Below are positions 1 to 64,000 of a stretch of DNA of 64,000 nucleotides, one piece after another (position 1 is the first letter of the stretch; each line of letters opens with the position of its first letter). This DNA is from Hartmannibacter diazotrophicus. GTDB lineage: Bacteria > Pseudomonadota > Alphaproteobacteria > Rhizobiales > Pleomorphomonadaceae. Position numbers and translations under genes: made by a program. Location: contig NZ_LT960614.1 in assembly GCF_900231165.1 (NCBI RefSeq), positions 1,858,550 to 1,922,549 on the forward strand, in the 5' to 3' direction. The notes under the pieces were generated by a model. It saw nothing but the letters and a program-made list of their open reading frames with translations, had not been told where the DNA came from and searched no databases.

Positions 1-1
1 C

Positions 2-1606
2 AAGGTCGACGGCATGGCGTTCGCCGTGGTCGCCCGACCGCCGACATTGGGTGGCAAGGTCAAGAGCTATGACGCCAGCGAAACGCTGAAGGTTCCCGGT
101 GTCCTGAAGGTCGTGCCGATCGATGCGCCGGACCTTCCGTCCGCCTTCAACCCTCTCGGTGGCATCGGTGTCGTCGCCGAGAACACCTTCGCGGCCATCA
201 AGGGCCGCTCGCTGCTGCAGATCGACTGGGATCTCGGACCCAACGGAACCTACGACTCCGCCGGGTACCGCAAGATGCTCGAAGAGGCGACGACGAAAGA
301 GGCCCAGGTCGTCCGCAATGACGGCGATGCCTACGCCGCGCTCGAAAAGGCGGCAAAGCGCGTCGAGGCGACCTATTACATGCCGCACCAGGCACAGGCT
401 CCCATGGAGCCGCCGACCGCGACGGCGCGTGTGACGAGCGAGAGCTGCGAAGTCTGGTGCAGCGTTCAGGCACCGGAAGCCATTCGCGGGGACCTGTCCA
501 AGCGGTTCAAGATGCCGCTCGAAAAGGTCACCGTGCATACGTTGCTGCTCGGCGGCGGCTTTGGCCGCAAGTCGAAGCCGGATTTCGCCAGTGAGGCCGC
601 GATCCTGTCCCATGCGATGGAGGGACGGCCGGTGAAACTGTCCTTCACCCGCGAGGACGACATCCATCACAGCTTCTTCCACACGGCCTCGGTCGGACGG
701 CTGGAAGCCGGGCTTGACGAGACGGGCAAGCCGGTCGCCTGGCTGTACCGCACGGCGGCGCCTTCGATCACTTCGATCTTCGCGCCCAACATGGTTCATG
801 AAGCCGCGTTCGAACTCGGCATGGGCGTTGTCGATCTGCCGTTCGACATCCCCAATTTCCGCGTCGAGAACCCTGAAGCACCGGCGCATACCCGCATCGG
901 CTGGTTCCGGTCGGTCGCCAATCTGCCCCATGCATTCGCCGTCCAGAGTTTTATTTCGGAGCTCGCCGCGGAGGCCGGGCGCGACCCGAAGGACTATCTT
1001 CTGGAAGTGATCGGCCCGGACCGCATCGCGCTGGCGGATCGCTGGGGCGAAATCTGGAACTACGGCGAGGATCCCAAGCTCTACCCGCTTGATACCGCGC
1101 GCCTGCGCGGCGTGATCGAGCGGGCGGCGAGCGAAGCGGACTGGGGCAGGGAACTGCCGGCAGGTCACGGGCGCGGCATTGCCGCGCACCGCAGCTTCGT
1201 CAGCTATGCGGCGGTGGTGGTCGAGGTGGCGATGGGCGAGAATGGTGCTTTCACCATCCCGCGCGTCGACATCGCCTTCGACTGCGGCGCTGTCGTGACG
1301 CCGGACCGGATTCGGGCCCAGCTCGAGGGTGCTGTCATTCAGGGCCTCAGCCTTGCGATGCTCGGCGAGATTTCCTTCAAGGACGGCCGTGTCGAGCAGT
1401 CGAACTTCGACACATATGAGGTGCTGCGCATCAACGCCGCGCCGAAGGAGATTCGCACCCATCTCATCGGCGGTTCCTACGACAAGCCGCTTGGCGGTGT
1501 CGGCGAGCCCGGCATGCCGCCGGTCGCGCCGGCGCTGACCAATGCGATCTTTGCCGCAAGCGGCAAGCGCATCAGGTCGCTGCCGATCCGCGACCAGCTG
1601 GCGTAG
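2..1606 (+). CDS. Molybdenum hydroxylase large subunit (xanthine dehydrogenase / isoquinoline oxidoreductase beta family), 5' truncated by window edge
   Basis: The reading frame is open from base 2, so the gene begins outside the window; the first in-frame ATG (base 14) is internal. The visible part (about 534 residues) matches the C-terminal two thirds of molybdopterin-binding subunits of aldehyde oxidase/xanthine dehydrogenase-like enzymes. A GGGFGRK motif (bases about 550-570) is the molybdopterin-contact loop, and a GGVGEPGMPPVAPAL segment near the end holds the Glu that in this family acts as catalytic base. These enzymes hydroxylate aldehydes or N-heterocycles, usually with a small 2Fe-2S subunit encoded next to them; that partner would lie upstream of base 1. 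The single-subunit IorB type (isoquinoline 1-oxidoreductase) is the closest style. The substrate cannot be told. Confidence 0.85.
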   Translation, partial: KVDGMAFAVVARPPTLGGKVKSYDASETLKVPGVLKVVPIDAPDLPSAFNPLGGIGVVAENTFAAIKGRSLLQIDWDLGPNGTYDSAGYRKMLEEATTKEAQVVRNDGDAYAALEKAAKRVEATYYMPHQAQAPMEPPTATARVTSESCEVWCSVQAPEAIRGDLSKRFKMPLEKVTVHTLLLGGGFGRKSKPDFASEAAILSHAMEGRPVKLSFTREDDIHHSFFHTASVGRLEAGLDETGKPVAWLYRTAAPSITSIFAPNMVHEAAFELGMGVVDLPFDIPNFRVENPEAPAHTRIGWFRSVANLPHAFAVQSFISELAAEAGRDPKDYLLEVIGPDRIALADRWGEIWNYGEDPKLYPLDTARLRGVIERAASEADWGRELPAGHGRGIAAHRSFVSYAAVVVEVAMGENGAFTIPRVDIAFDCGAVVTPDRIRAQLEGAVIQGLSLAMLGEISFKDGRVEQSNFDTYEVLRINAAPKEIRTHLIGGSYDKPLGGVGEPGMPPVAPALTNAIFAASGKRIRSLPIRDQLA

Positions 1607-1635
1607 AGGCCGTCAGCCGCTCCCGACATCAACAA

Positions 1636-1675
1636 CAAAAAGCCCCGCACCGTCTCCTCAAGGTCGGTGCGGGGC
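1636..1675 (-). terminator. Rho-independent terminator of the sugar operon
   Basis: A perfect 11-bp stem, GCCCCGCACCG (1642-1652) with CGGTGCGGGGC (1665-1675), is followed on the minus strand by a T-run (AAAAA read on the plus strand just left of the stem). It lies 57 bp beyond the stop of the last minus-strand gene and also sits after the plus-strand gene ending at 1606. Confidence 0.85.
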
Positions 1676-1731
1676 CTGACGTCAATCCGCCGGTTCCCTG
1701 GAACTCTGAATGCCGGCCTGGAGCGGCGCTC

Positions 1732-2862
1732 TCAGTTTTCGATCGGGACCCAGCTTGCGCCTTGCCCGGACGAGGCAAGGCATGCGGAGATGAAGGCAAG
1801 GCCGCGCACACCGTCAACCACGCTGGGGACCGGGACGGTCAGCGCCGGGTTGTCCATCGCGTCGGCCGCATCCCGGTAGATGTTGGCGAAGGCTTCCAGA
1901 TACCCTTCTGGATGGGCCGCCGGCACGCGGCTGCCGTCGATGGCGGCCGCCGTCGAACCGGCCCCGTTCCGCCGCAGAAGCTGGCGCGGCGCGCCGAGCC
2001 GGGTGAACCACAACTCCTCCGGCCGCTCCTGCCACCATTCCAGACCGCCCTTGTCGCCGTAGACGCGCAGGGACAGATTGTTGCCGTTGCCGGTCAGCAC
2101 CTGGCTGGCGAGAATGGCGCCCTTGGCGCCCGAGCCGTAGCGCAGCAGGATCATGGCGTCGTCGTCGACCTTGCGGCCGGAAACGAAGGAACTCAGTTCC
2201 GCCAGCAGATGCGTCGGCTCCTCGCCCGTGATGAAGGCCGCCAGGTTGTAGGCATGGGTGCCGATGTCGCCGATGGCGCCCGCGCCGGCCTTGGCGGGGT
2301 CCGTGCGCCAGACGGCGCCCTCCGCGCCGGTCTTCTCGACGGGCTCGGCCAGCCAGTCCTGCAGGTATTCCGCCTCGACGCGGCGAAGGGTTCCGATTTC
2401 GCCGGCGGCGACCATCTCGCGGGCCTGCCGGATCATTGGATAGCCGGTATAGGTGTGGGTCAGGAAGAAGCCCTTGCCGCTCATCTCCACGAGGGCGGCG
2501 AGCGCGCGGGCTTCGTCCAGTGTCGTCGTCATCGGCTTTTCGCAGATGACGTGGAAGCCGGCCTTAAGGGCGGCCTCGGCGACCGGAAAATGCAGGAAGT
2601 TCGGCGTGACGACGATCACCGCGTCCATGCGGTCGGCGCGCGCGGCTTCCTTCTCCATCATCTCCTGCCAGCTGCCGTAGGCGCGGTCCGGCGCGATGCC
2701 GAGCGTCGCGGCGTCGGCGCGGCTCTTGTCCGGATTGGAGCCAAGCGCGCCGGCAACGAGCTCGTAGCGGTCGTCGAAGCGAAGGGCTATGCGGTGGACG
2801 GTGCCCATGAAGGCCGTGCCGCCGCCGCCGACCATGCCGACACGGATACGGGTCTTGCTCAT
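1732..2862 (-). CDS. Gfo/Idh/MocA family NAD(P)-dependent oxidoreductase
   Basis: A 376-residue protein of normal family length. The N-terminus carries the Rossmann loop GMVGGGG, and the conserved EKP motif (in VICEKPM, about residue 98), whose lysine is catalytic in this family, is present. The C-terminal half is the alpha/beta dimerisation and substrate domain. The family oxidises or reduces sugar and cyclitol carbons with NAD(P). I chose the ATG at 2862 because it follows a GAGGA-type ribosome site and gives the usual MSKTRIRVGMVG start; an upstream in-frame extension has no family likeness. It is the last gene of the operon, 10 bp after the TIM-barrel isomerase, and so probably acts on the sugar imported by the upstream transporter. 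The exact substrate is unknown. Confidence 0.9.
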   Translation of the reverse strand: MSKTRIRVGMVGGGGTAFMGTVHRIALRFDDRYELVAGALGSNPDKSRADAATLGIAPDRAYGSWQEMMEKEAARADRMDAVIVVTPNFLHFPVAEAALKAGFHVICEKPMTTTLDEARALAALVEMSGKGFFLTHTYTGYPMIRQAREMVAAGEIGTLRRVEAEYLQDWLAEPVEKTGAEGAVWRTDPAKAGAGAIGDIGTHAYNLAAFITGEEPTHLLAELSSFVSGRKVDDDAMILLRYGSGAKGAILASQVLTGNGNNLSLRVYGDKGGLEWWQERPEELWFTRLGAPRQLLRRNGAGSTAAAIDGSRVPAAHPEGYLEAFANIYRDAADAMDNPALTVPVPSVVDGVRGLAFISACLASSGQGASWVPIEN

Positions 2863-2872
2863 CCTCGTCTCC

Positions 2873-3925
2873 TCAGTCGATGCCGAGCAGGCGGCGGTTC
2901 GCGGCGGCGTCCGTGCCGCTGCTGGCAAAGTCGTCGAAGGCATGGTCGGTGACGCGGATGATGTGGTCGCGAATGAAGGGAGCGCCCTCGCGTGCGCCGT
3001 CTTCCGAATGCTTCAGTGCGCATTCCCATTCGAGCACAGCCCAGCCCGCATAGTCGTATTGCGCCATCTTGGAGAAGATGGCCGAAAAATCGACCATACC
3101 GTCGCCGAGCGAGCGGAAGCGGCCGGGGCGGTCGACCCAGCCCTGATAGCCGCCGTAGACGCCCGAGCGGCCGGTCGGGCGAAGCTCGGCGTCCTTGACG
3201 TGAAAGGCCTTCACGCGCTCGTGGTAGATGTCGAGGAAGTCGAGATAGTCGAGCGCCTGCAGCACGAAATGCGAGGGATCGTAGAGGATCGCGGCGCGCG
3301 GATGGTTGTCCACGGCATCGAGGAAGCGCTCGAAGGTGACGCCGTCATGAAGGTCCTCGCCCGGATGTAGCTCGAAGCAGGCGTCGACGCCTGCGTCCTC
3401 GAAGGCATCGAGGATCGGTCGCCACCGGCGGGCAAGCTCGGCGAAGGCCTCTTCCACAAGACCTGCCGGACGCTGCGGCCAAGGATAGACATAAGGCCAG
3501 GCCAGCGCGCCGGAAAAGGTCGCATGGGCGTCGAGACCGAGGTTCCGGGACGCTTTCGCGGCGAGCTTCAACTCGCGGATCGCCCATTCCGTCCGCGCCT
3601 GCGGCTGCCCGCGCACCGCTTCCGGGGCGAACCCGTCGAAGAGGCCGTCGTAGGCCGGATGGACGGCGACGAGCTGGCCCTGAAGATGGGTGGAAAGCTC
3701 GGTGATCGCGATGCCGATCTCCGCAAGGCCGCCCTTCAGGTCGTCCGCATAGGTCTTCGATGTGGCGGCCTGTTCAAGGTCGAAGAGGCCGGCCGTGGTC
3801 GGCAGCTGCAGGCCGACATAACCGAGGCCGGCCGCCCATTTCGCCATGCCGTCGAGAGTGTCGAAGGGAGGCTTGTCGCCGACGAACTGTGCCAGGAAAA
3901 GGCCCGGTCCCTTAAGAGTCCTCAT
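2873..3925 (-). CDS. Sugar phosphate isomerase/epimerase (xylose isomerase-like TIM barrel)
   Basis: A 350-residue AP-endonuclease-family-2 TIM barrel. Metal-binding positions typical of the fold are visible in order: Glu in CFELHPGED, Asp/His in YDPSHF, His in FHVKD, and Glu in LEWEC. Members isomerise or epimerise ketoses, dehydrate inosose, or act on related keto-sugars. It follows the LacI gene after a 117-bp gap and precedes the Gfo/Idh/MocA oxidoreductase by 10 bp; this pairing is common in inositol-like and rare-sugar pathways, where the dehydrogenase makes a keto-sugar that the isomerase processes. That assignment is inference. Confidence 0.85.
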   Translation of the reverse strand: MRTLKGPGLFLAQFVGDKPPFDTLDGMAKWAAGLGYVGLQLPTTAGLFDLEQAATSKTYADDLKGGLAEIGIAITELSTHLQGQLVAVHPAYDGLFDGFAPEAVRGQPQARTEWAIRELKLAAKASRNLGLDAHATFSGALAWPYVYPWPQRPAGLVEEAFAELARRWRPILDAFEDAGVDACFELHPGEDLHDGVTFERFLDAVDNHPRAAILYDPSHFVLQALDYLDFLDIYHERVKAFHVKDAELRPTGRSGVYGGYQGWVDRPGRFRSLGDGMVDFSAIFSKMAQYDYAGWAVLEWECALKHSEDGAREGAPFIRDHIIRVTDHAFDDFASSGTDAAANRRLLGID

Positions 3926-4042
3926 GACGTCAACTCACCTTCCTGTTTCTCGGGTATCCCCGGAAAGGGATGCCGTCTACGGTCAGGAACACGCTAAAAA
4001 CAAATGCTTGCGGCGTGTTCTTCAAGTAAGGATCGGCCTGCG

Positions 4043-5062
4043 CTAGGGCGAGACGGTCGCCGCGCACGGACCCGTCGAACCTCGAACGACGAGTTCCGTC
4101 GGAAAGCACCGATCCGCCGGCGTGCCGGCCTTCGTCAGCCGCTCGATCATCAGGCCCATGGCGGCCCGGCCGATTTCCCGGCGTGGCTGATGGATGGTCG
4201 TCAGCGCCGGATCGATCATCGAGGCCATCAGCGTGTCGTCGAAGCCGACGACGGAGACATTGTCGGGGATGGTGAGGCTGCGGCTTCGAAGGGCGGTCAC
4301 CGCGCCGATGGCCATCTGGTCGCTTGCCGCGAAAATGGCGGTGAAGGGGATGCGACGATCGAGCAGGCGTTCGGTCTGGTTGTGGCCGACCACCAGGCTG
4401 AAGTCGCCGGCAAGAACGAGGTCCGGATCGAAGGCGATGCCGGCTTCTTCGAGGGCCCGCCGATAGCCTTCCAGACGCGCCTTGCCGAGATATTCGTCGA
4501 GCGGCCCGGTGATGTGGGCGATGCGCCTGTGCCCGAGGTCGACCAGATGACGCACGGCCTTGCGTGCCGCGGCGACATTGTCGACGCGCACGGTCGGCAG
4601 CTCCAGATTCTCGATCGCCTCGAGGGCGACGACGATGGGAGGCAACTTGGCCGCGCCCGTGATCAGCTTTTCCGGCAGATGGCCGATCATCAGGATCATG
4701 CCGTCGGCATGACGCTCGCGGACGGTATCGATGTAATGCTCGATGCGGACGTCATCGTCCCGCGCATCGCCCATCAGCACCTTGTAGCCGGCCTCGAAGG
4801 CGGCTTCCTCCACGCCCTTGTAGATGTCGAGGTAGAAGGGGTTGGAGATGTCCCTGACGAGCAGGATGACCGTCTTGCTGGTCTGCGTGCGCAGCACCCG
4901 CGCGCTGCTGTTGGGCACGAAACCCATGGCCTCGACCGCGCTCATCACCCTGCGCCGGGTTTCTTCCTTCACCATCGCGGGCTGCGCCAGCGTGCGCGAC
5001 ACCGTGGCGGTGGAAACGCCGGCGAGCTTTGCGACATCGCGGATGTTGGGCTTTTGGGTCAT
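4043..5062 (-). CDS. LacI/GalR family transcriptional regulator of the upstream sugar ABC operon
   Basis: A 339-residue protein with the LacI helix-turn-helix at residues about 7-26 (IRDVAKLAGVSTATVSRTL) and a hinge helix, followed by a periplasmic-binding-protein-like effector domain that ends with the usual VSVVGFDD segment. The ATG at 5062 gives the standard N-terminus; the frame stays open upstream only as an antisense/overlap artefact. It starts 2 bp after the stop of the second permease gene, so it is co-transcribed with the transporter it presumably controls and would autoregulate. The two palindromes at 9695-9710 and 9818-9833 are its likely operators. The effector is probably the imported sugar or its phosphate. 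Confidence 0.92.
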   Translation of the reverse strand: MTQKPNIRDVAKLAGVSTATVSRTLAQPAMVKEETRRRVMSAVEAMGFVPNSSARVLRTQTSKTVILLVRDISNPFYLDIYKGVEEAAFEAGYKVLMGDARDDDVRIEHYIDTVRERHADGMILMIGHLPEKLITGAAKLPPIVVALEAIENLELPTVRVDNVAAARKAVRHLVDLGHRRIAHITGPLDEYLGKARLEGYRRALEEAGIAFDPDLVLAGDFSLVVGHNQTERLLDRRIPFTAIFAASDQMAIGAVTALRSRSLTIPDNVSVVGFDDTLMASMIDPALTTIHQPRREIGRAAMGLMIERLTKAGTPADRCFPTELVVRGSTGPCAATVSP

Positions 5063-5064
5063 CG

Positions 5065-6063
5065 TCAGGCCCTGAGCGCCCGCTGGCGTCCGTAGAGCGT
5101 CAGCAGCAGAAGCAGGGTTCCCCCGAAGATGAGCTGGCGACCCCAGGATTCCAGGTGGAGGGTGATCAGGAGGCTCTGCAGCAGGACGAGCGCGATCGCC
5201 CCCGCCACGGTCCCGATATAGCCGCCGGTGCCGCCGGCAAGCGACGTTCCGCCGATGACGACGGCGATGATCGTGGGCAGCATGTACTGGTCTCCGACGC
5301 TGATGAAGGAGTTGCCCGTATAGCCGATGACCAGCACGCCGGTTAGTCCTCCTAATGCGCCGGACAGGGCGAAGACCAGCGTGCGGATGACGCCGACCGG
5401 CAGGCCGACGAGCCGGGCGGCCCTGGGGTTGGCGCCGATGGCGTAGATGGCGAAGCCGAAGGCTGTGCGGCGGAGCACGAAGATCATGACGACCGTCAGC
5501 GCCGCCCAGGCAAAGAGAATGCCCGGAAGGCCGAAAAGCGCTGGCTGGTTGATGAACTGCATCAGCGAGGGAGCGGCATTGCCCGAGGGAATGCCCTGCG
5601 AGAAGACGACGAGGCCGCCCTGAATGACCGTCATCATGCCAAGGGTCATGACGAGCGGGGGAATTCGCACGACGGTGACGCCGATGCCATTCACAAGGCC
5701 GATGAGGAAGGTCACCGACGTCGCGGCGAAAATCGCCTGGGCAATGGCCGCATCGTTGCCGTTCATGACATTGCCGGCAATGACGGCACCAAAGGAAATC
5801 ATGGCGCCGATGGAAAGGTCGATCCCTTCGCCGCCTGCAAGGATCACCAGATTCTGGCCGGCGGCGGCAATCCCCAGAAGCGCCGCAACCGTCAACAGGC
5901 GCATGATCTGGTCGCCGCGGGCAAAGCCGGGCGACAGCAACTCGCCCACGGCCAGCATCACGACGATCGCCATGATCGCAAGAGCCAGAGGCTCGCGGAG
6001 ACCGTCCAGAAGGCGGGCTGCGATGGACTGGCTGGATGTGGAGTTTGCGGTAGCGTTGGCCAT
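5065..6063 (-). CDS. Sugar ABC transporter permease (second permease, RbsC family)
   Basis: A 332-residue, very hydrophobic inner-membrane protein of the BPD_transp_2 family, with about eight to ten membrane segments and the family signature around GGEGIDLSIGAMISFGAVIAG. Starting at 6063 (MANATANS) follows a GAGGAA ribosome site and yields a cytoplasmic N-terminus of normal size. It lies 11 bp after the first permease, so the transporter is probably a heterodimeric channel; many ribose/xylose-type systems use one permease as a homodimer, but two-permease versions are frequent in rhizobia. Confidence 0.92.
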   Translation of the reverse strand: MANATANSTSSQSIAARLLDGLREPLALAIMAIVVMLAVGELLSPGFARGDQIMRLLTVAALLGIAAAGQNLVILAGGEGIDLSIGAMISFGAVIAGNVMNGNDAAIAQAIFAATSVTFLIGLVNGIGVTVVRIPPLVMTLGMMTVIQGGLVVFSQGIPSGNAAPSLMQFINQPALFGLPGILFAWAALTVVMIFVLRRTAFGFAIYAIGANPRAARLVGLPVGVIRTLVFALSGALGGLTGVLVIGYTGNSFISVGDQYMLPTIIAVVIGGTSLAGGTGGYIGTVAGAIALVLLQSLLITLHLESWGRQLIFGGTLLLLLTLYGRQRALRA

Positions 6064-6074
6064 GGCTTCCTCCT

Positions 6075-7019
6075 TCAGCGCCGGGCGACGACGATGCCGC
6101 CGGCGAGCGCGGCGAGCACGATGAGGCCCTGAACCAGGGTCTGGTATTCGTAGGGCAGGCCGGCAAAGAAGATCACGTTGCCGATCATGCCGAGGAGCAG
6201 GGCGCCGAAGATCGAGCCGACGGCGCCGCCGATGCCGCCCGAAAGGAGCGTTCCGCCAAGCACCACCGCCGAAATAGATCCCATCCCGAGGCTTTGCCCG
6301 ATCAGCGGGTCGCCGGTCGCCGTCTCGCCGGTCAGGCACAGGGCCGCGATGCCGGCGAAGGCGGCGCTGAGCGCGAAGGCGGCAACGCGGATGCGCTCGA
6401 TACCGAGGCCGCTCTGGAACGCACCTGTCCTGTTTCCGCCGACAGCCGTGAGCCAGCCTTGGAAGGGGCGCCGGGCGAGAAAGAGGACGAAGGCGACGGC
6501 GAGGAGCAGCACGACGAGGACGGTCGGCAGGCCGAGGATCGTGCCGATGTAGGTGCCCCAGTAGGGTTCGGGAACCTGAAGCCCGGCTTGCGGCAGGATC
6601 CAGAGGGCAATGGCCGAGAAGATGATCGCCGTTCCGAAGGTCGTCACCATGGGCTGCAGGCGGAGGTAGCCGATGAGGAGGCCGTTGACGAGGCCGCAGG
6701 CGACGGCGCAGGCCATGCCGGCCGCAACCCCGAAGACGATGGAGAGCGCATCGCCGCCCATCCCCGCCATCGTCGAGACCGTCACCACGTTGACCAGCGC
6801 CGCGATCGAACCGACCGAAAGGTCGATGTCGCCGCCCAGCACCACGTAGGTCTGGCCGATGGCGACGAGGACAAGCGGCAGGAAGGTCGTGAGGTTCGAC
6901 TGCATCACCGGGACGTCGAAGAAGCCCGGTTGCAGAAGCCGGTTGACCGCGACGAGCATGAGGAACGTCAGGAGGGCGAGGAGCCAGGTGGGACGCTCCG
7001 AGGGAAGGGCGAGTCTCAT
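6075..7019 (-). CDS. Sugar ABC transporter permease (first permease, RbsC family)
   Basis: A 314-residue integral membrane protein, BPD_transp_2 family, with the hallmark GGDIDLSVGSIAALVNVV segment and the GGTLLSGGIGGAVGSIFGALLLG loop that docks on the ATPase. Its ATG overlaps the stop of the ATPase gene (TGATG at 7017-7021), implying translational coupling. It forms the membrane pore together with the following permease. Confidence 0.92.
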   Translation of the reverse strand: MRLALPSERPTWLLALLTFLMLVAVNRLLQPGFFDVPVMQSNLTTFLPLVLVAIGQTYVVLGGDIDLSVGSIAALVNVVTVSTMAGMGGDALSIVFGVAAGMACAVACGLVNGLLIGYLRLQPMVTTFGTAIIFSAIALWILPQAGLQVPEPYWGTYIGTILGLPTVLVVLLLAVAFVLFLARRPFQGWLTAVGGNRTGAFQSGLGIERIRVAAFALSAAFAGIAALCLTGETATGDPLIGQSLGMGSISAVVLGGTLLSGGIGGAVGSIFGALLLGMIGNVIFFAGLPYEYQTLVQGLIVLAALAGGIVVARR

Positions 7020-8515
7020 CAGGCGTCTCCGAAGGCGGCGCGGGTGAGATGGAAGGTGTCGAGGGTGGCGCCGGACAGTTCGGTCACCACCGAGCCGCCG
7101 TTGAAGACCGCGACCCGGTCGCAGTTGTCGAGCAGTTCGCTGTCCTCGGAAGAATAAAGGAGGATGCCGATGCCCTTGTCCGCAAGCTCGCGGATGAGGG
7201 CGAAAAGGTCCGCCTTGGCGCCGAGATCGATGCCCTTGGTCGGATCGTCCAGCAGCAGCACCTTGGGATTGGTGGCAAGCCAGCGGGCAATGAAGACCTT
7301 CTGCTGGTTGCCGCCGGAGAGTGTGCCGATGGCATCGGAGAGCCTGGCGTATTTGGTCTTGAGCAGCGCCGCGACGTCGGCAAGGCGTGGCGCGAGCGTG
7401 CCGGCCCTGACGATCATACGGCGTTCGCTGACGAGCACGGCAGCGGCAAGATTTTCAAAGATCGAGCGGCCGGGCAGTGCGGCGTCGGTTCCCCGGTCGC
7501 CGGAGATGTAGGCGAGCCCCTTGGCGACGGCCTGCGACGGGCGGCGAATGCGCGTCGCCTGACCTTCAAGCCGGATTTGGCCCTCGCGAAATTCCTTGAT
7601 GCCGAAGAGACCGCGCAGGAGTTCCGACTGGCCCTGACCCTGCAGGCCGCCAAGGCCGAGAATTTCGCCGGGCGCGAGGCTGAGGGAAACGTCGCTGAGG
7701 CGGCCGCCGCCGATCCTGTCAATGGCGAGGATGGGCTCGGCTGCGGATTGTGCCTGCGCGGAACGCCTTTCCGCGCGGCGCACATCGCCAATCATCAGGC
7801 GCACCACCTCTTCCTGCGTGGTCTCGGCCGTGACGACTTCGGCGACTGTCTCGCCGTTGCGCATCACCGTGATGCGGTCGCAGATGGCGAAGACCTCGTC
7901 GAGGCGATGGGAAATGAAGACGGTGGAAACGTCGCCATCGCGCATCTTGCGCAGGATGTCGAAAAAGACGGCCACCTGCCGTCCGTCGAGCGTCGCCGTT
8001 GCCTCGTCCATGATGACGATCTTCGGCGCCTTGGCGTAGACCTTGAGGATTTCCACGATCTGGCGCTGGCTCGGGGGCAGGTCGCCGACCCGCGCGTCCG
8101 GCACGAGGCCGTTCCCGGCGGCGTCGCCGAAGAGGCGGATCAGCGCTTCGGTGTCCGCCCGCATCTTTTCCCGGTCGACGAAGCCTGCGGCGTTTTTCGG
8201 CTCGCGCCCAAGGAAGACATTGGCCTCGACCGTCATCTGCGGAATGAGGCTGAGTTCCTGGTAGAAGAGCGCGATGCCGGCCTCTTCCGCCTCGCGCGGG
8301 TTGGCGAACGCGGCAGGCTTGCCGTCGATGAGCACGGTTCCCGACGTTGCCGCATGCGTGCCGGCAATGATCTTCGACAGGGTGCTCTTGCCGCAGCCGT
8401 TGGCCCCGAGCAGGGCATGGATCTCGCCCTGTCCGACGGTCAGGCGGCCATTGGAAACGGCCTGCACCGAACCGAATTTCTTGACGACGTCGAACGCTTC
8501 GATGGCCGAAGTCAT
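7019..8515 (-). CDS. Sugar ABC transporter ATP-binding protein (two nucleotide-binding domains, RbsA/MglA family)
   Basis: A 498-residue tandem ATPase. Domain 1 has Walker A GANGCGKST (residues 37-45), a signature region LPPSQRQ, and Walker B IVIMDEATATLD. Domain 2 has a degenerate Walker A (GLGGLQGQGQSE) but an intact LSGGNQQK signature and LLLDDPTKGID, the usual pattern in CUT2-class sugar importers where the second site is impaired. Length is typical. It follows the binding-protein gene after 70 bp that contain a strong hairpin. Confidence 0.93.
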   Translation of the reverse strand: MTSAIEAFDVVKKFGSVQAVSNGRLTVGQGEIHALLGANGCGKSTLSKIIAGTHAATSGTVLIDGKPAAFANPREAEEAGIALFYQELSLIPQMTVEANVFLGREPKNAAGFVDREKMRADTEALIRLFGDAAGNGLVPDARVGDLPPSQRQIVEILKVYAKAPKIVIMDEATATLDGRQVAVFFDILRKMRDGDVSTVFISHRLDEVFAICDRITVMRNGETVAEVVTAETTQEEVVRLMIGDVRRAERRSAQAQSAAEPILAIDRIGGGRLSDVSLSLAPGEILGLGGLQGQGQSELLRGLFGIKEFREGQIRLEGQATRIRRPSQAVAKGLAYISGDRGTDAALPGRSIFENLAAAVLVSERRMIVRAGTLAPRLADVAALLKTKYARLSDAIGTLSGGNQQKVFIARWLATNPKVLLLDDPTKGIDLGAKADLFALIRELADKGIGILLYSSEDSELLDNCDRVAVFNGGSVVTELSGATLDTFHLTRAAFGDA

Positions 8516-8546
8516 GGCAGCCTCTGCGAAATCGGAGCCGAGGAGG

Positions 8547-8578
8547 CGGCTGCCTGCGGTTCAATGCACAGGCAGCCG
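8547..8578 (-). other. Intercistronic hairpin between binding protein and ATPase genes
   Basis: A perfect 10-bp inverted repeat, CGGCTGCCTG (8547-8556) with CAGGCAGCCG (8569-8578) and a 12-base loop, with no T-run after it. Hairpins in this position often protect the 3' end of the binding-protein message and reduce read-through, giving more binding protein than membrane parts. That role is inferred from position. Confidence 0.7.
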
Positions 8579-8585
8579 GACGTCA

Positions 8586-9611
8586 TTACTGGAAATAGGC
8601 CGCGGCCTCTTTGGGCGACACGGTCGCCGTCACCGACCAGTAGCCGGGCTTGCCCTCGGTCTCATCGAGACGTTCGCCAAGGTTTTCGTTCGAGACGAAG
8701 GGGATCGGAATGTAGATGGCATTGCCATAGACGCCGCCGAAAATCCCGTCCTTGAACTCTTTGCCCTGCAGCTTCAGCACGGCGACGTTGAGCGCCGAGG
8801 CCATCACGCCCGGAGGGTTGATCGAGGCGCCGGAATTGAGCTTCTCGTCGTTCCAGACGGTCAGGAAGTCCTTGCGGATTTCTCCGGTGGCGGCAATCTC
8901 GTCCTTCTTGCCGGCGGCCATGATGGCGCGCCATGCGCCGGCGGCCATGCCGTCCTGCACCCAGACGCCCTGAATGTCGGGGTAGGTGGCGATCAAGTTC
9001 TGCATCGCCTGCTGGCCCTGGGCCTGATCCCAGTTGGCATTCGCTTCGTTGAGGACCTTGATGTCCGGGAATTCGGCGAACACCTCGCGGTAGCCGGCAA
9101 CGCGCATTTCGTTGGCCGGATGCCCGGCAACGCCGTTGATCGTCACCACGTTGCCCTTGCCGCCGAGCGTTTCGGCGAGCCACTTGGCCGACTGGACCGC
9201 CCAGCCCTTCTGGTCGATGCCGACGTAGATCGCGTCCTTGGAGGAGACTTCGGCGTCGGTTGCGATGACGAGAATGCCCCGGGCTTTGGCCTGCGCGAAG
9301 ATCGGGCTGAAGGCGGTCGGGCTGTTGGGGTTGACGATGATCGCGTCGACGCCCTGATTGATGAAGTTGCGGATCTGGCCGATCTGGCCCTGCGCGTCGA
9401 CGTTGGCGCTCTGGACGACGACTTCGATATCGACGCCCTTCTCCGCCCAGGCCTTCGCGGCAGTCTCGGCTTCCTCGATCATCTGGGTGCGCCATTCGCT
9501 GCCGACCCAGCCGTTCGAAAGGCCGATCTTGAACGTCTCGGCGTCCGCATGAACGGTCGCCGCGAAGAGGGCGGCCGCCATGGTCGCCAGTGAAAGCCAG
9601 CTCTTTTGCAT
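8586..9611 (-). CDS. Sugar ABC transporter periplasmic substrate-binding protein
   Basis: A 341-residue protein with a Sec signal peptide (basic MQK, hydrophobic stretch LSLATMAAALFAATVHA, probable cleavage near residue 23-25) and a type-I periplasmic binding fold (Peripla_BP_4): QIRNFINQGVDAIIVNPNS, IATDAE, and DAIYVGIDQKGWA are characteristic hinge and ligand loops. It is the first gene of the minus-strand operon and binds the sugar in the periplasm. The upstream region carries two LacI-type palindromes. The ligand is not identifiable from motifs. Confidence 0.92.
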   Translation of the reverse strand: MQKSWLSLATMAAALFAATVHADAETFKIGLSNGWVGSEWRTQMIEEAETAAKAWAEKGVDIEVVVQSANVDAQGQIGQIRNFINQGVDAIIVNPNSPTAFSPIFAQAKARGILVIATDAEVSSKDAIYVGIDQKGWAVQSAKWLAETLGGKGNVVTINGVAGHPANEMRVAGYREVFAEFPDIKVLNEANANWDQAQGQQAMQNLIATYPDIQGVWVQDGMAAGAWRAIMAAGKKDEIAATGEIRKDFLTVWNDEKLNSGASINPPGVMASALNVAVLKLQGKEFKDGIFGGVYGNAIYIPIPFVSNENLGERLDETEGKPGYWSVTATVSPKEAAAYFQ

Positions 9612-9694
9612 TTCCTTCCTCCATTCCCTCCGAGGGGAGGGTTGATCTCGATGCCCAGCTCTTGAAGGATTGGCTCGGGCTTTTCGAAATAAAG

Positions 9695-9710
9695 ATGTAA
9701 CCGATTACAT
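9695..9710. promoter_or_regulatory. LacI-type operator O1 (proximal)
   Basis: The 16-base site ATGTAACCGATTACAT is a palindrome with one mismatch and the central CG step typical of LacI-family sites. It lies 83 bp upstream of the binding-protein start codon and matches the distal site at 15 of 16 positions. Confidence 0.75.
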
Positions 9711-9817
9711 TCTTTGGAAAATTGTTTGGTCAGCCGCTTCGACAATCCGTCGAACGGTCTTGTTGACCGATGGCATCTTGAGGATGCCTGCCCTCCCTTC
9801 AAGCCTCACGATGAGTA

Positions 9818-9833
9818 ATGTAATCGATTACAT
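9818..9833. promoter_or_regulatory. LacI-type operator O2 (distal)
   Basis: ATGTAATCGATTACAT is a perfect 16-base palindrome with a central CG step. Together with the 9695-9710 site (centre-to-centre 123 bp, close to 12 helical turns at 10.5 bp per turn) it could support looping by a tetrameric repressor. The regulator is presumably the LacI protein at 4043-5062. Confidence 0.75.
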
Positions 9834-10012
9834 TTGTCAACGATACAGGGCGCCGATCGGGAAGGGCAGGCGCGACGTGGTGGCGTAGGCAAGCAGGGTT
9901 GGGACGGCGGCGACCAGCCAGTGAATTCCGGCCCACCCGCCGGCCGCCAGAAGACGGGAGGCGATGATCGGGTCGGCGGTGACGCCGCCGCAAGTCTCCG
10001 GCGGACGGGATG

Positions 10013-10408
10013 TCAGCCGTTGTAATCCTCGTCGGAGACCTTCTCCAGCCAGGTCACGGGGCTGCCGTCGATGCTTTCCTGGATGGCGATGTGGCTCATG
10101 GCCGTCTCGGAGGCGGCGCCGTGCCAGTGCTTCTCGCCGGCCGGAAACCAGACGATGTCGCCCTGGGAAATCTCCTCGACGGGACCGCCCTCGCGCTGGA
10201 CGCGGCCGCGCCCGAAGGTGACGATCAGCGTCTGGCCGGCGGGGTGGGTGTGCCAGGCTGTGCGCGCACCGGGCTCGAAGGTGACATGAGCGCCGCTTGT
10301 CCGTCCGGGCTCTTCGGCCGCAAAGAGGGGATCGATGCGAACGGTACCGGTGAACCAGTCGCCCGGCCCGGGACGGGACGCGGCGGTTCCGGAACGGATG
10401 ATTTTCAT
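10013..10408 (-). CDS. Small cupin-fold protein
   Basis: A single-domain cupin of 131 residues. Metal-binding motif 1 is visible as [12 protein letters not shown] (two His, then Gln/Glu position) and motif 2 as [11 protein letters not shown]. It resembles the cupins annotated as carboxymuconolactone decarboxylase-associated or mandelonitrile-lyase-like. I chose the ATG at 10408 because an AGGAGCC-like site precedes it and the cupin starts directly after; the upstream in-frame sequence is unlike any cupin. It stands alone, so no pathway can be proposed. Confidence 0.8.
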
Positions 10409-10574
10409 GAGAGGCTCCTTTTCTTCCGCGCGTTCAGCCGCGCAGCGTTTGAAATCGGTCGGCGAGGGCCGGACGGCCGTGCGGGTGAGCATGAAGCAGT
10501 TCGGCCTGACGGACGCCACGTCCGTTGCGCTCTCGCCCCGCCGATCGAGGGCCTCGGTCCGTCGTCGGGCGCGA

Positions 10575-11378
10575 TTACCGCGCCCGTTCGATCAGGGCCA
10601 TCGCGGCCGCCGGGTTTTTCACCTTGTGGCCGCTGATGACATAAAGATAGACATCGCGCGGCTCTCCGGGCGCGGGGGCGGCGACATAGTCCAGCCCGTC
10701 GGGTGTGTTGCCTGATGCCCAGCCCTTTGCTCGCGCCGCCCAGAGATCGACCGCTTCGGCGGAATAGCCGAGTTCCTCGTTCTCCTGCGTTCCCATGATC
10801 CGCGCATAGACGAACGGGGCGGTGGGGTCGGCGATCTGGGGATGCTCGCTGTCGCCCGCGATGACGACGGCAACGCCATGGTCATGGGCGAGGGCGATGA
10901 AGTCGGGCACGCGAAAACTGTCGTGCCGCACTTCGACGACATGGCGCAGGGTGCGCCCTTCCACCGATTTCGGCAGCAGCTTCAGGAAGGCGTCGAAGTC
11001 GTCCGGATCGAACTTCTTGGTTGCCATGAACTGCCAGTTGATGGGGCCGAGCTTGTCCTTCAGTTCCGTCACGCCGCTGTTGAAGAAGCGCTCGATCGTC
11101 TCGCCGGCATCGGCAAGCACCCGTCGATTGGTCGCAAAGCGCGGAGCCTTGAGCGAGAACACGAAATCCTCAGGCGTCTCCGCGTGCCACTTGGCGAAGC
11201 TCTCCGGCTTTTGCGACCCGTAATAGGTCCCATTGATCTCGATGGAGGTCAGGTGGCGGCTGGCATAGTCCAGCTCGCGTTTCTGCGACAGCTTTTCCGG
11301 ATAGAACGCACCTCGCCAGGGCGCATAGGTCCAGCCGCCGATGCCGATTCTGATCCGGCCTCTTCCTTCGACGCTCAA
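10575..11378 (-). CDS. DUF72 domain protein (TIM-barrel, YecE-like)
   Basis: A 267-residue DUF72 protein: [17 protein letters not shown] near the N-terminus, [33 protein letters not shown] and the later VEVRHDSF and YARIMGTQ segments are the family's conserved blocks. The function is not established; the fold is a TIM barrel related to isomerases. No ATG gives a sensible start. TTG at 11376-11378 lies 5 bases after AGGTGA and is preferred; GTG at 11385-11387 is an alternative but its ribosome site would be too close. The 3' end is followed by the cupin gene in the same direction after 166 bp. Confidence 0.8.
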
Positions 11379-11845
11379 TGTCGTCACCTTTCCTGTTTGA
11401 TGCGACGTTACGAGACCCCAGGAGGCCGGAGCCGCGCAACCCGAATTCTGTTCATGAGTGCCTTTTCGGGGTCGCGTCGGGAGCTTTTTGTTTGCTGCGA
11501 GGTGAGGGGATCGCGGGACCGGAGGCTGGAGCGTATGCTCGGCGATCATGCCACGAACTGGCGGTCGCCTCGCATTGTGATTCGCCGAAAGGGGATCGGC
11601 GGACCTCGCGCCGGGGCTGCCGGTTCTCAGAAGGCGCTGTCTCTGGATCACTTCTGCGGGGCAATGCCGCGATCCGGCGTCGCATCGCCGATCCGGGCGC
11701 TAAAGCATACGGCAAATTACTGCTGGGGCGATGTTCCGCGTTTTCGGTTACGCGATCTTTACGACTATCTACAACCTTCACAACAGAGCGCTTGCAGCCC
11801 ACTCGGGCTCGCCAACCACCTGTTCCGTCGAGAGTTGACACATCC
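11379..11845. other. Divergent intergenic region, no feature recognised
   Basis: This stretch of 467 bp lies between the DUF72 gene (minus) and the chemoreceptor gene (plus). Short open frames occur on both strands but none has a recognisable product or a good ribosome site. The last 140 bp before the chemoreceptor are less GC-rich and probably contain its promoter. I found no convincing operator or RNA structure. Confidence 0.4.
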
Positions 11846-13162
11846 ATGACATTGTCGATCCAGGGCCGTTTCGTCACGATGGTCGCCGCGGCCGCCATCA
11901 TCATGCTCTCGGGAACCGGTTACGCCTTCTATGTCTTCCGGACTGCGCTCGTCGCCCAGCTTGGCGACGCCCAGTCGGCGGCGGCTTTCGTGGGCGAGGG
12001 CGTCTCGGGACGGATCGACAGCCTGATCTTCGAACAGATGATCCGGATCGCCATGGTCTGCCTGCCGGTGGGCGTCGCGTTCCTCGCGCTCGCCATCGTT
12101 CTGGCCGTCGGGCTCGCCCGGCCGCTGGCGCGTCTGCAGGGCGGGCTCGAACGCCTGTCGCAGGGCGATCTCGATGTGGAGGTTCAGGGAGCCGAGCGGC
12201 GCGACGAGATCGGCCGGATTGCCCGCTCCGTGATCGGCTTCAGGACGAAGCTTGCCGAACGGGCTGAAGAGGAAGTCCGCCAGAAGGCCGCGCAGCAAAG
12301 TCGGCTGGAAGAGGAACGCAGCGCGCTGATGACCGACGTGGCGGCTGATTTCGAGCGCACGGTCATCAAGGTCGTCGAGGCGCTTTCCCGGGCGGCCCGG
12401 ACCGTCGGCACCAACTCCAGCGAGTTGCGCGGCGCGGTCGGGTCGTCGCAGGCCGCCGTCGAGGAGGTGGAGAGGGCGAGCGAGGAGGCCAGCCAGTCCG
12501 TCGACCACGTCTCCGCGTCGGCGGAGGACATGGCCCGCTCGATCGCCACCATCGGTCATGACGTGGACCAGGCCGCCGCCATTGCCGCCAAGGCCGTCGC
12601 CGAGGCCCGTGCCACGGATGCGGTGGTCGGGCGCCTGTCGGATTCAAGCCGTGCGATCGGCGAGGTGGTCGAGCTGATTACCCAGATCGCCAGTCAGACC
12701 AATCTTCTCGCGCTCAATGCCACCATCGAGGCGGCGCGGGCCGGCGCCGCCGGGGCGGGCTTTGCCGTTGTCGCCAACGAAGTGAAGACGCTGGCCGAGC
12801 AGACCACCCGGGCAACCGCCGATATCTCCGCCCAGGTCTCCTCGGTCCAGAGCGTTGCCACCCAGGCTGAGGAAGCCATTCGCTCCATCGCGGCGACGAT
12901 CGATCAGATCAGCGCCATTTCCGGAACGGTTCGCGAGGCGGTCGAGGATCAGACGGTCTCGACCCGGAAAATCGGCGAGAATGTCCGGATCGCGAATGCG
13001 AGCTCCGGACGGGTCGTGCGCAACATCGGCATGCTGGCCGAGGCCATGGATGCGAGCCAGGCGGCGACGCGGGAAATGGAGACCGCCTCGGAAGAACTGA
13101 CCTCGCTCTCGGGCGCGCTTCAGGATCAGGTGAGTCAGTTCATGCGCAACATCCGCTCCTGA
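11846..13162 (+). CDS. Methyl-accepting chemotaxis protein with minimal periplasmic domain
   Basis: A protein of 438 residues. Two membrane helices (about 10-31 and 66-90) enclose only about 35 residues, too few for a classical ligand-binding domain. A HAMP domain follows (about 91-140, [21 protein letters not shown]), then a long coiled-coil signalling domain. The highly conserved tip is present at about residues 278-320 ([20 protein letters not shown] and [10 protein letters not shown]). There is no C-terminal CheR/CheB-docking pentapeptide; it ends MRNIRS. It signals to CheA, perhaps sensing an internal or membrane state rather than a soluble periplasmic ligand. Neighbours give no hint of a stimulus. 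Confidence 0.9.
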
Positions 13163-13212
13163 TCGTTCCAGGGATACGATCCGTCGCCGCGGCGGGCCAG
13201 GCTGCGGTCCGT

Positions 13213-14625
13213 CTACTGGATGTTGTAGGGTACGACCGTGCGGTGATGCGGGTCGATGACGAGCTGGCGCTTGAGGGGCGGCGCGGCGCGCTGGCCGCAA
13301 TTGGCCCGCTCGCAGATGCGGCAGGAGATGCCGATCGGCTCGAAGGCCGTCTTGCTGGAAAGATCGAGCCCGTCGGCATAGACGAAATCCTCCGCGTAGG
13401 AAATTTCGCAGCCAAGCGCGATGGCGTAGTTGCGTTGGGGTGTCCTGAAGCCGTGGCCGCCCTTGGAAATCTCCGTCGCGATGCAGAGATAACGGACGCC
13501 ATCGGGCGTTTCCGCCAGCTGCCGGATGATGCGTCCCGGCGTCTCGAAGGCCCGGTGCACGTTCCACAGCGGGCAGGCGGCACCGAATCGCGCGAACTGC
13601 AGCTTGGCGGCGCTGTGACGCTTGGTGATGTTGCCGGCCCGGTCGATCTTGGCAAAAAAGATCGGGCTGCCCTTGAAGCCCGGGCGTTGCAGCGTACTGA
13701 GGCGGTGCGCAACCTGCTCGATGCCCGCCCCGAAATGGGCCGAGAGCAGTTCCAGATCGTGCCGCATGTCCTTGGCGGCGGCGCGGAACGGCCGGTAGGG
13801 CAGGACGAGGGCGCCGGCAAAATAGTTGTAGAGACCGATCTCGCAGATCTCCCTTGCTTCCGCCGAGCGGAATTCCGCCTTCTGCACAAGTGCCTCGACC
13901 GCCTCCTCCATTTCCAGCTGCCCGATCTGGAAAGCGAGCTGGAAATTGCGGGTGGAGAGCGGCTGATACGGGTTGAGGGTCAGAAGCCGCGTTTCCGGAT
14001 CGAAATGCCGGATGATATCGGCGTCCGCGGCCGTCCGGCCGATGCGCACGCCGTGCTGCCGTTCCAGATGCGTGACAAGCGCCGCGCCGCTTTCGATCTC
14101 GCCGATGCCGAGCTTGAGCGCGAGGTCCTCCGCGGCGATGTCGAGGTCGTGGACGTAATTGTCCACGAAATGAAAGAAGTCGCGGACTTCCTCGTAGGGG
14201 GTAGGGTCGGAAACACCGGTCCTTGACCCGAGTGAGGCATCGAGGCTTGCAAGCTGCTCGCTGTTCTTGCGGAAGGACTGGTGGCACAGGATCAGCGCGC
14301 GCGCGATATTCGGGGCATTCTGCGCGACGAGCTTCAGTTCCTGCAGGCCGACGGAAAATCCGTCGAAGACCGGATCGGCCATCGCTTCGGCCAGTGCGGA
14401 CAGCAGCCTGTCGCTGTCGCTGCCGGCGAGCGAGGCGATGTCGACATGGAGCTTGTCGGCAAGGGCCAGCAGCACGGCCGCCGAAACGGGACGCTGGTTG
14501 TTCTCGATCTGGTTGAGATAGCTGGCGGAAATGCCGATACGCTCGGCGAAGGCAGCCTGCGTTGCGTCGCTGGCTTCGCGGATGTCACGGATCTTGCGGC
14601 CGATGTAGAGCTTCTGAAACGCCAT
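13213..14625 (-). CDS. XRE-family short-chain fatty-acid-type regulator (ScfR/RamB-like)
   Basis: A protein of 470 residues. An N-terminal XRE helix-turn-helix (about residues 9-62, KIRDIREASDATQAAFAERI then ISASYLNQIENNQRPVS) is followed by an IrrE/ImmA-like region and a C-terminal domain with clustered cysteines (CRICERANCGQ), the layout of short-chain acyl-CoA responsive regulators such as RamB and the propionate/glyoxylate regulators of alphaproteobacteria. The zinc-protease HExxH of IrrE is lost: the equivalent stretch reads LAFQIGQLE. The ATG at 14625 gives the family N-terminus MAFQKLYIGRKIRDIR. Its target genes (isocitrate lyase, methylcitrate genes) are not in the window; the palindromes directly upstream suggest autoregulation. 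Confidence 0.87.
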   Translation of the reverse strand: MAFQKLYIGRKIRDIREASDATQAAFAERIGISASYLNQIENNQRPVSAAVLLALADKLHVDIASLAGSDSDRLLSALAEAMADPVFDGFSVGLQELKLVAQNAPNIARALILCHQSFRKNSEQLASLDASLGSRTGVSDPTPYEEVRDFFHFVDNYVHDLDIAAEDLALKLGIGEIESGAALVTHLERQHGVRIGRTAADADIIRHFDPETRLLTLNPYQPLSTRNFQLAFQIGQLEMEEAVEALVQKAEFRSAEAREICEIGLYNYFAGALVLPYRPFRAAAKDMRHDLELLSAHFGAGIEQVAHRLSTLQRPGFKGSPIFFAKIDRAGNITKRHSAAKLQFARFGAACPLWNVHRAFETPGRIIRQLAETPDGVRYLCIATEISKGGHGFRTPQRNYAIALGCEISYAEDFVYADGLDLSSKTAFEPIGISCRICERANCGQRAAPPLKRQLVIDPHHRTVVPYNIQ

Positions 14626-14973
14626 GTTTGCAACTTCGCAAAATGCAATTTGCATTTTTATACATATTGCAGGCGCGCCTTTCAATGGCTTCCGCCTTCC
14701 GGCCTAGTCGCCTAAGGAAATGCGCGGGAGATGGAACGTCAGGACGGATCGGCGAGGAACTGCTCCGTCCAGCAAATGCTGCACCTGCGAAGCGATCGGG
14801 CGCTGTTCCGTTGGCAATCCGCCAGCCGGACCTCGACAGACCCGTCCGCTGATCCACCGTGCACAGGCGTTCCCGTCACGAGAGCATGATGCTCCGGGCT
14901 CAAAGGTGCAGGGCGGCGCGAAAGGCACTCGCATGACTTCATGGGACTGCCGCCGCTCCAGGGAGAAATCGAC
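14626..14973. other. Divergent intergenic region between the ScfR-like and LuxR-type genes
   Basis: These 348 bp contain the ScfR-like operator array next to the minus-strand start. The right part leads to the LuxR-type gene, with a GGAGA ribosome site at 14961-14965. No further gene was recognised. Confidence 0.5.
14627..14657. promoter_or_regulatory. Adjoining TTTGC/GCAAA palindromes, probable ScfR autoregulatory operator
   Basis: Two palindromes meet here. TTTGC-N6-GCAAA spans 14627-14642 and AAATGCAA-T-TTGCATTT (perfect, 17 bases) spans 14641-14657. RamB-type regulators are known to bind TTTGC/GCAAA half-sites. The array begins 1 base upstream of the regulator's ATG, so binding would block its own transcription or initiation. 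Confidence 0.7.
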
Positions 14974-15411
14974 ATGACCGAGATGGCTATCGTCAATATC
15001 GACACGAGTGAACCGACCCGCTGGGAAATGCCGGCGACGCGCACCTCTGCGCCATCGGTGGCGAAGCGCTCCCGCGAGGTTGAGCGCGGCGAGGTGCTGG
15101 ACGATCTGCTCCGTCTCGGCGAAGACGACGTGGAGGAATGCCTTGCCAGCCTGACCACGATGCAGAGGCTTGTGCTGCAGCATCTGGCCTGCGGCTATCT
15201 CAACAAGCAGATTGCCTATCGCTGCGGAATTTCACTCGCCACGACGAAGTCGCATATCTCGCAGGTCATTCACAAGATGCGGTCCCACTGCCGCACCGAG
15301 GCAGCCGTCAAATACGCCCTGCATATGCAGCGGCAGGCCCATACGGCCGATCTTGAACGCTGCGCGAAGACGGGAGCCTGTGGGCGTCTTTCAGAAGACG
15401 TTGCGATGTGA
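14974..15411 (+). CDS. Small LuxR-type helix-turn-helix protein
   Basis: A 145-residue protein. Residues about 60-118 form a GerE/LuxR-type DNA-binding domain: LTTMQRLVLQHLACGYLNKQ, then ISLATTKSHISQVIHKM. The usual receiver or autoinducer domain is absent; the first 55 residues are polar and without recognisable fold. The ATG at 14974 has GGAGA seven bases upstream and is preferred over ATG 14941. No target is evident. It may be a stand-alone regulator or pair with a partner that supplies sensing. Confidence 0.75.
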   Translation: MTEMAIVNIDTSEPTRWEMPATRTSAPSVAKRSREVERGEVLDDLLRLGEDDVEECLASLTTMQRLVLQHLACGYLNKQIAYRCGISLATTKSHISQVIHKMRSHCRTEAAVKYALHMQRQAHTADLERCAKTGACGRLSEDVAM

Positions 15412-15418
15412 GGCCTTG

Positions 15419-15444
15419 AGACGTCCGGTCTGAAGCGGACGTCT
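15419..15444. terminator. Possible bidirectional terminator hairpin
   Basis: A perfect 9-bp stem AGACGTCCG / CGGACGTCT with an 8-base loop lies between the ends of two convergent genes (LuxR-type ending 15411 and DUF3306 ending 15479). There is no strong T-run, so it is only a candidate. Confidence 0.45.
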
Positions 15445-15478
15445 TGACCGCCGCTCCGCCGCGCAGGCTGCCTGCCGT

Positions 15479-16210
15479 TCAGCCCTGAAGCCGCTGGCGG
15501 ATCGACACCCGCCTCGGCGCTTCGGTCGGCTCATCGACTGGCGGTGGGCTCTCGTCGCCATCCATCCCGGCGCCTTGCACCTCAGCCGCGGCGTCGGCCG
15601 GGTAGGCCTCCATCTGGGGCGTGGTCGTTGCCTCGATCTGTGGGGGTGCCGCTGCTGCGCCGTCCTGCTCCCCGACCTCGGCGATGGTGGTTTCGTCGGG
15701 CGCACCCTCGGCCATGTCGGGTTGGCCTTGCTCCGGAGCCTGCGTGAGCCGGCCGGTCGCCTTCTGGGCCGCCTGTTCGGCCTCGCTCAAGAAGCCGCGT
15801 CCCGCCTCCCAGATCGACGAATAGACCCGGTGGACCGGATTGTTGAAATCGTCGTCGTAGTCGTTCAGGCCGTCGATATTGGCGAGCACCGGGTTGGAGC
15901 GCCAGAGCTTGCGCAGTGCGGCCTTGCGCAGCGTGTCCGGCACGCCGCGTTTCATGAAGATCTTGAAGTCGTCGCCGAATGTCAGGCTGTCGAGATCGAT
16001 GGCCTCGGCGGCCTTGCGGTTCTCCTCAAGTTCGAGGTCGGGTGCCTGATCCTCGGGTGCCGCGCCGGCCTCGATAACATCATTGCGCTCGGCGGCAACC
16101 TCGGTCGGATCGTCGGGCACCCCGCCGCTCGCGATGGCCTGCTTGCGCCGCGACCAGCGCGTCAGAAAATTCTCTCCGCCATCATCCACCGGAGGCTTGC
16201 GCTCAGCCAT
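15479..16210 (-). CDS. DUF3306 domain protein, formate dehydrogenase accessory
   Basis: A protein of 243 residues. The N-terminal half (FLTRWSRRKQAI, LDLDSLTFGDDFKIFM-like block, VPDTLRKAALRKLWRSNPVL) is the DUF3306 signature; the C-terminal half is low-complexity, acidic and Pro/Ala/Glu-rich and probably unstructured. DUF3306 genes occur almost only beside DUF3305 and periplasmic formate dehydrogenase genes. Here the start overlaps the DUF3305 stop by 8 bp. The biochemical role is not known; assembly or electron-transfer support is likely from context. Confidence 0.85.
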   Translation of the reverse strand: MAERKPPVDDGGENFLTRWSRRKQAIASGGVPDDPTEVAAERNDVIEAGAAPEDQAPDLELEENRKAAEAIDLDSLTFGDDFKIFMKRGVPDTLRKAALRKLWRSNPVLANIDGLNDYDDDFNNPVHRVYSSIWEAGRGFLSEAEQAAQKATGRLTQAPEQGQPDMAEGAPDETTIAEVGEQDGAAAAPPQIEATTTPQMEAYPADAAAEVQGAGMDGDESPPPVDEPTEAPRRVSIRQRLQG

Positions 16211-16748
16211 CGAGCCGACCTCCGCTCGGGCGCTCGCGGTTGAGGAAGATCGGCTCCTTGCCGAAGAGATGCTCCTCTTCCTTGATGCCCTCGCGTCGGC
16301 GCTTCTTGAAGGCGTGCTCCACGTGGTGGTGATCGACGAAGGCCTTGATCGCCTCCTCGATTTCGGCGGGCATGGCGACCCGCTCGACGATGTCGTCGGC
16401 GTTGTCGTCGTGATCCTGCGCCAGATAGGGCGAGGCCGTCACCGCGTGGACATACCAGGGCAGGGGATGGCTGCCGTCCTCGTTGCGCCGCAGGACGACA
16501 TAAAGCGCCGGCACCTCGGCGTTGAAATTATGGACATAGGCTTCGGTCTCGGCGGCAAAGCAGGTGAGTTCGGAAACCCCCATGAAATAGCGGGTCACGC
16601 TGTCGTCTTCGACCAGAACGTCGCCCGGCTGAAGTCCGTCCGCGACTGGCATCACGCCGACCGGGATCCACGTGTGGCTGATCCATCGGGAGCTCGATTT
16701 GCGCCGTTCCACCAGAACGCCGACGAGGATCGTCAATTCGCGGTCCAT
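16203..16748 (-). CDS. DUF3305 domain protein, formate dehydrogenase accessory
   Basis: A protein of 181 residues that starts MDRELTILVGVLVERRKSSSRW, the typical DUF3305 opening (a statement of specificity such as SSRWI...HTWIPVGV), with no signal peptide or membrane helix. The start at 16748 is preferred over upstream ATGs because only from here does the sequence look like the family. It is divergently placed 89 bp from the multi-ferredoxin gene and overlaps DUF3306 by 8 bp. Function unknown; conserved in the same setting in many alphaproteobacteria. Confidence 0.85.
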   Translation of the reverse strand: MDRELTILVGVLVERRKSSSRWISHTWIPVGVMPVADGLQPGDVLVEDDSVTRYFMGVSELTCFAAETEAYVHNFNAEVPALYVVLRRNEDGSHPLPWYVHAVTASPYLAQDHDDNADDIVERVAMPAEIEEAIKAFVDHHHVEHAFKKRRREGIKEEEHLFGKEPIFLNRERPSGGRLDG

Positions 16749-16837
16749 GCCGATTGCGCCTTCCGTTTCCTCATGTTTTTCTTTCGAATTCCTATAAACA
16801 GGGTATCGTGTTTCAGCGCGACAGCAAGGGAATAAGA

Positions 16838-18862
16838 ATGAAGAACGCTCGCCGCCGCCTGATGCTCTGCAACTGCGAAAAATCGATGCGGATCGATGGC
16901 CAGACGATCGCACGGCAACTGGGCCTTGACGATCTCCCGGTCCACAGCCAGCTCTGCCGCTCGCAGGTCGACCGCTATGAGGCGGCGCTCGCCGATGGCG
17001 AGGAACTCCTCGTTGCCTGCACGCAGGAGAGCCCGCTTTTCGCCGAGATCGCCGAAGAGAAGGGCCTGGGCGCTCCGGCCTTCGTCAATATCCGCGAGCG
17101 GGCCGGCTGGACGGCGGACGAATCGCCGCTGGCCCCCAAGATCGCGGCCCTGATCGCGGCCGCCAACGCGCCCGTGCGGCCGGCGCGCCTGCGCACCATC
17201 GAGAGCGACGGCCTCTGCCTCGTCGTCGGCGCCGGGCAGGCGGCACTGGATGCGGCGGCGCTCCTCAACCGCACGCTCTCCGTGACGCTGCTCCTGAGCG
17301 ATGCCGACGATTGTCTCCTGCCCGAAGTGCTCGATTTTCCGGTCTTCTCCGGCCGGGTCCGCATGGCGTCCGGCGCGCTCGGCGGCTTCGATGCCACGAT
17401 TGACGGCTACGCCCCGATGCTGCCGTCGTCGCGCGCGACGCCCCAGTTCGCCATGGCACGCGACGGCGCGAAGACCACTTGCTCTGTCATCTTCGACATG
17501 ACCGGCGGCCCGGCGCTCTTCGCCCATGGCCGCGACGGATATTTCCGGGCCCAACCCGGCGATCCGGCGGCGGTGATGCGGGCCGTCTTCGAGGCATCGA
17601 CCTATGTCGGCGAGTTCGAAAAGCCGATCTACGTGACCTATGACGCCGCCATTTGCGTCCACGAGCGCTCGCGCAAGACCGGCTGCACCAAATGCCTCGA
17701 CAATTGCCCGGCCGGGGCCATCACGCCGGACGGCGACGGTGTCCGGATCGATGCCGACATCTGCGGCGGCTGTGGCAACTGCGCGGCCCATTGCCCGACG
17801 GGGGCCGTGGCCTACGCCTACCCCGACCGGGAAGGGATGATCGGCCGGATCCAGCGCCTGGCGAGCACTTATCTGGAGGCCGGCGGCGACAAGCCGGTCC
17901 TTCTGCTTCATGACGCCGGGCACGGAACGCCGCTGATCGGGGCGATGGCCCGCTTCGGCCGTGGCCTGCCCGCCCATGTCCTGCCGGTCGAACTGCATTC
18001 CGCCACCGGCGTCGGCCATGATCTCGTTCTTGCGGCGCTGGCCGCGGGTATCCGTGCGGTCGTCGTCCTGGCCGACCCGGCGAAGGCCGGCGAACTCGAT
18101 GCGGTCCGCGAGGAACTCGCCCTCGTCGATGCGCTGATGAAGGGCATCGGCATTGACGGTGCCCGCGCTCATCTGGCCGTTGAAAGCGATCCGGACGCGG
18201 TCGAGGCGCTGCTCTGGGATCTCGCGCCGCCAACCGAAATCTGCCGCACGGCGCCGCTCGCGACCGACAAAAAGCGCGAAACCGCCCGCATTGCGATCGG
18301 CACGCTCGCCAAGGCCGGCGCGCCGGCGAGTGATCTTTTCGTTCTGCCGGCCTCCGCCCCCTACGGCACGGTGGAGGTCAACAAGGAAACCTGTACGCTC
18401 TGCATGGCCTGCGTCGCATCCTGTCCCGTCGAGGCGCTGCGCGACACCCCGGAGGAGCCGAAGCTGCGCTTCGTCGAGGCCTCCTGCGTGCAGTGCGGCC
18501 TTTGCGAGGCGACATGCCCGGAAAGCGCCATCACGCTGCAGCCGCGCTACAATCTGGCAACGGCGGCCTTGAGCCCGGTGACGCTCAACGAGGACGAACC
18601 GGCGCTCTGTACCTCCTGCGGCAGACCCTTTGCGACCAAGGGCACCCTGCGGCGCATCCGCGAGATGCTCGGCGGCAAGAACCGCATGTTCCAGAGCGAG
18701 GAGCAGGTGGCATTGATCGGCATGTGCGACACCTGCCGGCTGGAAAGCCTGTCGAGCGGCGGACGCGATCCTTTCGCCCTGGCGCGGCGCGAGGCGCCGA
18801 GAACGACGGACGATTATCTCCGGGAACGTGAGCAGGACAAGGAAACGTCCGGCAAGAACTGA
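16838..18862 (+). CDS. Multi-[4Fe-4S] ferredoxin-like protein of the formate dehydrogenase island
   Basis: A 674-residue cytoplasmic protein. After a short LMLCNCEKS start comes a region with a weak nucleotide-binding-like stretch (LCLVVGAGQAALDAAALL), then ferredoxin motifs: CTKCLDNCPAGAI, CGGCGNCAAHCPTGAV, CTLCMACVASCPVEAL and CVQCGLCEATCPESAI, each a CxxCxxCxxxCP-type cluster site, and finally CTSCG and CDTC pairs. The ATG at 16838 follows an AAGGGA site. Family members sit next to DUF3305/3306 and Fdh3 genes; a role in supplying electrons or reducing power for cofactor assembly is inferred. It could equally be an electron-confurcating adaptor; no direct evidence. Confidence 0.85.
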   Translation: MKNARRRLMLCNCEKSMRIDGQTIARQLGLDDLPVHSQLCRSQVDRYEAALADGEELLVACTQESPLFAEIAEEKGLGAPAFVNIRERAGWTADESPLAPKIAALIAAANAPVRPARLRTIESDGLCLVVGAGQAALDAAALLNRTLSVTLLLSDADDCLLPEVLDFPVFSGRVRMASGALGGFDATIDGYAPMLPSSRATPQFAMARDGAKTTCSVIFDMTGGPALFAHGRDGYFRAQPGDPAAVMRAVFEASTYVGEFEKPIYVTYDAAICVHERSRKTGCTKCLDNCPAGAITPDGDGVRIDADICGGCGNCAAHCPTGAVAYAYPDREGMIGRIQRLASTYLEAGGDKPVLLLHDAGHGTPLIGAMARFGRGLPAHVLPVELHSATGVGHDLVLAALAAGIRAVVVLADPAKAGELDAVREELALVDALMKGIGIDGARAHLAVESDPDAVEALLWDLAPPTEICRTAPLATDKKRETARIAIGTLAKAGAPASDLFVLPASAPYGTVEVNKETCTLCMACVASCPVEALRDTPEEPKLRFVEASCVQCGLCEATCPESAITLQPRYNLATAALSPVTLNEDEPALCTSCGRPFATKGTLRRIREMLGGKNRMFQSEEQVALIGMCDTCRLESLSSGGRDPFALARREAPRTTDDYLREREQDKETSGKN

Positions 18863-18911
18863 GCGCTGTTGCCGTCTAAAGGACCGTCCGGTCGGTGAGA
18901 CGGGTCATACG

Positions 18912-18946
18912 ACGGTGAGTCGCGGCGGTGCGCGGTTCACCGTTTT
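18912..18946 (+). terminator. Probable terminator after the multi-ferredoxin gene
   Basis: Stem ACGGTGA (18912-18918) / TCACCGT (18937-18943) with an inner CGCG/CGCG pairing, followed by TTTT. It lies 50 bp beyond the plus-strand stop and just before the end of the convergent minus-strand operon. Confidence 0.6.
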
Positions 18947-18962
18947 GGACGCTGCGTGGGGC

Positions 18963-19283
18963 TCAGTTCCGCCCTGTGCAGAGTTGCCGCGCCCGCGACT
19001 CCGTAAGCCGTGCCGCATCTTCGCTCAAGAGCCCCTGTTCCACGAGACGATTGATCTCGCCAAGCCGCTTGTCGACGCAGTCGGCAACGGCAGGCGAGGG
19101 CGCGGCCAGCGGCAGGTCGGCGGCGCTCTGGGGCATCATCAGCGGCACGGTCTCGGCATTCCGCCAGATCATCCATGCGAGAAGGCCGAAGGCGATGGCA
19201 AGCACCAGCGCGATAACGCGCATGGGCAGGCCGTTGACGAACTTGCGGCCCTGCGCATCGGAGTGACGGGCGGTGGTGGCCAT
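18963..19283 (-). CDS. Small single-pass membrane protein of the formate dehydrogenase island
   Basis: A protein of 106 residues: a polar N-terminus, one membrane helix at about residues 21-40 (MRVIALVLAIAFGLLAWMIW), and a soluble tail with two cysteines (ADCVDKRLGEINRLVEQG and ARQLCTGRN). The tail, with the RLGEINRLVEQGLLSEDAA pattern, may be periplasmic. It is last in the minus-strand fdh3 operon, 13 bp after the DUF6352-like gene. I do not recognise a named family; it is probably a conserved accessory. Confidence 0.7.
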   Translation of the reverse strand: MATTARHSDAQGRKFVNGLPMRVIALVLAIAFGLLAWMIWRNAETVPLMMPQSAADLPLAAPSPAVADCVDKRLGEINRLVEQGLLSEDAARLTESRARQLCTGRN

Positions 19284-19296
19284 GAAGGGCTGTCCT

Positions 19297-20349
19297 TTAT
19301 TGTTTCTCCCGCCGTAGGGGCAGGTTGACGAGAATATTCTGCGGCTTCATCCGGATGACGTTGTCCGGCGTCATTGCAAGGCCGAGATAGGCCGGCTTGC
19401 CGCGCATGAAGACGCTGACGCTCTCCTGTTCGAGAAAGTCGGTCCGGAACAGGGCGGCGATCCGTGAAACCGCGCCCTCAGGCAGTGGATCCTCGTTGTA
19501 GAGCGCATTGAGGATGCCCGTCGCCTCCGCATCGAGACCGACATGCCATGACCAGTGTTCGTCGCGAACCGATTGCAGCGGTGTGACGCGGATTTCGATG
19601 TTGAGGAAATGCCTGACCCACCGCTCGACGACACGGGCAAAGGCGTCGAGGCCGGGCCGCGTGTAGCGGAAGTCGAGCGCGAAATTGAACTGGTCCGCAC
19701 GGTCGGCATAGTCGCCGGCATTGGTCCGAGACAGGACATCGAGACTGATTTCCCGCTGCGGCATGCCGGCATCCGCGAGAAGGGCATCGAGACCGCCGAG
19801 GCCGCCGCGCTGCGAATACATCTCCACCACTTCGGCATCGGCGAGCATCAGCTGCTCGTCGTCGATCGTGACCTTCTGGTCGCGAAAGAAGATTTCGGCG
19901 GCGCGGTAGACGAACGGGTCTTCCTCGCCATCCAGGATATGCGCCAGGATCACATGCACGAGCTGTTCGTAGAAGACGGGCGGAACGCGCGGCGCCGTCT
20001 CGCTGAAGAGGCCGAGATAGGCGCCTTCGAGCGTGCCGTGCTTCACCAGATGATCGCGGTAGCGCAGGAGCAGCCGGTAGTTTTCCGCCGTATCCTGATC
20101 GACCATTGCAGCAAGCTCGTCATTGCCGACGGGCGCGAGCGGATCCATCATCAGCCGTTCGAAGAGACGGTGTTCGACCTCGCAGCTCTCGTCGACGGGG
20201 TGGATTTCCGGCCGGGTGTAATAGGCGCGCAGGAAATCCGGCGTCACCTCAAGCCAACCGGCAGCGTCCGGCGCAGTCAGATGAAGGCCGGACGACTTCC
20301 AGGCGATCGGCCTTTGCGTCGTGGTGGGAATGTGATGCTCCATGGTCAT
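19297..20349 (-). CDS. DUF6352-like accessory protein of the formate dehydrogenase island
   Basis: A 350-residue soluble protein with no signal peptide or metal motif. The central part reads AGWLEVTPDFLRAYYTRPEI, FERLMMDPLAP, and later EIFFRDQKVTIDDEQ, which I recall as the pattern of DUF6352 proteins, found beside formate dehydrogenase and ligase-like genes; that name is from memory and not verified. The start overlaps the stop of the ligase-like gene (ATGA), so the two are translationally coupled. ATG at 20343 is an equally possible start. Function unknown. Confidence 0.65.
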   Translation of the reverse strand: MTMEHHIPTTTQRPIAWKSSGLHLTAPDAAGWLEVTPDFLRAYYTRPEIHPVDESCEVEHRLFERLMMDPLAPVGNDELAAMVDQDTAENYRLLLRYRDHLVKHGTLEGAYLGLFSETAPRVPPVFYEQLVHVILAHILDGEEDPFVYRAAEIFFRDQKVTIDDEQLMLADAEVVEMYSQRGGLGGLDALLADAGMPQREISLDVLSRTNAGDYADRADQFNFALDFRYTRPGLDAFARVVERWVRHFLNIEIRVTPLQSVRDEHWSWHVGLDAEATGILNALYNEDPLPEGAVSRIAALFRTDFLEQESVSVFMRGKPAYLGLAMTPDNVIRMKPQNILVNLPLRREKQ

Positions 20350-21104
20350 GAGACGGGTGCCAGCGGTTGCATGCTTCTACGGAAGACGTCACTGAGGTGG
20401 ATCACCATTCTTGCGTCATTGGTGTCGAGCTGGAAGCCCCCCGAAGGATCGAGGCCGGCCATGCGGCCTTGCAGGGAACGCCCGTGAAGCGGGACCTCCA
20501 CATCGCGCCCGAGCCCATCCGCGCAGGCGAGGAATGAGCGGCGGGCAAGAGCAAAGCCCTCTTCCTGCCATTCGTCGAGCCGCGCGAGGAAATGCCGGGC
20601 AACGGCCCCCAGTATCTGACTGCGATCCAGATCGCCGCAACCTTCCTCGAAAAGAACGGTCGTGCCCGGATTGAGGCCGGGATCGTTCAAAGCTTCCTCC
20701 CGATCGACAGCGACACTGAAATCGACGACGAGTCGCGGCGGGATGTCGTCGGCGCCGGTCTCTGGCGGCACCCAAAGTCCGACACGGCCGACGTCCGCAC
20801 CATTGACCAGCACGGTCTGCGGCCAGCGCAACGTCACCGCCAGATTGGGCGGCCCGATAGCGCCAAGCGCGTCGGCGATCGAGACCATGAGAAGCGGAAC
20901 GGCCTGCACGGCCTCAGAGAAGGGCACCTCCGGTTCCAGAACGATGGCCGCTTGGGCGTGTGTCGTCCGCAGCGACCAGAGGAGATCCCCGGCGCCAAGA
21001 TCGCCGCTCCGCGCGCCCTCGATCGCCAGGCGCACGACATCTTCGTCGGTGACAACGGCACGCGGCGCATAGGCAGGCGGAAATCGGGGATCGGACGGGC
21101 TCAT
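20346..21104 (-). CDS. Biotin/lipoate A/B protein ligase-like protein, possibly non-catalytic
   Basis: A protein of 252 residues. The region LLWSLRTTHAQAAIVLEPEV ... LAVTLRWPQTVLVNGADVGR resembles the BirA/LplA catalytic core (KWPND...K..G), and a short C-terminal domain (GRSLQGRMAGLDPSGGFQL) matches the BirA-type small domain. However the GRGRRGR loop is missing and the lysine expected after WPxD is not visible, so it may have lost ligase activity. The ATG at 21104 is chosen as the first one that gives family-like sequence. It is conserved beside Fdh3-type operons in related genomes as far as I recall; a role in Fdh or cofactor maturation is inference. Confidence 0.7.
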   Translation of the reverse strand: MSPSDPRFPPAYAPRAVVTDEDVVRLAIEGARSGDLGAGDLLWSLRTTHAQAAIVLEPEVPFSEAVQAVPLLMVSIADALGAIGPPNLAVTLRWPQTVLVNGADVGRVGLWVPPETGADDIPPRLVVDFSVAVDREEALNDPGLNPGTTVLFEEGCGDLDRSQILGAVARHFLARLDEWQEEGFALARRSFLACADGLGRDVEVPLHGRSLQGRMAGLDPSGGFQLDTNDARMVIHLSDVFRRSMQPLAPVS

Positions 21105-21127
21105 GGACGCATCACCTGTGCAGCCTC

Positions 21128-21256
21128 TCAATTGAGACGCACGTTGCTGCTGGAGTAGGCCGAGGCCGATGAGGTTTCGAGCGTGCCATTGAGGACGTAG
21201 CTGGCGCCGACCGCGACAACAAGAAGGACCACGACACTGGCGAGAAAGGCTTTCAT
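21128..21256 (-). CDS. 42-residue membrane/exported miniprotein in the fdh3 operon
   Basis: A very short gene between the WD40-cytochrome gene (8 bp gap) and the ligase-like gene (23 bp gap), starting MKAFLASVVVLLVVAVGASY, i.e. one Lys then a hydrophobic helix, followed by a Ser/Ala-rich tail ending SSNVRLN. It looks like a signal anchor or an exported peptide. Similar small proteins ending in a VRL-type motif occur near rhizobial respiratory dehydrogenase operons. Its tight placement within the operon argues that it is real. Function unknown; it could be a small subunit that anchors the cytochrome or Fdh3C. Confidence 0.6.
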   Translation of the reverse strand: MKAFLASVVVLLVVAVGASYVLNGTLETSSASAYSSSNVRLN

Positions 21257-21264
21257 GATCCGTC

Positions 21265-22671
21265 CTACTCCATGATCTGATTGTCTTTTGCGGTGCTGAC
21301 CTGCGGGTTGGTCGCCCGCTTGAGGAAGGAAACCAGCGCATCGCGCCGCTCGACTGCCTTGAGCCTTTGCACCGGCATCTTGGTTCCCGGCACCATGACG
21401 TCCGGCCCGTCGTCGAAGAGCGCGCCGACCGTCTTCTCCGTCCAGACGATGCCGGACCGCTTCAGGGCATCCGAATAGACATAACCCTCGACCGAGCCGG
21501 CAGTTCGACCGAACAGGCCGAAAAGCGTCGGTCCGGCCCGGTGCGCCCCGTCCGGCGTCAGCGTGTGGCAGACGGAACATTTGCGCTGGAACTCGACTTC
21601 GCCCGGATCGTCGGCGGCCTGGCGCTGAAAGCGGCGGGGATAGACGGACTGGACCTCATCGCGTGCAAGACGCGGTTCCACCTGCCAGAGAATCGCGAAG
21701 TCGTCGAGGCCGGCCCGGAAGAGGCGATGGCCATCCGGCATGAAGGAGAGCCCCCAGATCGGTCCGTAGGCGTCGTGATAGTCCTCGGCGAGAACGCCCG
21801 TCTCGATGTCGAAGACGCGGATATGTCCGTCGCCGCTGCCGCTTGCAAGCCAGCCGACCCGCGGCGAGACGGCCAGCGAGAGGATCGGGTGCTCACCTTC
21901 GGAGAGCACGGTCACGTCCCCCGTCAGAAGGTCGACAACGCCGGTCTTGCCGTCGATGCTGCCGAAGGCGAGTTCGGAAGCGCCGGGCAGGGGCGCGAGC
22001 ACGTTGATGCCCCAGCCGTTGTCGGCAACGACGGTGGGGTCGCCGTCGATGCGGCCGTCGTCGGTGAGCGCGAAGCCCCGGATTTTGCCGTCGTAGCAGC
22101 CGGTGAAAAGGGTCTTGCCGTCGAGCGAGAAAGCGACGGCGTTGACGTTGCCCCGATGCCCTTCGGCCCGCGCGATTTCCCGGGCGTCCGCAATCGCATG
22201 GACACGGGCCGTGCCATCCCAGCGCGCGCTTGCGGCAAAACGGCCGTTCGGGCTGACGGCGACGTCCAGCACCTTGTCCGGCGTGTCGGTCGCGCGCGCG
22301 ATCAATCGCCCGTCCGAAAGATCCCAGACCGCGACACTGCCGTCGTCGGATACGGACACGGCCTTGTTGCTGGAAGGGACGAAGGCAACGTCGTTGACGG
22401 CGGCCTCGTGGCCGATCAATCGGGCGCGGACCGTTCCGGTCTTGCCAACAAGATCCCAGAGAATGACGGAATAATCGAAGGAAGCCGTCAGGGCCCTCCC
22501 GCCGTCGTCGTTGACCGTGACCGCCTTGATCGGGCCGCCATGGCCGGCGAGGCGCGCGGGCAGGGTGTCATCGGCGGCGGCGGGCAACGGCTCTCCGAAC
22601 GTGGTCAGCAGAAGGGCGAGCGGAAGCAGCGTCTGCAGCGGCTGTGTCAGGAAAGGGGCGGCGATGATCAT
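21265..22671 (-). CDS. Periplasmic WD40-repeat / cytochrome c fusion protein
   Basis: A 468-residue exported protein. A signal peptide covers residues 1-33 (ending PLPAAADD). Residues about 38-335 are WD40 repeats (LIGHEAAVNDVAFVPSSNKA, SVAVWDL, GHRGNVNAVAFS, DGHIRVFDIETG), a beta-propeller. Residues about 350-468 form a class I cytochrome c: haem site CSVCH at residues 365-369 and an axial Met in the GTKMP segment. The gene is 21 bp after the Fdh3 gamma gene, so this cytochrome may accept electrons from Fdh3 or dock to it through the propeller. This fusion is a distinctive accessory of such clusters. Confidence 0.85.
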   Translation of the reverse strand: MIIAAPFLTQPLQTLLPLALLLTTFGEPLPAAADDTLPARLAGHGGPIKAVTVNDDGGRALTASFDYSVILWDLVGKTGTVRARLIGHEAAVNDVAFVPSSNKAVSVSDDGSVAVWDLSDGRLIARATDTPDKVLDVAVSPNGRFAASARWDGTARVHAIADAREIARAEGHRGNVNAVAFSLDGKTLFTGCYDGKIRGFALTDDGRIDGDPTVVADNGWGINVLAPLPGASELAFGSIDGKTGVVDLLTGDVTVLSEGEHPILSLAVSPRVGWLASGSGDGHIRVFDIETGVLAEDYHDAYGPIWGLSFMPDGHRLFRAGLDDFAILWQVEPRLARDEVQSVYPRRFQRQAADDPGEVEFQRKCSVCHTLTPDGAHRAGPTLFGLFGRTAGSVEGYVYSDALKRSGIVWTEKTVGALFDDGPDVMVPGTKMPVQRLKAVERRDALVSFLKRATNPQVSTAKDNQIME

Positions 22672-22692
22672 CGACGCGATCCTTGCGTTGGC

Positions 22693-23868
22693 TCATTCGG
22701 CGGCTTGCCCGCGATAGGGTCTTGGACGCTGCGACGTTCCCTCGGAGGTCATCTCCTCCACCCACAGCGAGTGGTGCTCGCGGGCCCAGTTAAGGTCGAC
22801 TTCGCCCGATCCCATCGCGTCGAAGGCACCCTCCATGCCGATCGAGCCGATGTAGATATGGGCAAGGATCACGCAGATGAGGAAGACTGCCATCGCCGCA
22901 TGCCAGATGGTGTTGAGCTGCTGCTCCATGATGGGCGCGTAGGGCGTGTCGGGCAGGCCGGTGAGGGCCGGGATGTCGATGCCGATCCCCTTGAGCGCCG
23001 TGAAGGTGTCGGAGAAGAAAGTGTAGTGGAAGGGATAAAGCAGCGCCCAGCCCGAGATGCAAAGCGACAGCCCGCAGAGCATCACGGACCAGAAGATGAG
23101 CTTCTGGCCGGCATTGAACTTCTTCGCCGGCGGATGGGAGTGCTTCGACAGGAGGCCGCCAGCCTTGGCCAGCCAGACGATGTCGTGCCGGTTGGGCACG
23201 TTGTGGATGACCCAGGTGACGAAGGCGATCGCCAGGCCTAGCATGAATGCGAAGGCCACATAGTTGTGCGACAGCTTGAGGAAGGCCGACATCGGGCCGA
23301 ACAGATCCTTGCCGATGATGGGCATGACCAACTCACGTCCGAACGAGATGTTGAGCCCGCTGATCGCCAGGATGATGAAGGAGAGCGCCATCAGCCAGTG
23401 GGCCATGCGCTCCAGGCCGGAAAAGCGCGGGATGAGCACACCTGAAAGGCCCTTTTCGACCCGGATTCGCCCGCGCAGCGCGAAGAACAGCGACAGGAGC
23501 AGCAACGTGCCGACAATGGCGAGGCCGAAATAATCGTAGAGGGAGCCGTTGCGCAGGGACCGCCAGTCCTCGCCGCCGGCCTGGATCAGTGTGGCCGCCT
23601 TGGAATCCGGGATCGTGATATTGCCGGTCATGCCGGCCTTCACGCCGCGCCAGAGATCGGAATCGGACGTGTTGCCGAGCGCGCCGCCGGGCGGATTGCC
23701 GCCGACCGCATCCGGCGCCGATGTGGACACCGCATTGTCCGGCGGGCGGACCGAACTCTGGGCAAGGGACGGGGAGGGAAGGACAAGAAAGAGCGCGACG
23801 ACAATGGCCGCGAGCCACATCAATGCGCGGAAAACAGGAAGACGGTCAGGCCCAGCGGTCGCGTGCAT
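22693..23868 (-). CDS. fdh3C: Formate dehydrogenase gamma subunit (cytochrome b, FdoI family)
   Basis: A protein of 391 residues. A signal-like N-terminus (ALMWLAAIVVALFLVLPSPSLAQ) and a periplasmic stretch of about 110 residues precede four membrane helices. Haem-b histidines are seen in HWLMALSFIILAISGL, LSHNYVAFAF, and HAAMAVFLICVILAHIYIG; the C-terminal part (GSGEVDLNWAREHHSLWVEE) is conserved in FdoI/FdnI. The extended N-terminus is typical of rhizobial Fdh3C. The ATG at 23868 has AGGTGA a few bases upstream. It anchors FdhA/B to the membrane and passes formate electrons to quinone or to the neighbouring cytochrome c. Confidence 0.9.
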   Translation of the reverse strand: MHATAGPDRLPVFRALMWLAAIVVALFLVLPSPSLAQSSVRPPDNAVSTSAPDAVGGNPPGGALGNTSDSDLWRGVKAGMTGNITIPDSKAATLIQAGGEDWRSLRNGSLYDYFGLAIVGTLLLLSLFFALRGRIRVEKGLSGVLIPRFSGLERMAHWLMALSFIILAISGLNISFGRELVMPIIGKDLFGPMSAFLKLSHNYVAFAFMLGLAIAFVTWVIHNVPNRHDIVWLAKAGGLLSKHSHPPAKKFNAGQKLIFWSVMLCGLSLCISGWALLYPFHYTFFSDTFTALKGIGIDIPALTGLPDTPYAPIMEQQLNTIWHAAMAVFLICVILAHIYIGSIGMEGAFDAMGSGEVDLNWAREHHSLWVEEMTSEGTSQRPRPYRGQAAE

Positions 23869-23975
23869 GGTTTCACCTTGTGCATTCGGTTCCCGTGGAA
23901 CTCTCAAGACGCTTTGAGGGACGGAGTTCACCGCCCGCCCCTCAGTCGCAGCATGTCGAATGGACAGGATGAGCC

Positions 23976-24572
23976 TCAGCCCCCGGTCTTCTTCTCGTAG
24001 GCCGTGCCCCAGCCCCAGGCACCCGCGCCGAAGCCACGGGCGACGACGCGCTCGCGATAGATGGACGAGACGACGTCGCCGTCACCGGCCAGAAGCGCCT
24101 TGGTGGAGCACATCTCCGCGCAGAGCGGCAGCTTGCCCTCGGCAAGGCGGTTGCGGCCGTATTTCTGGAACTCGGCGGCGGAGTTGTCCTCTTCCGGGCC
24201 GCCGCCGCAGAAGGTGCACTTGTCCATCTTGCCGCGCGAACCGAAGTTCGAGGCCTGCGGATACTGCGGCGCGCCGAAGGGGCAGGCATAGAAGCAGTAG
24301 CCGCAACCGATGCACAGGTCCTTGGAGTGCAGCACCACGCCGTCGGACGTCTGGTAGAAGCAGTCCACCGGGCAGACGGCCATGCACGGCGCGTCCGAGC
24401 AGTGCATGCAGGCGACCGAGATCGTCCGCTCGCCGGGCTTGCCGTCGTTGATGGTGACGACGCGCCGGCGGTTGACGCCCCACGGAACCTCGTTCTCGTT
24501 CTTGCAGGCGGTGACGCAGGCGTTGCACTCGATGCAGCGCTCAGCGTCGCAGAGGAATTTCATGCGTGCCAT
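23976..24572 (-). CDS. fdh3B: Formate dehydrogenase beta subunit, four [4Fe-4S] clusters (FDH3 beta)
   Basis: A protein of 198 residues, rich in cysteine motifs: CIECNACVTACK, CMHCSDAPCMAVCP, CIGCGYCFYACP and CTFCGG...CAEMCSTKA give four cubane clusters that relay electrons from the alpha to the gamma subunit. There is no Tat signal or C-terminal anchor, so it is exported with alpha. Length and sequence match the short FDH3-type beta rather than the longer FdnH. It follows fdh3A by 10 bp with a GGAGG site before the ATG. Confidence 0.93.
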   Translation of the reverse strand: MARMKFLCDAERCIECNACVTACKNENEVPWGVNRRRVVTINDGKPGERTISVACMHCSDAPCMAVCPVDCFYQTSDGVVLHSKDLCIGCGYCFYACPFGAPQYPQASNFGSRGKMDKCTFCGGGPEEDNSAAEFQKYGRNRLAEGKLPLCAEMCSTKALLAGDGDVVSSIYRERVVARGFGAGAWGWGTAYEKKTGG

Positions 24573-24582
24573 TGGTTCCTCC

Positions 24583-27570
24583 TTATGCCCGCTCGATGCG
24601 GCAGAGCGTTGTTTTCGTTTCCTGCATCTGCGTCACGGAATCATACCCGTAGGTCTGGGCCGTGTTGCAGGCTTCGCCGAGCACATAGGGGTCCGCGCCC
24701 TCGGGGTATTTCGATCTGAGGTCGTTGCCCTGGAAATAGCCGCCGAAGTGGAAGGGTGTGAAGATCACGCCGCGACCGACCCGTTCGGTGACCATGGCCA
24801 TGACCTTGATCTTGCCGCCCTCCGGGCTGTGCAGCCAGACCGCCTCGCGATCCCGGATGCCGAGATTGTTGGCATCCGACGGATTGATTTCCACGAACAT
24901 GTCCTGCTGCAGTTCGGCGAGCCACGGGTTGGACCGGGTCTCGTCGCCGCCGCCTTCATATTCGACAAGGCGGCCCGAGGTCATGATCAGCGGGAAATCG
25001 CTGGAATAGTCGTTCTTCTGGATCGAGGCATAGGCCGTCGGCACACGCCAGAAGGTCTTGTCCTCGTAGGTCGGATAATCCGCCACCAGATCCCGCCTTG
25101 GCGTATAGAGCGGCTCGCGGTGGATGGGCACGGGGTCCGGGAAGGTCCAGACCACGGCGCGGGCCTTGGCGTTGCCGTAGGGTGCACAGCCGTGCTTGAT
25201 CGCGACGCGCTGGATGCCGCCGGAAAGATCGGTCTTCCAGTTCACGCCGCCGATCTTCTTGTCGTAATCGGAGGGAATATCGCCGGTCTGGGAGGTTTCG
25301 CCGACTTCCTCGTCCACCTTCGGTCGTTCGGTCGCTAGGCCGGCGATATATTCGATCATCCGCTTCTCGTAGGGGGTGAGGTCGCTGTCCCAGCCGAGCT
25401 GCTTCAGCATCTCGTAGGTGAACTCGGGATAGCCGTCCTCGATCTCCGACCCGACGGGCCATGAGCCCTCGGCGAGCAGGTTTTCGCCGTTCCGCTCGAC
25501 ACCGAAGCGGGCGCGGAAGCCCATGCCGCCCTTGGCGACCGGGATGGACGTGTCATAGAGGTTGGCGGAACCTGGATGGTTCATTTCCGGCGTGCCCCAG
25601 GACGGCCAGGGAAGGCCGTAGAAGTCGCCGTCGTTCGGGCCACCGACCGCCCGGAGCGTCGTCTTGTCGAAGGTGTACTGGTTCGCCATGTGCGACTTCA
25701 GCCGCTCCGGCGACTGTCCGGTGTAGCCGATGGTCCACATGCCGCGATTGAACTCGCGGGTGATGTCCTCGACGACCGGCTCGCCGTTCTCCACCTTGAT
25801 GTTGCGGAACATGCGGTCGGCAAAGCCGAACTTCTCCGCGAACTTGTGCATGATGACGTGGTCGGGCAGCGACTCGAACAGCGGCTCCACGACCTTCTCG
25901 CGCCATTGCAGCGACCGGTTCGAGGCGGTGACCGAGCCGGAGGTCTCGAACTGGGTCGAGGCCGGCAGCAGATAGACGCCGTCGGTCCGGTCCTGCAGCA
26001 CCGCCGTCATGGTCGGATAGGGGTCGACGACGACGAGCGTGTCGAGCATGCCCATCGCCTTCTGCATTTCGGGCAGACGGGTCTGGGAGTTGGGCGCGTG
26101 ACCCCAGAAGACCATGATCTTCGTGTTGTCCGGCTGTTCCAGGTTTTCCTTCTTTTCAAGGACGCCGTCGATCCAGCGCGAGACCGGAATGCCGGACTCG
26201 TTCATCATCGGCTTGTCCTTGCCGTCCTTGCCCTTCATCGTGGCAAAGCGGCCCTTCAGCCAGTCGAGATCCTCTTCCCACACGCGCGCCCAGTGCCCCC
26301 AGGCGCCTGCGGTCAGGCCGTAGTAGCCCGGCAGGGTGTCGGCAAGCACGCCAAGGTCCGTCGCACCCTGCACATTGTCGTGGCCGCGGAAGATGTTGGT
26401 GCCGCCGCCGGCCTTGCCCATGTTGCCGAGCGCGAGCTGGAGCACGCAGTAGGCGCGGGTGTTGTTGTTGCCGGTGGTGTGCTGGGTGCCGCCCATGCAC
26501 CAGATGACGGTGCCGGGACGGTTGTCGACCATCAGCCGTGCGACGCGCTTCAGCTGCGAACCCGGAACGCCCGTGACCCGTTCGGTCTCTTCGGGCGTCC
26601 ACTTGGCGACCTCGGTGCGGATCTGGTCCATGCCCCAGACGCGCTGGCGGATGAACTCCTGGTCTTCCCAGCCGTTGTCGAAGATGTGCCACAGGATGCC
26701 CCAGACGAGGGCGACGTCCGTGCCGGGACGGAAGCGGACGTATTCATCCGCATGGGCCGCCGTGCGGGTGAAGCGCGGGTCGAGCACGATCAGCGGCGCG
26801 TTGTTCTCTTCCTTGGTCTTGAGCAGGTGCATCATCGAGACCGGATGCGCCTCGGCCGGATTGCCGCCGATGAGGAAGATCGCCTTGGAATTGTGGATGT
26901 CGTTGTAGGAATTGGTCATGGCGCCATAGCCCCAGGTGTTGGCAACACCTGCGACCGTGGTCGAGTGACAAATCCGCGCCTGGTGGTCGACGTTGTTCGA
27001 GCCCCAGTAGGCCGCGAACTTGCGGAACAGATAGGCCTGTTCGTTGGAATGCTTGGCCGACCCGAGCCAGTAGACCGAATCCGGCCCGGCGCTGTCGCGC
27101 ACGGCCGTCATCTTGTCGCCGATCTCGTTGATCGCGTCGTCCCACGACATGCGTTCCCATTTGCCGCCGACGAGCTTCATCGGGTACTTCAGCCGGCGCT
27201 CGCCGTGGGCATGCTCGCGCACCGACGCGCCCTTGGCGCAGTGGGCACCGAGATTGAACGGGGAATCGAAGCCGGGCTCCTGGCCGATCCAGACGCCGTC
27301 CTGGACCTCGGCCAGCACCGTGCAGCCGACGGAGCAATGCGTGCAGACGGATTTCTTGATGTCGACGCCCGACGCACCCGTGCCGGTGGTCTGTGCCTGC
27401 GCCTTCGTCACCATGCCGCCGGAGAGGCCGGTAATCGCTGCGCCGCCTCCAATGGCTAGGCCCGACCGTTTCAGGAAGGTTCGCCGGTCGACGGCGCCAT
27501 TCCCGAACTCAGCCAGGTGAGAGGACATTCGGGGGCCTCGCGCAACCCCATTCGCCTTCTTCCTGAGCAT
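24583..27570 (-). CDS. fdh3A: Periplasmic formate dehydrogenase alpha subunit, Mo/W-bis-PGD catalytic subunit
   Basis: A 995-residue protein. A twin-arginine signal (DRRTFLKRSG, about residue 28) is followed by VCTHCSVGCTV with the cysteines of the proximal [4Fe-4S] cluster. The metal ligand is cysteine, at about residue 201 (RICHSTTVAG), not selenocysteine, and the following His is the conserved catalytic one. The remaining domains are typical of DMSO-reductase-family formate dehydrogenases, including an FRGHDNVQGATD segment. I prefer the ATG at 27570, seven bases after GGAGA; ATG 27576 is six bases further out. It oxidises formate to CO2 in the periplasm. Confidence 0.93.
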   Translation of the reverse strand: MLRKKANGVARGPRMSSHLAEFGNGAVDRRTFLKRSGLAIGGGAAITGLSGGMVTKAQAQTTGTGASGVDIKKSVCTHCSVGCTVLAEVQDGVWIGQEPGFDSPFNLGAHCAKGASVREHAHGERRLKYPMKLVGGKWERMSWDDAINEIGDKMTAVRDSAGPDSVYWLGSAKHSNEQAYLFRKFAAYWGSNNVDHQARICHSTTVAGVANTWGYGAMTNSYNDIHNSKAIFLIGGNPAEAHPVSMMHLLKTKEENNAPLIVLDPRFTRTAAHADEYVRFRPGTDVALVWGILWHIFDNGWEDQEFIRQRVWGMDQIRTEVAKWTPEETERVTGVPGSQLKRVARLMVDNRPGTVIWCMGGTQHTTGNNNTRAYCVLQLALGNMGKAGGGTNIFRGHDNVQGATDLGVLADTLPGYYGLTAGAWGHWARVWEEDLDWLKGRFATMKGKDGKDKPMMNESGIPVSRWIDGVLEKKENLEQPDNTKIMVFWGHAPNSQTRLPEMQKAMGMLDTLVVVDPYPTMTAVLQDRTDGVYLLPASTQFETSGSVTASNRSLQWREKVVEPLFESLPDHVIMHKFAEKFGFADRMFRNIKVENGEPVVEDITREFNRGMWTIGYTGQSPERLKSHMANQYTFDKTTLRAVGGPNDGDFYGLPWPSWGTPEMNHPGSANLYDTSIPVAKGGMGFRARFGVERNGENLLAEGSWPVGSEIEDGYPEFTYEMLKQLGWDSDLTPYEKRMIEYIAGLATERPKVDEEVGETSQTGDIPSDYDKKIGGVNWKTDLSGGIQRVAIKHGCAPYGNAKARAVVWTFPDPVPIHREPLYTPRRDLVADYPTYEDKTFWRVPTAYASIQKNDYSSDFPLIMTSGRLVEYEGGGDETRSNPWLAELQQDMFVEINPSDANNLGIRDREAVWLHSPEGGKIKVMAMVTERVGRGVIFTPFHFGGYFQGNDLRSKYPEGADPYVLGEACNTAQTYGYDSVTQMQETKTTLCRIERA

Positions 27571-27614
27571 CGTCATGTCTCCGCTGCAGTGGTCTGCAAT
27601 TCGTTAGATGTTTG

Positions 27615-27632
27615 TTATTGCAGATTTTTCTG
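27615..27632. promoter_or_regulatory. AT-rich motif upstream of fdh3A (related to motifs at 28768 and 36871)
   Basis: The plus strand reads TTATTGCAGATTTTTCTG, 45 bp upstream of the fdh3A start. It resembles TTATGCATGATTTTTCTT (36871-36888) and TTATGCAGGATTTT (28768-28781) once small insertions are allowed. It may be a binding site of a regulator common to the formate/tungsten genes; this is a visual match only. Confidence 0.35.
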
Positions 27633-27702
27633 TATCATTGCCTGGCGGTTGGTGCGGCCCTTCGGCGAGCCGGCAACATTGAAACTCCGTCAGATCCCGG
27701 CG

Positions 27703-27903
27703 TCAGAAGCGTGCCGAGGCGTAGAACGCCTTCACATGCTCGCTTTCGCGGTAACCGGCGCTCGATTTGCCGGCCTCCGGTTCCGCTGCCTCGGCGCCTG
27801 TGGCCGAGGCGACGACCGCGCCGCCTGCTGCTGCCGTTCCAAGTCCGGCAAGCTTGAGGAAATCGCGGCGGTCCGGCCGGATCTCCGTCTCCCGTTTCGT
27901 CAT
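27703..27903 (-). CDS. Formate dehydrogenase region Tat-signal miniprotein
   Basis: A protein of 66 residues, almost entirely a Tat signal: RPDRRDFLKLAGLGTAAAGG followed by GAEAAEPEAGKS and a tail ending HVKAFYASARF. It is a known small companion of Fdh operons, annotated in databases as a formate dehydrogenase region Tat target. It lies between the TorD-like chaperone gene (104 bp) and fdh3A (132 bp). The mature peptide of about 25-30 residues may be a small structural subunit or a chaperone decoy; its function is not established. Confidence 0.8.
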   Translation of the reverse strand: MTKRETEIRPDRRDFLKLAGLGTAAAGGAVVASATGAEAAEPEAGKSSAGYRESEHVKAFYASARF

Positions 27904-28007
27904 TCTCGCCTCCTTCGCGTTTTTGCGTCTTCTTCGGTTTCTCGTTTCCCTCGGCCCGCGGGCGTCGGGCCATCCCGGCCGTTGGCGATCCGGCCGGGTC
28001 TGCGGTC

Positions 28008-28613
28008 CTACATGTCGAAGGCCGCCATCTCGATGTCCATGAACAGCCGCCCGATCGTGCCGACCGGCTTGTAGAACCTGGCGGATTTGGCTCTCTCCAG
28101 ATCGCTGAAGAAATGCGGCGCCCACTTGCCGACATGGCGGTCGAAGAATTCCTTCTGGGCCGAAATCGGCTGAGGGTCGCCGAAACTGCCGTCGATCAGC
28201 CCGGTCATCATGTCCATCAGCGCGGCGATGTGATCTTCCGGTTCCTTGCTCTGCGCCGAGCGGGCGATCTGGAATCCGGCCATGTCCCGGCGCAGGCGCG
28301 CCAGCGGCTTCTCGTTGAGAAACCCGGTCAGGTAGTAGGAACTGTAGGGCAGGAGTTCGCCGCGTCCGACGCCGACAAACAGCTCGTGGAACTCCTCGGC
28401 ACACTCTTTCGGCGAAACGTCGCCCGCAAGCTGGGCGAGGCGCGCAACAGCCTGTCCGAGTGTTGTGTCGTCGCCGACGAGTGACTGCAAGGTGGCGCGC
28501 GTCGCAGAATCGATTGGCGCCGCGAGCAAACGTGCCAGCAACCGGTAGAGATTGACCCTGAGTTGGTCCGGCTCCGCAAGCACGGATTGGATGGCGGTAT
28601 TATGTTTTGTCAC
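28008..28613 (-). CDS. TorD/DmsD-family chaperone for the Tat-exported formate dehydrogenase
   Basis: A 201-residue all-alpha protein. The segment FHELFVGVGRGELLPYSSYYLTG is the family's conserved EY.xLF.G.g...pp..S.Y block, and the C-terminal DRHVGKWAPHFFSDLERAK contains the second conserved H..W...F region. TorD-like chaperones bind the Tat signal and apo-enzyme until the cofactor is inserted. It is the first gene of the minus-strand fdh3 operon and is divergent from the tungstate importer, 156 bp apart, linking metal uptake with enzyme maturation. Confidence 0.88.
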   Translation of the reverse strand: MTKHNTAIQSVLAEPDQLRVNLYRLLARLLAAPIDSATRATLQSLVGDDTTLGQAVARLAQLAGDVSPKECAEEFHELFVGVGRGELLPYSSYYLTGFLNEKPLARLRRDMAGFQIARSAQSKEPEDHIAALMDMMTGLIDGSFGDPQPISAQKEFFDRHVGKWAPHFFSDLERAKSARFYKPVGTIGRLFMDIEMAAFDM

Positions 28614-28767
28614 GCCTGATCTCCCGCTGCGAACTATACAACAAGAGCACTGATTTACAACGCGAAGTTCCGTTCACAATTGAATTTGCCCAATTCCAAT
28701 GTGGACATCGGCAAGGCCTCTGGTCATACTCCTGCAAACAAGATGGAAACGTCCGTTGCACGGTAAA

Positions 28768-28781
28768 TTATGCAGGATTTT
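28768..28781. promoter_or_regulatory. AT-rich motif overlapping the tupB start
   Basis: TTATGCAGGATTTT covers the tupB start codon and is close to the motif at 36871-36888. The wider context (AAATTATGCA in both) matches in most of 20 positions. A protein bound here would repress tupBCA translation initiation or transcription. Low confidence because the core is AT-rich and overlaps coding sequence. Confidence 0.35.
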
Positions 28782-29477
28782 GCACACGAATTTGCGCAAG
28801 CCTTTGGTTTGATCCTTTCCGGGGACGCCGAACTCTGGGCCATCGTCGGCTTGTCCTTGCGGGTGTCGCTGTTTGCCGTCTTTCTGGCGGCGCTTTTCGG
28901 CATGCCAATTGGCGCGCTGCTGGCGGTCGGACGTTTCCCCGGTCGCGGGATCGCGATTCTGCTCCTCAACGCCATGATGGGGCTGCCGCCTGTGGTTGTG
29001 GGCCTGGGCGTCTATCTGATGCTCTCGAACGCCGGGCCGCTCGGCGTTCTGCATCTGCTCTACACACCGACTGCAATGATCATCGCGCAGTTCATTCTGG
29101 TAACGCCGATCCTGGCGGCGCTGACGCGGCAGGTCATAACGGACCTCGACGCCGAATACGCCGAACAGCTTCGCTCCTTCGGGATTTCCCGCCTGTCGTC
29201 GGTGCCGACCCTGCTTTGGGACGCCCGTCAGAGCCTGCTGACCGCCTTGCTGGCCGGGTTCGGCCGCGCAATCGCGGAAGTCGGCGCCGTGATCATCGTC
29301 GGCGGCAACATCAATCACGTGACCCGCGTCATGACGACGACCATCGCGCTCGAGACCTCGAAGGGCAATCTCTCGCTCGCCATGGCTCTCGGGGCGATCC
29401 TGATTCTCCTGGCCATCACCATCAACGCCCTGCTCAGCATCATCGGCGCGTCGACCTCCGAGGCCGCCCATGCTTGA
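28770..29477 (+). CDS. tupB: Tungstate ABC transporter permease TupB
   Basis: A protein of 235 residues with about five to six membrane helices and the ABC permease EAA loop (ITDLDAEYAEQLRSFGISRL). The block GFGRAIAEVGAVIIVGGNIN, followed by TRVMTTTIALETSKG, is typical of TupB/WtpB-type oxyanion permeases. It is the first gene of tupBCA and its 3' end overlaps tupC by 8 bp. TupABC importers prefer tungstate over molybdate. Confidence 0.9.
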   Translation: MQDFAHEFAQAFGLILSGDAELWAIVGLSLRVSLFAVFLAALFGMPIGALLAVGRFPGRGIAILLLNAMMGLPPVVVGLGVYLMLSNAGPLGVLHLLYTPTAMIIAQFILVTPILAALTRQVITDLDAEYAEQLRSFGISRLSSVPTLLWDARQSLLTALLAGFGRAIAEVGAVIIVGGNINHVTRVMTTTIALETSKGNLSLAMALGAILILLAITINALLSIIGASTSEAAHA

Positions 29478-30279
29478 TCGCCGCCTGGCCGATGCATCGC
29501 CGGACGAGCCGCCGGCTGTCGGCGTTTCTCAGGCCGCAACGGATCGCCGCGCGGTCGGTGGAACGACCAGCCTGCCCATCGTCATGACCGACGTGTCCTA
29601 TTCGGCCGGAGGGCGTGACCTCGTGCGGATCGAGGGCCTCCGGATCGAGGCAGGTGAGCCGACCGTCATTCTGGGACCGAACGGGGCGGGCAAGAGCCTG
29701 ACGCTTCGCCTGATGCATGGGCTTCTCGAGACTCAATCGGGAAGCGTCGCCTATGGCGGCGAGCCAATGTCGGCGGCGATCCGGCTGCGCCAGGCGATGG
29801 TGTTTCAGCGGCCCGTGGTCCTGCGCCGCTCCGTTGCGGCGAATGTCGACTTCGCGCTCAAGGCCTGCGGGGTCGGCTGGCGCGATCGCAAGCGCAGGAT
29901 TGCAGATCTTCTGGCGCTGGGCGATCTGGCGGACAAGGCGCGCCAGCGTGCGCGCTCGCTTTCCGGCGGGGAGCAGCAGCGCCTGGCGCTCGTTCGGGCC
30001 ATCGCCTGCCGGCCCGAGGTTCTCTTTCTCGACGAGCCGACCTCCAGCCTCGACCCCACGTCGACCCGCAAGATCGAGGATCTCATCCAAGGCGTCGTCG
30101 CGGTGGGCACCAAGGTGGTCATGGTCACCCACGACATGGGTCAGGCGCGCCGGATCGCCGGCGACATTGTCTTTCTGAGCCGGGGCCGCGTCGCCGAACG
30201 TTCGCCGGCCGACGACTTCTTCGACCGTCCCGCTTCCAAGGTGGCCGAGGCCTTCCTTGCCGGCGAACTGGTGGAATAA
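29470..30279 (+). CDS. tupC: Tungstate ABC transporter ATP-binding protein TupC
   Basis: A 269-residue ABC ATPase with Walker A GPNGAGKS (about residue 69), Q-loop VFQRPVVLRRSVAANV, signature LSGGEQQR, Walker B VLFLDEPTSSLDP and switch His in VTHDMGQA. The N-terminal 38 residues before MTDVSYSAGG are an unusual extension of low complexity; the ATG at 29584 would give a family-length protein, but the ATG at 29470 has a GAGG-like site in tupB and the overlap suggests coupling. It energises TupB. Confidence 0.9.
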   Translation: MLDRRLADASPDEPPAVGVSQAATDRRAVGGTTSLPIVMTDVSYSAGGRDLVRIEGLRIEAGEPTVILGPNGAGKSLTLRLMHGLLETQSGSVAYGGEPMSAAIRLRQAMVFQRPVVLRRSVAANVDFALKACGVGWRDRKRRIADLLALGDLADKARQRARSLSGGEQQRLALVRAIACRPEVLFLDEPTSSLDPTSTRKIEDLIQGVVAVGTKVVMVTHDMGQARRIAGDIVFLSRGRVAERSPADDFFDRPASKVAEAFLAGELVE

Positions 30280-30339
30280 CAGCGCGCCGGAACGGTGCGC
30301 ACGAGGACGAAGACCAACTCAAGAAACTGGGAGAAGGAT

Positions 30340-31188
30340 ATGCGCAAGTTTTTCCGGCACATGGGAACGGGGACGCTTCTCGTCGCCGGCCTCCTCATCG
30401 GATCGGCGACCCAGCAGGCGTTCGCGGAAGATCCCTTCATCGTCGTGCAGTCCACGACCTCGACGCAGAACTCCGGCCTGTTCGACTACATGCTGCCGAT
30501 CTTCAAGGAAAAGGCCGGCATCGACGTGCGCGTCGTGGCGGTCGGCACCGGGCAGGCGATCAAGAATGCGGGCAACTGCGACGGCGACGTGCTGTTCGTC
30601 CATGCCAAGTCGGCCGAGGAGAAGTTCGTCGCCTCCGGCGGCGCGTTGAAGCGCTCCGACGTGATGTACAACGACTTCGTCATCGTCGGCCCGCCGAGCG
30701 ACCCGGCTGGTGTCGCCGGCTCCAAGGATGTCGTGGCTGCGATGAAGAAGATCGCCGAGACCAAGTCGCCCTTCGCCTCGCGCGGTGACGATTCCGGCAC
30801 CAACAAGGCCGAAATGCAGCTCTGGAAGGCCGCCGACATCGATGCGAAATCCTCCTCGGGCGACTGGTATCGCGAGACCGGTTCGGGCATGGGTGCGACC
30901 CTCAACACCGGCACCGCGATGGGCGCCTATGTCCTGACCGACCGCGCGACCTGGATCTCCTTCGGCAACAAGGGCGACTACAAGATCGCCGTCGAGGGCG
31001 ACCCGAAGCTCTTCAACCAGTATGGCGTCATGCTGGTGAACCCGGAGAAGTGCACGTCCGTGAAGGCAAAGGAAGGCCAGGCCTTCATCGACTGGCTGCT
31101 GTCCAAGGATGGCCAGGACACCATCGCCGGCTACAAGATCGACGGCCAGCAGCTCTTCTTCCCGAACGCGGCGGCCGTGAACGGCTGA
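30340..31188 (+). CDS. tupA: Tungstate-binding periplasmic protein TupA
   Basis: A 282-residue exported protein with a signal peptide ending in QQAFA-ED. The ligand motif QSTTSTQNSGLFDYMLP has the TTS loop that binds tungstate oxygens in TupA, and RGDDSGTNKAE is the second anion-contacting loop with its Arg. The ATG at 30340 follows GGGAGAAGG. TupA proteins bind tungstate with very high affinity and discriminate against molybdate. A strong bidirectional terminator lies 26 bp downstream. Confidence 0.92.
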   Translation: MRKFFRHMGTGTLLVAGLLIGSATQQAFAEDPFIVVQSTTSTQNSGLFDYMLPIFKEKAGIDVRVVAVGTGQAIKNAGNCDGDVLFVHAKSAEEKFVASGGALKRSDVMYNDFVIVGPPSDPAGVAGSKDVVAAMKKIAETKSPFASRGDDSGTNKAEMQLWKAADIDAKSSSGDWYRETGSGMGATLNTGTAMGAYVLTDRATWISFGNKGDYKIAVEGDPKLFNQYGVMLVNPEKCTSVKAKEGQAFIDWLLSKDGQDTIAGYKIDGQQLFFPNAAAVNG

Positions 31189-31214
31189 CGGCTGCGTCAA
31201 CAGGTTGAGAACGG

Positions 31215-31249
31215 AAAAGGCCGTCTCGTTCTGGCGAGGCGGCCTTTTT
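31215..31249. terminator. Bidirectional terminator between tupA and the HTH-PBP regulator gene
   Basis: The stem AAAAGGCCG-T-CTCG / CGAG-G-CGGCCTTTTT has one mismatch and a 6-base loop. It has T-runs on both strands, so it can serve both tupA (plus) and the convergent regulator operon (minus). Confidence 0.85.
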
Positions 31250-31287
31250 CAGGTCTGCATCCGTGTTCCTGCAGTCGGCGTTCCTGT

Positions 31288-32175
31288 CTAGGACGCCCCG
31301 TTGAAATGCACCGTGCCGAGACCGCTGACGTCATAGCCGGGCATTTCGGCCGCACGCTGCAGGAAGGACTCAGAGCGGAAAAACGCCAGAAGATCCTGGA
31401 ACGGCTTCTCGAAATAGGCCCGGCGCCAGACGAGAAGATCGAAACGCTCCTCGACAAGGGGCACGAAATCGAGGTGGTACTGGGCGGCAAGCGCCGGAAG
31501 CCCGATGATGGCGTCCGCCTTGCCGTCCAGAATCATGAGCGCGGCGTCGGTCTCGGTGCGTGCCGGGGTGGGCGGACCCGCAAGCGTGTCCGGATCGAGG
31601 CCGGCCGAGCGCAGCAGGGCTTCGATCAGATGCTGGCTGCCGGAGGTCGGTTGCCGGCGGGCGACCCTTAGCGTCTTGATATCAGCAAGTCCCGAGACAC
31701 TGTGCGGGTTGCCCTGAGCGACGATCAACCCGCGCTGACGCTTGGCGAATTCGATCAGCACTACCGGCTGGTCGCCGAGGGCGCCGCGCACGAAGCCGAT
31801 ATTCCATCCGTCCTCGCCGTCCGGCACATGCATGCCAGCGGTCAGGGCGGCGCCCCGCGCCAGCCGGTCGAGACCATCGAGACTGCCGTCGAAGAAGGCG
31901 GCAAGGCCCGAGCCGGATTCCCTCAGCGCCCATTCCAGCAGCGGGTCGTGGCTGCCGGCCAGAATCTCCGGCGGCAGCGTCTTGGCCGGCACCGGACCCG
32001 ACCGCGACGAGGCGATCCAGGCTTCGATGTCTGTGCGCGGAAAAAGCAGCTTTCCCACGACCCGCGCGCAGGGCACTTCGCCGTTCGCCGCCAGATCGTA
32101 GACCTTGCGTTCCTTGATGCGGAGGAGGTCGGCAAGTTCCTTGGTCGTCAGGTAGTCGAATTCGCTTGCCGTCAT
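31288..32175 (-). CDS. Excisionase-type HTH regulator with periplasmic-binding-like effector domain
   Basis: A protein of 295 residues. Residues about 4-58 are a MerR/excisionase-type helix-turn-helix (YLTTKELADLLRIKERKVYD, then VVGKLLFPRTDIEAWI). Residues about 90-290 form a periplasmic-binding-like domain of the kind fused to some MoeA proteins (TLRVARRQPTSGSQHLIEAL, DAALMILDGKADAIIGL, FVPLVEERFDLLVW). The same domain is the C-terminus of the MoeA at 33564-35507. The likely effector is molybdate, tungstate or a related small anion. ATG 32175 is chosen, with GGAGG ten bases upstream; a GTG at 32193 is possible. It is last in the moeA operon and may control tup, moe and fdh genes. Confidence 0.8.
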   Translation of the reverse strand: MTASEFDYLTTKELADLLRIKERKVYDLAANGEVPCARVVGKLLFPRTDIEAWIASSRSGPVPAKTLPPEILAGSHDPLLEWALRESGSGLAAFFDGSLDGLDRLARGAALTAGMHVPDGEDGWNIGFVRGALGDQPVVLIEFAKRQRGLIVAQGNPHSVSGLADIKTLRVARRQPTSGSQHLIEALLRSAGLDPDTLAGPPTPARTETDAALMILDGKADAIIGLPALAAQYHLDFVPLVEERFDLLVWRRAYFEKPFQDLLAFFRSESFLQRAAEMPGYDVSGLGTVHFNGAS

Positions 32176-32195
32176 CTGGGCAAGGCCTCCCACGG

Positions 32196-33452
32196 TCAGA
32201 AAAGACTGGAATAGGGAAAGAAGCGAACCTGGTCGCCAGGGCGAACGGCGTCGATGTCCTCGCCGAGTTCGACAAGTCCGTCGGTCTGGGTCAATGAGGA
32301 CATCATACCGGCGCCTTCCTTGCGAAACTTCCGCACGCTCGCTTTCCCCTCGGACGATCTGTCGAGATGGACACGAACATATTCGCGGCGGCCGGCCTTC
32401 TTCTTGTAGGAAAAGTCGGCGCGCACCGGCAGGGCAATCGGGGCAGGCGGCAACGCGCCGGAAAGCGCGGCAACGGCCGAGCGCACGAGATGGGCGAAGG
32501 TGACGAAGCTTGCGACCGGATTGCCGGGCAGGCCCATGAAGGCCGCACCGTCGATCGTTCCCATCGCCACGGGCCGGCCGGGTTTGATCGCCACGCGCCA
32601 GAAATGGAGCCGGCCAATCCGGTCGACGGCCGTCCGGACGAGATCGGCCTCGCCGGCAGAAACGCCGCCGGAGGTCAGGATGAGGTCGCGCCCGCTGGCC
32701 GCTTGCCTCAGCGTTTCGGCGATGATGTCGGCATCGTCCGGCAGAATGCCGAGATCGCTGACGCTGCAGCCGAGCCGCTTCAGCATGGCCGCCAGCATGT
32801 AGCGGTTGGAATCGTAGAGCTGCGAGGGCAGGCGTGGTTGACCCGGCGCGACAATCTCATTGCCGGTCGAAAACACCGCGACTTTGAGGCGGCGACGAAC
32901 CTCAAGGCCTGTCAGGCCGAGCGCTGCGGCGAGCGCGACATCCTGCGGGCGGAGCAGGTGGCCTGCGGCAAGGATCCTTTCCCCCTCAACGATGTCTTCG
33001 CCGGCCGGACGGACATTGGCGCCAGGCTTCAGGCCGGCCGGCAGCGCCACCGTGCCGTCGTCGGCAACGCGCACATCCTCCTGCATGAAGACCGTGTCGG
33101 CCCCCTTGGGCATGGCGGCGCCGGTGAAGATGCGCACCGCTTCGCCGCGCGAAACCTCAAGGCCTGCGTCGGCGCCGGCCTGCAGACGTCCGGCGACACG
33201 GAAGATGCCTTCGGCGTCCGACGGAAGGTCATCGCCCCCGATCGCGTAGCCGTCGACGGCGGAGTTGGTGAAGGGCGGCAGCGACTGGGGCGCGACAAGG
33301 TCGTGGGCGAGAATGCGGCCGTCGGCCTCCATGAGCGGCAGACGCTCCGTTCCGTCGACGGGCGAAAGGCGCTCGGCAAGCAACTGCTGGGCCTCCTCGA
33401 CACCGAGCATCGGGCCGCCAAAAGCAAAGCAGTCATCCGTTAGCTGCGCCAT
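32196..33452 (-). CDS. moeA: MoeA-family molybdopterin molybdotransferase (copy 1)
   Basis: A canonical-length MoeA (418 residues) that inserts Mo or W into adenylylated molybdopterin. Conserved motifs are LPPFTNSAVDGYA (with the catalytic Asp), TGAAMPKGADTVFMQED, STGNEI, LTSGGVSAGEADLV and GLPGNPVAS. The ATG at 33452 gives the normal N-terminus; the in-frame extension upstream does not resemble MoeA. It precedes the HTH-PBP regulator gene by 20 bp and follows the MoeA-PBP fusion after 111 bp. Confidence 0.9.
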   Translation of the reverse strand: MAQLTDDCFAFGGPMLGVEEAQQLLAERLSPVDGTERLPLMEADGRILAHDLVAPQSLPPFTNSAVDGYAIGGDDLPSDAEGIFRVAGRLQAGADAGLEVSRGEAVRIFTGAAMPKGADTVFMQEDVRVADDGTVALPAGLKPGANVRPAGEDIVEGERILAAGHLLRPQDVALAAALGLTGLEVRRRLKVAVFSTGNEIVAPGQPRLPSQLYDSNRYMLAAMLKRLGCSVSDLGILPDDADIIAETLRQAASGRDLILTSGGVSAGEADLVRTAVDRIGRLHFWRVAIKPGRPVAMGTIDGAAFMGLPGNPVASFVTFAHLVRSAVAALSGALPPAPIALPVRADFSYKKKAGRREYVRVHLDRSSEGKASVRKFRKEGAGMMSSLTQTDGLVELGEDIDAVRPGDQVRFFPYSSLF

Positions 33453-33563
33453 GGACCGAACTGCCTCCTTGTTTCTTTTGAATTCTTCTCGGGAATGATT
33501 GTTTGTTGCAGTGCCGGCGCGGCCGGTCAAGCGCAGGTCCGGCTTGCCGACCAGCCGTCCTCT

Positions 33564-35507
33564 TTAGGATGGGGTGAAGCCCGCCGCTTTCAACGCATCG
33601 CGCACCTCATTCGACGCCAGTGCCTCAAGAAAGGCGGAGACGGCCGGCCGGCCCCGGCGATCGGAGACGAGCGCGAAGTCATAGTGTTCTTCGGTGACGG
33701 GGATGAAGCCGAGCCCGAGGCGCTCGGCCACCGGGCCGATGGCAATGCCCCAATCTGCGCGTCTTTGCGCGACGGCGGCCGCGACGGCGGCGTGCGATTT
33801 CGGCTGGTTCCAGTAACCGTCCGGCCGGGCGTCCTTCAGCAGCCGGTCGATCAGGATGCGGGTCCCGGAGCCCTGGTTGCGTCCGACCATCAGGCAATCG
33901 TGATCGGCGAGGGCGCTGGAAAGAGCCGCCTCGACCGATTTTCCGGCGAACCGGCTGTCGTCGGGGCGAAAGACGATGCCCTGCATCCGTTTCCAGCCGG
34001 GCACGAGTTCCAGGCCCTCGGAGAGGAATGGCGTGTTGTAATCGGCCGTCTTCGGATCGAGCAGATGGATCGGGGCAAGGTCGCATTCGCCGCGCTTGGC
34101 GGCGGCAAGTCCGCCAAGACTGCCGACAGCCATCGTGCGGACGGTGAGGCGCTGGCGGACAAGCGGCGTGAGAAGGATATCGAGGCCGACGCAATGGCTG
34201 CCGATGACAGCCAGATCCGGAATCCGGACGCTTGGCGTCAAAAGGCGCACCTCGGCCTTGCTGTCCTTCGGCAAATGGTCGGCCAGCGCCTCGATCCGCA
34301 GGAATCCGTCGGCCTGCGCAAAGGACGTGACCGCTCCGGAGCCTTTGCCCGAAGGGTAAGCGACGAGACCGTCAGCGCCCTCCATCAGCGAGACCATGAC
34401 GAATTCGTCCCGCCCGAGTTCGGAGGCAACGCGCAGCGGCACGCGCGCCGAGACGTGCTCCTCGCTCGTCTCCGGCAGGCCCGCCAGCCGCCGCAGCACG
34501 GGCACGATGATGTCGTGGAAGGTGAACATCGCTGAGGTCGGAAAGCCGGGCAGTACGATGACCGGCTTGCCGTCGCAGACCGCAAGGCAGAGCGGCTTGC
34601 CGGGCTTCAGGGCAACGCCATGGGCAATAATGCCGGGCGAACCGAGCCGGGCGATCAGCTGATGGGTCAGGTCGCCGGCGCCCTTTGAGGTGCCGCCGGA
34701 GAGGATGAGCATGTCGCTCTCCGCGAGCGCCTTTCGCATCGCGGCTTCGAGCTTTTCCGCATCGTCCGGGATGGCGCCGAGAAAATCGGCCTCGCCGCCG
34801 TTCTCTTCCACTGCGGCGGTGACAATCGGCCCGTTGGCGTCGTAGATGCCGGCCGGCGGCAGCACATCGCCCGGCTGCACCAGTTCGTCGCCGGTCGACA
34901 GAACCGCGACCCTTGGACGACGGACGACCTCGACCTCGGCAATGCCGCAGGCGGCGAGCATGCCGATCTCGCGCGATCCGACGAGCGTGCCTTCGCGCAA
35001 CACCGTCTCGCCGCGCGCCATGTCCGAGCCAGCGCCCGAAATGAACTGGCCGGGAATCGCACTGCGCCGGACCTCGATGCTCGTCCGGTCGGCCGGGGCC
35101 GTGTGCTCGACCATGACGACCGCGTCGGCACCGCGCGGCAAGGGGCCGCCGGTCGCGATCGGCGTCGCTGTGCCTCCGGTGACGGTCGCCTTCGGCAGGA
35201 CGCCGCAGTGAATCACCTCGTCGTTGAGCTGGAGAATGCGGGGGGAAGCGTCGGACGCATCCTTGAGATCCGCGGCCCGCACGGCAAAGCCGTCGACCGC
35301 GGAGCGATCGAATGGCGGCACGTCGATCGGCGCGAGGATGTCGGCGGCGAGCACACGGCGCAGCGCCGTCGCCAGCGGCGCGGATTCGCGTTGCAGCGGG
35401 CGCGGAAACAGCGCGGCATCGAACCGCGCGATGGCGTCTTCGCGACTGAGTACGGTCAGGAATTGCTGCTGGTCCGTAGCGGCCTTCGACGGGCTCTGGT
35501 CGTTCAT
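33564..35507 (-). CDS. MoeA fused to a C-terminal periplasmic-binding-like domain (copy 2)
   Basis: A protein of 647 residues. Residues about 15-420 are a full MoeA (VPPFDRSAVDGFAV, STGDELVQPGD, LSGGTSKGAGDLTH, LPGFPTSAMF). The remaining 220 residues are a binding-protein-like domain (SVRIPDLAVIGSHCVGLDIL, CLMVGRNQGSGTRILIDRLL, RRADWGIAIGPVAERLGLGF) that resembles the effector half of the neighbouring HTH regulator. Similar MoeA-PBP fusions are common in archaea and some bacteria. The ATG at 35507 overlaps the stop of the next upstream gene (ATGA). The fused domain may bind the metal oxyanion that MoeA inserts, possibly tungstate; this is inference. Confidence 0.87.
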   Translation of the reverse strand: MNDQSPSKAATDQQQFLTVLSREDAIARFDAALFPRPLQRESAPLATALRRVLAADILAPIDVPPFDRSAVDGFAVRAADLKDASDASPRILQLNDEVIHCGVLPKATVTGGTATPIATGGPLPRGADAVVMVEHTAPADRTSIEVRRSAIPGQFISGAGSDMARGETVLREGTLVGSREIGMLAACGIAEVEVVRRPRVAVLSTGDELVQPGDVLPPAGIYDANGPIVTAAVEENGGEADFLGAIPDDAEKLEAAMRKALAESDMLILSGGTSKGAGDLTHQLIARLGSPGIIAHGVALKPGKPLCLAVCDGKPVIVLPGFPTSAMFTFHDIIVPVLRRLAGLPETSEEHVSARVPLRVASELGRDEFVMVSLMEGADGLVAYPSGKGSGAVTSFAQADGFLRIEALADHLPKDSKAEVRLLTPSVRIPDLAVIGSHCVGLDILLTPLVRQRLTVRTMAVGSLGGLAAAKRGECDLAPIHLLDPKTADYNTPFLSEGLELVPGWKRMQGIVFRPDDSRFAGKSVEAALSSALADHDCLMVGRNQGSGTRILIDRLLKDARPDGYWNQPKSHAAVAAAVAQRRADWGIAIGPVAERLGLGFIPVTEEHYDFALVSDRRGRPAVSAFLEALASNEVRDALKAAGFTPS

Positions 35508-36643
35508 GATCCTGTAACGTCCCTTGGGCGGAGGAGGGCGGCGGCCAGCGGGCTGCCGGCGCCAAGCCCTTCGCTTGCCGCTGGAATGAGTGCCCAGGCG
35601 TCGGCACGACGGACCGAGGCGAGAGTGAGGTCGCTGACGGAGATCGGCATCCAGCCGTCGCCATGGCTCTGAAGAAGCGCGATTTCCGACACCCCCACGG
35701 TCGAACTGATCTTGCGGGCAAGCGAACGCATTGCCAATGCAGGCCCATCGCTCCCCGCAAGAAGGTGGATGGAGGGCTCCACCAGAGCCAACAGGCCGCC
35801 GAACGCCTGCTCCGGCAGGCCCGGCAGGGCGATGATCGGCATCCCTTCCCATCGTCCGGTCGCGGTGGTGCGCCCGGGCGATAGGGCAAGGCCGTGAGCG
35901 AGCAGCATGCCGGAGGTCGACAGCGCCTCGACGGTACGATCGTCTTCCCCGAAGCCGGTCCCGCCGACGACAATGCAAAGATCGGCCGGAGCCGACCGGA
36001 TCGCCGCAACGATCTCCTCTGAATGATTTGGGCAATCTTCCAGGAATGTCAAAGCGCCGAGCACGTCCAGCCGGTCCTTGATCAGTTGGCAGGTCGTCCG
36101 GTCATGCCCGCGACCGGCCGCGTTGACGATGCGGACCTTCGGGCGTCGAACCGCGACCGTTTCGATGCCGGCCCGTCGACACGCGGCAAGATCGAAGGCG
36201 TCGATCCGGCGGCCGGCCGAAAGAGGGCTGTCACCCGAGGGCAGATCGCAGCCGGCCGGACGCGTGCCCTCGCCGGGTCGTGCCTCCGCGAACACCTCGG
36301 CGAAAGCGCCCTCGTCGGAAAGCTGGCCGGGATCGAGCACGCAGTCGCTGTTGGCCGGCAGGTCGTCTCCCGCGTTGATCCAGGCCGGCGTCTGCGGCAG
36401 GACCACGGGGGAATAGGACGATGCTCCGGCAATATCGGCCGAGAAGACCGCCCAGCCGTCTTTGGCTGCCTGGGCGACAGACGGAACCGGGGCCGGCAGC
36501 GGCAGGGTCGCCGCCGCGATCAGTCCCAGAGCCTCCGACAACGGCACGTGGCAAGGGGCGACCGGCGCAAGTCCGTCGCAAATGGTCTTGCGGGCAACAT
36601 CAAGGCTGGTCAGGACGCTGGGAGGAACGGGCATGCTGGTCAT
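35504..36643 (-). CDS. Divergent MoeA-like molybdopterin-binding protein (copy 3)
   Basis: A protein of 379 residues, the first gene of the moeA operon. It is recognisably MoeA-like but degenerate: the active-site loop reads QAAKDGWAVF instead of SAxDGYA (the Asp is kept), the molybdopterin-binding loop reads VVGGTGFGEDDRT, and a MoeA-like ALPGLPEQAFGGL remains. Domain IV seems reduced. ATG 36643 is chosen (a TTG lies one codon before; ATG 36634 is possible). It overlaps copy 2 by 4 bp. It may assist or replace MoeA for a particular metal, or bind the cofactor for delivery to one of the formate dehydrogenases. Confidence 0.75.
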   Translation of the reverse strand: MTSMPVPPSVLTSLDVARKTICDGLAPVAPCHVPLSEALGLIAAATLPLPAPVPSVAQAAKDGWAVFSADIAGASSYSPVVLPQTPAWINAGDDLPANSDCVLDPGQLSDEGAFAEVFAEARPGEGTRPAGCDLPSGDSPLSAGRRIDAFDLAACRRAGIETVAVRRPKVRIVNAAGRGHDRTTCQLIKDRLDVLGALTFLEDCPNHSEEIVAAIRSAPADLCIVVGGTGFGEDDRTVEALSTSGMLLAHGLALSPGRTTATGRWEGMPIIALPGLPEQAFGGLLALVEPSIHLLAGSDGPALAMRSLARKISSTVGVSEIALLQSHGDGWMPISVSDLTLASVRRADAWALIPAASEGLGAGSPLAAALLRPRDVTGS

Positions 36644-36843
36644 CAAAAACGATGGAGCAAGGCCGGCCGGCTCGTGCTGCCTGAATGCCGATCGTGGCTG
36701 TCTTCCGCCGCTGTCCGGCTTTTCTCGCCCCGTGCGAGCCTGACGGAGCCATTCCGACAGGCAACCGGAGAACCGGCAGAGGGCGAGAAAATGTGTCCGA
36801 TGACGTCGAATTCGCAGGGTCGCAATGTCATTATCCTGTTATT

Positions 36844-36880
36844 TCATGCAAGAATTTCCGACAATGGAAATTATGCATGA
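36844..36880. promoter_or_regulatory. Long imperfect inverted repeat upstream of the moeA operon
   Basis: Left arm TCATGCAAGAATTTCC (36844-36859) pairs with right arm GGAAATTATGCATGA (36866-36880), with one small bulge and a 6-base centre. The right arm contains the start of the motif shared with the tupB and fdh3A regions. It could be an operator or an RNA hairpin; it does not match a known Moco riboswitch as far as I can tell by eye. Confidence 0.5.
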
Positions 36881-37021
36881 TTTTTCTTGCGATCACGGCA
36901 GGGTCTGCAGTGCCATACGCTAGGGTTGAAAGTTGTCATTCGTCCAGCATATTGATTTTGTGATGCGTATTCATCCTTATGGCGGAAATTGAGCGGCTTC
37001 AGGCCCGACCTCGGCAGGCGG

Positions 37022-37039
37022 AAAAGAATTTATTCTTTT
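37022..37039. promoter_or_regulatory. Perfect AT-rich palindrome upstream of fdh1B
   Basis: AAAAGAATTTATTCTTTT is an 18-base perfect palindrome, 179 bp upstream of the fdh1B start codon and followed by more T residues. It may be a regulator site; a weak terminator of a short transcript is the alternative. Confidence 0.4.
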
Positions 37040-37217
37040 TTTGCTATTGGATTCCGTTCCTGATACCGCACCTAACTGGTATACATAATATCTGTGAGAC
37101 AAGCCGAAGCCGTTCTCTGGCGCCCCGCGAACGAGGGGTAAGAGTGTAAGGCGCTAAATCGTTTAGGCAAATTTCTGTGGCTGGCGAACGGCAAGAAAAG
37201 AAGGCGAGGAACGTTGA

Positions 37218-38942
37218 ATGAGTGATCATGGCACCCCTCGGGACGGGACTGTACGGCGTTTCGAGCATCCCGGTCGCGGGATGATCCGGGCAAGGCCGAT
37301 CCCCAAGGGCAGGCAGGTCGACCCCCACGCGAAAATGGAGATCGAGGCGCTGCTGGGCGATGCGTCGCGCCAGCGCGATCTGCTGATCGAGCACCTCCAC
37401 CTCGTCCAGGACACATATGGACAGATTTCGGCGGCACATCTCGCGGCACTCGCCGACGAAATGGGGCTTGCCTTCGCCGAGGTGTTCGAGACCGCGACCT
37501 TCTATGCCCACTTCGACGTGATCAAGGAGGGCGAGGCCAACGTTCCTGCGCTCACGGTGCGGGTTTGCGACAGCCTGACCTGCGCGATGTTCGGAGCGGA
37601 AAAGCTGCTCGCCGAACTCCAGCAGGTGCTCGGCGAAGACGTGAGGGTGGTCCGCGCCCCCTGCGTCGGTCTGTGCGATCACGCTCCCGCCGTCGAGGTC
37701 GGCCACAACTTCCTGCACAAGGCCGACGTTGACAAGGTCAAGGCGGCGGTCATGCACCAGGACACCCATCCGCATGTGCCGGACTATGTCGACTATGACG
37801 CTTATCGCGCGGCCGGCGGCTACAAGACGCTCGAACGGCTCCGCTCGGGCGACCTCGATGTCGAGGATATCCTGAAGGTGCTCGACGACGGCGGCCTGCG
37901 CGGCCTCGGCGGCGCCGGCTTCCCGACGGGGCGAAAGTGGCGCTCCGTGCGCGGCGAGCCCGGTCCGCGCCTGATGGCCGTCAACGGTGACGAAGGCGAG
38001 CCCGGCACCATCAAGGATCAGTTCTATCTGAACACCGATCCGCATCGCTTCCTTGAAGGCACCCTGATCGGTGCCCATGTCGTCGAGGCAACGGACGTCT
38101 ACATCTATATCCGCGACGAATATCCGATTTCCCGCGCGATCCTCGCGGCCGAAATCGAGAAGCTGCCGGCTGGCGGCCCGACCCTTCACCTGCGCCGTGG
38201 CGCGGGCGCCTATATCTGCGGCGAGGAATCCTCTCTGATCGAGTCGATCGAAGGCAAGCGCGGTCTGCCGCGTCACAAGCCGCCGTTCCCCTTCCAGGTC
38301 GGCATTTTCGGCAGACCGACGCTGATCAACAATGTCGAGACACTCTACTGGATCCGTGACCTGATCGAGAAGGGCGCGGACTGGTGGAAGAGCCACGGTG
38401 CCAATGGCCGCGTTGGCCTCAGGTCCTATTCGGTGTCGGGCCGCGTCAAGGAACCGGGCGTGAAGCTCGCCCCCGCCGGCCTCACCATTCAGGAACTCAT
38501 CGACAACCACTGCGGCGGCATGAGCGACGGGCACTCCTTCGCGGCCTACCTGCCGGGTGGCGCCTCGGGCGGCATTCTGCCGGCGGCGATGAACGACATC
38601 CCGCTCGACTTCGGCACGCTGGAAAAATACGGCTGCTTCATCGGTTCGGCGGCGGTCATCGTTTTGTCGGACAAGGACGATATTCGCGGCGCGGCGCTCA
38701 ACCTGATGCGCTTCTTCGAGGACGAATCCTGCGGCCAGTGCACGCCCTGCCGTGTCGGCACGCAAAAGGCCCGCATGCTGATGGAAAACAGCATCTGGGA
38801 CACCGAGCTCCTCGGCGAACTGTCGCAATGCATGCGCGATGCCTCGATCTGCGGCCTCGGTCAGGCGGCCTCCAATCCGCTGACGAGCGTCATCAAGTTT
38901 TTCCCCGAACTGTTCCCTGACCACCCGATGGCGGCGGAATAG
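37218..38942 (+). CDS. fdh1B: NAD-dependent formate dehydrogenase beta subunit (NuoE-NuoF fusion)
   Basis: A protein of 574 residues. Residues about 45-195 are a NuoE-like thioredoxin-fold [2Fe-2S] domain (CDSLTC and CVGLCDHAP supply the four cysteines). Residues about 210-574 are NuoF-like, with the FMN/NAD site (GAGAYICGEESSLIESIEGK) and a [4Fe-4S] site ESCGQCTPCRVG plus a later Cys in SICGLGQ. This fused two-domain beta is the form found in the tungsten formate dehydrogenase of Methylobacterium extorquens (Fdh1B, of about the same length), not the separate FdsG plus FdsB of other species. The ATG has GAGGAA seven bases upstream. It passes electrons from the alpha subunit to NAD+. Confidence 0.92.
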   Translation: MSDHGTPRDGTVRRFEHPGRGMIRARPIPKGRQVDPHAKMEIEALLGDASRQRDLLIEHLHLVQDTYGQISAAHLAALADEMGLAFAEVFETATFYAHFDVIKEGEANVPALTVRVCDSLTCAMFGAEKLLAELQQVLGEDVRVVRAPCVGLCDHAPAVEVGHNFLHKADVDKVKAAVMHQDTHPHVPDYVDYDAYRAAGGYKTLERLRSGDLDVEDILKVLDDGGLRGLGGAGFPTGRKWRSVRGEPGPRLMAVNGDEGEPGTIKDQFYLNTDPHRFLEGTLIGAHVVEATDVYIYIRDEYPISRAILAAEIEKLPAGGPTLHLRRGAGAYICGEESSLIESIEGKRGLPRHKPPFPFQVGIFGRPTLINNVETLYWIRDLIEKGADWWKSHGANGRVGLRSYSVSGRVKEPGVKLAPAGLTIQELIDNHCGGMSDGHSFAAYLPGGASGGILPAAMNDIPLDFGTLEKYGCFIGSAAVIVLSDKDDIRGAALNLMRFFEDESCGQCTPCRVGTQKARMLMENSIWDTELLGELSQCMRDASICGLGQAASNPLTSVIKFFPELFPDHPMAAE

Positions 38943-38959
38943 GCGAGAGGAGCGAATTC

Positions 38960-41911
38960 ATGAGCACGGACAACAGGGGCAACGAGCCCAAGGATCTGGA
39001 AACCGACGGCCTGCAGCATGCGGGTGGAAACGCTTCGCAGCCTCGACCTGCGGCCGGCGGAAGCTATTCGCATGGAACCAAGGCCGGCGGCCAGGCTGGA
39101 ATCCAGCCGAGCGGCGCCATCAACGCCGACAAGATCGCGAGCCCTCCGGGCATCGCTTTCGAGCTTGACGGCCAGCAGGTCGAAGCGATGCCCGGCGAGA
39201 CCATCTGGCAGGTGGCCCAGCGGCTCGGCACGCATATTCCGCATCTTTGCCACAAGGATGCCGTGGACTACCGGCCGGACGGCAACTGCCGCGCCTGCAT
39301 GGTGGAAATCGAGGGCGAGCGCGTCCTTGCAGCCTCGTGCAAGCGCACGCCCGGCGTCGGCATGAAGGTGAAGACCGAAAGCGCCCGCGCCACCAGCGCC
39401 CGCGCGATGGTTCTGGAACTTCTGGTCGCCGATCAGCCCGAGCGCGAGACGTCGCACGATCCGGACTCCCATTTCTGGAAGCAGGCGGATTTCGTCGAGA
39501 TTTCCGAGAGCCGCTTCCCGTCTGTGGAGCGCTGGGCGACGGATGCCAGCCACCCGGCGATGCGGGTCAACCTTGATGCCTGCATCCAGTGCAACCTTTG
39601 CGTCCGCGCCTGCCGCGAGGTCCAGGTCAACGACGTGATCGGCATGGCCTACCGGTCGTCCGAGGCGAAGATCGTCTTCGATTTCGACGATCCGATGGGC
39701 GAGTCGACCTGCGTTGCCTGCGGCGAATGCGTCCAGGCCTGCCCGACGGGCGCGCTGATGCCCGCCGCCTATCTCGACGACAGCCAGACGCGCACGGTCT
39801 ACCCCGACCGTGAGGTCAACTCGCTCTGCCCCTATTGCGGCGTCGGCTGCCAGGTGTCCTACAAGGTCAAGGACGAGAAGATCGTCTACGCCGAGGGACG
39901 CGACGGCCCGGCCAACCACAATCGCCTCTGCGTCAAGGGTCGCTTCGGCTTCGACTATATCCAGCATCCGCATCGGCTGACCAAGCCGCTGATCCGCCTT
40001 CCGAATGTGCCGAAGGACCTGAACGATCAGGTCGATCCGGCCAATCCGTGGACCCATTTCCGCGAGGCAAGCTGGGAAGAGGCGCTGGACTTTGCCGCCG
40101 GCGGCCTGAAGAAGATCCGCGACGAGAAGGGCCGCAAGGCGCTCGCCGGCTTCGGCTCGGCCAAGGGCTCCAACGAAGAGGCCTATCTCTTCCAGAAGCT
40201 CGTGCGCCTCGGCTTCGGCTCCAACAACGTCGACCACTGCACGCGTCTTTGCCACGCCTCGTCGGTGGCCGCGCTCATGGAAGGTCTCAACTCGGGCGCG
40301 GTGTCCGCTCCCTTCTCGGCCGCACTCGACGCCGAAGTGATCATCGTCATCGGTGCCAACCCGACCGTGAACCACCCGGTCGCGGCGACCTTCATCAAGA
40401 ACGCGGTGAAGCAGAAGGGCGCCAAGCTGATCGTGATGGATCCGCGCCGGCAGGCTCTGTCGCGCCACGCCTACAAGCACATGGCCTTCAAGAACGGCGC
40501 CGACGTGCCGATGCTGAACGCCATGCTGAACGTGATCATCACGGAAAAGCTCTACGACGAGCAGTATGTCGCGGCCTACACCGAGAACTTCGAGGAGCTC
40601 AAGGAGAAGATCGTCGACTTCACGCCGGAGAAGATGGCCGGTGTCTGCGGCATTGACGCGGAGACCCTGCGCGAGGTCGCACGGCTCTACGCAAAGGCCA
40701 AGAGCTCGATCATCTTCTGGGGCATGGGCATCAGCCAGCATGTCCACGGCACGGACAATTCCCGCTGCCTGATCGCTCTGGCGCTGACCACCGGCCAGAT
40801 CGGCCGTCCCGGCACGGGCCTTCATCCGCTCCGCGGCCAGAACAACGTGCAGGGTGCGTCCGACGCGGGCCTCATCCCGATGGTCTATCCGGACTATCAG
40901 TCGGTGGAAAAGCCGGTTGTGCGGCAGTTCTTCCAGGAGTTCTGGGGCCAGGAACTCGATCCGAAGAAGGGCCTGACCGTCGTCGAGATCATGCGTGCCA
41001 TCCACGATGGCGAGATCAACGGCATGTATGTCGAGGGCGAAAATCCGGCGATGTCGGACCCGGACCTCAACCATGCCCGCGGTGCGCTCGCGATGCTCGA
41101 CCATCTCGTCGTGCAGGACCTGTTCCTCACCGAGACAGCTTTCCATGCGGACGTGGTGCTCCCGGCCTCGGCCTTCGCCGAGAAGGCGGGAACCTTCACC
41201 AACACCGACCGGCGCGTGCAGCTTGCCAACCCGGTCGTCAATCCTCCGGGCGATGCGCGGCAGGACTGGTGGATCATCCAGGAGATCGCCAAGCGTCTTG
41301 GCCTCGACTGGACCTACGAAGGGCCGGCGGATGTATTCGCCGAGATGGCGCAAACCATGCCGTCCTTCAACAACATCACCTGGGAGCGCCTGGTGCGTGA
41401 GGGAGCGGTGACCTATCCGGTCGACTCGCCCGACCAGCCCGGCAACGAGATCATTTTCCACGCCGGTTTCCCGACGGAGAATGGCCGCGCCAAGATCGTG
41501 CCGGCCGCGATCGTCCCGCCGGACGAGGTGCCTGATCTCGAGTACCCGATGATCCTGTCGACGGGCCGCGTGCTGGAACACTGGCACACGGGCTCGATGA
41601 CAAGGCGCGCGGGCGTGCTCGATGCTCTGGAGCCGGAGGCCGTCGCCTTCATGGCGCCGAAGCAGCTCTACGAGCTTGGTCTTCAGCCCGGCGATACGAT
41701 GCGTCTGGAAACCCGCCGCGGCGCGGTGGAGATCAAGGCGCGCTCGGACCGGGACGTGCCGATGGGAATGATCTTCATGCCCTTCTGCTACGCCGAGGCG
41801 GCCGCCAACCTCCTGACCAACCCGGCTCTCGACCCCTATGGGCTCATTCCGGAGTTCAAGTTCTGCGCGGCGCGGGTCTACGCGCTGTCGGCAAGTCAGG
41901 CGGCCGAATAA
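38960..41911 (+). CDS. fdh1A: NAD-dependent formate dehydrogenase alpha subunit, tungsten/molybdenum catalytic subunit
   Basis: A 983-residue cytosolic enzyme without a Tat signal. It begins with a Gly/Ser-rich leader, then a [2Fe-2S] domain (HLCHKDAVDY, CRACMVE, AASCKR), two [4Fe-4S] sites (CIQCNLCVRACR and CVACGECVQACP), the cluster CPYCGVGC, and the bis-PGD domains. The metal ligand is cysteine 431 in RLCHASSVAAL, followed by the conserved His. Length and order match Fdh1A of Methylobacterium, where the metal is tungsten. The gene starts 17 bp after fdh1B. Together with fdh1B it oxidises formate and reduces NAD+. The adjacent tungstate importer supports, but does not prove, tungsten. Confidence 0.93.
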   Translation: MSTDNRGNEPKDLETDGLQHAGGNASQPRPAAGGSYSHGTKAGGQAGIQPSGAINADKIASPPGIAFELDGQQVEAMPGETIWQVAQRLGTHIPHLCHKDAVDYRPDGNCRACMVEIEGERVLAASCKRTPGVGMKVKTESARATSARAMVLELLVADQPERETSHDPDSHFWKQADFVEISESRFPSVERWATDASHPAMRVNLDACIQCNLCVRACREVQVNDVIGMAYRSSEAKIVFDFDDPMGESTCVACGECVQACPTGALMPAAYLDDSQTRTVYPDREVNSLCPYCGVGCQVSYKVKDEKIVYAEGRDGPANHNRLCVKGRFGFDYIQHPHRLTKPLIRLPNVPKDLNDQVDPANPWTHFREASWEEALDFAAGGLKKIRDEKGRKALAGFGSAKGSNEEAYLFQKLVRLGFGSNNVDHCTRLCHASSVAALMEGLNSGAVSAPFSAALDAEVIIVIGANPTVNHPVAATFIKNAVKQKGAKLIVMDPRRQALSRHAYKHMAFKNGADVPMLNAMLNVIITEKLYDEQYVAAYTENFEELKEKIVDFTPEKMAGVCGIDAETLREVARLYAKAKSSIIFWGMGISQHVHGTDNSRCLIALALTTGQIGRPGTGLHPLRGQNNVQGASDAGLIPMVYPDYQSVEKPVVRQFFQEFWGQELDPKKGLTVVEIMRAIHDGEINGMYVEGENPAMSDPDLNHARGALAMLDHLVVQDLFLTETAFHADVVLPASAFAEKAGTFTNTDRRVQLANPVVNPPGDARQDWWIIQEIAKRLGLDWTYEGPADVFAEMAQTMPSFNNITWERLVREGAVTYPVDSPDQPGNEIIFHAGFPTENGRAKIVPAAIVPPDEVPDLEYPMILSTGRVLEHWHTGSMTRRAGVLDALEPEAVAFMAPKQLYELGLQPGDTMRLETRRGAVEIKARSDRDVPMGMIFMPFCYAEAAANLLTNPALDPYGLIPEFKFCAARVYALSASQAAE

Positions 41912-41932
41912 CCGCCTGACAGGTCCAGGATA

Positions 41933-41958
41933 GCGACCCGGATTTCAATCCGGGTCGC
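41933..41958. repeat. Perfect inverted repeat after fdh1A
   Basis: GCGACCCGGATT and AATCCGGGTCGC form a 12-bp stem separated by 2 bases, 21 bp after the fdh1A stop. There is no T-run, so by itself it is not a terminator; it may protect the 3' end of the fdh1BA message. Confidence 0.6.
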
Positions 41959-41974
41959 GCTGAAATCTGAATCG

Positions 41975-42021
41975 ACCCGCCCCGCATGGTCATGATGACG
42001 ATGCGGGGCGGGTTCTTTTTT
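41975..42021 (+). terminator. Strong rho-independent terminator of fdh1BA
   Basis: A perfect 13-bp stem, ACCCGCCCCGCAT / ATGCGGGGCGGGT, with a 13-base loop and TCTTTTTT at its end. It separates the formate dehydrogenase genes from the phosphonate genes. Confidence 0.92.
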
Positions 42022-42319
42022 GTCCCTGGCGAGGCGGACGCCCGACAGTTGCTCCGGATGTTGAGCCGGGTTTTCCGGTGGGCCTGCCTCGGCTTATCCC
42101 CATTTCATCAGCTGAATTTGGTGTCCGGAATTGATTGCCGGCAGGAGGGCGCGTCTTTGTCATCGTCCTGTCACCCCATGCCGTTAAATAAAAAACAACG
42201 GAGTTAGTTGTCTAGAAAATTAGACAAATACTCCCTTCATGGAAATGGCATCTGCCGAGTGGAAGAGTTCCGCTCGACAGTGTCCTTTCGGGTTGTTGCT
42301 TGTTTTGCGCGGTGGCGGA
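42022..42319. other. Leader and promoter region of the phn transferase-phnCDE operon
   Basis: Some 300 bp without a recognised gene. AT content rises near 42185-42235, where a PhnF-type inverted repeat lies, so the promoter is probably there. Confidence 0.55.
42208..42227. promoter_or_regulatory. Predicted PhnF operator of the phnCDE operon
   Basis: A perfect inverted repeat TTGTCTA-N6-TAGACAA. The same arrangement occurs in the phnF-phnG intergenic region (46956-46975) with one mismatch. GntR/UTRA regulators bind inverted repeats of this kind. Confidence 0.75.
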
Positions 42320-42985
42320 ATGGCGAAATATTCGGAAACGCCTGTGGTGGACGGGACGTCGAGCATTGAAAGCTCGACGCTTGGCCGATTTACCGAGGTT
42401 TCCGAGCATTGCCGCCTCTCCGAAACCGTCCTCGGCGACTATTCCTATCTGATGCAGGGCTGCGCGGTCTGGTGCGCGACGATCGGCAAGTTCGCCAACA
42501 TCGCCTCGTCCGTTCGGATCAACGCGCCGAACCATCCGGTGGACCGGGCGACGCTGCACCATTTCACCTATCGCGCCGGCGACTATTTTGACGACGCCGA
42601 GGACGAAGAGGGCTTCTTCGACTGGCGGCGCAGTCACGCCGTCACCATCGGTCACGATGTCTGGATCGGGCACGGTGCCACCATCCTTTCCGGTGTGACG
42701 ATCGGCGACGGAGCCGTCGTCGGAGCCGGAGCCGTCGTCAGCCGCGATGTCGAACCCTACACGATTGTCGGCGGCGTGCCGGCGAAGGTCATCCGGCGCC
42801 GCTTCGATGAGGAGACCGCGCGGCGGATGCAGATGCTGGCCTGGTGGGACTGGGATCACGCACGCCTCAGGGCGGCGCTCGACGATTTCCGCAAGCTCGA
42901 TGCCGGCGATTTCCTCGACAAGTACGAGAGCCTCGCAGGCGAGGATGCCGATCGGCGGATCGGCGTTTCCGAAAAGGTCGCCTGA
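42320..42985 (+). CDS. Phosphonate-cluster hexapeptide-repeat transferase
   Basis: A protein of 221 residues with left-handed beta-helix hexapeptide repeats ([51 protein letters not shown]), typical of trimeric acetyltransferases (xenobiotic/chloramphenicol acetyltransferase type). A subset of this family is found specifically beside phnC-E and C-P lyase genes, so it probably modifies (for example N-acetylates) an aminoalkylphosphonate. The ATG at 42320 gives the family N-terminus; the upstream extension is not conserved. It is the first gene of the plus-strand phn operon, 77 bp before phnC, and could stand in for PhnO. Confidence 0.85.
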
Positions 42986-43062
42986 GGCTCTGCGCGCTCA
43001 AGGCGGGAAACTTGGGGCAATTGGCCCCTCAACAGCGAAACTGAAGACGACGGGACCAGCCA

Positions 43063-43923
43063 ATGACAGCCATCTCCGTTCGCCATCTTTCCAAGACCTT
43101 CGGCCGGTTCCAGGCCTTGAAGGGCGTCAACCTCGAGATTCGACAGGGCGAGATGGTCGCGCTGATCGGCGCATCCGGCTCGGGAAAATCCACCCTGATC
43201 CGCCATCTTGCGGGCCTTGAGAGGGCGGACAGCGGCCAGTCGGTGGTGGAGATCTTCGGCGAGCGGATGCAGGCGTCCGGCCGGTTGGCCCCGGGTGCGC
43301 GCCGCATGCGCCGCGAGATCGGTGTCGTCTTCCAGCAATTCAATCTGGTTTCCCGCCTGCCGGTCCTGACCAATGTGCTGCTCGGCGTACTCGGACGGAT
43401 TCCGTCCTGGCGCGGAACGCTCGGGCTCTTCAATCCGGAGGAAAAGGCGCTGGCCCGCTCGGCGCTCGCCCGCGTCGGCATTCCGAATGTCGTCTGGCAG
43501 CGCGCATCGACCCTGTCGGGCGGCCAGCAGCAGCGCGCCGCCATCGCCCGCACCCTTGTCCAGCAGGCGCGCATTCTTCTTGCCGACGAGCCGATCGCAT
43601 CGCTCGATCCGGCATCGGCGCGGCGGGTGATGGACGTTCTCTCCGACATCAATGCCAAGGAAGGCATCACGGCCGTCGTCTCCCTGCATCAGGTCGAGTA
43701 TGCCCGCGCCTACTGCCCGCGCACGATCGCCATGCGGGCGGGGCAGGTGGTCTACGACGGCCCGTCGACGGCACTGACGGACGATTTTCTGAAGGACCTT
43801 TACGGGCTTGAAGCCGAGGATCTGACGTTGCCGGGCGGCGATGAAGCGGCCGAGGTGGCAATCGCCCGGCCCATCCCGTCGAGCAAACCGCAGGCCGGCC
43901 TGACGCCGGTCGCCGCGGTCTGA
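43063..43923 (+). CDS. phnC: Phosphonate ABC transporter ATP-binding protein PhnC
   Basis: A protein of 286 residues. Walker A is GASGSGKST, signature LSGGQQQR, Walker [14 protein letters not shown], with the family-specific [20 protein letters not shown]-loop region. It energises uptake of phosphonates through PhnE. The C-terminus has a 25-residue tail beyond the E. coli form. Confidence 0.93.
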
Positions 43924-44151
43924 CGCTTCGAAGAGATCGGAGCGTAGAAGCGGCTTCGGATGGTGGGGACGGAGGGTCCCGCGCGTTTTTCCGATGCCGT
44001 GAGGGGAGCAGCATTGCAGGCATGTCACGCATCGCCCGGCGGTCTCGTCGCGCGAAACGGTGTCGCTTGCGCTCCTCGATCCCAATCGCCGGCGGATCGG
44101 CCCAAAGGCCGGACGCTGACCGACACCCCGAGGAAGACAGGGACAAGACGA

Positions 44152-45150
44152 ATGAACGCCTTTTTCAAGACCCTTGCTGCCGCCACCGTGATGGCCGGCG
44201 TCGCCCAGGTCGCGGTTGCGCAAGCGACCGAGATCAACTTCGGCATCATCTCCACCGAGAGCCAGCAGAACCTGCGCCCGAAGTGGGAGCCCTTCCTGGC
44301 CGACATGGAGAAGCAGACCGGCTTCACCGTGAACCCCTTCTTCGCGTCGGACTATGCCGGCGTGATCGAAGGCATGCGCTTCGGCAAGGTGGACGTTGCC
44401 TGGTTTGGCAACAAGTCGGCGATGGAAGCGGTTGACCGCGCCCACGGTGAGATCTTCGCCCAGACCGTCGATGCCGGTGGCAACCCCGGCTACTGGTCGC
44501 TGATCCTTGCGCCGGCCGATTCCAAGCTGAGCAGCCTCGACGACCTGCTGAAGTGCGACAAGACGCTGAACTTCGGTCTCGGCGATCCGAACTCGACCTC
44601 CGGCTTCCTGGTGCCGATGACCTTCGTCTTCGCCGCCAACGGCGTCGACCCGAAGGAATGCTTCAAGAACGTCACCAACGCCAACCACGAGACCAACGCG
44701 ATGGCGGTGGCCAACGGCCAGGTCGACGCGGCGAGCAACAACACCGAGAACCTCGCCCTGATCGAGAAGAACCAGCCGGAAGCTTTCAAGAAGATCAAGA
44801 TCATCTGGAAGTCGCCGCTGATCCCGTCCGACCCGATCGTCTGGAACAGCGAGCTGCCGCAGGAGACCAAGGATAAGGTCCGCGACTTCATGCTGAGCTA
44901 CGGCACGGAAAACTCCAAGGGCGACATGGCCCATGAGAAGGAAGTCCTTGCGGGTCTGGAGTGGGCGCCCTTCCGCGCTTCCGACAACGATCAGCTCCTG
45001 CCGATCCGCGTGATGGAACTCTCCAAGAAGATTGCCCAGCTTCAGGTCGACGACAAGGTCTCGGCCGACGAGAAGAAGGCAACGATCGAGAAGCTTGAGG
45101 CTGAAAAGGCCAGCTACGAAGCCAAGATCAAGGCCAAGGGCCAGAGCTGA
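44152..45150 (+). CDS. phnD: Phosphonate-binding periplasmic protein PhnD
   Basis: A 332-residue exported protein. The signal peptide ends [12 protein letters not shown]. Conserved PhnD features include [20 protein letters not shown], a [20 protein letters not shown] stretch and GDPNSTSG, the anion-binding loop. It lies 228 bp after phnC; the spacer, without clear features, may include another promoter. The ligand is probably 2-aminoethylphosphonate or a broader set of phosphonates. Confidence 0.93.
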
Positions 45151-45174
45151 TCCTGGAATGGACGACAAGTGGAG

Positions 45175-45189
45175 CGGGCCCTCGGCCCG
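45175..45189 (+). other. Small intercistronic hairpin phnD-phnE
   Basis: CGGGCC-CTC-GGCCCG, a compact GC-rich hairpin 24 bp after the phnD stop and without a T-run, in the same position relative to a binding-protein gene as the hairpins at 8547 and 58075. Confidence 0.5.
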
Positions 45190-45265
45190 TTCCCGTTCGC
45201 CGGTGCACGGGCGGGACCTTCCTCGCTTGCGCCGGCTCTTGCCTGTTGAGAATGAGGACCGACGC

Positions 45266-46084
45266 ATGACGAATGTCGCGGACACGCGAGCCGAGGCGGA
45301 AAAGCTGGCGGGCGCCGCGCGGGACTGGCCGCGCACTCTGCGTAACGGGGGAATCGCCGGCGCGCTCCTGCTGGCCCTTGCCTGGAGTTCCGGACCGGCC
45401 GAGATGGGCCGCTGGACCTATCTCTTCACCGACGCCGACAACATGGCGCAATACGCCAGCGGCTTCGCGCACCCGGATTTTTCCGACTGGGATTTCTATC
45501 TTCAGGAGATGGTCGTCACCGTCCAGATCGCCCTCTGGGGCACATTCCTGGCGGTCCTTCTGGCGATCCCCTTCGGCATCCTCTCGGCCCACAACATGGT
45601 GCCCTGGTATATTCTCCAGCCCTGCCGGCGGTTGATGGACTTCTTCCGCGCCATCCACGAGATCGTCTGGGCGGTGCTCTTCGTCGTCGCGGTCGGGCTC
45701 GGCCCCTTCGCCGGTGTGATGGCGCTGTTCATCCACACGACGGGCATTCTCGCCAAGCTCTTTTCCGAGGCGGTCGAGGCCATCGACCCGCGCCCTGTGG
45801 AGGCAATCCGGACGACCGGCGCGACCAAAGTGCAGGAAGTCGTCTACGGCGTCATTCCGCAGGTGCTGCCGCTCTGGATCTCCTATTCGCTCTACCGATT
45901 CGAATCGAACGTCCGCGCCGCGACCGTGCTTGGCGTCATCGGCGCCGGCGGCATCGGCCAGGTTCTCTTTGAATCGATCCGCGGCTTCTACTATCCGCAG
46001 GCCGCCGCGATTCTTGTGGTCATCGTCATCACCGTTGTGCTGACCGACTTGCTGTCGCAGCAGCTCCGTCGCTTCTTCATCTGA
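45266..46084 (+). CDS. phnE: Phosphonate ABC transporter permease PhnE
   Basis: A 272-residue integral membrane protein with about six helices and the EAA loop ([20 protein letters not shown]) that contacts PhnC. ATG 45266 follows GAGGACC; the upstream in-frame stretch is not conserved. Only one PhnE is present (some rhizobia have PhnE1 and PhnE2), so the channel is likely a homodimer. It ends convergently with phnF. Confidence 0.92.
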
Positions 46085-46131
46085 GCGCTGGACGGCCTGA
46101 ACCCGCCGGTGCCCCGGAGCGAATTCCCGGA

Positions 46132-46902
46132 TCAGGGCACGACATCGTCGATCGCGATCGACAGTTCGACGCGGTCGGCGGCAAAACGGGTTTCGGCAAA
46201 CTGGATCGGCCGCCCGTCGAGATCGACGTTGATCGCGACGGCGACCAGCACGATCGCACCGGGCGCAAGCCGCAGGTCTTCAAGGTCGTCGACGTCGGCA
46301 TGGCGCGCGGAGATGACCGTGGACCGGCGCAGATAGTCCTCGATGCCGTAGCGCCGGTAGGAGAGGGTGATCGACCCGAGTTCGGCAAAGGCTTCGGCAA
46401 AACCCGAAAACCGCTCGGCGTCGAACCAGGCGGTGGAGCGGGTGAGCGGGAAGTTGTCGGCCTCGCTCAGCGTTTCAAGGCGAATGACCTCTGCTCCGGC
46501 GGGAAGCCCGAGGGCGTCGGAGACGCGGGCAGGGGCCTTCTCCACCCGGTGCGTCAGGAGCCGCGAGCGGCGGGCGCTGACCTGCCCCTGGAGGCCGGCC
46601 GAAAAGCGCGTGCGGGACGAGATCGGAAAGGAGAGCTTCTTGCGCTTGGCGACAAAGGTTCCCCGTCCCTGCTCGGCGCGTAGCAGTCCCTCCTGCATCA
46701 GCGCGGCAATAGCCGTGCGCACCGTATGGCGGTTGACGCCGTAGAGGGCGGCAAGTTCTACCTCCGGCGGCAGGCGGCCATCGCCGCCGAGCGTTCCATT
46801 GGCGATGCCGAGACGGATCCTGTCCGCGATCTGTCGCCAGAGCGAAATTCCGTTGCGGCGTTCCACGTCTACACTGCGGGGGCGTCCGGAAATTTTAGCC
46901 AC
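46132..46902 (-). CDS. phnF: GntR-family (UTRA) phosphonate regulator PhnF
   Basis: A protein of 256 residues: winged helix-turn-helix at about residues 20-88 (LWRQIADRIRLGIANGTLGG, RLPPEVELAALYGVNRHTVR) and a UTRA effector domain from about residue 105. It lies between phnE (convergent) and phnG (divergent), the standard position of PhnF. It probably represses both phn operons through the TTGTCTA-N6-TAGACAA sites and releases on an organophosphonate or phosphate-related signal. Confidence 0.92.
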   Translation of the reverse strand: MAKISGRPRSVDVERRNGISLWRQIADRIRLGIANGTLGGDGRLPPEVELAALYGVNRHTVRTAIAALMQEGLLRAEQGRGTFVAKRKKLSFPISSRTRFSAGLQGQVSARRSRLLTHRVEKAPARVSDALGLPAGAEVIRLETLSEADNFPLTRSTAWFDAERFSGFAEAFAELGSITLSYRRYGIEDYLRRSTVISARHADVDDLEDLRLAPGAIVLVAVAINVDLDGRPIQFAETRFAADRVELSIAIDDVVP

Positions 46903-46955
46903 GTCGTCATAACTCCGTCACAAACTCCTCATACCAATAGAGAATATTCATCTAG

Positions 46956-46975
46956 TTGTCTAGATAAATAGATAA
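46956..46975. promoter_or_regulatory. Predicted PhnF operator in the phnF-phnG divergent promoter
   Basis: TTGTCTA-N6-TAGATAA, identical in spacing to 42208-42227 and differing by one base in the right arm. An overlapping palindrome, ATCTAGTTGTCTAGAT (46950-46965), shares its centre and could be a second register. It lies in the only AT-rich part of the 122-bp gap. Confidence 0.75.
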
Positions 46976-47024
46976 ATTTGAGCGGAAAATTCTCTCCGCA
47001 AAAGACTGCAAGAGGCAAGGTCGC

Positions 47025-47486
47025 ATGACGTCAGGAGAGGTCCACGAACAGGAGCGCCGCAAGGCGGCGATGGCTGTCTTGGCGCACGCATCGGGCGAGG
47101 ACATTGTCCGCCTGATGGCAACCTCCGGACTGCCGCTGGACGCCGAGATGCTGCGCGGACCGGAATGCGGTCTCGTGACCGTGCGCGGACGCATCGGCGG
47201 CGGCGGTGCGCCCTTCAATGTCGGCGAGGCCAGCGTCACGCGGGCAACCGCCCGGGTTGCCTCGGGCGTTGTCGGCCATGCCTATGCCCTCGGCCGCGAC
47301 AAGGAAAAGGCGCGGCTGGCCGCCATTGCCGACGCGCTCTGGCAGGAACCGGAGCATCAGGAAACCCTGGAGGCGAAGGTGCTCGCGCCGCTCCGGCAGG
47401 GACTTGACCAGGCGCGGGACGTGAAGCGCGCCGAAACGGCCGCCACGAAGGTCGATTTCTTCACCATGGTGCGGGGGGAGGACTGA
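47025..47486 (+). CDS. phnG: C-P lyase core subunit PhnG
   Basis: A protein of 153 residues with PhnG features (RKAAMAVLAHASGEDIVRLM, GPECGLVTVRGRIGGGGAPF, GEASVTRATARV). PhnG belongs to the PhnGHIJ core that converts MgATP plus phosphonate to alkyl ribose triphosphate. The stop overlaps phnH (TGATG). Confidence 0.92.
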   Translation: MTSGEVHEQERRKAAMAVLAHASGEDIVRLMATSGLPLDAEMLRGPECGLVTVRGRIGGGGAPFNVGEASVTRATARVASGVVGHAYALGRDKEKARLAAIADALWQEPEHQETLEAKVLAPLRQGLDQARDVKRAETAATKVDFFTMVRGED

Positions 47487-48097
47487 TGGAAACGCTCGCT
47501 CGGTCTCTGGAAGGCGGCTTCGCCAATCTGGTCTTCGACGCCCAGTCGATCTTTCGCGCGGTGATGGACGCCATGGCAAGGCCGGGCCGGGTCAACCCGG
47601 TGAGTGACCTCGCGCATCCGCCCAAACCGCTGGCCGCGGCCGCGGGTGCAGTCATCCTCGCGCTCTGCGATCAGGACACTTCGGTCTGGCTGGCCCCCGA
47701 TCTCGCCGCGAGCGAGGCTGTGAAGGCATGGATCGGCTTTCATGCCGGCACTCCTCTGGTCGCACGATCCCAGGAGGCCGCCTTCGCGATCTGCGCCGGT
47801 GGCGGCCATCTTCCCGTTCTCGACAGCTTCAAGCAGGGCGAACAGGATTATCCCGACCGCTCCACCACGCTGGTCATGCAGGTGGAGAGCCTCACCGGCG
47901 GCGCGGAGCTTCGTCTCGAAGGCCCTGGCATCGAGAGTTTTGAAACGCTGGCGTCACGCGGGCTGCCGGAGCAGTTCGTCGATCAGTGGCGCTGGAACAA
48001 CAAGCGTTTCCCGCGCGGCGTGGACGTGATCCTCGCGGCCCCGGAGGGCATTGCCTGCCTGCCGCGCACCACGCGCATCACCGCGAAGGAGGCGTGA
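47486..48097 (+). CDS. phnH: C-P lyase core subunit PhnH
   Basis: A protein of 203 residues. Typical PhnH elements are GGFANLVFDAQSIFRAVMDA followed by MARPGR and later RGVDVILAA near the C-terminus. It bridges the G2H2I2J2 complex. Translationally coupled to phnG by one overlapping base. Confidence 0.92.
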   Translation: METLARSLEGGFANLVFDAQSIFRAVMDAMARPGRVNPVSDLAHPPKPLAAAAGAVILALCDQDTSVWLAPDLAASEAVKAWIGFHAGTPLVARSQEAAFAICAGGGHLPVLDSFKQGEQDYPDRSTTLVMQVESLTGGAELRLEGPGIESFETLASRGLPEQFVDQWRWNNKRFPRGVDVILAAPEGIACLPRTTRITAKEA

Positions 48098-48098
48098 A

Positions 48099-49211
48099 AT
48101 GTATGTCGCCGTAAAGGGCGGAGAGACCGCCATCGCCAATGCGCACCGGCTGCTCGCCGACCGTCGGCGCGGCGACCGGTCGGTGCCGGCGCTGCGCCTC
48201 GACCAGATCGTCGAGCAGCTCGCGCTCGGTGTCGACCGGGTGATGTCCGAAGGCTCGCTCTACGACCGGGATCTGGCGGCGCTCGCCATCATGCAGGCGC
48301 GCGGCGACATGATCGAGGCGATCTTTCTCGTTCGCGCCTACCGGACGACCCTGCCGCGCTTCGGCTATACCCAGCCGGTCGAGACGGGGGCGATGGACGT
48401 GGAGCGGCGCATCTCCGCCACCTACAAGGACCTGCCCGGCGGCCAGTTGCTCGGCCCGACCTTCGACTACACCCACCGCCTGCTCGACCCGGAGCTTGCG
48501 GCCGGCGCGGAGATCGACGAGCCCGAGCAGCGCGATGCCGACTGGCAGCCGACCCCGCATGTCACGTCGCTGATGGCCGGCGAGGGGCTGATCGAGGCCG
48601 ATGGCGAGATGCCACAGGATCACGTCGCCGGCGACATCACCCGCGAGGCGCCGTCCTATCCGATGGACCGCGACCTTCGCCTTCAGTCATTGGCACGCGG
48701 CGACGAGGGCTTTCTCCTTGCCCTCGGCTATTCGACCCAGCGCGGCTATGCCCGCTCGCATCCCTTCGTCGGCGAAATCCGCATCGGCGAGGTGGAGCTG
48801 GAACTGGACGTCCCCGAACTTCCCTTCGCCGTGCCTCTCGGCACCATCCGGCTGACCGAATGCCAGATGGTCAACCAGTTTCAAGGCTCGGCCAAGTCGC
48901 CCCCGCAGTTCACACGCGGCTATGGCCTCGTCTTCGGCCAGAGCGAGCGCAAGGCAATGGCCATGGCGCTCTGCGATCGGGCGCTTCGGGCCGACGAACT
49001 GGGCGAAGACATCGTCGCCCCGGCGCAGGATCAGGAATTCGTGCTGTCCCACTGCGACAACGTTCAGGCCACCGGCTTCGTGGAGCACCTGAAGCTGCCG
49101 CACTATGTGGACTTTCAGGCCGAGCTCGATCTGGTGCGCCGCATGCGCGCCGAACACGAGGCGGCCCGCAAGGCCCCGGTCGCAAACACGAGAGCGGAGG
49201 CGGCCGAATGA
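48099..49211 (+). CDS. phnI: C-P lyase core subunit PhnI (nucleosidase)
   Basis: A protein of 370 residues starting MYVAVKGGETAIANAHRLL, the family signature, with later conserved QAQRGYARSHPFV-like (TQRGYARSHPFVGEIRIGEV) and GYGLVFGQSERKAMAMALCD blocks. It displaces adenine from ATP and joins phosphonate to ribose-5-triphosphate. The gene starts 1 bp after phnH and overlaps phnJ by 4 bp. Confidence 0.93.
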   Translation: MYVAVKGGETAIANAHRLLADRRRGDRSVPALRLDQIVEQLALGVDRVMSEGSLYDRDLAALAIMQARGDMIEAIFLVRAYRTTLPRFGYTQPVETGAMDVERRISATYKDLPGGQLLGPTFDYTHRLLDPELAAGAEIDEPEQRDADWQPTPHVTSLMAGEGLIEADGEMPQDHVAGDITREAPSYPMDRDLRLQSLARGDEGFLLALGYSTQRGYARSHPFVGEIRIGEVELELDVPELPFAVPLGTIRLTECQMVNQFQGSAKSPPQFTRGYGLVFGQSERKAMAMALCDRALRADELGEDIVAPAQDQEFVLSHCDNVQATGFVEHLKLPHYVDFQAELDLVRRMRAEHEAARKAPVANTRAEAAE

Positions 49212-50098
49212 GCGCGACGCAGGAGATTGCCACCTACAACTTCGCCTATCTGGATGAGCAGACCAAGCGGATGATCCGCCGCGCCATTCTGAAGGCAATC
49301 GCCATTCCGGGCTATCAGGTGCCTTTCGCCAGCCGCGAGATGCCCATGCCTTACGGCTGGGGCACCGGCGGCGTGCAGGTCACGGCCTCGATCATCGGAC
49401 CCGACGACGTGCTGAAGGTCATCGACCAGGGCGCGGACGACACCACCAACGCCGTCTCGATCCGGGCCTTCTTCAAAAAGGTCGCGAGCGTTGCCGTGAC
49501 GACCCGCACCACCGAGGCGACGATCATCCAGACGCGGCACCGCATTCCCGAGCAGCCGCTCGCCGAGGGGCAGGTGCTCGTCTACCAGGTGCCGATCCCA
49601 GAGCCGCTGCGCTTCCTGGAGCCGCGCGAGAGCGAGACGCGCAAGATGCACGCGCTCGAGGAATACGGCCTCATGCATGTGAAGCTCTACGAGGACATCG
49701 CCCGCAACGGCCATATCGCGACGACCTATGCCTATCCGGTGAAGGTCGAGAGCCGCTACGTGATGGACCCTTCGCCGACGCCGAAATTCGACAATCCGAA
49801 AATGCACCGCTCGAAGGCGCTGCAGCTCTTCGGCGCCGGACGCGAGAAGCGCATCTACGCGATCCCGCCCTATACGGAGGTCGTCAGTCTCGACTTCGAG
49901 GATCATCCCTTTGAAATCCAGACCTTCGACCGTCCCTGCGCGCTTTGCGGTGCCGAAAACGTCTACCTCGACGAGGTGATCCTCGATGACCGGGGAGGGC
50001 GGATGTTCGTCTGCTCGGATACCGATCACTGCGAGGGCCGGCGCGCCGATGGTCATCGCGGCGAACTGTCGGGCGAAACCATGGAGGCGGCGCAATGA
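49208..50098 (+). CDS. phnJ: C-P lyase radical-SAM subunit PhnJ
   Basis: A protein of 296 residues. The cluster-binding cysteines are in the C-terminal part as C-x2-C-x21-C-x5-C (CALC ... CSDTDHC), exactly the pattern of E. coli PhnJ. The N-terminus reads YNFAYLDEQTKRMIRRAILK. PhnJ breaks the C-P bond by glycyl/thiyl radical chemistry. ATG 49208 overlaps the phnI stop (ATGA). Confidence 0.95.
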   Translation: MSATQEIATYNFAYLDEQTKRMIRRAILKAIAIPGYQVPFASREMPMPYGWGTGGVQVTASIIGPDDVLKVIDQGADDTTNAVSIRAFFKKVASVAVTTRTTEATIIQTRHRIPEQPLAEGQVLVYQVPIPEPLRFLEPRESETRKMHALEEYGLMHVKLYEDIARNGHIATTYAYPVKVESRYVMDPSPTPKFDNPKMHRSKALQLFGAGREKRIYAIPPYTEVVSLDFEDHPFEIQTFDRPCALCGAENVYLDEVILDDRGGRMFVCSDTDHCEGRRADGHRGELSGETMEAAQ

Positions 50099-50871
50099 GC
50101 GACGACCCGTTGCTGCGCGTTTCCGCGCTGTCGAAATTCTACGGCCCGCGCATCGGCTGCGAGAATGTCTCCTTCGATCTCTGGCCGGGAGAGGTGCTGG
50201 CCATCGTCGGCGAATCCGGCTCGGGCAAGACGACGCTGCTGAACTGCCTCTCCACACGGCTGATGCCGAGCGCGGGCTCGGTCAGCTACCGCATGCGCGA
50301 CGGCGAATGGCGCGATCTCTATCACATGAGCGAGGCCGAGCGGCGCTTCCTGATGCGGACGGACTGGGGCTTCGTGCACCAGAACCCGGCCGATGGCCTG
50401 CGCATGGCCGTCTCCGCCGGGGCCAACGTCGGCGAGCGCCTGATGGCCGTCGGCGAGCGTCACTACGGCAACATCCGCTCCACCGCCATCGACTGGCTCG
50501 GCCGCGTCGAGATCGGTCCGGACCGCATCGACGACCAGCCGCGCGCCTTTTCCGGCGGCATGCGACAGCGCCTGCAGATCGCGCGCAACCTCGTCACTCA
50601 TCCGCGACTCGTCTTCATGGATGAGCCGACAGGAGGGCTCGACGTCTCGGTTCAGGCACGGCTGCTCGACTTGCTTCGCGGCCTCGTCAACGACCTCGGC
50701 CTTGCCGCCATCGTCGTCACGCACGATCTTGCCGTCGCCCGACTCCTCTCCCGTCGCATCATCGTGATGAAGGACGGGCATGTTGTCGAAAGCGGCCTCA
50801 CGGACCGGGTGCTCGACGATCCGCGCGCACCCTACACCCAGCTTCTCGTGTCATCCGTGCTTGCGGTCTAG
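50095..50871 (+). CDS. phnK: C-P lyase associated ABC-type ATPase PhnK
   Basis: A 258-residue ABC ATPase: Walker A GESGSGKTT, signature FSGGMRQR, Walker B LVFMDEPTGGLD. PhnK docks on the PhnJ face of the core complex and is not part of an uptake system. It overlaps phnJ by 4 bp. Confidence 0.92.
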   Translation: MSDDPLLRVSALSKFYGPRIGCENVSFDLWPGEVLAIVGESGSGKTTLLNCLSTRLMPSAGSVSYRMRDGEWRDLYHMSEAERRFLMRTDWGFVHQNPADGLRMAVSAGANVGERLMAVGERHYGNIRSTAIDWLGRVEIGPDRIDDQPRAFSGGMRQRLQIARNLVTHPRLVFMDEPTGGLDVSVQARLLDLLRGLVNDLGLAAIVVTHDLAVARLLSRRIIVMKDGHVVESGLTDRVLDDPRAPYTQLLVSSVLAV

Positions 50872-50900
50872 ACCGTGCGGCCATTTGGGAAAGACTGATC

Positions 50901-51608
50901 ATGCCCGTTCCGCTCGTCGTCTCCGAAATCGGCAAGAGCTTCGTCATGCACCTGCGCGGCGGGGTGACGCTGCCGGTGATTTCCGGCGCGTCCTTTTCGC
51001 TTGAAGCTGGCCAATGCGCGGTCCTCGGCGGGCCATCCGGCGTCGGCAAGAGCTCCATCCTCAAGATGGTCTACGGCAACTATGGCGTCGACGAGGGCCA
51101 GATCATCGTCCGCCATGGCGGCGGGCTCGTGGATATCGCGACTGCCGATCCGCGCACGATCCTGGCGGTCCGCCGCGACACGATCGGCTATGTCAGCCAG
51201 TTCCTCCGCGCTGTGCCACGGGTCTCGGCTGTCGATGTCGCCGCCGAGCCGCTGGTCGAGCGCGGCGAGGACAAGGACGTGGCGCGCGACAGGGCGCGGA
51301 CGCTGCTGAGCCGTCTGAACCTGCCTGAACATCTCTGGTCCCTGCCGCCGGCCACTTTTTCCGGCGGCGAGCAGCAGCGGGTGAACATCGCCCGGGGCTT
51401 CATCACCGATCATCCGATCCTGCTCCTCGACGAGCCGACGGCCTCGCTCGATGCCGAGAACCGCGCGGTCGTCATCGGCCTTATCGAGGAAAAGAAAGCG
51501 GCTGGCGTCGCCATGCTCGGCATTTTCCACGACAAGGACGTGCGTGACGCGGTGGCCGACGTCGTCATCGACGTCGCGGCCTTCGCGCCCGGAAGGGCGG
51601 TGGCATGA
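50901..51608 (+). CDS. phnL: C-P lyase associated ABC-type ATPase PhnL
   Basis: A 235-residue ABC ATPase: Walker A GPSGVGKSS, signature FSGGEQQR, Walker B ILLLDEPTASLD. PhnL binds on top of PhnK in the C-P lyase complex. There is a gap of 29 bp after phnK, and a 4-bp overlap with the next gene. Confidence 0.92.
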   Translation: MPVPLVVSEIGKSFVMHLRGGVTLPVISGASFSLEAGQCAVLGGPSGVGKSSILKMVYGNYGVDEGQIIVRHGGGLVDIATADPRTILAVRRDTIGYVSQFLRAVPRVSAVDVAAEPLVERGEDKDVARDRARTLLSRLNLPEHLWSLPPATFSGGEQQRVNIARGFITDHPILLLDEPTASLDAENRAVVIGLIEEKKAAGVAMLGIFHDKDVRDAVADVVIDVAAFAPGRAVA

Positions 51609-52372
51609 GAACCGGTCCGCACCAGCCGGCCTCGGCAGCGCAAGGTCCGGCGGCCGGCGCGTCGTGGCGCTATGCGCTCTACTACCTGCCGCCAAAGGAC
51701 CACGCTCTCACGCGCCGGGCCGCCGAATGGTTCGGCCGCGATCCTTTCACCGGAGAGGATGTCGAGACCCCGGCGCTCGACGCGATGGATCCGGCGCGCA
51801 TTGCCTTTTTCCGCGCGGTTCCAAGGCGCTACGGTTTCCACGCGACGTTGAAGGCGCCGTTCCGCCTTGCGGACGGGGCAACGGAGGCCGATCTCGTCGC
51901 CGAGGCAACGGCCTTCGCGGCCCGGACGCGGCCTTTCTCGATCCAGCGGCTGGAGATCGAGCGATTGAAGAACTTCTTTGCCCTGCGTCCCGCGGAGACG
52001 GAAGCCGAGCTTGACCGGATGGCCGGCGACGTCGTCGGCACATTCGAGCCCTTTCGCGCGCCTCTTTCCGATGCGGAGATCGAGCGGCGCAGCGAGACGC
52101 TGAGCGGCCGGGCGGAACTCGGCAACCTGCAGCGCTGGGGTTACCCTTACGTCTTCGACACCTTCCGCTTTCACATGACGCTGACGGGTCCGGTTGCCGA
52201 AAAAGACTTCGATGAGGTCTCCCGGGCGCTCGACGAGCAGTTTTCGAAGGCCCTTTCCGCACCCATTCCGGTCGCAGGCCTTGCGCTCTGTGTCGAACCG
52301 GAGCCGAACGCGCCATTCCGCATGCACAGCTATTTCGCCTTTTCCCAAGACGGCACGACAACGAGGGCCTGA
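51605..52372 (+). CDS. DUF1045 phosphonate-metabolism protein, 2H phosphoesterase-like
   Basis: A protein of 255 residues. Two HxTx motifs, FHATLK (near residue 80) and FHMTLT (near residue 190), are the catalytic pair of the 2H phosphoesterase superfamily (2'-5' RNA ligase-like), which open 2',3'-cyclic or 1,2-cyclic phosphates. The family is restricted mainly to C-P lyase operons. phnP, which opens 5-phosphoribosyl 1,2-cyclic phosphate, is not present in this window, so this protein may take its place. It overlaps phnL by 4 bp and phnM by 1 bp. Confidence 0.85.
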   Translation: MRTGPHQPASAAQGPAAGASWRYALYYLPPKDHALTRRAAEWFGRDPFTGEDVETPALDAMDPARIAFFRAVPRRYGFHATLKAPFRLADGATEADLVAEATAFAARTRPFSIQRLEIERLKNFFALRPAETEAELDRMAGDVVGTFEPFRAPLSDAEIERRSETLSGRAELGNLQRWGYPYVFDTFRFHMTLTGPVAEKDFDEVSRALDEQFSKALSAPIPVAGLALCVEPEPNAPFRMHSYFAFSQDGTTTRA

Positions 52373-53511
52373 TGTCCAGCGAGACCATTCTCCGCAATGC
52401 CAGGATCGTATTGGCCGACGAAGTCCTTGAAGGCGCGATCGTCATCCGCGATGGCCGGATCGCCGATGTCGCCGCCGGTCCGTCGGGGATCGGCGAGGAC
52501 ATGGAGGGAGACTATGTCATCCCCGGTCTCGTCGAGCTTCACACCGATCATCTGGAAAGCCACATCCAGCCCCGACCCAAGGTGCGCTGGAATCTCGACG
52601 CCGCGATCCTCGCTCACGACGCACAGGTCGCAACCGCCGGGATCACCACGGTGCTCGACGCGCTACGGCTTGGGCGCGACGAGGATACGTTCTTCACCGG
52701 CGAGGACCTTCGCGCGCTGGCCGACGGCATTGAGACGGCGGTCGACAAGGGGCGGCTGCGGGCCGACCACTATCTTCATCTTCGATGTGAAGTTTCAGCG
52801 CCAAACTGCCAGGAAGACTACACCTTCTTCGCTGAAGATGATCGCGTCAAGCTGGCCTCGCTGATGGATCACGCGCCGGGCCAGCGCCAGTTCGTCAATT
52901 TTGAAACCTATGCCACCTACTATCAGTCGAAACTGAAACTCTCCGACGAGGCCTTCCGGGCGTTCACGGAAAAGCGCATTGAACAGTCGCAGCGCTATGC
53001 CTCAGTGAACCGCGATGCGATTGCCGCTGCCTGCAAGGCGCGGGGCATCGTTCTTGCCAGCCACGACGATGCAACGCTGGAGCATGTGGAGGAGTCCGTG
53101 GCCCGGGACATCAGGATTGCCGAGTTCCCGACGACACTGGACGCCGCCAGAGCGTCCGGCGCGGCGGGCCTTGCCGTCCTCATGGGCGCGCCGAACGTCA
53201 TCCGCGGCGGCTCTCATTCCGGCAACGTCTCGGCCGGCGAACTTGCGCGCGAAGGGCTGCTCGACATCCTGTCGTCGGACTATATCCCCTTCAGCCTCAT
53301 CCAGGCCGCCTTCTTCATGGCGGACAGGATGGATGGCATCTCCCTGCCGCAGTCGGTGGCGATGGTGACGCGCAAGCCCGCCGAGGCGGTCGGCCTCGAT
53401 GACCGGGGCTGCATCGCGCCGGGCCTGCGCGCCGATCTCGTGCGCGTGCGGGCCGAAGACGCTGTGCCTGTCGTTCGCACCGTCTGGCGCGAAGGACGCC
53501 GCGTCGCATGA
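52372..53511 (+). CDS. phnM: Alpha-D-ribose 1-methylphosphonate 5-triphosphate diphosphatase PhnM
   Basis: A 379-residue amidohydrolase-superfamily enzyme. The metal site begins ELHTDHLESHIQPRP (residues about 55-69). Further blocks are RCEVSAPNCQ, LASHDDATLEHVEE and GAPNVIRGGSHSGNVSAGEL, all conserved in PhnM. It removes pyrophosphate from the ribose-triphosphate adduct. Coupled to DUF1045 (TGATG) and to phnN (ATGA). Confidence 0.94.
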   Translation: MSSETILRNARIVLADEVLEGAIVIRDGRIADVAAGPSGIGEDMEGDYVIPGLVELHTDHLESHIQPRPKVRWNLDAAILAHDAQVATAGITTVLDALRLGRDEDTFFTGEDLRALADGIETAVDKGRLRADHYLHLRCEVSAPNCQEDYTFFAEDDRVKLASLMDHAPGQRQFVNFETYATYYQSKLKLSDEAFRAFTEKRIEQSQRYASVNRDAIAAACKARGIVLASHDDATLEHVEESVARDIRIAEFPTTLDAARASGAAGLAVLMGAPNVIRGGSHSGNVSAGELAREGLLDILSSDYIPFSLIQAAFFMADRMDGISLPQSVAMVTRKPAEAVGLDDRGCIAPGLRADLVRVRAEDAVPVVRTVWREGRRVA

Positions 53512-54149
53512 CCGGCGAAGATCACATTCTCGAGGATCGGCCGAAATGCGGCGGCATGCGACGTGAAGGCGGAGTCTTCGTTGCCATCGTCGGGCCGAGC
53601 GGCGCCGGCAAGGACACGCTGATCCGTCGCGCGCGCGACCAGTTCCGCGAAGACGGCCGAATCCATTTCGTCCGCCGAGTCATCACGCGTGACGTCGACC
53701 TGGCAAGCGAGGATCATGCGACGATGACCCCCGAGGCCTTCGAGGCTGCCGAAAAAAAAGGGGCTTTTGCACTCTCCTGGGCGGCGCATGGTCTCCATTA
53801 TGGATTGCCCGCCGAGATCGACAAGCGCATCGCCGAAGGGCAGGTGGTGGTGGCGAATGTGTCCCGCCGCGTGCTCCCGGACATCGAGGCGCGTTATCCG
53901 CACGCGCTCGTCGTCGAGGTTACGGCGTCCGTGGATGTGCTCGCCGAGCGATTGTCACAGCGTGGACGCGAGACGCGGGAGGCCATCGCGGCCCGCCTTG
54001 CGCGCAACGTTCCAGTCGCCCTTGAAGCCTGCGAGGTCGTGAAGATCGACAACAGCGGTCCTGTCGAAAACGCGGCCGGTATGCTCGTCAGGCTTCTGAC
54101 CGATCGGCTCAACTGGCGCGAGGCGGCGGCATCCTTGAGGAAGGACTAA
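53508..54149 (+). CDS. phnN: Ribose 1,5-bisphosphate phosphokinase PhnN
   Basis: A 213-residue guanylate-kinase-like protein with Walker A VGPSGAGKDTL (residues about 30-40). It makes PRPP from ribose 1,5-bisphosphate, closing the C-P lyase pathway. The first 17 residues exceed the usual N-terminus, so ATG 53556 could be the true start, but coupling with phnM favours 53508. Confidence 0.92.
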   Translation: MTGEDHILEDRPKCGGMRREGGVFVAIVGPSGAGKDTLIRRARDQFREDGRIHFVRRVITRDVDLASEDHATMTPEAFEAAEKKGAFALSWAAHGLHYGLPAEIDKRIAEGQVVVANVSRRVLPDIEARYPHALVVEVTASVDVLAERLSQRGRETREAIAARLARNVPVALEACEVVKIDNSGPVENAAGMLVRLLTDRLNWREAAASLRKD

Positions 54150-54150
54150 A

Positions 54151-54194
54151 GCATTTTCAGGGAAAGTGGATACCGGTTTCCCGTCCGGAAATGC
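54151..54194. repeat. Rhizobial-type short intergenic palindromic element
   Basis: The element begins GCATTTTCAGGGAAAGTGGA and ends GGAAATGC, with inner GGGAAA / TTTCCC arms around ACCGG. The style (GCATTTTC ... GTGG.TACCGGTTT ... AAATGC) is a common dispersed intergenic element in Rhizobiales. It sits 1 bp after the phnN stop, between convergent genes, and may act as transcription terminator or processing site. Confidence 0.65.
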
Positions 54195-54208
54195 GCAAGA
54201 ATAAAAGA

Positions 54209-55108
54209 TCAGGCCGTCAGGTCCAGAAGCTCCCTCAGTTCGGTCCGTGACGGGCAGGAGGCGTGCGTTCCTGGCCGTTGCACCGACATCGAGGCGGCAG
54301 TGGCGGCAAATGGAAGACTATCCCCGATGGTCCGACCCTGCGCCATCAGGCCCGCGAGGACGCCGCAAAAGACATCGCCCGCGCCGCTGGTGTCGACAGC
54401 CTCGACGGAGGACGCCTCGACAGACATGCTGCCCGCAGCGGTGACGTGGATGACGCCCGCCGCTCCCAGCGTGATGACGACAGATCCGGCGCCGCGCTTG
54501 ATCAACTCCTGGCCGGCGCGTGCGGGGTCGCTCTCTCCCGTCAGCGCCTCCGCCTCGGGCCGGTTGAGAACAAGAACATCGACGAGAGCCAACGGCATGG
54601 CTGCCATAGTCGCGATCGGGCTCGGATTGAGAAGGGCGCGCGCGCCGGCGCGCCTTGCCGCTTCAAGGCATGCGATGGTTCGTTCCGTCGAAAGATTGCC
54701 TTGCATCAGCAGGATATCGCCCGGACGCAGACGCGTGGCGAGATCGGTCATCACGAGCGGATCGTAGGTTTCCGCGCAGGCCGCCGCCGTGACGATCCGG
54801 TTGTCGCCATCCTCGACCGAAACGAGGATGGCCGACTGGTCGGTCGCATGAGGAAGGCGGGTGATGCTGGCAAGGTCGGCGAACTCGATCTCGATCAGCG
54901 CCGCGATGTCGTCGCCGGCCGCATCGACGCCGACGGCGGTCCAGAACATCGTCTCCGCCCCGCTTCTGACCGCCGCCACGGCCTGGTTGAGACCCTTGCC
55001 GCCATAGTCGCGCGAGGCGCTTTCCGCATTGAGGGTCTCGCCTGCGCGCGGATGGCGGGCGAGGCGAAAGGTCGTGTCAAGACACGCGTTGCCGACGACA
55101 TGCAGCAC
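54209..55108 (-). CDS. PfkB-family carbohydrate kinase (ribokinase-like)
   Basis: A protein of 299 residues. It has GGKGLNQAVAAVR near the N-terminus (PfkB motif 1) and DTSGAGDVFCGVLAGLM near the C-terminus (motif 2, with the catalytic Asp). It phosphorylates a sugar or sugar acid with ATP. It is the last gene of the second sugar operon, 46 bp after the phosphotriesterase-like gene, so its substrate may be the lactone-opening product or the imported sugar. Confidence 0.88.
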   Translation of the reverse strand: MLHVVGNACLDTTFRLARHPRAGETLNAESASRDYGGKGLNQAVAAVRSGAETMFWTAVGVDAAGDDIAALIEIEFADLASITRLPHATDQSAILVSVEDGDNRIVTAAACAETYDPLVMTDLATRLRPGDILLMQGNLSTERTIACLEAARRAGARALLNPSPIATMAAMPLALVDVLVLNRPEAEALTGESDPARAGQELIKRGAGSVVITLGAAGVIHVTAAGSMSVEASSVEAVDTSGAGDVFCGVLAGLMAQGRTIGDSLPFAATAASMSVQRPGTHASCPSRTELRELLDLTA

Positions 55109-55154
55109 CGGGGGAACTCCGCGACGACGTCAACGCGATGTGGCCCGGCCGGTT

Positions 55155-56222
55155 TTAGCCGGCCGGCGAGAAGACCCGCGCCGGATTGGTCGTCATCATC
55201 CGGTCGATGGCCTCCTGAGGCACGCCATGACGCTTCAGTCGGGGAATGAAATGGCGCTGGATATAGGCATAGCCGAAGCCGCCATAGCGCGTCAGCATGA
55301 TTTTCAGGAAAACGTCTTGTGACAACAGAAGCTTGTCGAGATAGCCGGCCTCGACGAGCGCCGCGATGGCCCGGGCATTCTCTTCGTCCGACGGCGACTG
55401 CGCATCCTGGTCGGCATAATAGTAGTCCATGCCGATCATGTCGTATTCGAGAAAGGCGCCGCGTTCCGCCAGGCTCTTCTGGTAGGGCAGGTCGTTATGG
55501 CTCGGGTTCATGTGGCAGAGCACGGTGTTGGCAAGCGACGCACCCTCCGCTTCCACGATGTCCAGCACCTCGTGGGCCAGCCGCTCCCAGCCGGGCAGGT
55601 GGATCGAGAGCGGCACGCCGGTGATCGCCGAGGCGCGGGCCGAGGCCTTCAGCGACTTGCGCTCTTCCACCGTGAAATCCTTGCTGACGCCGACTTCGCC
55701 GATGATGCCGGCCATGATCTTCGGCTGTTCGTCTCCGCCGCCGACGTCGTTGACGAGGAACTCCGTCACCGCGTCGACGTCCATCTTCTTCAGCCATTCC
55801 GGGTGACTGAATTCGAGATAGAAGCCCGAGCCCATGACGACGTTGAGGCCGCTCATCTTGGCGATGCGCAGGAGCGCTTCCGGATCGCGGCCGATGCCGA
55901 TGTTGGTCGGATCGACGACCGTGTTGCCGCCGAGCTTGGCGAAGCGGCCGATTTCCCCGAGCGCCAGATCGACGTCGCCGAGGGTGACGTTGTCCCGGTT
56001 CATGTAGGGGTTCATCCGCAATTCGCCGATGATCTCGATCGAGACCGGCTGCTCGGCAATGGCCCGCTCGTCCGGGTGACAGGGGCATTTCCACGACTTG
56101 GCACCGTCGAGCATCAGATGCTCGTGCATCAGCGTGACACCCATCTGCGAGACCGGGATCGGGCCGCGCACGGTCATCACCTGACCGCTGGAAACGCCGA
56201 TCGTGTGCCTTTCGCTCGCCAT
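55155..56222 (-). CDS. Phosphotriesterase-family metal-dependent hydrolase (probable lactonase)
   Basis: A 355-residue amidohydrolase-fold protein of the PTE family. Metal-site pieces are visible in order: MHEHLMLD (HxH), GIIGEVGVS (Glu bridging position), SIHLPGWE, CHMNPSHND, and SQDVFLK (Asp). Members related to sugar operons are mostly lactonases; true organophosphate hydrolysis is rare. ATG 56222 follows GGTGAAG. It lies 5 bp after the permease gene, so it probably opens a sugar lactone or hydrolyses a sugar derivative within this pathway. Substrate unknown. Confidence 0.85.
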   Translation of the reverse strand: MASERHTIGVSSGQVMTVRGPIPVSQMGVTLMHEHLMLDGAKSWKCPCHPDERAIAEQPVSIEIIGELRMNPYMNRDNVTLGDVDLALGEIGRFAKLGGNTVVDPTNIGIGRDPEALLRIAKMSGLNVVMGSGFYLEFSHPEWLKKMDVDAVTEFLVNDVGGGDEQPKIMAGIIGEVGVSKDFTVEERKSLKASARASAITGVPLSIHLPGWERLAHEVLDIVEAEGASLANTVLCHMNPSHNDLPYQKSLAERGAFLEYDMIGMDYYYADQDAQSPSDEENARAIAALVEAGYLDKLLLSQDVFLKIMLTRYGGFGYAYIQRHFIPRLKRHGVPQEAIDRMMTTNPARVFSPAG

Positions 56223-56227
56223 CGTCT

Positions 56228-57247
56228 TCACCGTGTCCGGATCGCGCCCCGGAAGAGGCGGAAGTTGAGCCAGATGGCGATGAGGATGATCGAGCCGGTG
56301 ACAATGGGCGTCAGGAATGGCGACATGTGGGCCAGGATCAGGCCGTTGCCGAGGACCGCCACCGTCAGCGCCCCGAGCACCGTTCCGATAATCGTGCCGC
56401 GCCCGCCAAAGAGGCTGGTGCCGCCGAGCACGACCGCCGCGATGACCTCCAGCTCGAACCCCTGTCCGGAGTTCGACGACCCCGAGCCGAGGCGGCCGGC
56501 GAGGATGATGCCGGAGAGCGCCGCCGCCATGCCGGAGATGACATAGACCATCAGGGTCGTGCGGCGAGTATCGATGCCGGCCCTGCGCACGGCCTCGGCA
56601 TTGGCGCCGATGCCGGTGACATAGCGTCCGAAACGAGCCTCGTTGAAGACGATCCATGCGATCACCAGCATCGCCACCGCGATGATCGCCGGCAGCGGCA
56701 GGCCGAAGACCCAGGCGCGGCCGATCACCACGAAGGGGCTGCCGGAATCGATCGGGATCGAGTAACCGCCGGTGATCAGCAGGGCGACGCCGCGCACCAC
56801 CGACAAGCCGGCGAGCGTGACGATGAAGGCCGGAATGCCCTCATAGGCGATGAAGAAGCCCTGGAAGGCGCCGATGAGGCCGCCGCAGGCGAGCATCAGC
56901 ACGATGACCAGCGGCCACGGCACGCCGAGTTGCAGCAGCGCGGCGGAGAGCGAGGCAACCAGCGCGAGGATGGAGCCGATCGAAAGGTCGATGCCGCCCG
57001 TCGTGATGACGAAGGTCATGGCCGCCGCCGAAATCAGCAACGGAGCCGATTGGCGGATGACGTTGAGAATGTTGGGGCTCGTCAGGAAGTTCTGGGTGAC
57101 AAGTGTGAAGAGCAGGCAGCAGGCCGCGAAGAAAACGGCGATGGAGACGACCGAACCGTTGGCCATGATCCAGTCGCGCCAGGTCGCCTTGCGCACCCGC
57201 TCGGTGCCGTTGGCGTGCATGTTGACGGGGCGGGCGGGGGCGGTCAT
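56228..57247 (-). CDS. Sugar ABC transporter permease (RbsC family), second operon
   Basis: A 339-residue integral membrane protein with the BPD_transp_2 segments ITTGGIDLSIGSILALVASL and GGTSLFGGRGTIIGTVLGAL. It has a polar N-terminus of about 30 residues. It overlaps the ATPase stop by 4 bp (ATGA). It is the only permease of this operon, so a homodimer is likely. Confidence 0.92.
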   Translation of the reverse strand: MTAPARPVNMHANGTERVRKATWRDWIMANGSVVSIAVFFAACCLLFTLVTQNFLTSPNILNVIRQSAPLLISAAAMTFVITTGGIDLSIGSILALVASLSAALLQLGVPWPLVIVLMLACGGLIGAFQGFFIAYEGIPAFIVTLAGLSVVRGVALLITGGYSIPIDSGSPFVVIGRAWVFGLPLPAIIAVAMLVIAWIVFNEARFGRYVTGIGANAEAVRRAGIDTRRTTLMVYVISGMAAALSGIILAGRLGSGSSNSGQGFELEVIAAVVLGGTSLFGGRGTIIGTVLGALTVAVLGNGLILAHMSPFLTPIVTGSIILIAIWLNFRLFRGAIRTR

Positions 57248-58044
57248 GGGGCGTCTCCCACGGTTGCCGGACCAGCGGAGCCAGCCGAGCGAGCCTGGAA
57301 CTTGTGGCCAACGATGAGGTCGACGACCTCCTCGATGTTGGTTTCCGAGGTCTTGCGCTCGGCGACGTTGCGGCCCTCGTACATGACCTGGATGCGGTCG
57401 CAGACGAGGAAAAGATCCTGAAGCCGGTGCGTGATGAGGATCACGCCGACGCCCCGTGCGCTGACGGTGCGGATGAGGTCGAGCACCGCTTCGACCTCGG
57501 CGACGGCAAGCGCCGCCGTCGGCTCGTCCATGATCAGCACCAGCGGCTCGAAGGATGCGGCCCGGCCGATGGCGATGGACTGGCGCTGGCCGCCGGAAAG
57601 GTTCTCCACCTTCGCGCGGGTGTCCGGAATGACGATGCCGAGCCGGTCCAGCATGTCGCGGGCCTCGTCATGCATGCGCTTCTTGTCGAGCAGGGAGACG
57701 CCGGCAATGCGGCGGCGCGGCTCGCGGCCAAGGAAGAGATTGCCGGCGACATCGATCGTGTCGCAGAGCGAGAGGTCCTGGTAGACCATCTCGACGTGAC
57801 GCTCGCGGGCATCGGCCGGCGAGGAGAAGGCAACCGCCTGGCCGTCGATCTCGATCGTTCCCGAATCCGGGATCACGGCACCGGAAAGCACCTTGCTGAG
57901 GGTGGACTTGCCGGCGCCGTTGTCGCCGACAAGTCCGAGCACCTCGCCGGGCGCCAACGTCAGGGAGACGTTGTCCAGCGTGTTGATCGGGCCGTAACGC
58001 TTGGAAATCCCGGTCATCTTGACCCGGGGCGGGGGCAGGGTCAT
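57244..58044 (-). CDS. Sugar ABC transporter ATP-binding protein, single domain (FrcA-like)
   Basis: A 266-residue single-domain ATPase: Walker A GDNGAGKST, signature LSGGQRQS, Walker B LVLIMDEPTAALA. It is half the size of the RbsA type seen in the first operon, as in fructose (Frc) type importers. It follows the binding-protein gene after 119 bp that include a strong hairpin. Confidence 0.92.
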   Translation of the reverse strand: MTLPPPRVKMTGISKRYGPINTLDNVSLTLAPGEVLGLVGDNGAGKSTLSKVLSGAVIPDSGTIEIDGQAVAFSSPADARERHVEMVYQDLSLCDTIDVAGNLFLGREPRRRIAGVSLLDKKRMHDEARDMLDRLGIVIPDTRAKVENLSGGQRQSIAIGRAASFEPLVLIMDEPTAALAVAEVEAVLDLIRTVSARGVGVILITHRLQDLFLVCDRIQVMYEGRNVAERKTSETNIEEVVDLIVGHKFQARSAGSAGPATVGDAP

Positions 58045-58074
58045 CGGTCTCGCTCCGGTTCTCTTGGTACAAGG

Positions 58075-58106
58075 GCCGGTACAGGCGGGAGGCCGCCCGT
58101 ACCGGC
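58075..58106 (-). other. Intercistronic hairpin between binding protein and ATPase genes
   Basis: GCCGGTAC-A-GGCGG pairs with CCGCC-C-GTACCGGC (one mismatch, 4-base loop). No T-run. It has the same placement as the hairpin at 8547-8578 in the other sugar operon, consistent with differential expression of the binding protein. Confidence 0.7.
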
Positions 58107-58163
58107 AGTTCGACGCGGTGCGCAGGGGACGTCAAGCCGCATCGTGAACCTTGGCCTCAGGGC

Positions 58164-59114
58164 TTACTGGAACATGCCCCGGAACTGGTCGACGTTGTCC
58201 TTGGTGACGATGGTCACCGGGATGTTGATGACCGGCTCGATGCTCTCGCCCTTCTTGAGCTTGACGAGCGCCTCGACGGCGGCCTTGCCTTCGCCGGCCG
58301 GGTCCTGCTGGACGACGGCGGTGACCCAGCCCTCGTCGATGCCCTTGACGGCCTGGGCGGTCAGATCCCAGCCGAAGACCTTGACGTCGCCGGTGCGGCC
58401 CTGGCTGTCGACGGCGGAAACCGCGCCGATGAGGGCCGGTTCGCCGGTGGCGTAGAGCGTCGTCATGTCGGGGTTGGCGGTCATCAGGTTTTCAGCCGCG
58501 CCCAGCGCCACGTCCTGCACGTTTTGGCCATCGACCGTGTCGACGAAGGTCACGTTCGCGCCGCTGTCGGCAACGGCCTTCTTGAAGCCGTCGAGACGCT
58601 GGTTCTGGATGAAGGAGTTGAGTGCGCCGATGACGCCGATCTTGGCCGTGCCGCCCATCTCCGTCTTGACGTAGTCGGCGTAGAACTTGCCGATTTCCTC
58701 GCCGGCGGCCGTGTTGTCGACGCCGATGAAGGCGGCGTTGTCGCCGTCCGGAATCTGGGCGTCGATGGCGACGACCGGGATGCCGGCCTTCTTGGCCTCG
58801 GTGATCGCCGGCTTCACGCCGTTGACGTCGATGGCGACGAGGATGATGCCGTCGACCTTCTGGGTGATGTAGGTCTCGATGGCGTCGTTCTGGGCCGACG
58901 GCACGTTGTTGGCGTTGAAGATCACGAGATCGACGCCGGCGGCCTTGGCGGCTTCCTTGGCGCCGTCATTGATCTGGTTGAAGAACAGCGCCTGCTGGTT
59001 GATCGTCACGAGGGCCAGCGTGTCGGCCATCGCGGAACCGGCGGCGAACGCGCCGAGGCCCGCGGCGAGCGCCAGTGTGGCGGCGGAACGGGTCAGTGTC
59101 TTGATAAGTGCCAT
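58164..59114 (-). CDS. Sugar ABC transporter periplasmic substrate-binding protein, second operon
   Basis: A 316-residue exported protein with a clear signal peptide (MALIKTLTRSAATLALAAGL, cleavage after SAMA). The fold is Peripla_BP_4, with VTINQQALFFNQINDGAKEA, VDGIILVAIDVNGVKPAI, FIGVDN and FGWDLTAQAVKGIDEGWV blocks. The last is typical of ribose/fructose-like binding proteins. Ligand unknown. Confidence 0.93.
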   Translation of the reverse strand: MALIKTLTRSAATLALAAGLGAFAAGSAMADTLALVTINQQALFFNQINDGAKEAAKAAGVDLVIFNANNVPSAQNDAIETYITQKVDGIILVAIDVNGVKPAITEAKKAGIPVVAIDAQIPDGDNAAFIGVDNTAAGEEIGKFYADYVKTEMGGTAKIGVIGALNSFIQNQRLDGFKKAVADSGANVTFVDTVDGQNVQDVALGAAENLMTANPDMTTLYATGEPALIGAVSAVDSQGRTGDVKVFGWDLTAQAVKGIDEGWVTAVVQQDPAGEGKAAVEALVKLKKGESIEPVINIPVTIVTKDNVDQFRGMFQ

Positions 59115-59261
59115 TGAAGTTCCCCTCTTGTGTTTATCCGATGTGCAGGGCCGCCCCCTTTTGCGGATGGCCGGTCCTGGCGGCCGCCCGGGTCAATTCC
59201 TGTGGAACCCGGGCGATCGCGTTCGTGCCGCCGGCAGAACCTGCCGGCAAAATTCGGGGCA

Positions 59262-60035
59262 TCAGGCCTTCGCCGTCAGCCAGTCCAGCATGTTGATCCA
59301 GAGCTGCCGGTAGCCGGACCATTCGACAAAGGCATTCGGCAGCCAGTGCGGGCCGATGTCCGAGGTCCAGGCAAGCGTCCGCCCGTTGCCGTAGCGTCCC
59401 GTCACGAGCAGCGGATGGCTGCCTTCCTCCTCGGGAAGCTGGGCGATCACATCGACGTCCGGGCTGCGCTTGACGCGGACTTCGTTGGCGCCGAGTAGCA
59501 ACGGCCATTCGCCAGGAAGTCCGGCGAGGATGGCGTGATCGGGCTTGACGAAATCCGGGGTGAAGCCCTCGGGGATTTCCAGCCGGTCGTCGTAAGGCAG
59601 GCATTCCACCGGCAGCGTCCGCTCGACGGGCGTTGCCCGCCAGCGCGCCTTGCCGTCGATGCCCTGGAAGCTGAAATAGCCGCCGAACATCGCCAGCGCG
59701 CCGCCTGCCGCCACATAGGCCTCAAGCAGTTTCAGCCGGTTGACGACCGGATTTCCGTGCAGCCAGACCTGCGGATGCAGCAGCAGGGAGTTGGAGCCGA
59801 CGTCGGACAGAAGGAGCGCGTCATACTCCTGCAGGCCGTCGAGCGAGAAGGGCAGGGCCTCCACGGCTTCGTGCGCCGGCATCTGCCGGACGTCGTAGTC
59901 GCTGTCGGACAGGGCCTTGAGCAGCGGCTCCGCGCCCGAATGGAAGGTTACGCTGCCGAACTGGTCGAAGCCCTTGTAGTGGGTTGCGGAACTCATCCAG
60001 GTTTCGCCGATCAGCAGGATTTTCTTCTTTGACAC
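59262..60035 (-). CDS. Glutamine-amidotransferase-fold protein (COG5426/ThuA-like)
   Basis: A 257-residue class I amidotransferase-like protein. The typical opening KILLIGETWMSSATHYKGFD, followed by YDALLLSDVGSNSLLLH and AAGGALAMFGGYFSFQG, matches the putative glutamine amidotransferase family found with sugar ABC operons. The catalytic cysteine expected in the nucleophile elbow is not present (the elbow reads MFGGYF), so it is probably not an amidotransferase. It is the first gene of the second sugar operon. Its role is unknown. Confidence 0.75.
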   Translation of the reverse strand: MSKKKILLIGETWMSSATHYKGFDQFGSVTFHSGAEPLLKALSDSDYDVRQMPAHEAVEALPFSLDGLQEYDALLLSDVGSNSLLLHPQVWLHGNPVVNRLKLLEAYVAAGGALAMFGGYFSFQGIDGKARWRATPVERTLPVECLPYDDRLEIPEGFTPDFVKPDHAILAGLPGEWPLLLGANEVRVKRSPDVDVIAQLPEEEGSHPLLVTGRYGNGRTLAWTSDIGPHWLPNAFVEWSGYRQLWINMLDWLTAKA

Positions 60036-60112
60036 GTCACACCCCAGTCTCAGGTCTTGTCCGGCTCGGCCGTGTCGCGGCTTGAACCGTTTCGGATTGA
60101 AGGCAGCTTGAA

Positions 60113-60126
60113 TTGAACCGGTTCAA
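60113..60126. promoter_or_regulatory. LacI-type operator, perfect palindrome
   Basis: TTGAACCGGTTCAA, 14 bases, perfect, centred on CG. It lies 78 bp upstream of the amidotransferase-fold gene start. A degraded copy (TTGAACCGTTTC) occurs from 60082, in the same phase. Confidence 0.75.
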
Positions 60127-60203
60127 GTTTCAAGGGGATGTTTTGGGCAGAGTGCAAAATTTTTCGGCGGGAAGGGCGCCATCGCTGCCCTTGAGGTCGG
60201 AAA

Positions 60204-60215
60204 TGAACTGTTTCA
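60204..60215. promoter_or_regulatory. Second LacI-type half-palindrome
   Basis: TGAACTGTTTCA shows the same half-sites (TGAAC / GTTTCA) as 60113-60126, shifted by 90 bp. It is a weaker candidate operator in the divergent region and could serve the regulator gene. Confidence 0.5.
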
Positions 60216-60396
60216 ATAATGAAAACGGACACTTCGCGGTGGGTCATCGTTCCAGTGCTGTCGAGGCAAGGCAGATGCGGACACTTTTCGCGGGCTCGCT
60301 GATGTGCAAATAAGCGTTGGACGGGAATGTTGGCCCCTTGATGTGGCGTCTTCGCGTCCTCTGTGGGCAGGCGAGCAATGAACCCGGGGAGCCGGA

Positions 60397-61443
60397 ATGG
60401 CGGTTGAGGGCGGCAAGGGCAAGAGCCGGAAGAAGATCACCATCCGGGATGTCGCACGTACGGCGGGCGTCTCCATCGGCACCGTGAGCGCGGTGATCAA
60501 TGGCGGCAGCACGGTCGCGGCCGAAACGCGTCGCAGGGTCGAGGCCTGCATTGCCGAGATCGGCTTTGAGCCCAACAATTCGGCCCGCAGCCTGAAGCGC
60601 GGACGCATCTCGTCCATCGGCTTCATCGTCCCGGACCTCGGCAATCCGTTCTTCGCCGCCGTCGCCGAGGGGGTTCAGGATGGCCTCGGCGATGCCGATG
60701 TGCTGCTCGTCCTCTGCATGACCGGGGCAAGCGCCGAGCGCGAGGATTACTATGCCAAGGTCCTTCGCACCCAGAGGCTCGACGGCGTCGTCTATCTGTC
60801 AGGCACGGGTTTGCCGAGTCCGTCCTTTCTGGAACTTGCCCGCAAGGGTGCCGTGGTGTTCGTCGACGAACGCCTCCCCGGCGTCGACATTCCCTTCATC
60901 AACGCCGCCAACAGGGATGGCGCTCGTGATGTCGCCCGGCATGTGATCGAGGCCGGCCACCGCGACGTCGCGGTCATCACCGGTCCGCCGAGACTCTGGA
61001 CCAGCGAGCAGAGACTGGCCGGCTATCGCGAGGCCTTCGCCTTCGCGGGTATCGACCCCGACACCGTCACCTACGTTCAGGGCGACTACACCGAGGCGAG
61101 CGGCTACGAGGCCGGACGGCAGCTCCTCGCAGAATCATCACGGGGATCACGTCCAACGGCGGTTCTTTGCGCCAACGACCTGATGGCCATGGGCCTCATT
61201 CGCCGTTGCCGCGAAGAAGGGCTGAGGCTGCCCGACGATCTTTCCATCGCGGGATTCGACGATGTCCCCTCCGCCGCCTTGCTCGATCCGCCGTTGACGA
61301 CGGTCGCCCAGCCCGGCCGGGAGATGGGGGCTGCCGCCGCCAAGTGGTTGTTGAAGCTTATCGGAATCTCCGACGCGATGCCCGGGCAGACGGAATTTCC
61401 GACAAGCGTGCGGATCAGGGGATCCGTCGCCACGCGAGCGTGA
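60397..61443 (+). CDS. LacI/GalR family transcriptional regulator of the second sugar operon
   Basis: A 348-residue protein with a LacI helix-turn-helix (TIRDVARTAGVSIGTVSAVI), hinge and PBP-like effector domain (IGFIVPDLGNPFFAAVAEGV, LSIAGFDDVPSA near the end). It is divergent from the second sugar operon across 361 bp that contain TTGAACCGGTTCAA. Local repressor of that operon by position. Confidence 0.92.
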   Translation: MAVEGGKGKSRKKITIRDVARTAGVSIGTVSAVINGGSTVAAETRRRVEACIAEIGFEPNNSARSLKRGRISSIGFIVPDLGNPFFAAVAEGVQDGLGDADVLLVLCMTGASAEREDYYAKVLRTQRLDGVVYLSGTGLPSPSFLELARKGAVVFVDERLPGVDIPFINAANRDGARDVARHVIEAGHRDVAVITGPPRLWTSEQRLAGYREAFAFAGIDPDTVTYVQGDYTEASGYEAGRQLLAESSRGSRPTAVLCANDLMAMGLIRRCREEGLRLPDDLSIAGFDDVPSAALLDPPLTTVAQPGREMGAAAAKWLLKLIGISDAMPGQTEFPTSVRIRGSVATRA

Positions 61444-61700
61444 GCGCGGCGCTCAAGGTCCTGAACAAGACAAAGGAAAGGCTGTGTCGAGCGCATGCCC
61501 GCTTTCGGTTGCCGTCCGCGAACAAAGTAGGCTAGTGTCCGCGCCGGGCGTCGCCGGTTGCATGCTTCGCATGTGGCTGCGGCTCCATCTTTCGCCCCGG
61601 ACTGGCGCCCTGCGATTGGCGGCCGGCCGAGGCAAGGACATGCGGCTTATCTAGCCTGATCGGGAAACGCCGCCGAGCGGCGATCCGGCCAGGCCGACCA

Positions 61701-62345
61701 ATGGGTGAAGTGAATCTCATGATTTCCAAGGGTTATCCTGAAAACCTCATGTCGCGGCTCGATGACGAGGAAGACGAGAAGACCGAGAAGGCCAAGGAAG
61801 CCGCGCCCCAGGTCGACAAGTATCTCTTTCAGTCGCGCACGGTGCTGATCACCGGTTCCATCACCCAGGAACTGGCGCGCGACGTCACCTCGCGTCTTCT
61901 GGCGCTGTCGCAGGCCTCGTCCGATCCGATCACCGTGATCGTTTCCTCGCCCGGCGGCCACGTCGAATCGGGCGACATGATCCACGACATGATCCGCTTC
62001 GTTCCGGCGCCGGTGAACATCCTCGGCACCGGCTGGGTCGCCAGCGCCGGCGCGCTGATCTACGTTTCGGTACCCAAGGAGCGCCGCTTCTGCACGCCGA
62101 ACACGCGCTTCCTGCTGCATCAACCGTCCGGCGGCGCCGGCGGTCAGGCGACCGACATCGAGATCCAGGCCCGCGAGATCATCAAGATGCGCGACCGCCT
62201 CAACAAGATCTTCGCCGCGGCGACCGGCCAGCCCCTGGAGCGCATCTCCAAGGACACCGACCGCGACTACTGGATGGGTCCGGAAGAGGCGATCGAATAC
62301 GGCCTCGCCGGCAAGATCGTCAACAATTCCGGCGAGATCGCGTAA
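61701..62345 (+). CDS. clpP: ClpP-like ATP-dependent protease subunit paralog
   Basis: A protein of 214 residues. The catalytic triad is intact: Ser in [10 protein letters not shown], His in [18 protein letters not shown], Asp in DTDRDYWM. The N-terminus carries a charged stretch ([20 protein letters not shown]) absent from E. coli ClpP, and the nucleophile elbow has ASAG rather than ASMG. It is not next to clpX or lon, so it is likely an additional ClpP copy of Rhizobiales. ATG 61719 ([10 protein letters not shown]), with GAAGTG upstream, is an alternative start. Confidence 0.87.
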
Positions 62346-62442
62346 AGGTCCTTGCAGACCGATTCCACGCGTCAAACCCTGCGACCGGAGGCATGACGGC
62401 CGCAGGGCAGGTGAGTTCAAGAAGAAGAGGCGAGACGTCGAG

Positions 62443-62826
62443 ATGAGCGAGTTTCGTGCGTGGCGCCGGCAGCTCGGGCGTCTGATCGCGGCGGCGGCTG
62501 TTGGAGCGGCTGTGATTGGAGCAATCGGGCAGATCACCGCGAGAGCCGAGTCTCCCAGCCCTTACGACATGAAGTATGCGACCTTCAGCGCGCCGTCGGG
62601 CGTTCCGATGCGGTCGGCCATGCAGGACGGCGCTTCGGTCGTCGGCACGATCCCGGCGGGTGGCAAGGGCATCGTCATGCGCTGGTGCCGGCCGGAGTTT
62701 CCCTTCGGTGCGTGGCAGTTCGGCGGCGCGAAGATGCAGCGCCAGCTTCTCGACCAGCGCTGGTGCGAGGTGTCCTACAAGGGCAAGATCGGCAACGTCG
62801 ACGGGCACATGCTGGCTCCGGAATAG
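62443..62826 (+). CDS. Small exported SH3-like domain protein
   Basis: A protein of 127 residues. It has a signal peptide or N-terminal anchor (RLIAAAAVGAAVIGAIGQIT, cleavage near ARAE) followed by a short bacterial SH3-like domain (TFSAPSGVPMRSAMQDGASV, VGTIPAGGKGIVM, WCEVSYKGKIGNVDGHML). SH3-like domains of this type bind cell-wall peptides or modulate partner proteins. It lies 97 bp after the ClpP-like gene with no known functional link. Confidence 0.75.
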   Translation: MSEFRAWRRQLGRLIAAAAVGAAVIGAIGQITARAESPSPYDMKYATFSAPSGVPMRSAMQDGASVVGTIPAGGKGIVMRWCRPEFPFGAWQFGGAKMQRQLLDQRWCEVSYKGKIGNVDGHMLAPE

Positions 62827-63026
62827 ACCGGGCAGGGGACGCGGCGACCGGCGATTGAAGTCACGAGCGGTCTGGCCGCCCGGCCAGCACCGATGGCGCA
62901 TCCGGCGACGTTGTCATAAGGGTATTGCGTTGATCCACGATGGTCCGACGTATGGGTCGGGCACCGGCCGGATTGTCTATCGGCGGGCCCATTGGCCACG
63001 CCGACGTCCCAGCTCGGATATTCCGG

Positions 63027-63836
63027 ATGTTCTTTTTCTTCTCGAAGTTCATTTTTCTGTTCCTGAGGCCCTCGAATTTCATCGTCCTGCTCCTGCTGGG
63101 CGGGACAATCCTGCGTATGCGCGGCCGGATGCGGCTCGGCGGTACGCTGTCCTTCATGAGCCTCGTTCTGCTGGTGCTTTGCGGCTGGGGCGGCGTTTCG
63201 TTTCTCGGTCTTTCGCCGCTGGAGAACCGGTTTCCGCAGATCCATGAGCTGGACAAGGCGCCGACCGGCATCATCGTGCTCGGCGGTGCGATCAAGGCGG
63301 AACTGTCCAGCGCCCGCGGCAGCATCGAGATGGACGAAGGCTCCGAACGCCTGATCGCCGGCGCCGAACTGGCGCGGCAATTTCCCGACGCGCGCGTCCT
63401 CTTCACCGGAGGGTCGGGTGTCTTCATCGGCGACGACACGCCCGAGGCGGTCTTTGCAAAGAAGCTGCTGCTGCAACTCGGTGTCGAGCCCTCGCGGCTC
63501 GAAATCGAATCCGCCTCGCGCAACACGCGGGAAAATGGCATCTTTTCCAAGAGCATGGTGAACCCGAAGCCGGGGGAAACCTGGCTGCTCGTCACCTCGG
63601 CCTGGCACATTCCCAGATCGATGGGTGTTTTCCGCAAGGCCGGCTGGCCCGGCCTCGTGGCCTATCCGGTCGACTTCCGCACAAGCCCGCGCGACACGAT
63701 CCTCGGCGGCTATTACGCATCCGATGGTCTGACGTTGACCGATATCGCCGCCAAGGAGTGGATCGGCCTGGTCGCCTATTACATTGCGGGCTACACCGAC
63801 GCCCTGTTCCCCGGCCCCGGCGACCTCCAGCCGTGA
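63027..63836 (+). CDS. YdcF-like DUF218 membrane protein
   Basis: A protein of 269 residues. Two N-terminal membrane helices (residues about 3-25 and 35-58) are followed by a DUF218 domain with VLGGAIKAELSSARG, LFTGGSG, ASRNTRENGI and LLVTSAWHIPRSMGVF, the conserved pattern of YdcF/SanA-type proteins linked to envelope metabolism. The ATG at 63027 gives a normal N-terminus; an upstream in-frame ATG (62940) would add a non-conserved stretch. Confidence 0.85.
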   Translation: MFFFFSKFIFLFLRPSNFIVLLLLGGTILRMRGRMRLGGTLSFMSLVLLVLCGWGGVSFLGLSPLENRFPQIHELDKAPTGIIVLGGAIKAELSSARGSIEMDEGSERLIAGAELARQFPDARVLFTGGSGVFIGDDTPEAVFAKKLLLQLGVEPSRLEIESASRNTRENGIFSKSMVNPKPGETWLLVTSAWHIPRSMGVFRKAGWPGLVAYPVDFRTSPRDTILGGYYASDGLTLTDIAAKEWIGLVAYYIAGYTDALFPGPGDLQP

Positions 63837-63882
63837 CTGGTCACGGCCGCCGGAACGGATTGATAGGAAAGGGCAGGGCCGG

Positions 63883-64000
63883 TCAGGTCGGATGACGGCT
63901 CGGCAGGTCGAGCCGGTAGACGCCCTTGAACCCCGATGGATCGACCGGCTTGCCTTTGCGCAGGATGACGATCTGCCCCGATTTCGCGAGAACCACCGCC
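63883..64000 (-). CDS. 3' end of an unidentified minus-strand gene
   Basis: An open frame on the minus strand runs from the right window edge to TGA at 63883-63885. The last residues read AVVLAKSGQIVILRKGKPVD then PSGFKGVYRLDLPSRHPT. The codon bias looks coding. Only 38 residues are visible and I do not recognise the family; the gene continues beyond the window. Confidence 0.5.
   Translation of the reverse strand, partial: AVVLAKSGQIVILRKGKPVDPSGFKGVYRLDLPSRHPT

Follow-up and report, generated by a model that had tools for sequence, protein, structure and literature searches.

A WD40 propeller-cytochrome c fusion protein is a frequent companion of the formate dehydrogenase FDH3 in Alphaproteobacteria and a candidate for its periplasmic electron-transfer partner

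In the 64,000-nt stretch of Hartmannibacter diazotrophicus DNA analyzed here (the window), the gene that follows the formate dehydrogenase gene fdhC encodes a single protein composed of a WD40 propeller and a class I cytochrome c. This propeller-cytochrome fusion is a frequent companion of the formate dehydrogenase FDH3 in Alphaproteobacteria, where it constitutes a conserved family. As to its function, which we infer from genomic company and conservation, we regard it as an evenly balanced proposition that the fusion protein serves FDH3 as a dedicated electron-transfer partner in the periplasm, in which case it would probably be a second outlet beside quinone. It is easy to take the E. coli enzyme as the guide to electron fate at the periplasmic FDH3 of aerobic Alphaproteobacteria; should most such clusters encode a dedicated cytochrome, the scheme from formate to quinone would be incomplete and formate yields would need recalculation.

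The fusion gene is an open reading frame of 468 aa on the minus strand (21265-22671) with an ATG start and without internal stops. A signal peptide discerned by eye (residues ∼1 to 33) is followed by the propeller (∼40 to 332), a linker, and the cytochrome (∼355 to 453), which carries the heme motif CSVCH at residues 365 to 369 and Met432 as the candidate distal ligand. Pfam places WD40 (PF00400) at 131.1 bits (cut-off, 27) and Cytochrom_C (PF00034) at 28.0 bits (cut-off, 21.3; residues 358 to 451). The AlphaFold2 model, built from a 64-sequence alignment (mean pLDDT 90.1, pTM 0.86), has beta strands between residues 40 and 330 and cytochrome helices from residue 356 on. The top fold match of the propeller is PDB 5yzv_B (Z 42.5, rmsd 1.7 over 285 residues), and it also superposes on seven-bladed designs such as 7big_A; with the cytochrome part searched alone, mitochondrial-type cytochromes c rank first, the best being tuna-type 1cyc (E 8.8e-24). 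The WD repeats found by Pfam and the propeller fold of the predicted structure identify the first domain as a WD40 propeller, just as the CxxCH motif, the distal Met, and the similarity to cytochrome c identify the second by sequence as a class I cytochrome c. A hydrophobic 12-mer occurs within the first 60 residues in 60/64 aligned homologues, and the protein is predicted to be secreted. Open reading frame, Pfam, AlphaFold2, and fold match together bear out the first-pass annotation in its claim that a propeller and a CSVCH cytochrome share one secreted-looking protein. Its description of the combination as unusual stands insofar as the combination is real, and falls insofar as it is not unique to this genome but belongs to a conserved family in FDH3 clusters.

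A single CxxCH motif in the entire protein rules out both a multiheme protein and a multiheme partner of the FdhABC3 type. The only NCBIfam match, NF043008 (cytochrome c-550, CycA), falls on the cytochrome part and, at 61.8 bits, lies far below its cut-off of 240, so that identity with CycA was rejected; the likeness to CycA is confined to the cytochrome part, and the attached propeller sets the fusion protein apart. A beta-propeller and a cytochrome c also share one chain in quinohemoprotein alcohol dehydrogenases and in cytochrome cd1, enzymes in which the propeller carries the catalytic cofactor (PQQ or heme d1). Compared with these through family and fold searches, the fusion protein has a WD40 propeller instead: a PQQ family is absent among the 25 of 37 Pfam matches listed, and the fold list, which covers residues 37 to 333 only, contains no known propeller-cytochrome chain among the matches listed, an absence that carries no weight against such relatives.

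The fusion gene begins 21 nt downstream of fdhC, and the 42-aa reading frame of a microprotein starts 8 nt past its end. Judged from this spacing, the fusion gene is very probably cotranscribed, in one operon, with the genes for a TorD-type chaperone, a small Tat protein, fdhA, fdhB, and fdhC. The features of this region are as follows.

15479-16210, minus strand: DUF3306 protein of FDH3 clusters (PF11748, synteny)
16203-16748, minus strand: DUF3305 protein of FDH3 clusters (PF11749, synteny)
16754-18862, plus strand: polyferredoxin-like 4Fe-4S protein of FDH3 clusters (Pfam, synteny); true start probably near 16835
19297-20349, minus strand: DUF6352 protein of FDH3 clusters (PF19879, synteny)
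20346-21104, minus strand: biotin/lipoate ligase-like protein of FDH3 clusters (PF16917, synteny)
21128-21256, minus strand: single-membrane-span microprotein, 42 aa, MKAFLAS...SSSNVRLN (open reading frame and profile)
21265-22671, minus strand: WD40 propeller-cytochrome c fusion protein (Pfam, AlphaFold2, fold match, PDB match of the cytochrome part, ligand conservation)
22693-23931, minus strand: fdhC, cytochrome b gamma subunit (TIGR01583 143.7 bits, cut-off 115.85; alignment to 1kqf_C)
23976-24572, minus strand: fdhB, FDH3 beta iron-sulfur subunit, 198 aa (NF038355, FDH3_beta, 343.3 bits, cut-off 240; PDB 9vap_B, E 3e-100)
24583-27576, minus strand: fdhA, Tat-exported alpha subunit with molybdopterin domains (Pfam; PDB 9vap_A, 1422.5 bits)
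27703-27903, minus strand: small Tat-signal protein of formate dehydrogenase regions (TIGR02811 49.7 bits, cut-off 48.45)
28008-28613, minus strand: TorD/NarJ-type chaperone (PF02613)
28770-31188, plus strand: tungstate/molybdate-type ABC transporter, comprising permease, ATPase, and a binding protein assigned by eye (open reading frames; permease NF041773, TupB, 164.9 bits, below the cut-off of 320)

With fdhC 21 nt upstream and matched by TIGR01583, and with FdhB above the FDH3_beta cut-off, the position next to Fdh3C proposed in the first reading is established. FdhA remains under the cut-off of TIGR01591 (471.8 of 666.25 bits), and its assignment as the alpha subunit of formate dehydrogenase-N (TIGR01553) was rejected at 331.7 of 814.2 bits; it has Cys (ARICHSTT) at the position of Sec in FdnG. 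A promoter and terminator scan gave nothing useful, its counts being close to those of shuffled controls. The TupB score below cut-off makes tungstate no more than the likely substrate of the transporter; similar tungstate/molybdate-type transporters flank several related FDH3 clusters. Beside the operon lie a helix-turn-helix regulator and a MoeA-like protein, both assigned by eye (31288-33530, minus strand), and at the other end of the region (13213-14685, minus strand) a regulator that combines an HTH, an IrrE-like peptidase, and a short-chain fatty acyl-CoA regulator domain. The linkage of DUF3305 and DUF3306 to fdh operons is already on record (PMC4464133).

Across genomes, the tie to FDH3 that the first reading had supposed proved specific. 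A GTDB genome scan with the fusion protein returned 31 loci, with fdhA, fdhB, and fdhC beside the match in 28; one of the remaining three has fdhA near its end (L032), and the other two match the propeller only (L035 and L036; 28% and 25% identity). Among 297 genomes of the window's order, 99 have the fusion protein (E up to 1e-40), 101 have FDH3 beta, and 95 have both (Fisher p 1.2e-64, with relatedness ignored). In the other four carriers, the gene sits at a contig end with fdhC as its neighbor, and in one of them part of fdhB is also present. Where both genes share a contig, the distance does not exceed 15 kb in 90/90 genomes: the fusion gene is directly downstream (<3.5 kb) in 64, ∼11.6 to 13.2 kb upstream and on the same strand in 24, and on the opposite strand in 2; the remaining 5 of the 95 genomes have the two on different contigs. 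Chance or artefact was rejected: within the order, 53/122 sampled genera have the gene, and it also turns up in additional families of the class.

The sample of 289 genomes from the window's class gave the fusion protein in 30, FDH3 beta in 39, and both in 29. Here, 26/27 same-contig pairs are within 15 kb and two genomes have the genes on different contigs; the exception is G331, in which 85 kb separate the fusion gene from FDH3, and the single carrier without FDH3 beta (G522) again has fdhC adjoining the fusion gene. In G274, the fusion gene is on a contig other than that of FDH3, and fdh genes are absent from the 19 kb around it. Of 388 genomes sampled across the phylum, 22 gave matches spanning propeller and cytochrome; all 22 are from the window's class and have FDH3 beta. 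The beta subunit as such is present in 60/388, including 31 genomes outside the class that are without a full fused match, and 12 FDH3 regions outside the class contained neither the fusion protein nor, by pattern search, a class I cytochrome c; we therefore consider the fusion protein an alphaproteobacterial add-on in these samples. At most five candidates were scored per genome for order and class, four for the phylum, and 18 for the genome of the window itself, and absences in these counts are not proof. FDH3 beta had zero matches in 14 control genomes.

Carriers of the FDH3 cluster include Methylobacterium, Bradyrhizobium, and Sinorhizobium. In Salipiger sp. CCB-MM3, the fusion gene directly follows that of the gamma subunit, and on plasmid pB of Sinorhizobium meliloti LMB1 the fusion gene (‘hypothetical protein’) shares a cluster with fdh3B, which lies ∼10 kb downstream. 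Among 15 matches in plasmid records, 10 are labeled ‘c-type cytochrome’ and 2 ‘hypothetical protein’, with 3 unannotated at the place. In the window's own family, 11 other genomes yielded the fusion protein in none and FDH3 beta in one, a patchy occurrence of the FDH3 cluster that may reflect gain by transfer or repeated loss.

Cys365, Cys368, His369, and Met432 are invariant in 77/77 fused homologues, together with Gly380, Pro381, Arg389, Tyr397, Trp410, and Gln435 in the cytochrome and His44, Gly45, Gly46, Phe65, Asp66, and His88 in the propeller. This set comprises 83 unique open reading frames minus six (one WD40 only, one in the wrong frame, the three of L145, L149, and L152 without a cytochrome domain, and one fused yet unlinked); four further loci are without an open reading frame across the whole match. 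In the 64 of the 77 sequences that were aligned after a redundancy cut, the mean majority frequency is higher for cytochrome columns (0.68) than for propeller columns (0.53). In a tree with few columns and a thin outgroup, all 64 fused cytochrome domains fall on one side of a 100/99 branch, with three cytochromes of the window's own genome and the separate cytochromes of L149 and L152 on the other, and the fusion thus probably arose once. Descent of the two separate cytochromes from the fused domain was unsupported, as they group with the stand-alone cytochromes in what is a weak comparison (five such rows, few columns, midpoint rooting).

These two loci belong to a set of natural variants of the slot after fdhC. 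In L149 and L152, a propeller-only protein adjoins fdhC, a separate class I cytochrome c gene is found a few hundred bases off on the other strand, and the microprotein sits between the two. L145 has the propeller only, and CxxCH is absent from every frame of at least 50 aa in its 19.4 kb; the propellers of all three loci are WD40 proteins in the same slot and candidate relatives of the fused propeller. Four loci without the fusion protein (L101, L105, L216, and L217) have a NarI-like cytochrome b and a CCG/4Fe-4S protein directly after fdhC. The family scan covers the L216 pair, whose cytochrome b matches TmcC (117.6 bits) and HmcE (84.3 bits) and whose Fe-S protein matches HmcF (246.7), TmcB (224.9), and DsrK (220.5), all below cut-offs; the pairs of the other three were assigned by similarity to L216 (44 to 93% identity). 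Such Tmc/Hmc/Dsr-type combinations of cytochrome b with an Fe-S protein are best known from sulfate reducers; here, a Tmc/Hmc-like pair is seen beside fdhC in genomes of the window's class, L108 included. L108 has both the fusion protein and such a pair, at separate places, which rejects strict mutual exclusion of the two. At 11 other loci, the Tmc/Hmc-like pair and, by pattern, a class I cytochrome c are both absent, one of these (L151) having a different CxxCH protein ∼8 kb from fdhC. Two loci are cut by a contig end near the slot, where one of them (L102) retains a weak match to the fusion protein. Together, the variants show a variable slot that holds electron-transfer modules of two kinds or is empty.

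It is from co-occurrence with FDH3, linkage, invariant ligands, the better-conserved cytochrome, the split-gene variants, the Tmc/Hmc-like pair in the same slot, and the single branch that we derive a role as electron-transfer partner. Several observations speak against it: FDH3 beta occurs without the fused protein outside the class and, within the class, in some clusters lacking any nearby class I cytochrome c; L108 has both modules, and FDH3 and the fusion gene are 85 kb apart in G331 and on different contigs in G274; and the propeller of L145, without a cytochrome, fits a structural role better. The last point leads to a reading that we hold rather unlikely, namely, that the protein is an assembly, stabilizing, or regulatory factor, its propeller scaffolding periplasmic FDH3 and its heme sensing redox state or heme supply instead of carrying bulk electrons. 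WD40 propellers are usually protein-binding scaffolds, and the maturation-type neighbors TorD and the lipoate ligase-like protein would suit such a factor. However, a scaffold or sensor would not lead one to expect a cytochrome domain with invariant ligands that is better conserved than the propeller, nor the full separate cytochrome c that L149 and L152 keep beside theirs.

If the fusion protein is an electron-transfer partner, whether it would replace quinone or supplement it can be judged from FdhC, which aligns over both halves to E. coli FdnI (1kqf_C) with heme-b histidines at H178, H222, H344, and H358. From 153 aligned FdhC sequences, we compared four groups totaling 104, focusing on four His (FdnI 18, 57, 155, and 169) and an Asn/Gly pair (FdnI N110/G112), which in FdnI serve as heme b ligands and quinone site. 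These residues are kept in 73/73 clusters with the protein (71 fused and 2 split, L149 and L152), and likewise in 10/10 clusters of the class without it and 16/16 outside the class; five second FdhC copies retain the His in 5/5 and the Asn/Gly in 4/5. By these residues FdhC looks able to reduce quinone, which would make a cytochrome route most likely a second outlet and not a replacement, and one that would be dispensable for turnover. A cytochrome outlet could thus coexist with an intact quinone outlet, while a degenerate FdhC, which would have served as proof of a bypass, was rejected.

The first-pass annotation had formate electrons bypass quinone on their way to a cytochrome oxidase. A pure bypass is not indicated by the FdhC comparison. 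The other half of the claim, an acceptor leading toward the oxidase, gains from the invariant heme ligands and from a cytochrome domain that resembles the feeders of cytochrome c oxidase. In its strict form, in which FDH3 electrons exit mainly via the cytochrome and FdhC is an anchor only, the bypass appears very improbable: the shared operon and synteny would agree with it, as would the direct electron exchange of the homologous SoFdhAB dimer with electrodes (PMC13397495), but the intact heme-b and quinone-site residues tell against it. Distinctly unlikely, if somewhat less so, is that the protein is an ordinary cytochrome c on a tether, relaying electrons from bc1, fed by FDH3 quinol, to the oxidase and holding FDH3, bc1, and the oxidase together. 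The mitochondria-type, slightly basic cytochrome domain (median net charge of +2 in 64 sequences) and the quinone-competent look of FdhC would be in keeping with this, but three other class I cytochromes of the same genome could serve such a relay, and all 22 phylum-sample genomes with a full fused match have FDH3.

As an electron-transfer partner of FDH3, the fusion protein might work as follows. The propeller would dock on the periplasmic side of FdhABC and would keep the cytochrome within tunneling distance of an FdhB cluster or of the periplasmic heme b of FdhC. Formate electrons would then reduce the cytochrome, which could pass them to cytochrome c oxidase or to the soluble cytochrome c pool. 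The potential of so mitochondria-like a cytochrome would probably be high; multiheme cytochrome c3 is of low potential. Taken further, alphaproteobacterial FDH3 might be a branched enzyme that delivers to quinone via FdhC and, independently of quinone, to a propeller-borne cytochrome outlet (a formate:cytochrome c oxidoreductase), burning formate fast on a terminal oxidase, with a modular outlet slot that holds the Tmc/Hmc-like pair instead in some lineages; this wider scheme we offer tentatively, as a somewhat doubtful one.

Known formate dehydrogenases provide both likeness and contrast. Formate dehydrogenase-N (FdnGHI, 1kqf) is alike in its Tat-exported alpha, iron-sulfur beta, and diheme cytochrome b gamma subunits, the latter with the same aligned histidines, whereas it lacks a c-type cytochrome partner; the FDH3 beta subunit is short here (198 aa), and the alpha subunit has Cys in place of what in FdnG is presumably Sec. 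The closest solved relative of FdhA and FdhB is Shewanella oneidensis FdhAB (9vap, chains A and B), which a 2026 review (PMC13397495) presents as an oxygen-tolerant tungsten enzyme (W-Cys) in direct electron exchange with electrodes and, unlike FdhABC here, as an A-B dimer only. The same text has the periplasmic formate dehydrogenases FdhAB and FdhABC3 of sulfate reducers (Nitratidesulfovibrio) feed tetraheme cytochrome c3. That system is a precedent of another kind: it likewise passes electrons from a periplasmic formate dehydrogenase to a c-type cytochrome, but a multiheme one, while the fusion protein has one mitochondrial-type heme beside a propeller. Methylobacterium FDH3 has been termed ‘cytochrome-linked’ (PMC5784242) and placed in the periplasm (PMC12180729). 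In M. aquaticum, a gene designated c07840 is counted with fdh3ABC in a ‘cytochrome-linked formate dehydrogenase complex’, its product being undescribed in that passage of PMC5784242; it may or may not be a homologue of the fusion protein. A description of the fusion protein was not found in the open-licence PMC literature. A c-type cytochrome acceptor for a periplasmic formate dehydrogenase thus has precedent, and the propeller-cytochrome version is still unnamed. If the partner role is true, the protein would act as a natural wire to a relative of an oxygen-tolerant, tungsten-dependent formate dehydrogenase, an enzyme with uses in CO2 electrochemistry.

Two further observations concern the clusters themselves. 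FDH3 clusters of a second type, of which seven were seen, have no match to the fusion protein, the lipoate ligase-like protein, or DUF6352 in the stretch covered, and one genome (G171) contains clusters of both types. The 42-aa microprotein, for which Pfam gave no match, could be a small FDH3 subunit that has gone unnoticed. A profile built from five seeds finds it in 114/221 loci, a redundant set in which part of the matches are weak; it also occurs in three FDH3 clusters that lack the fusion protein (L150, L151, and L214) and in three loci outside the window's class (L164, L165, and L167).
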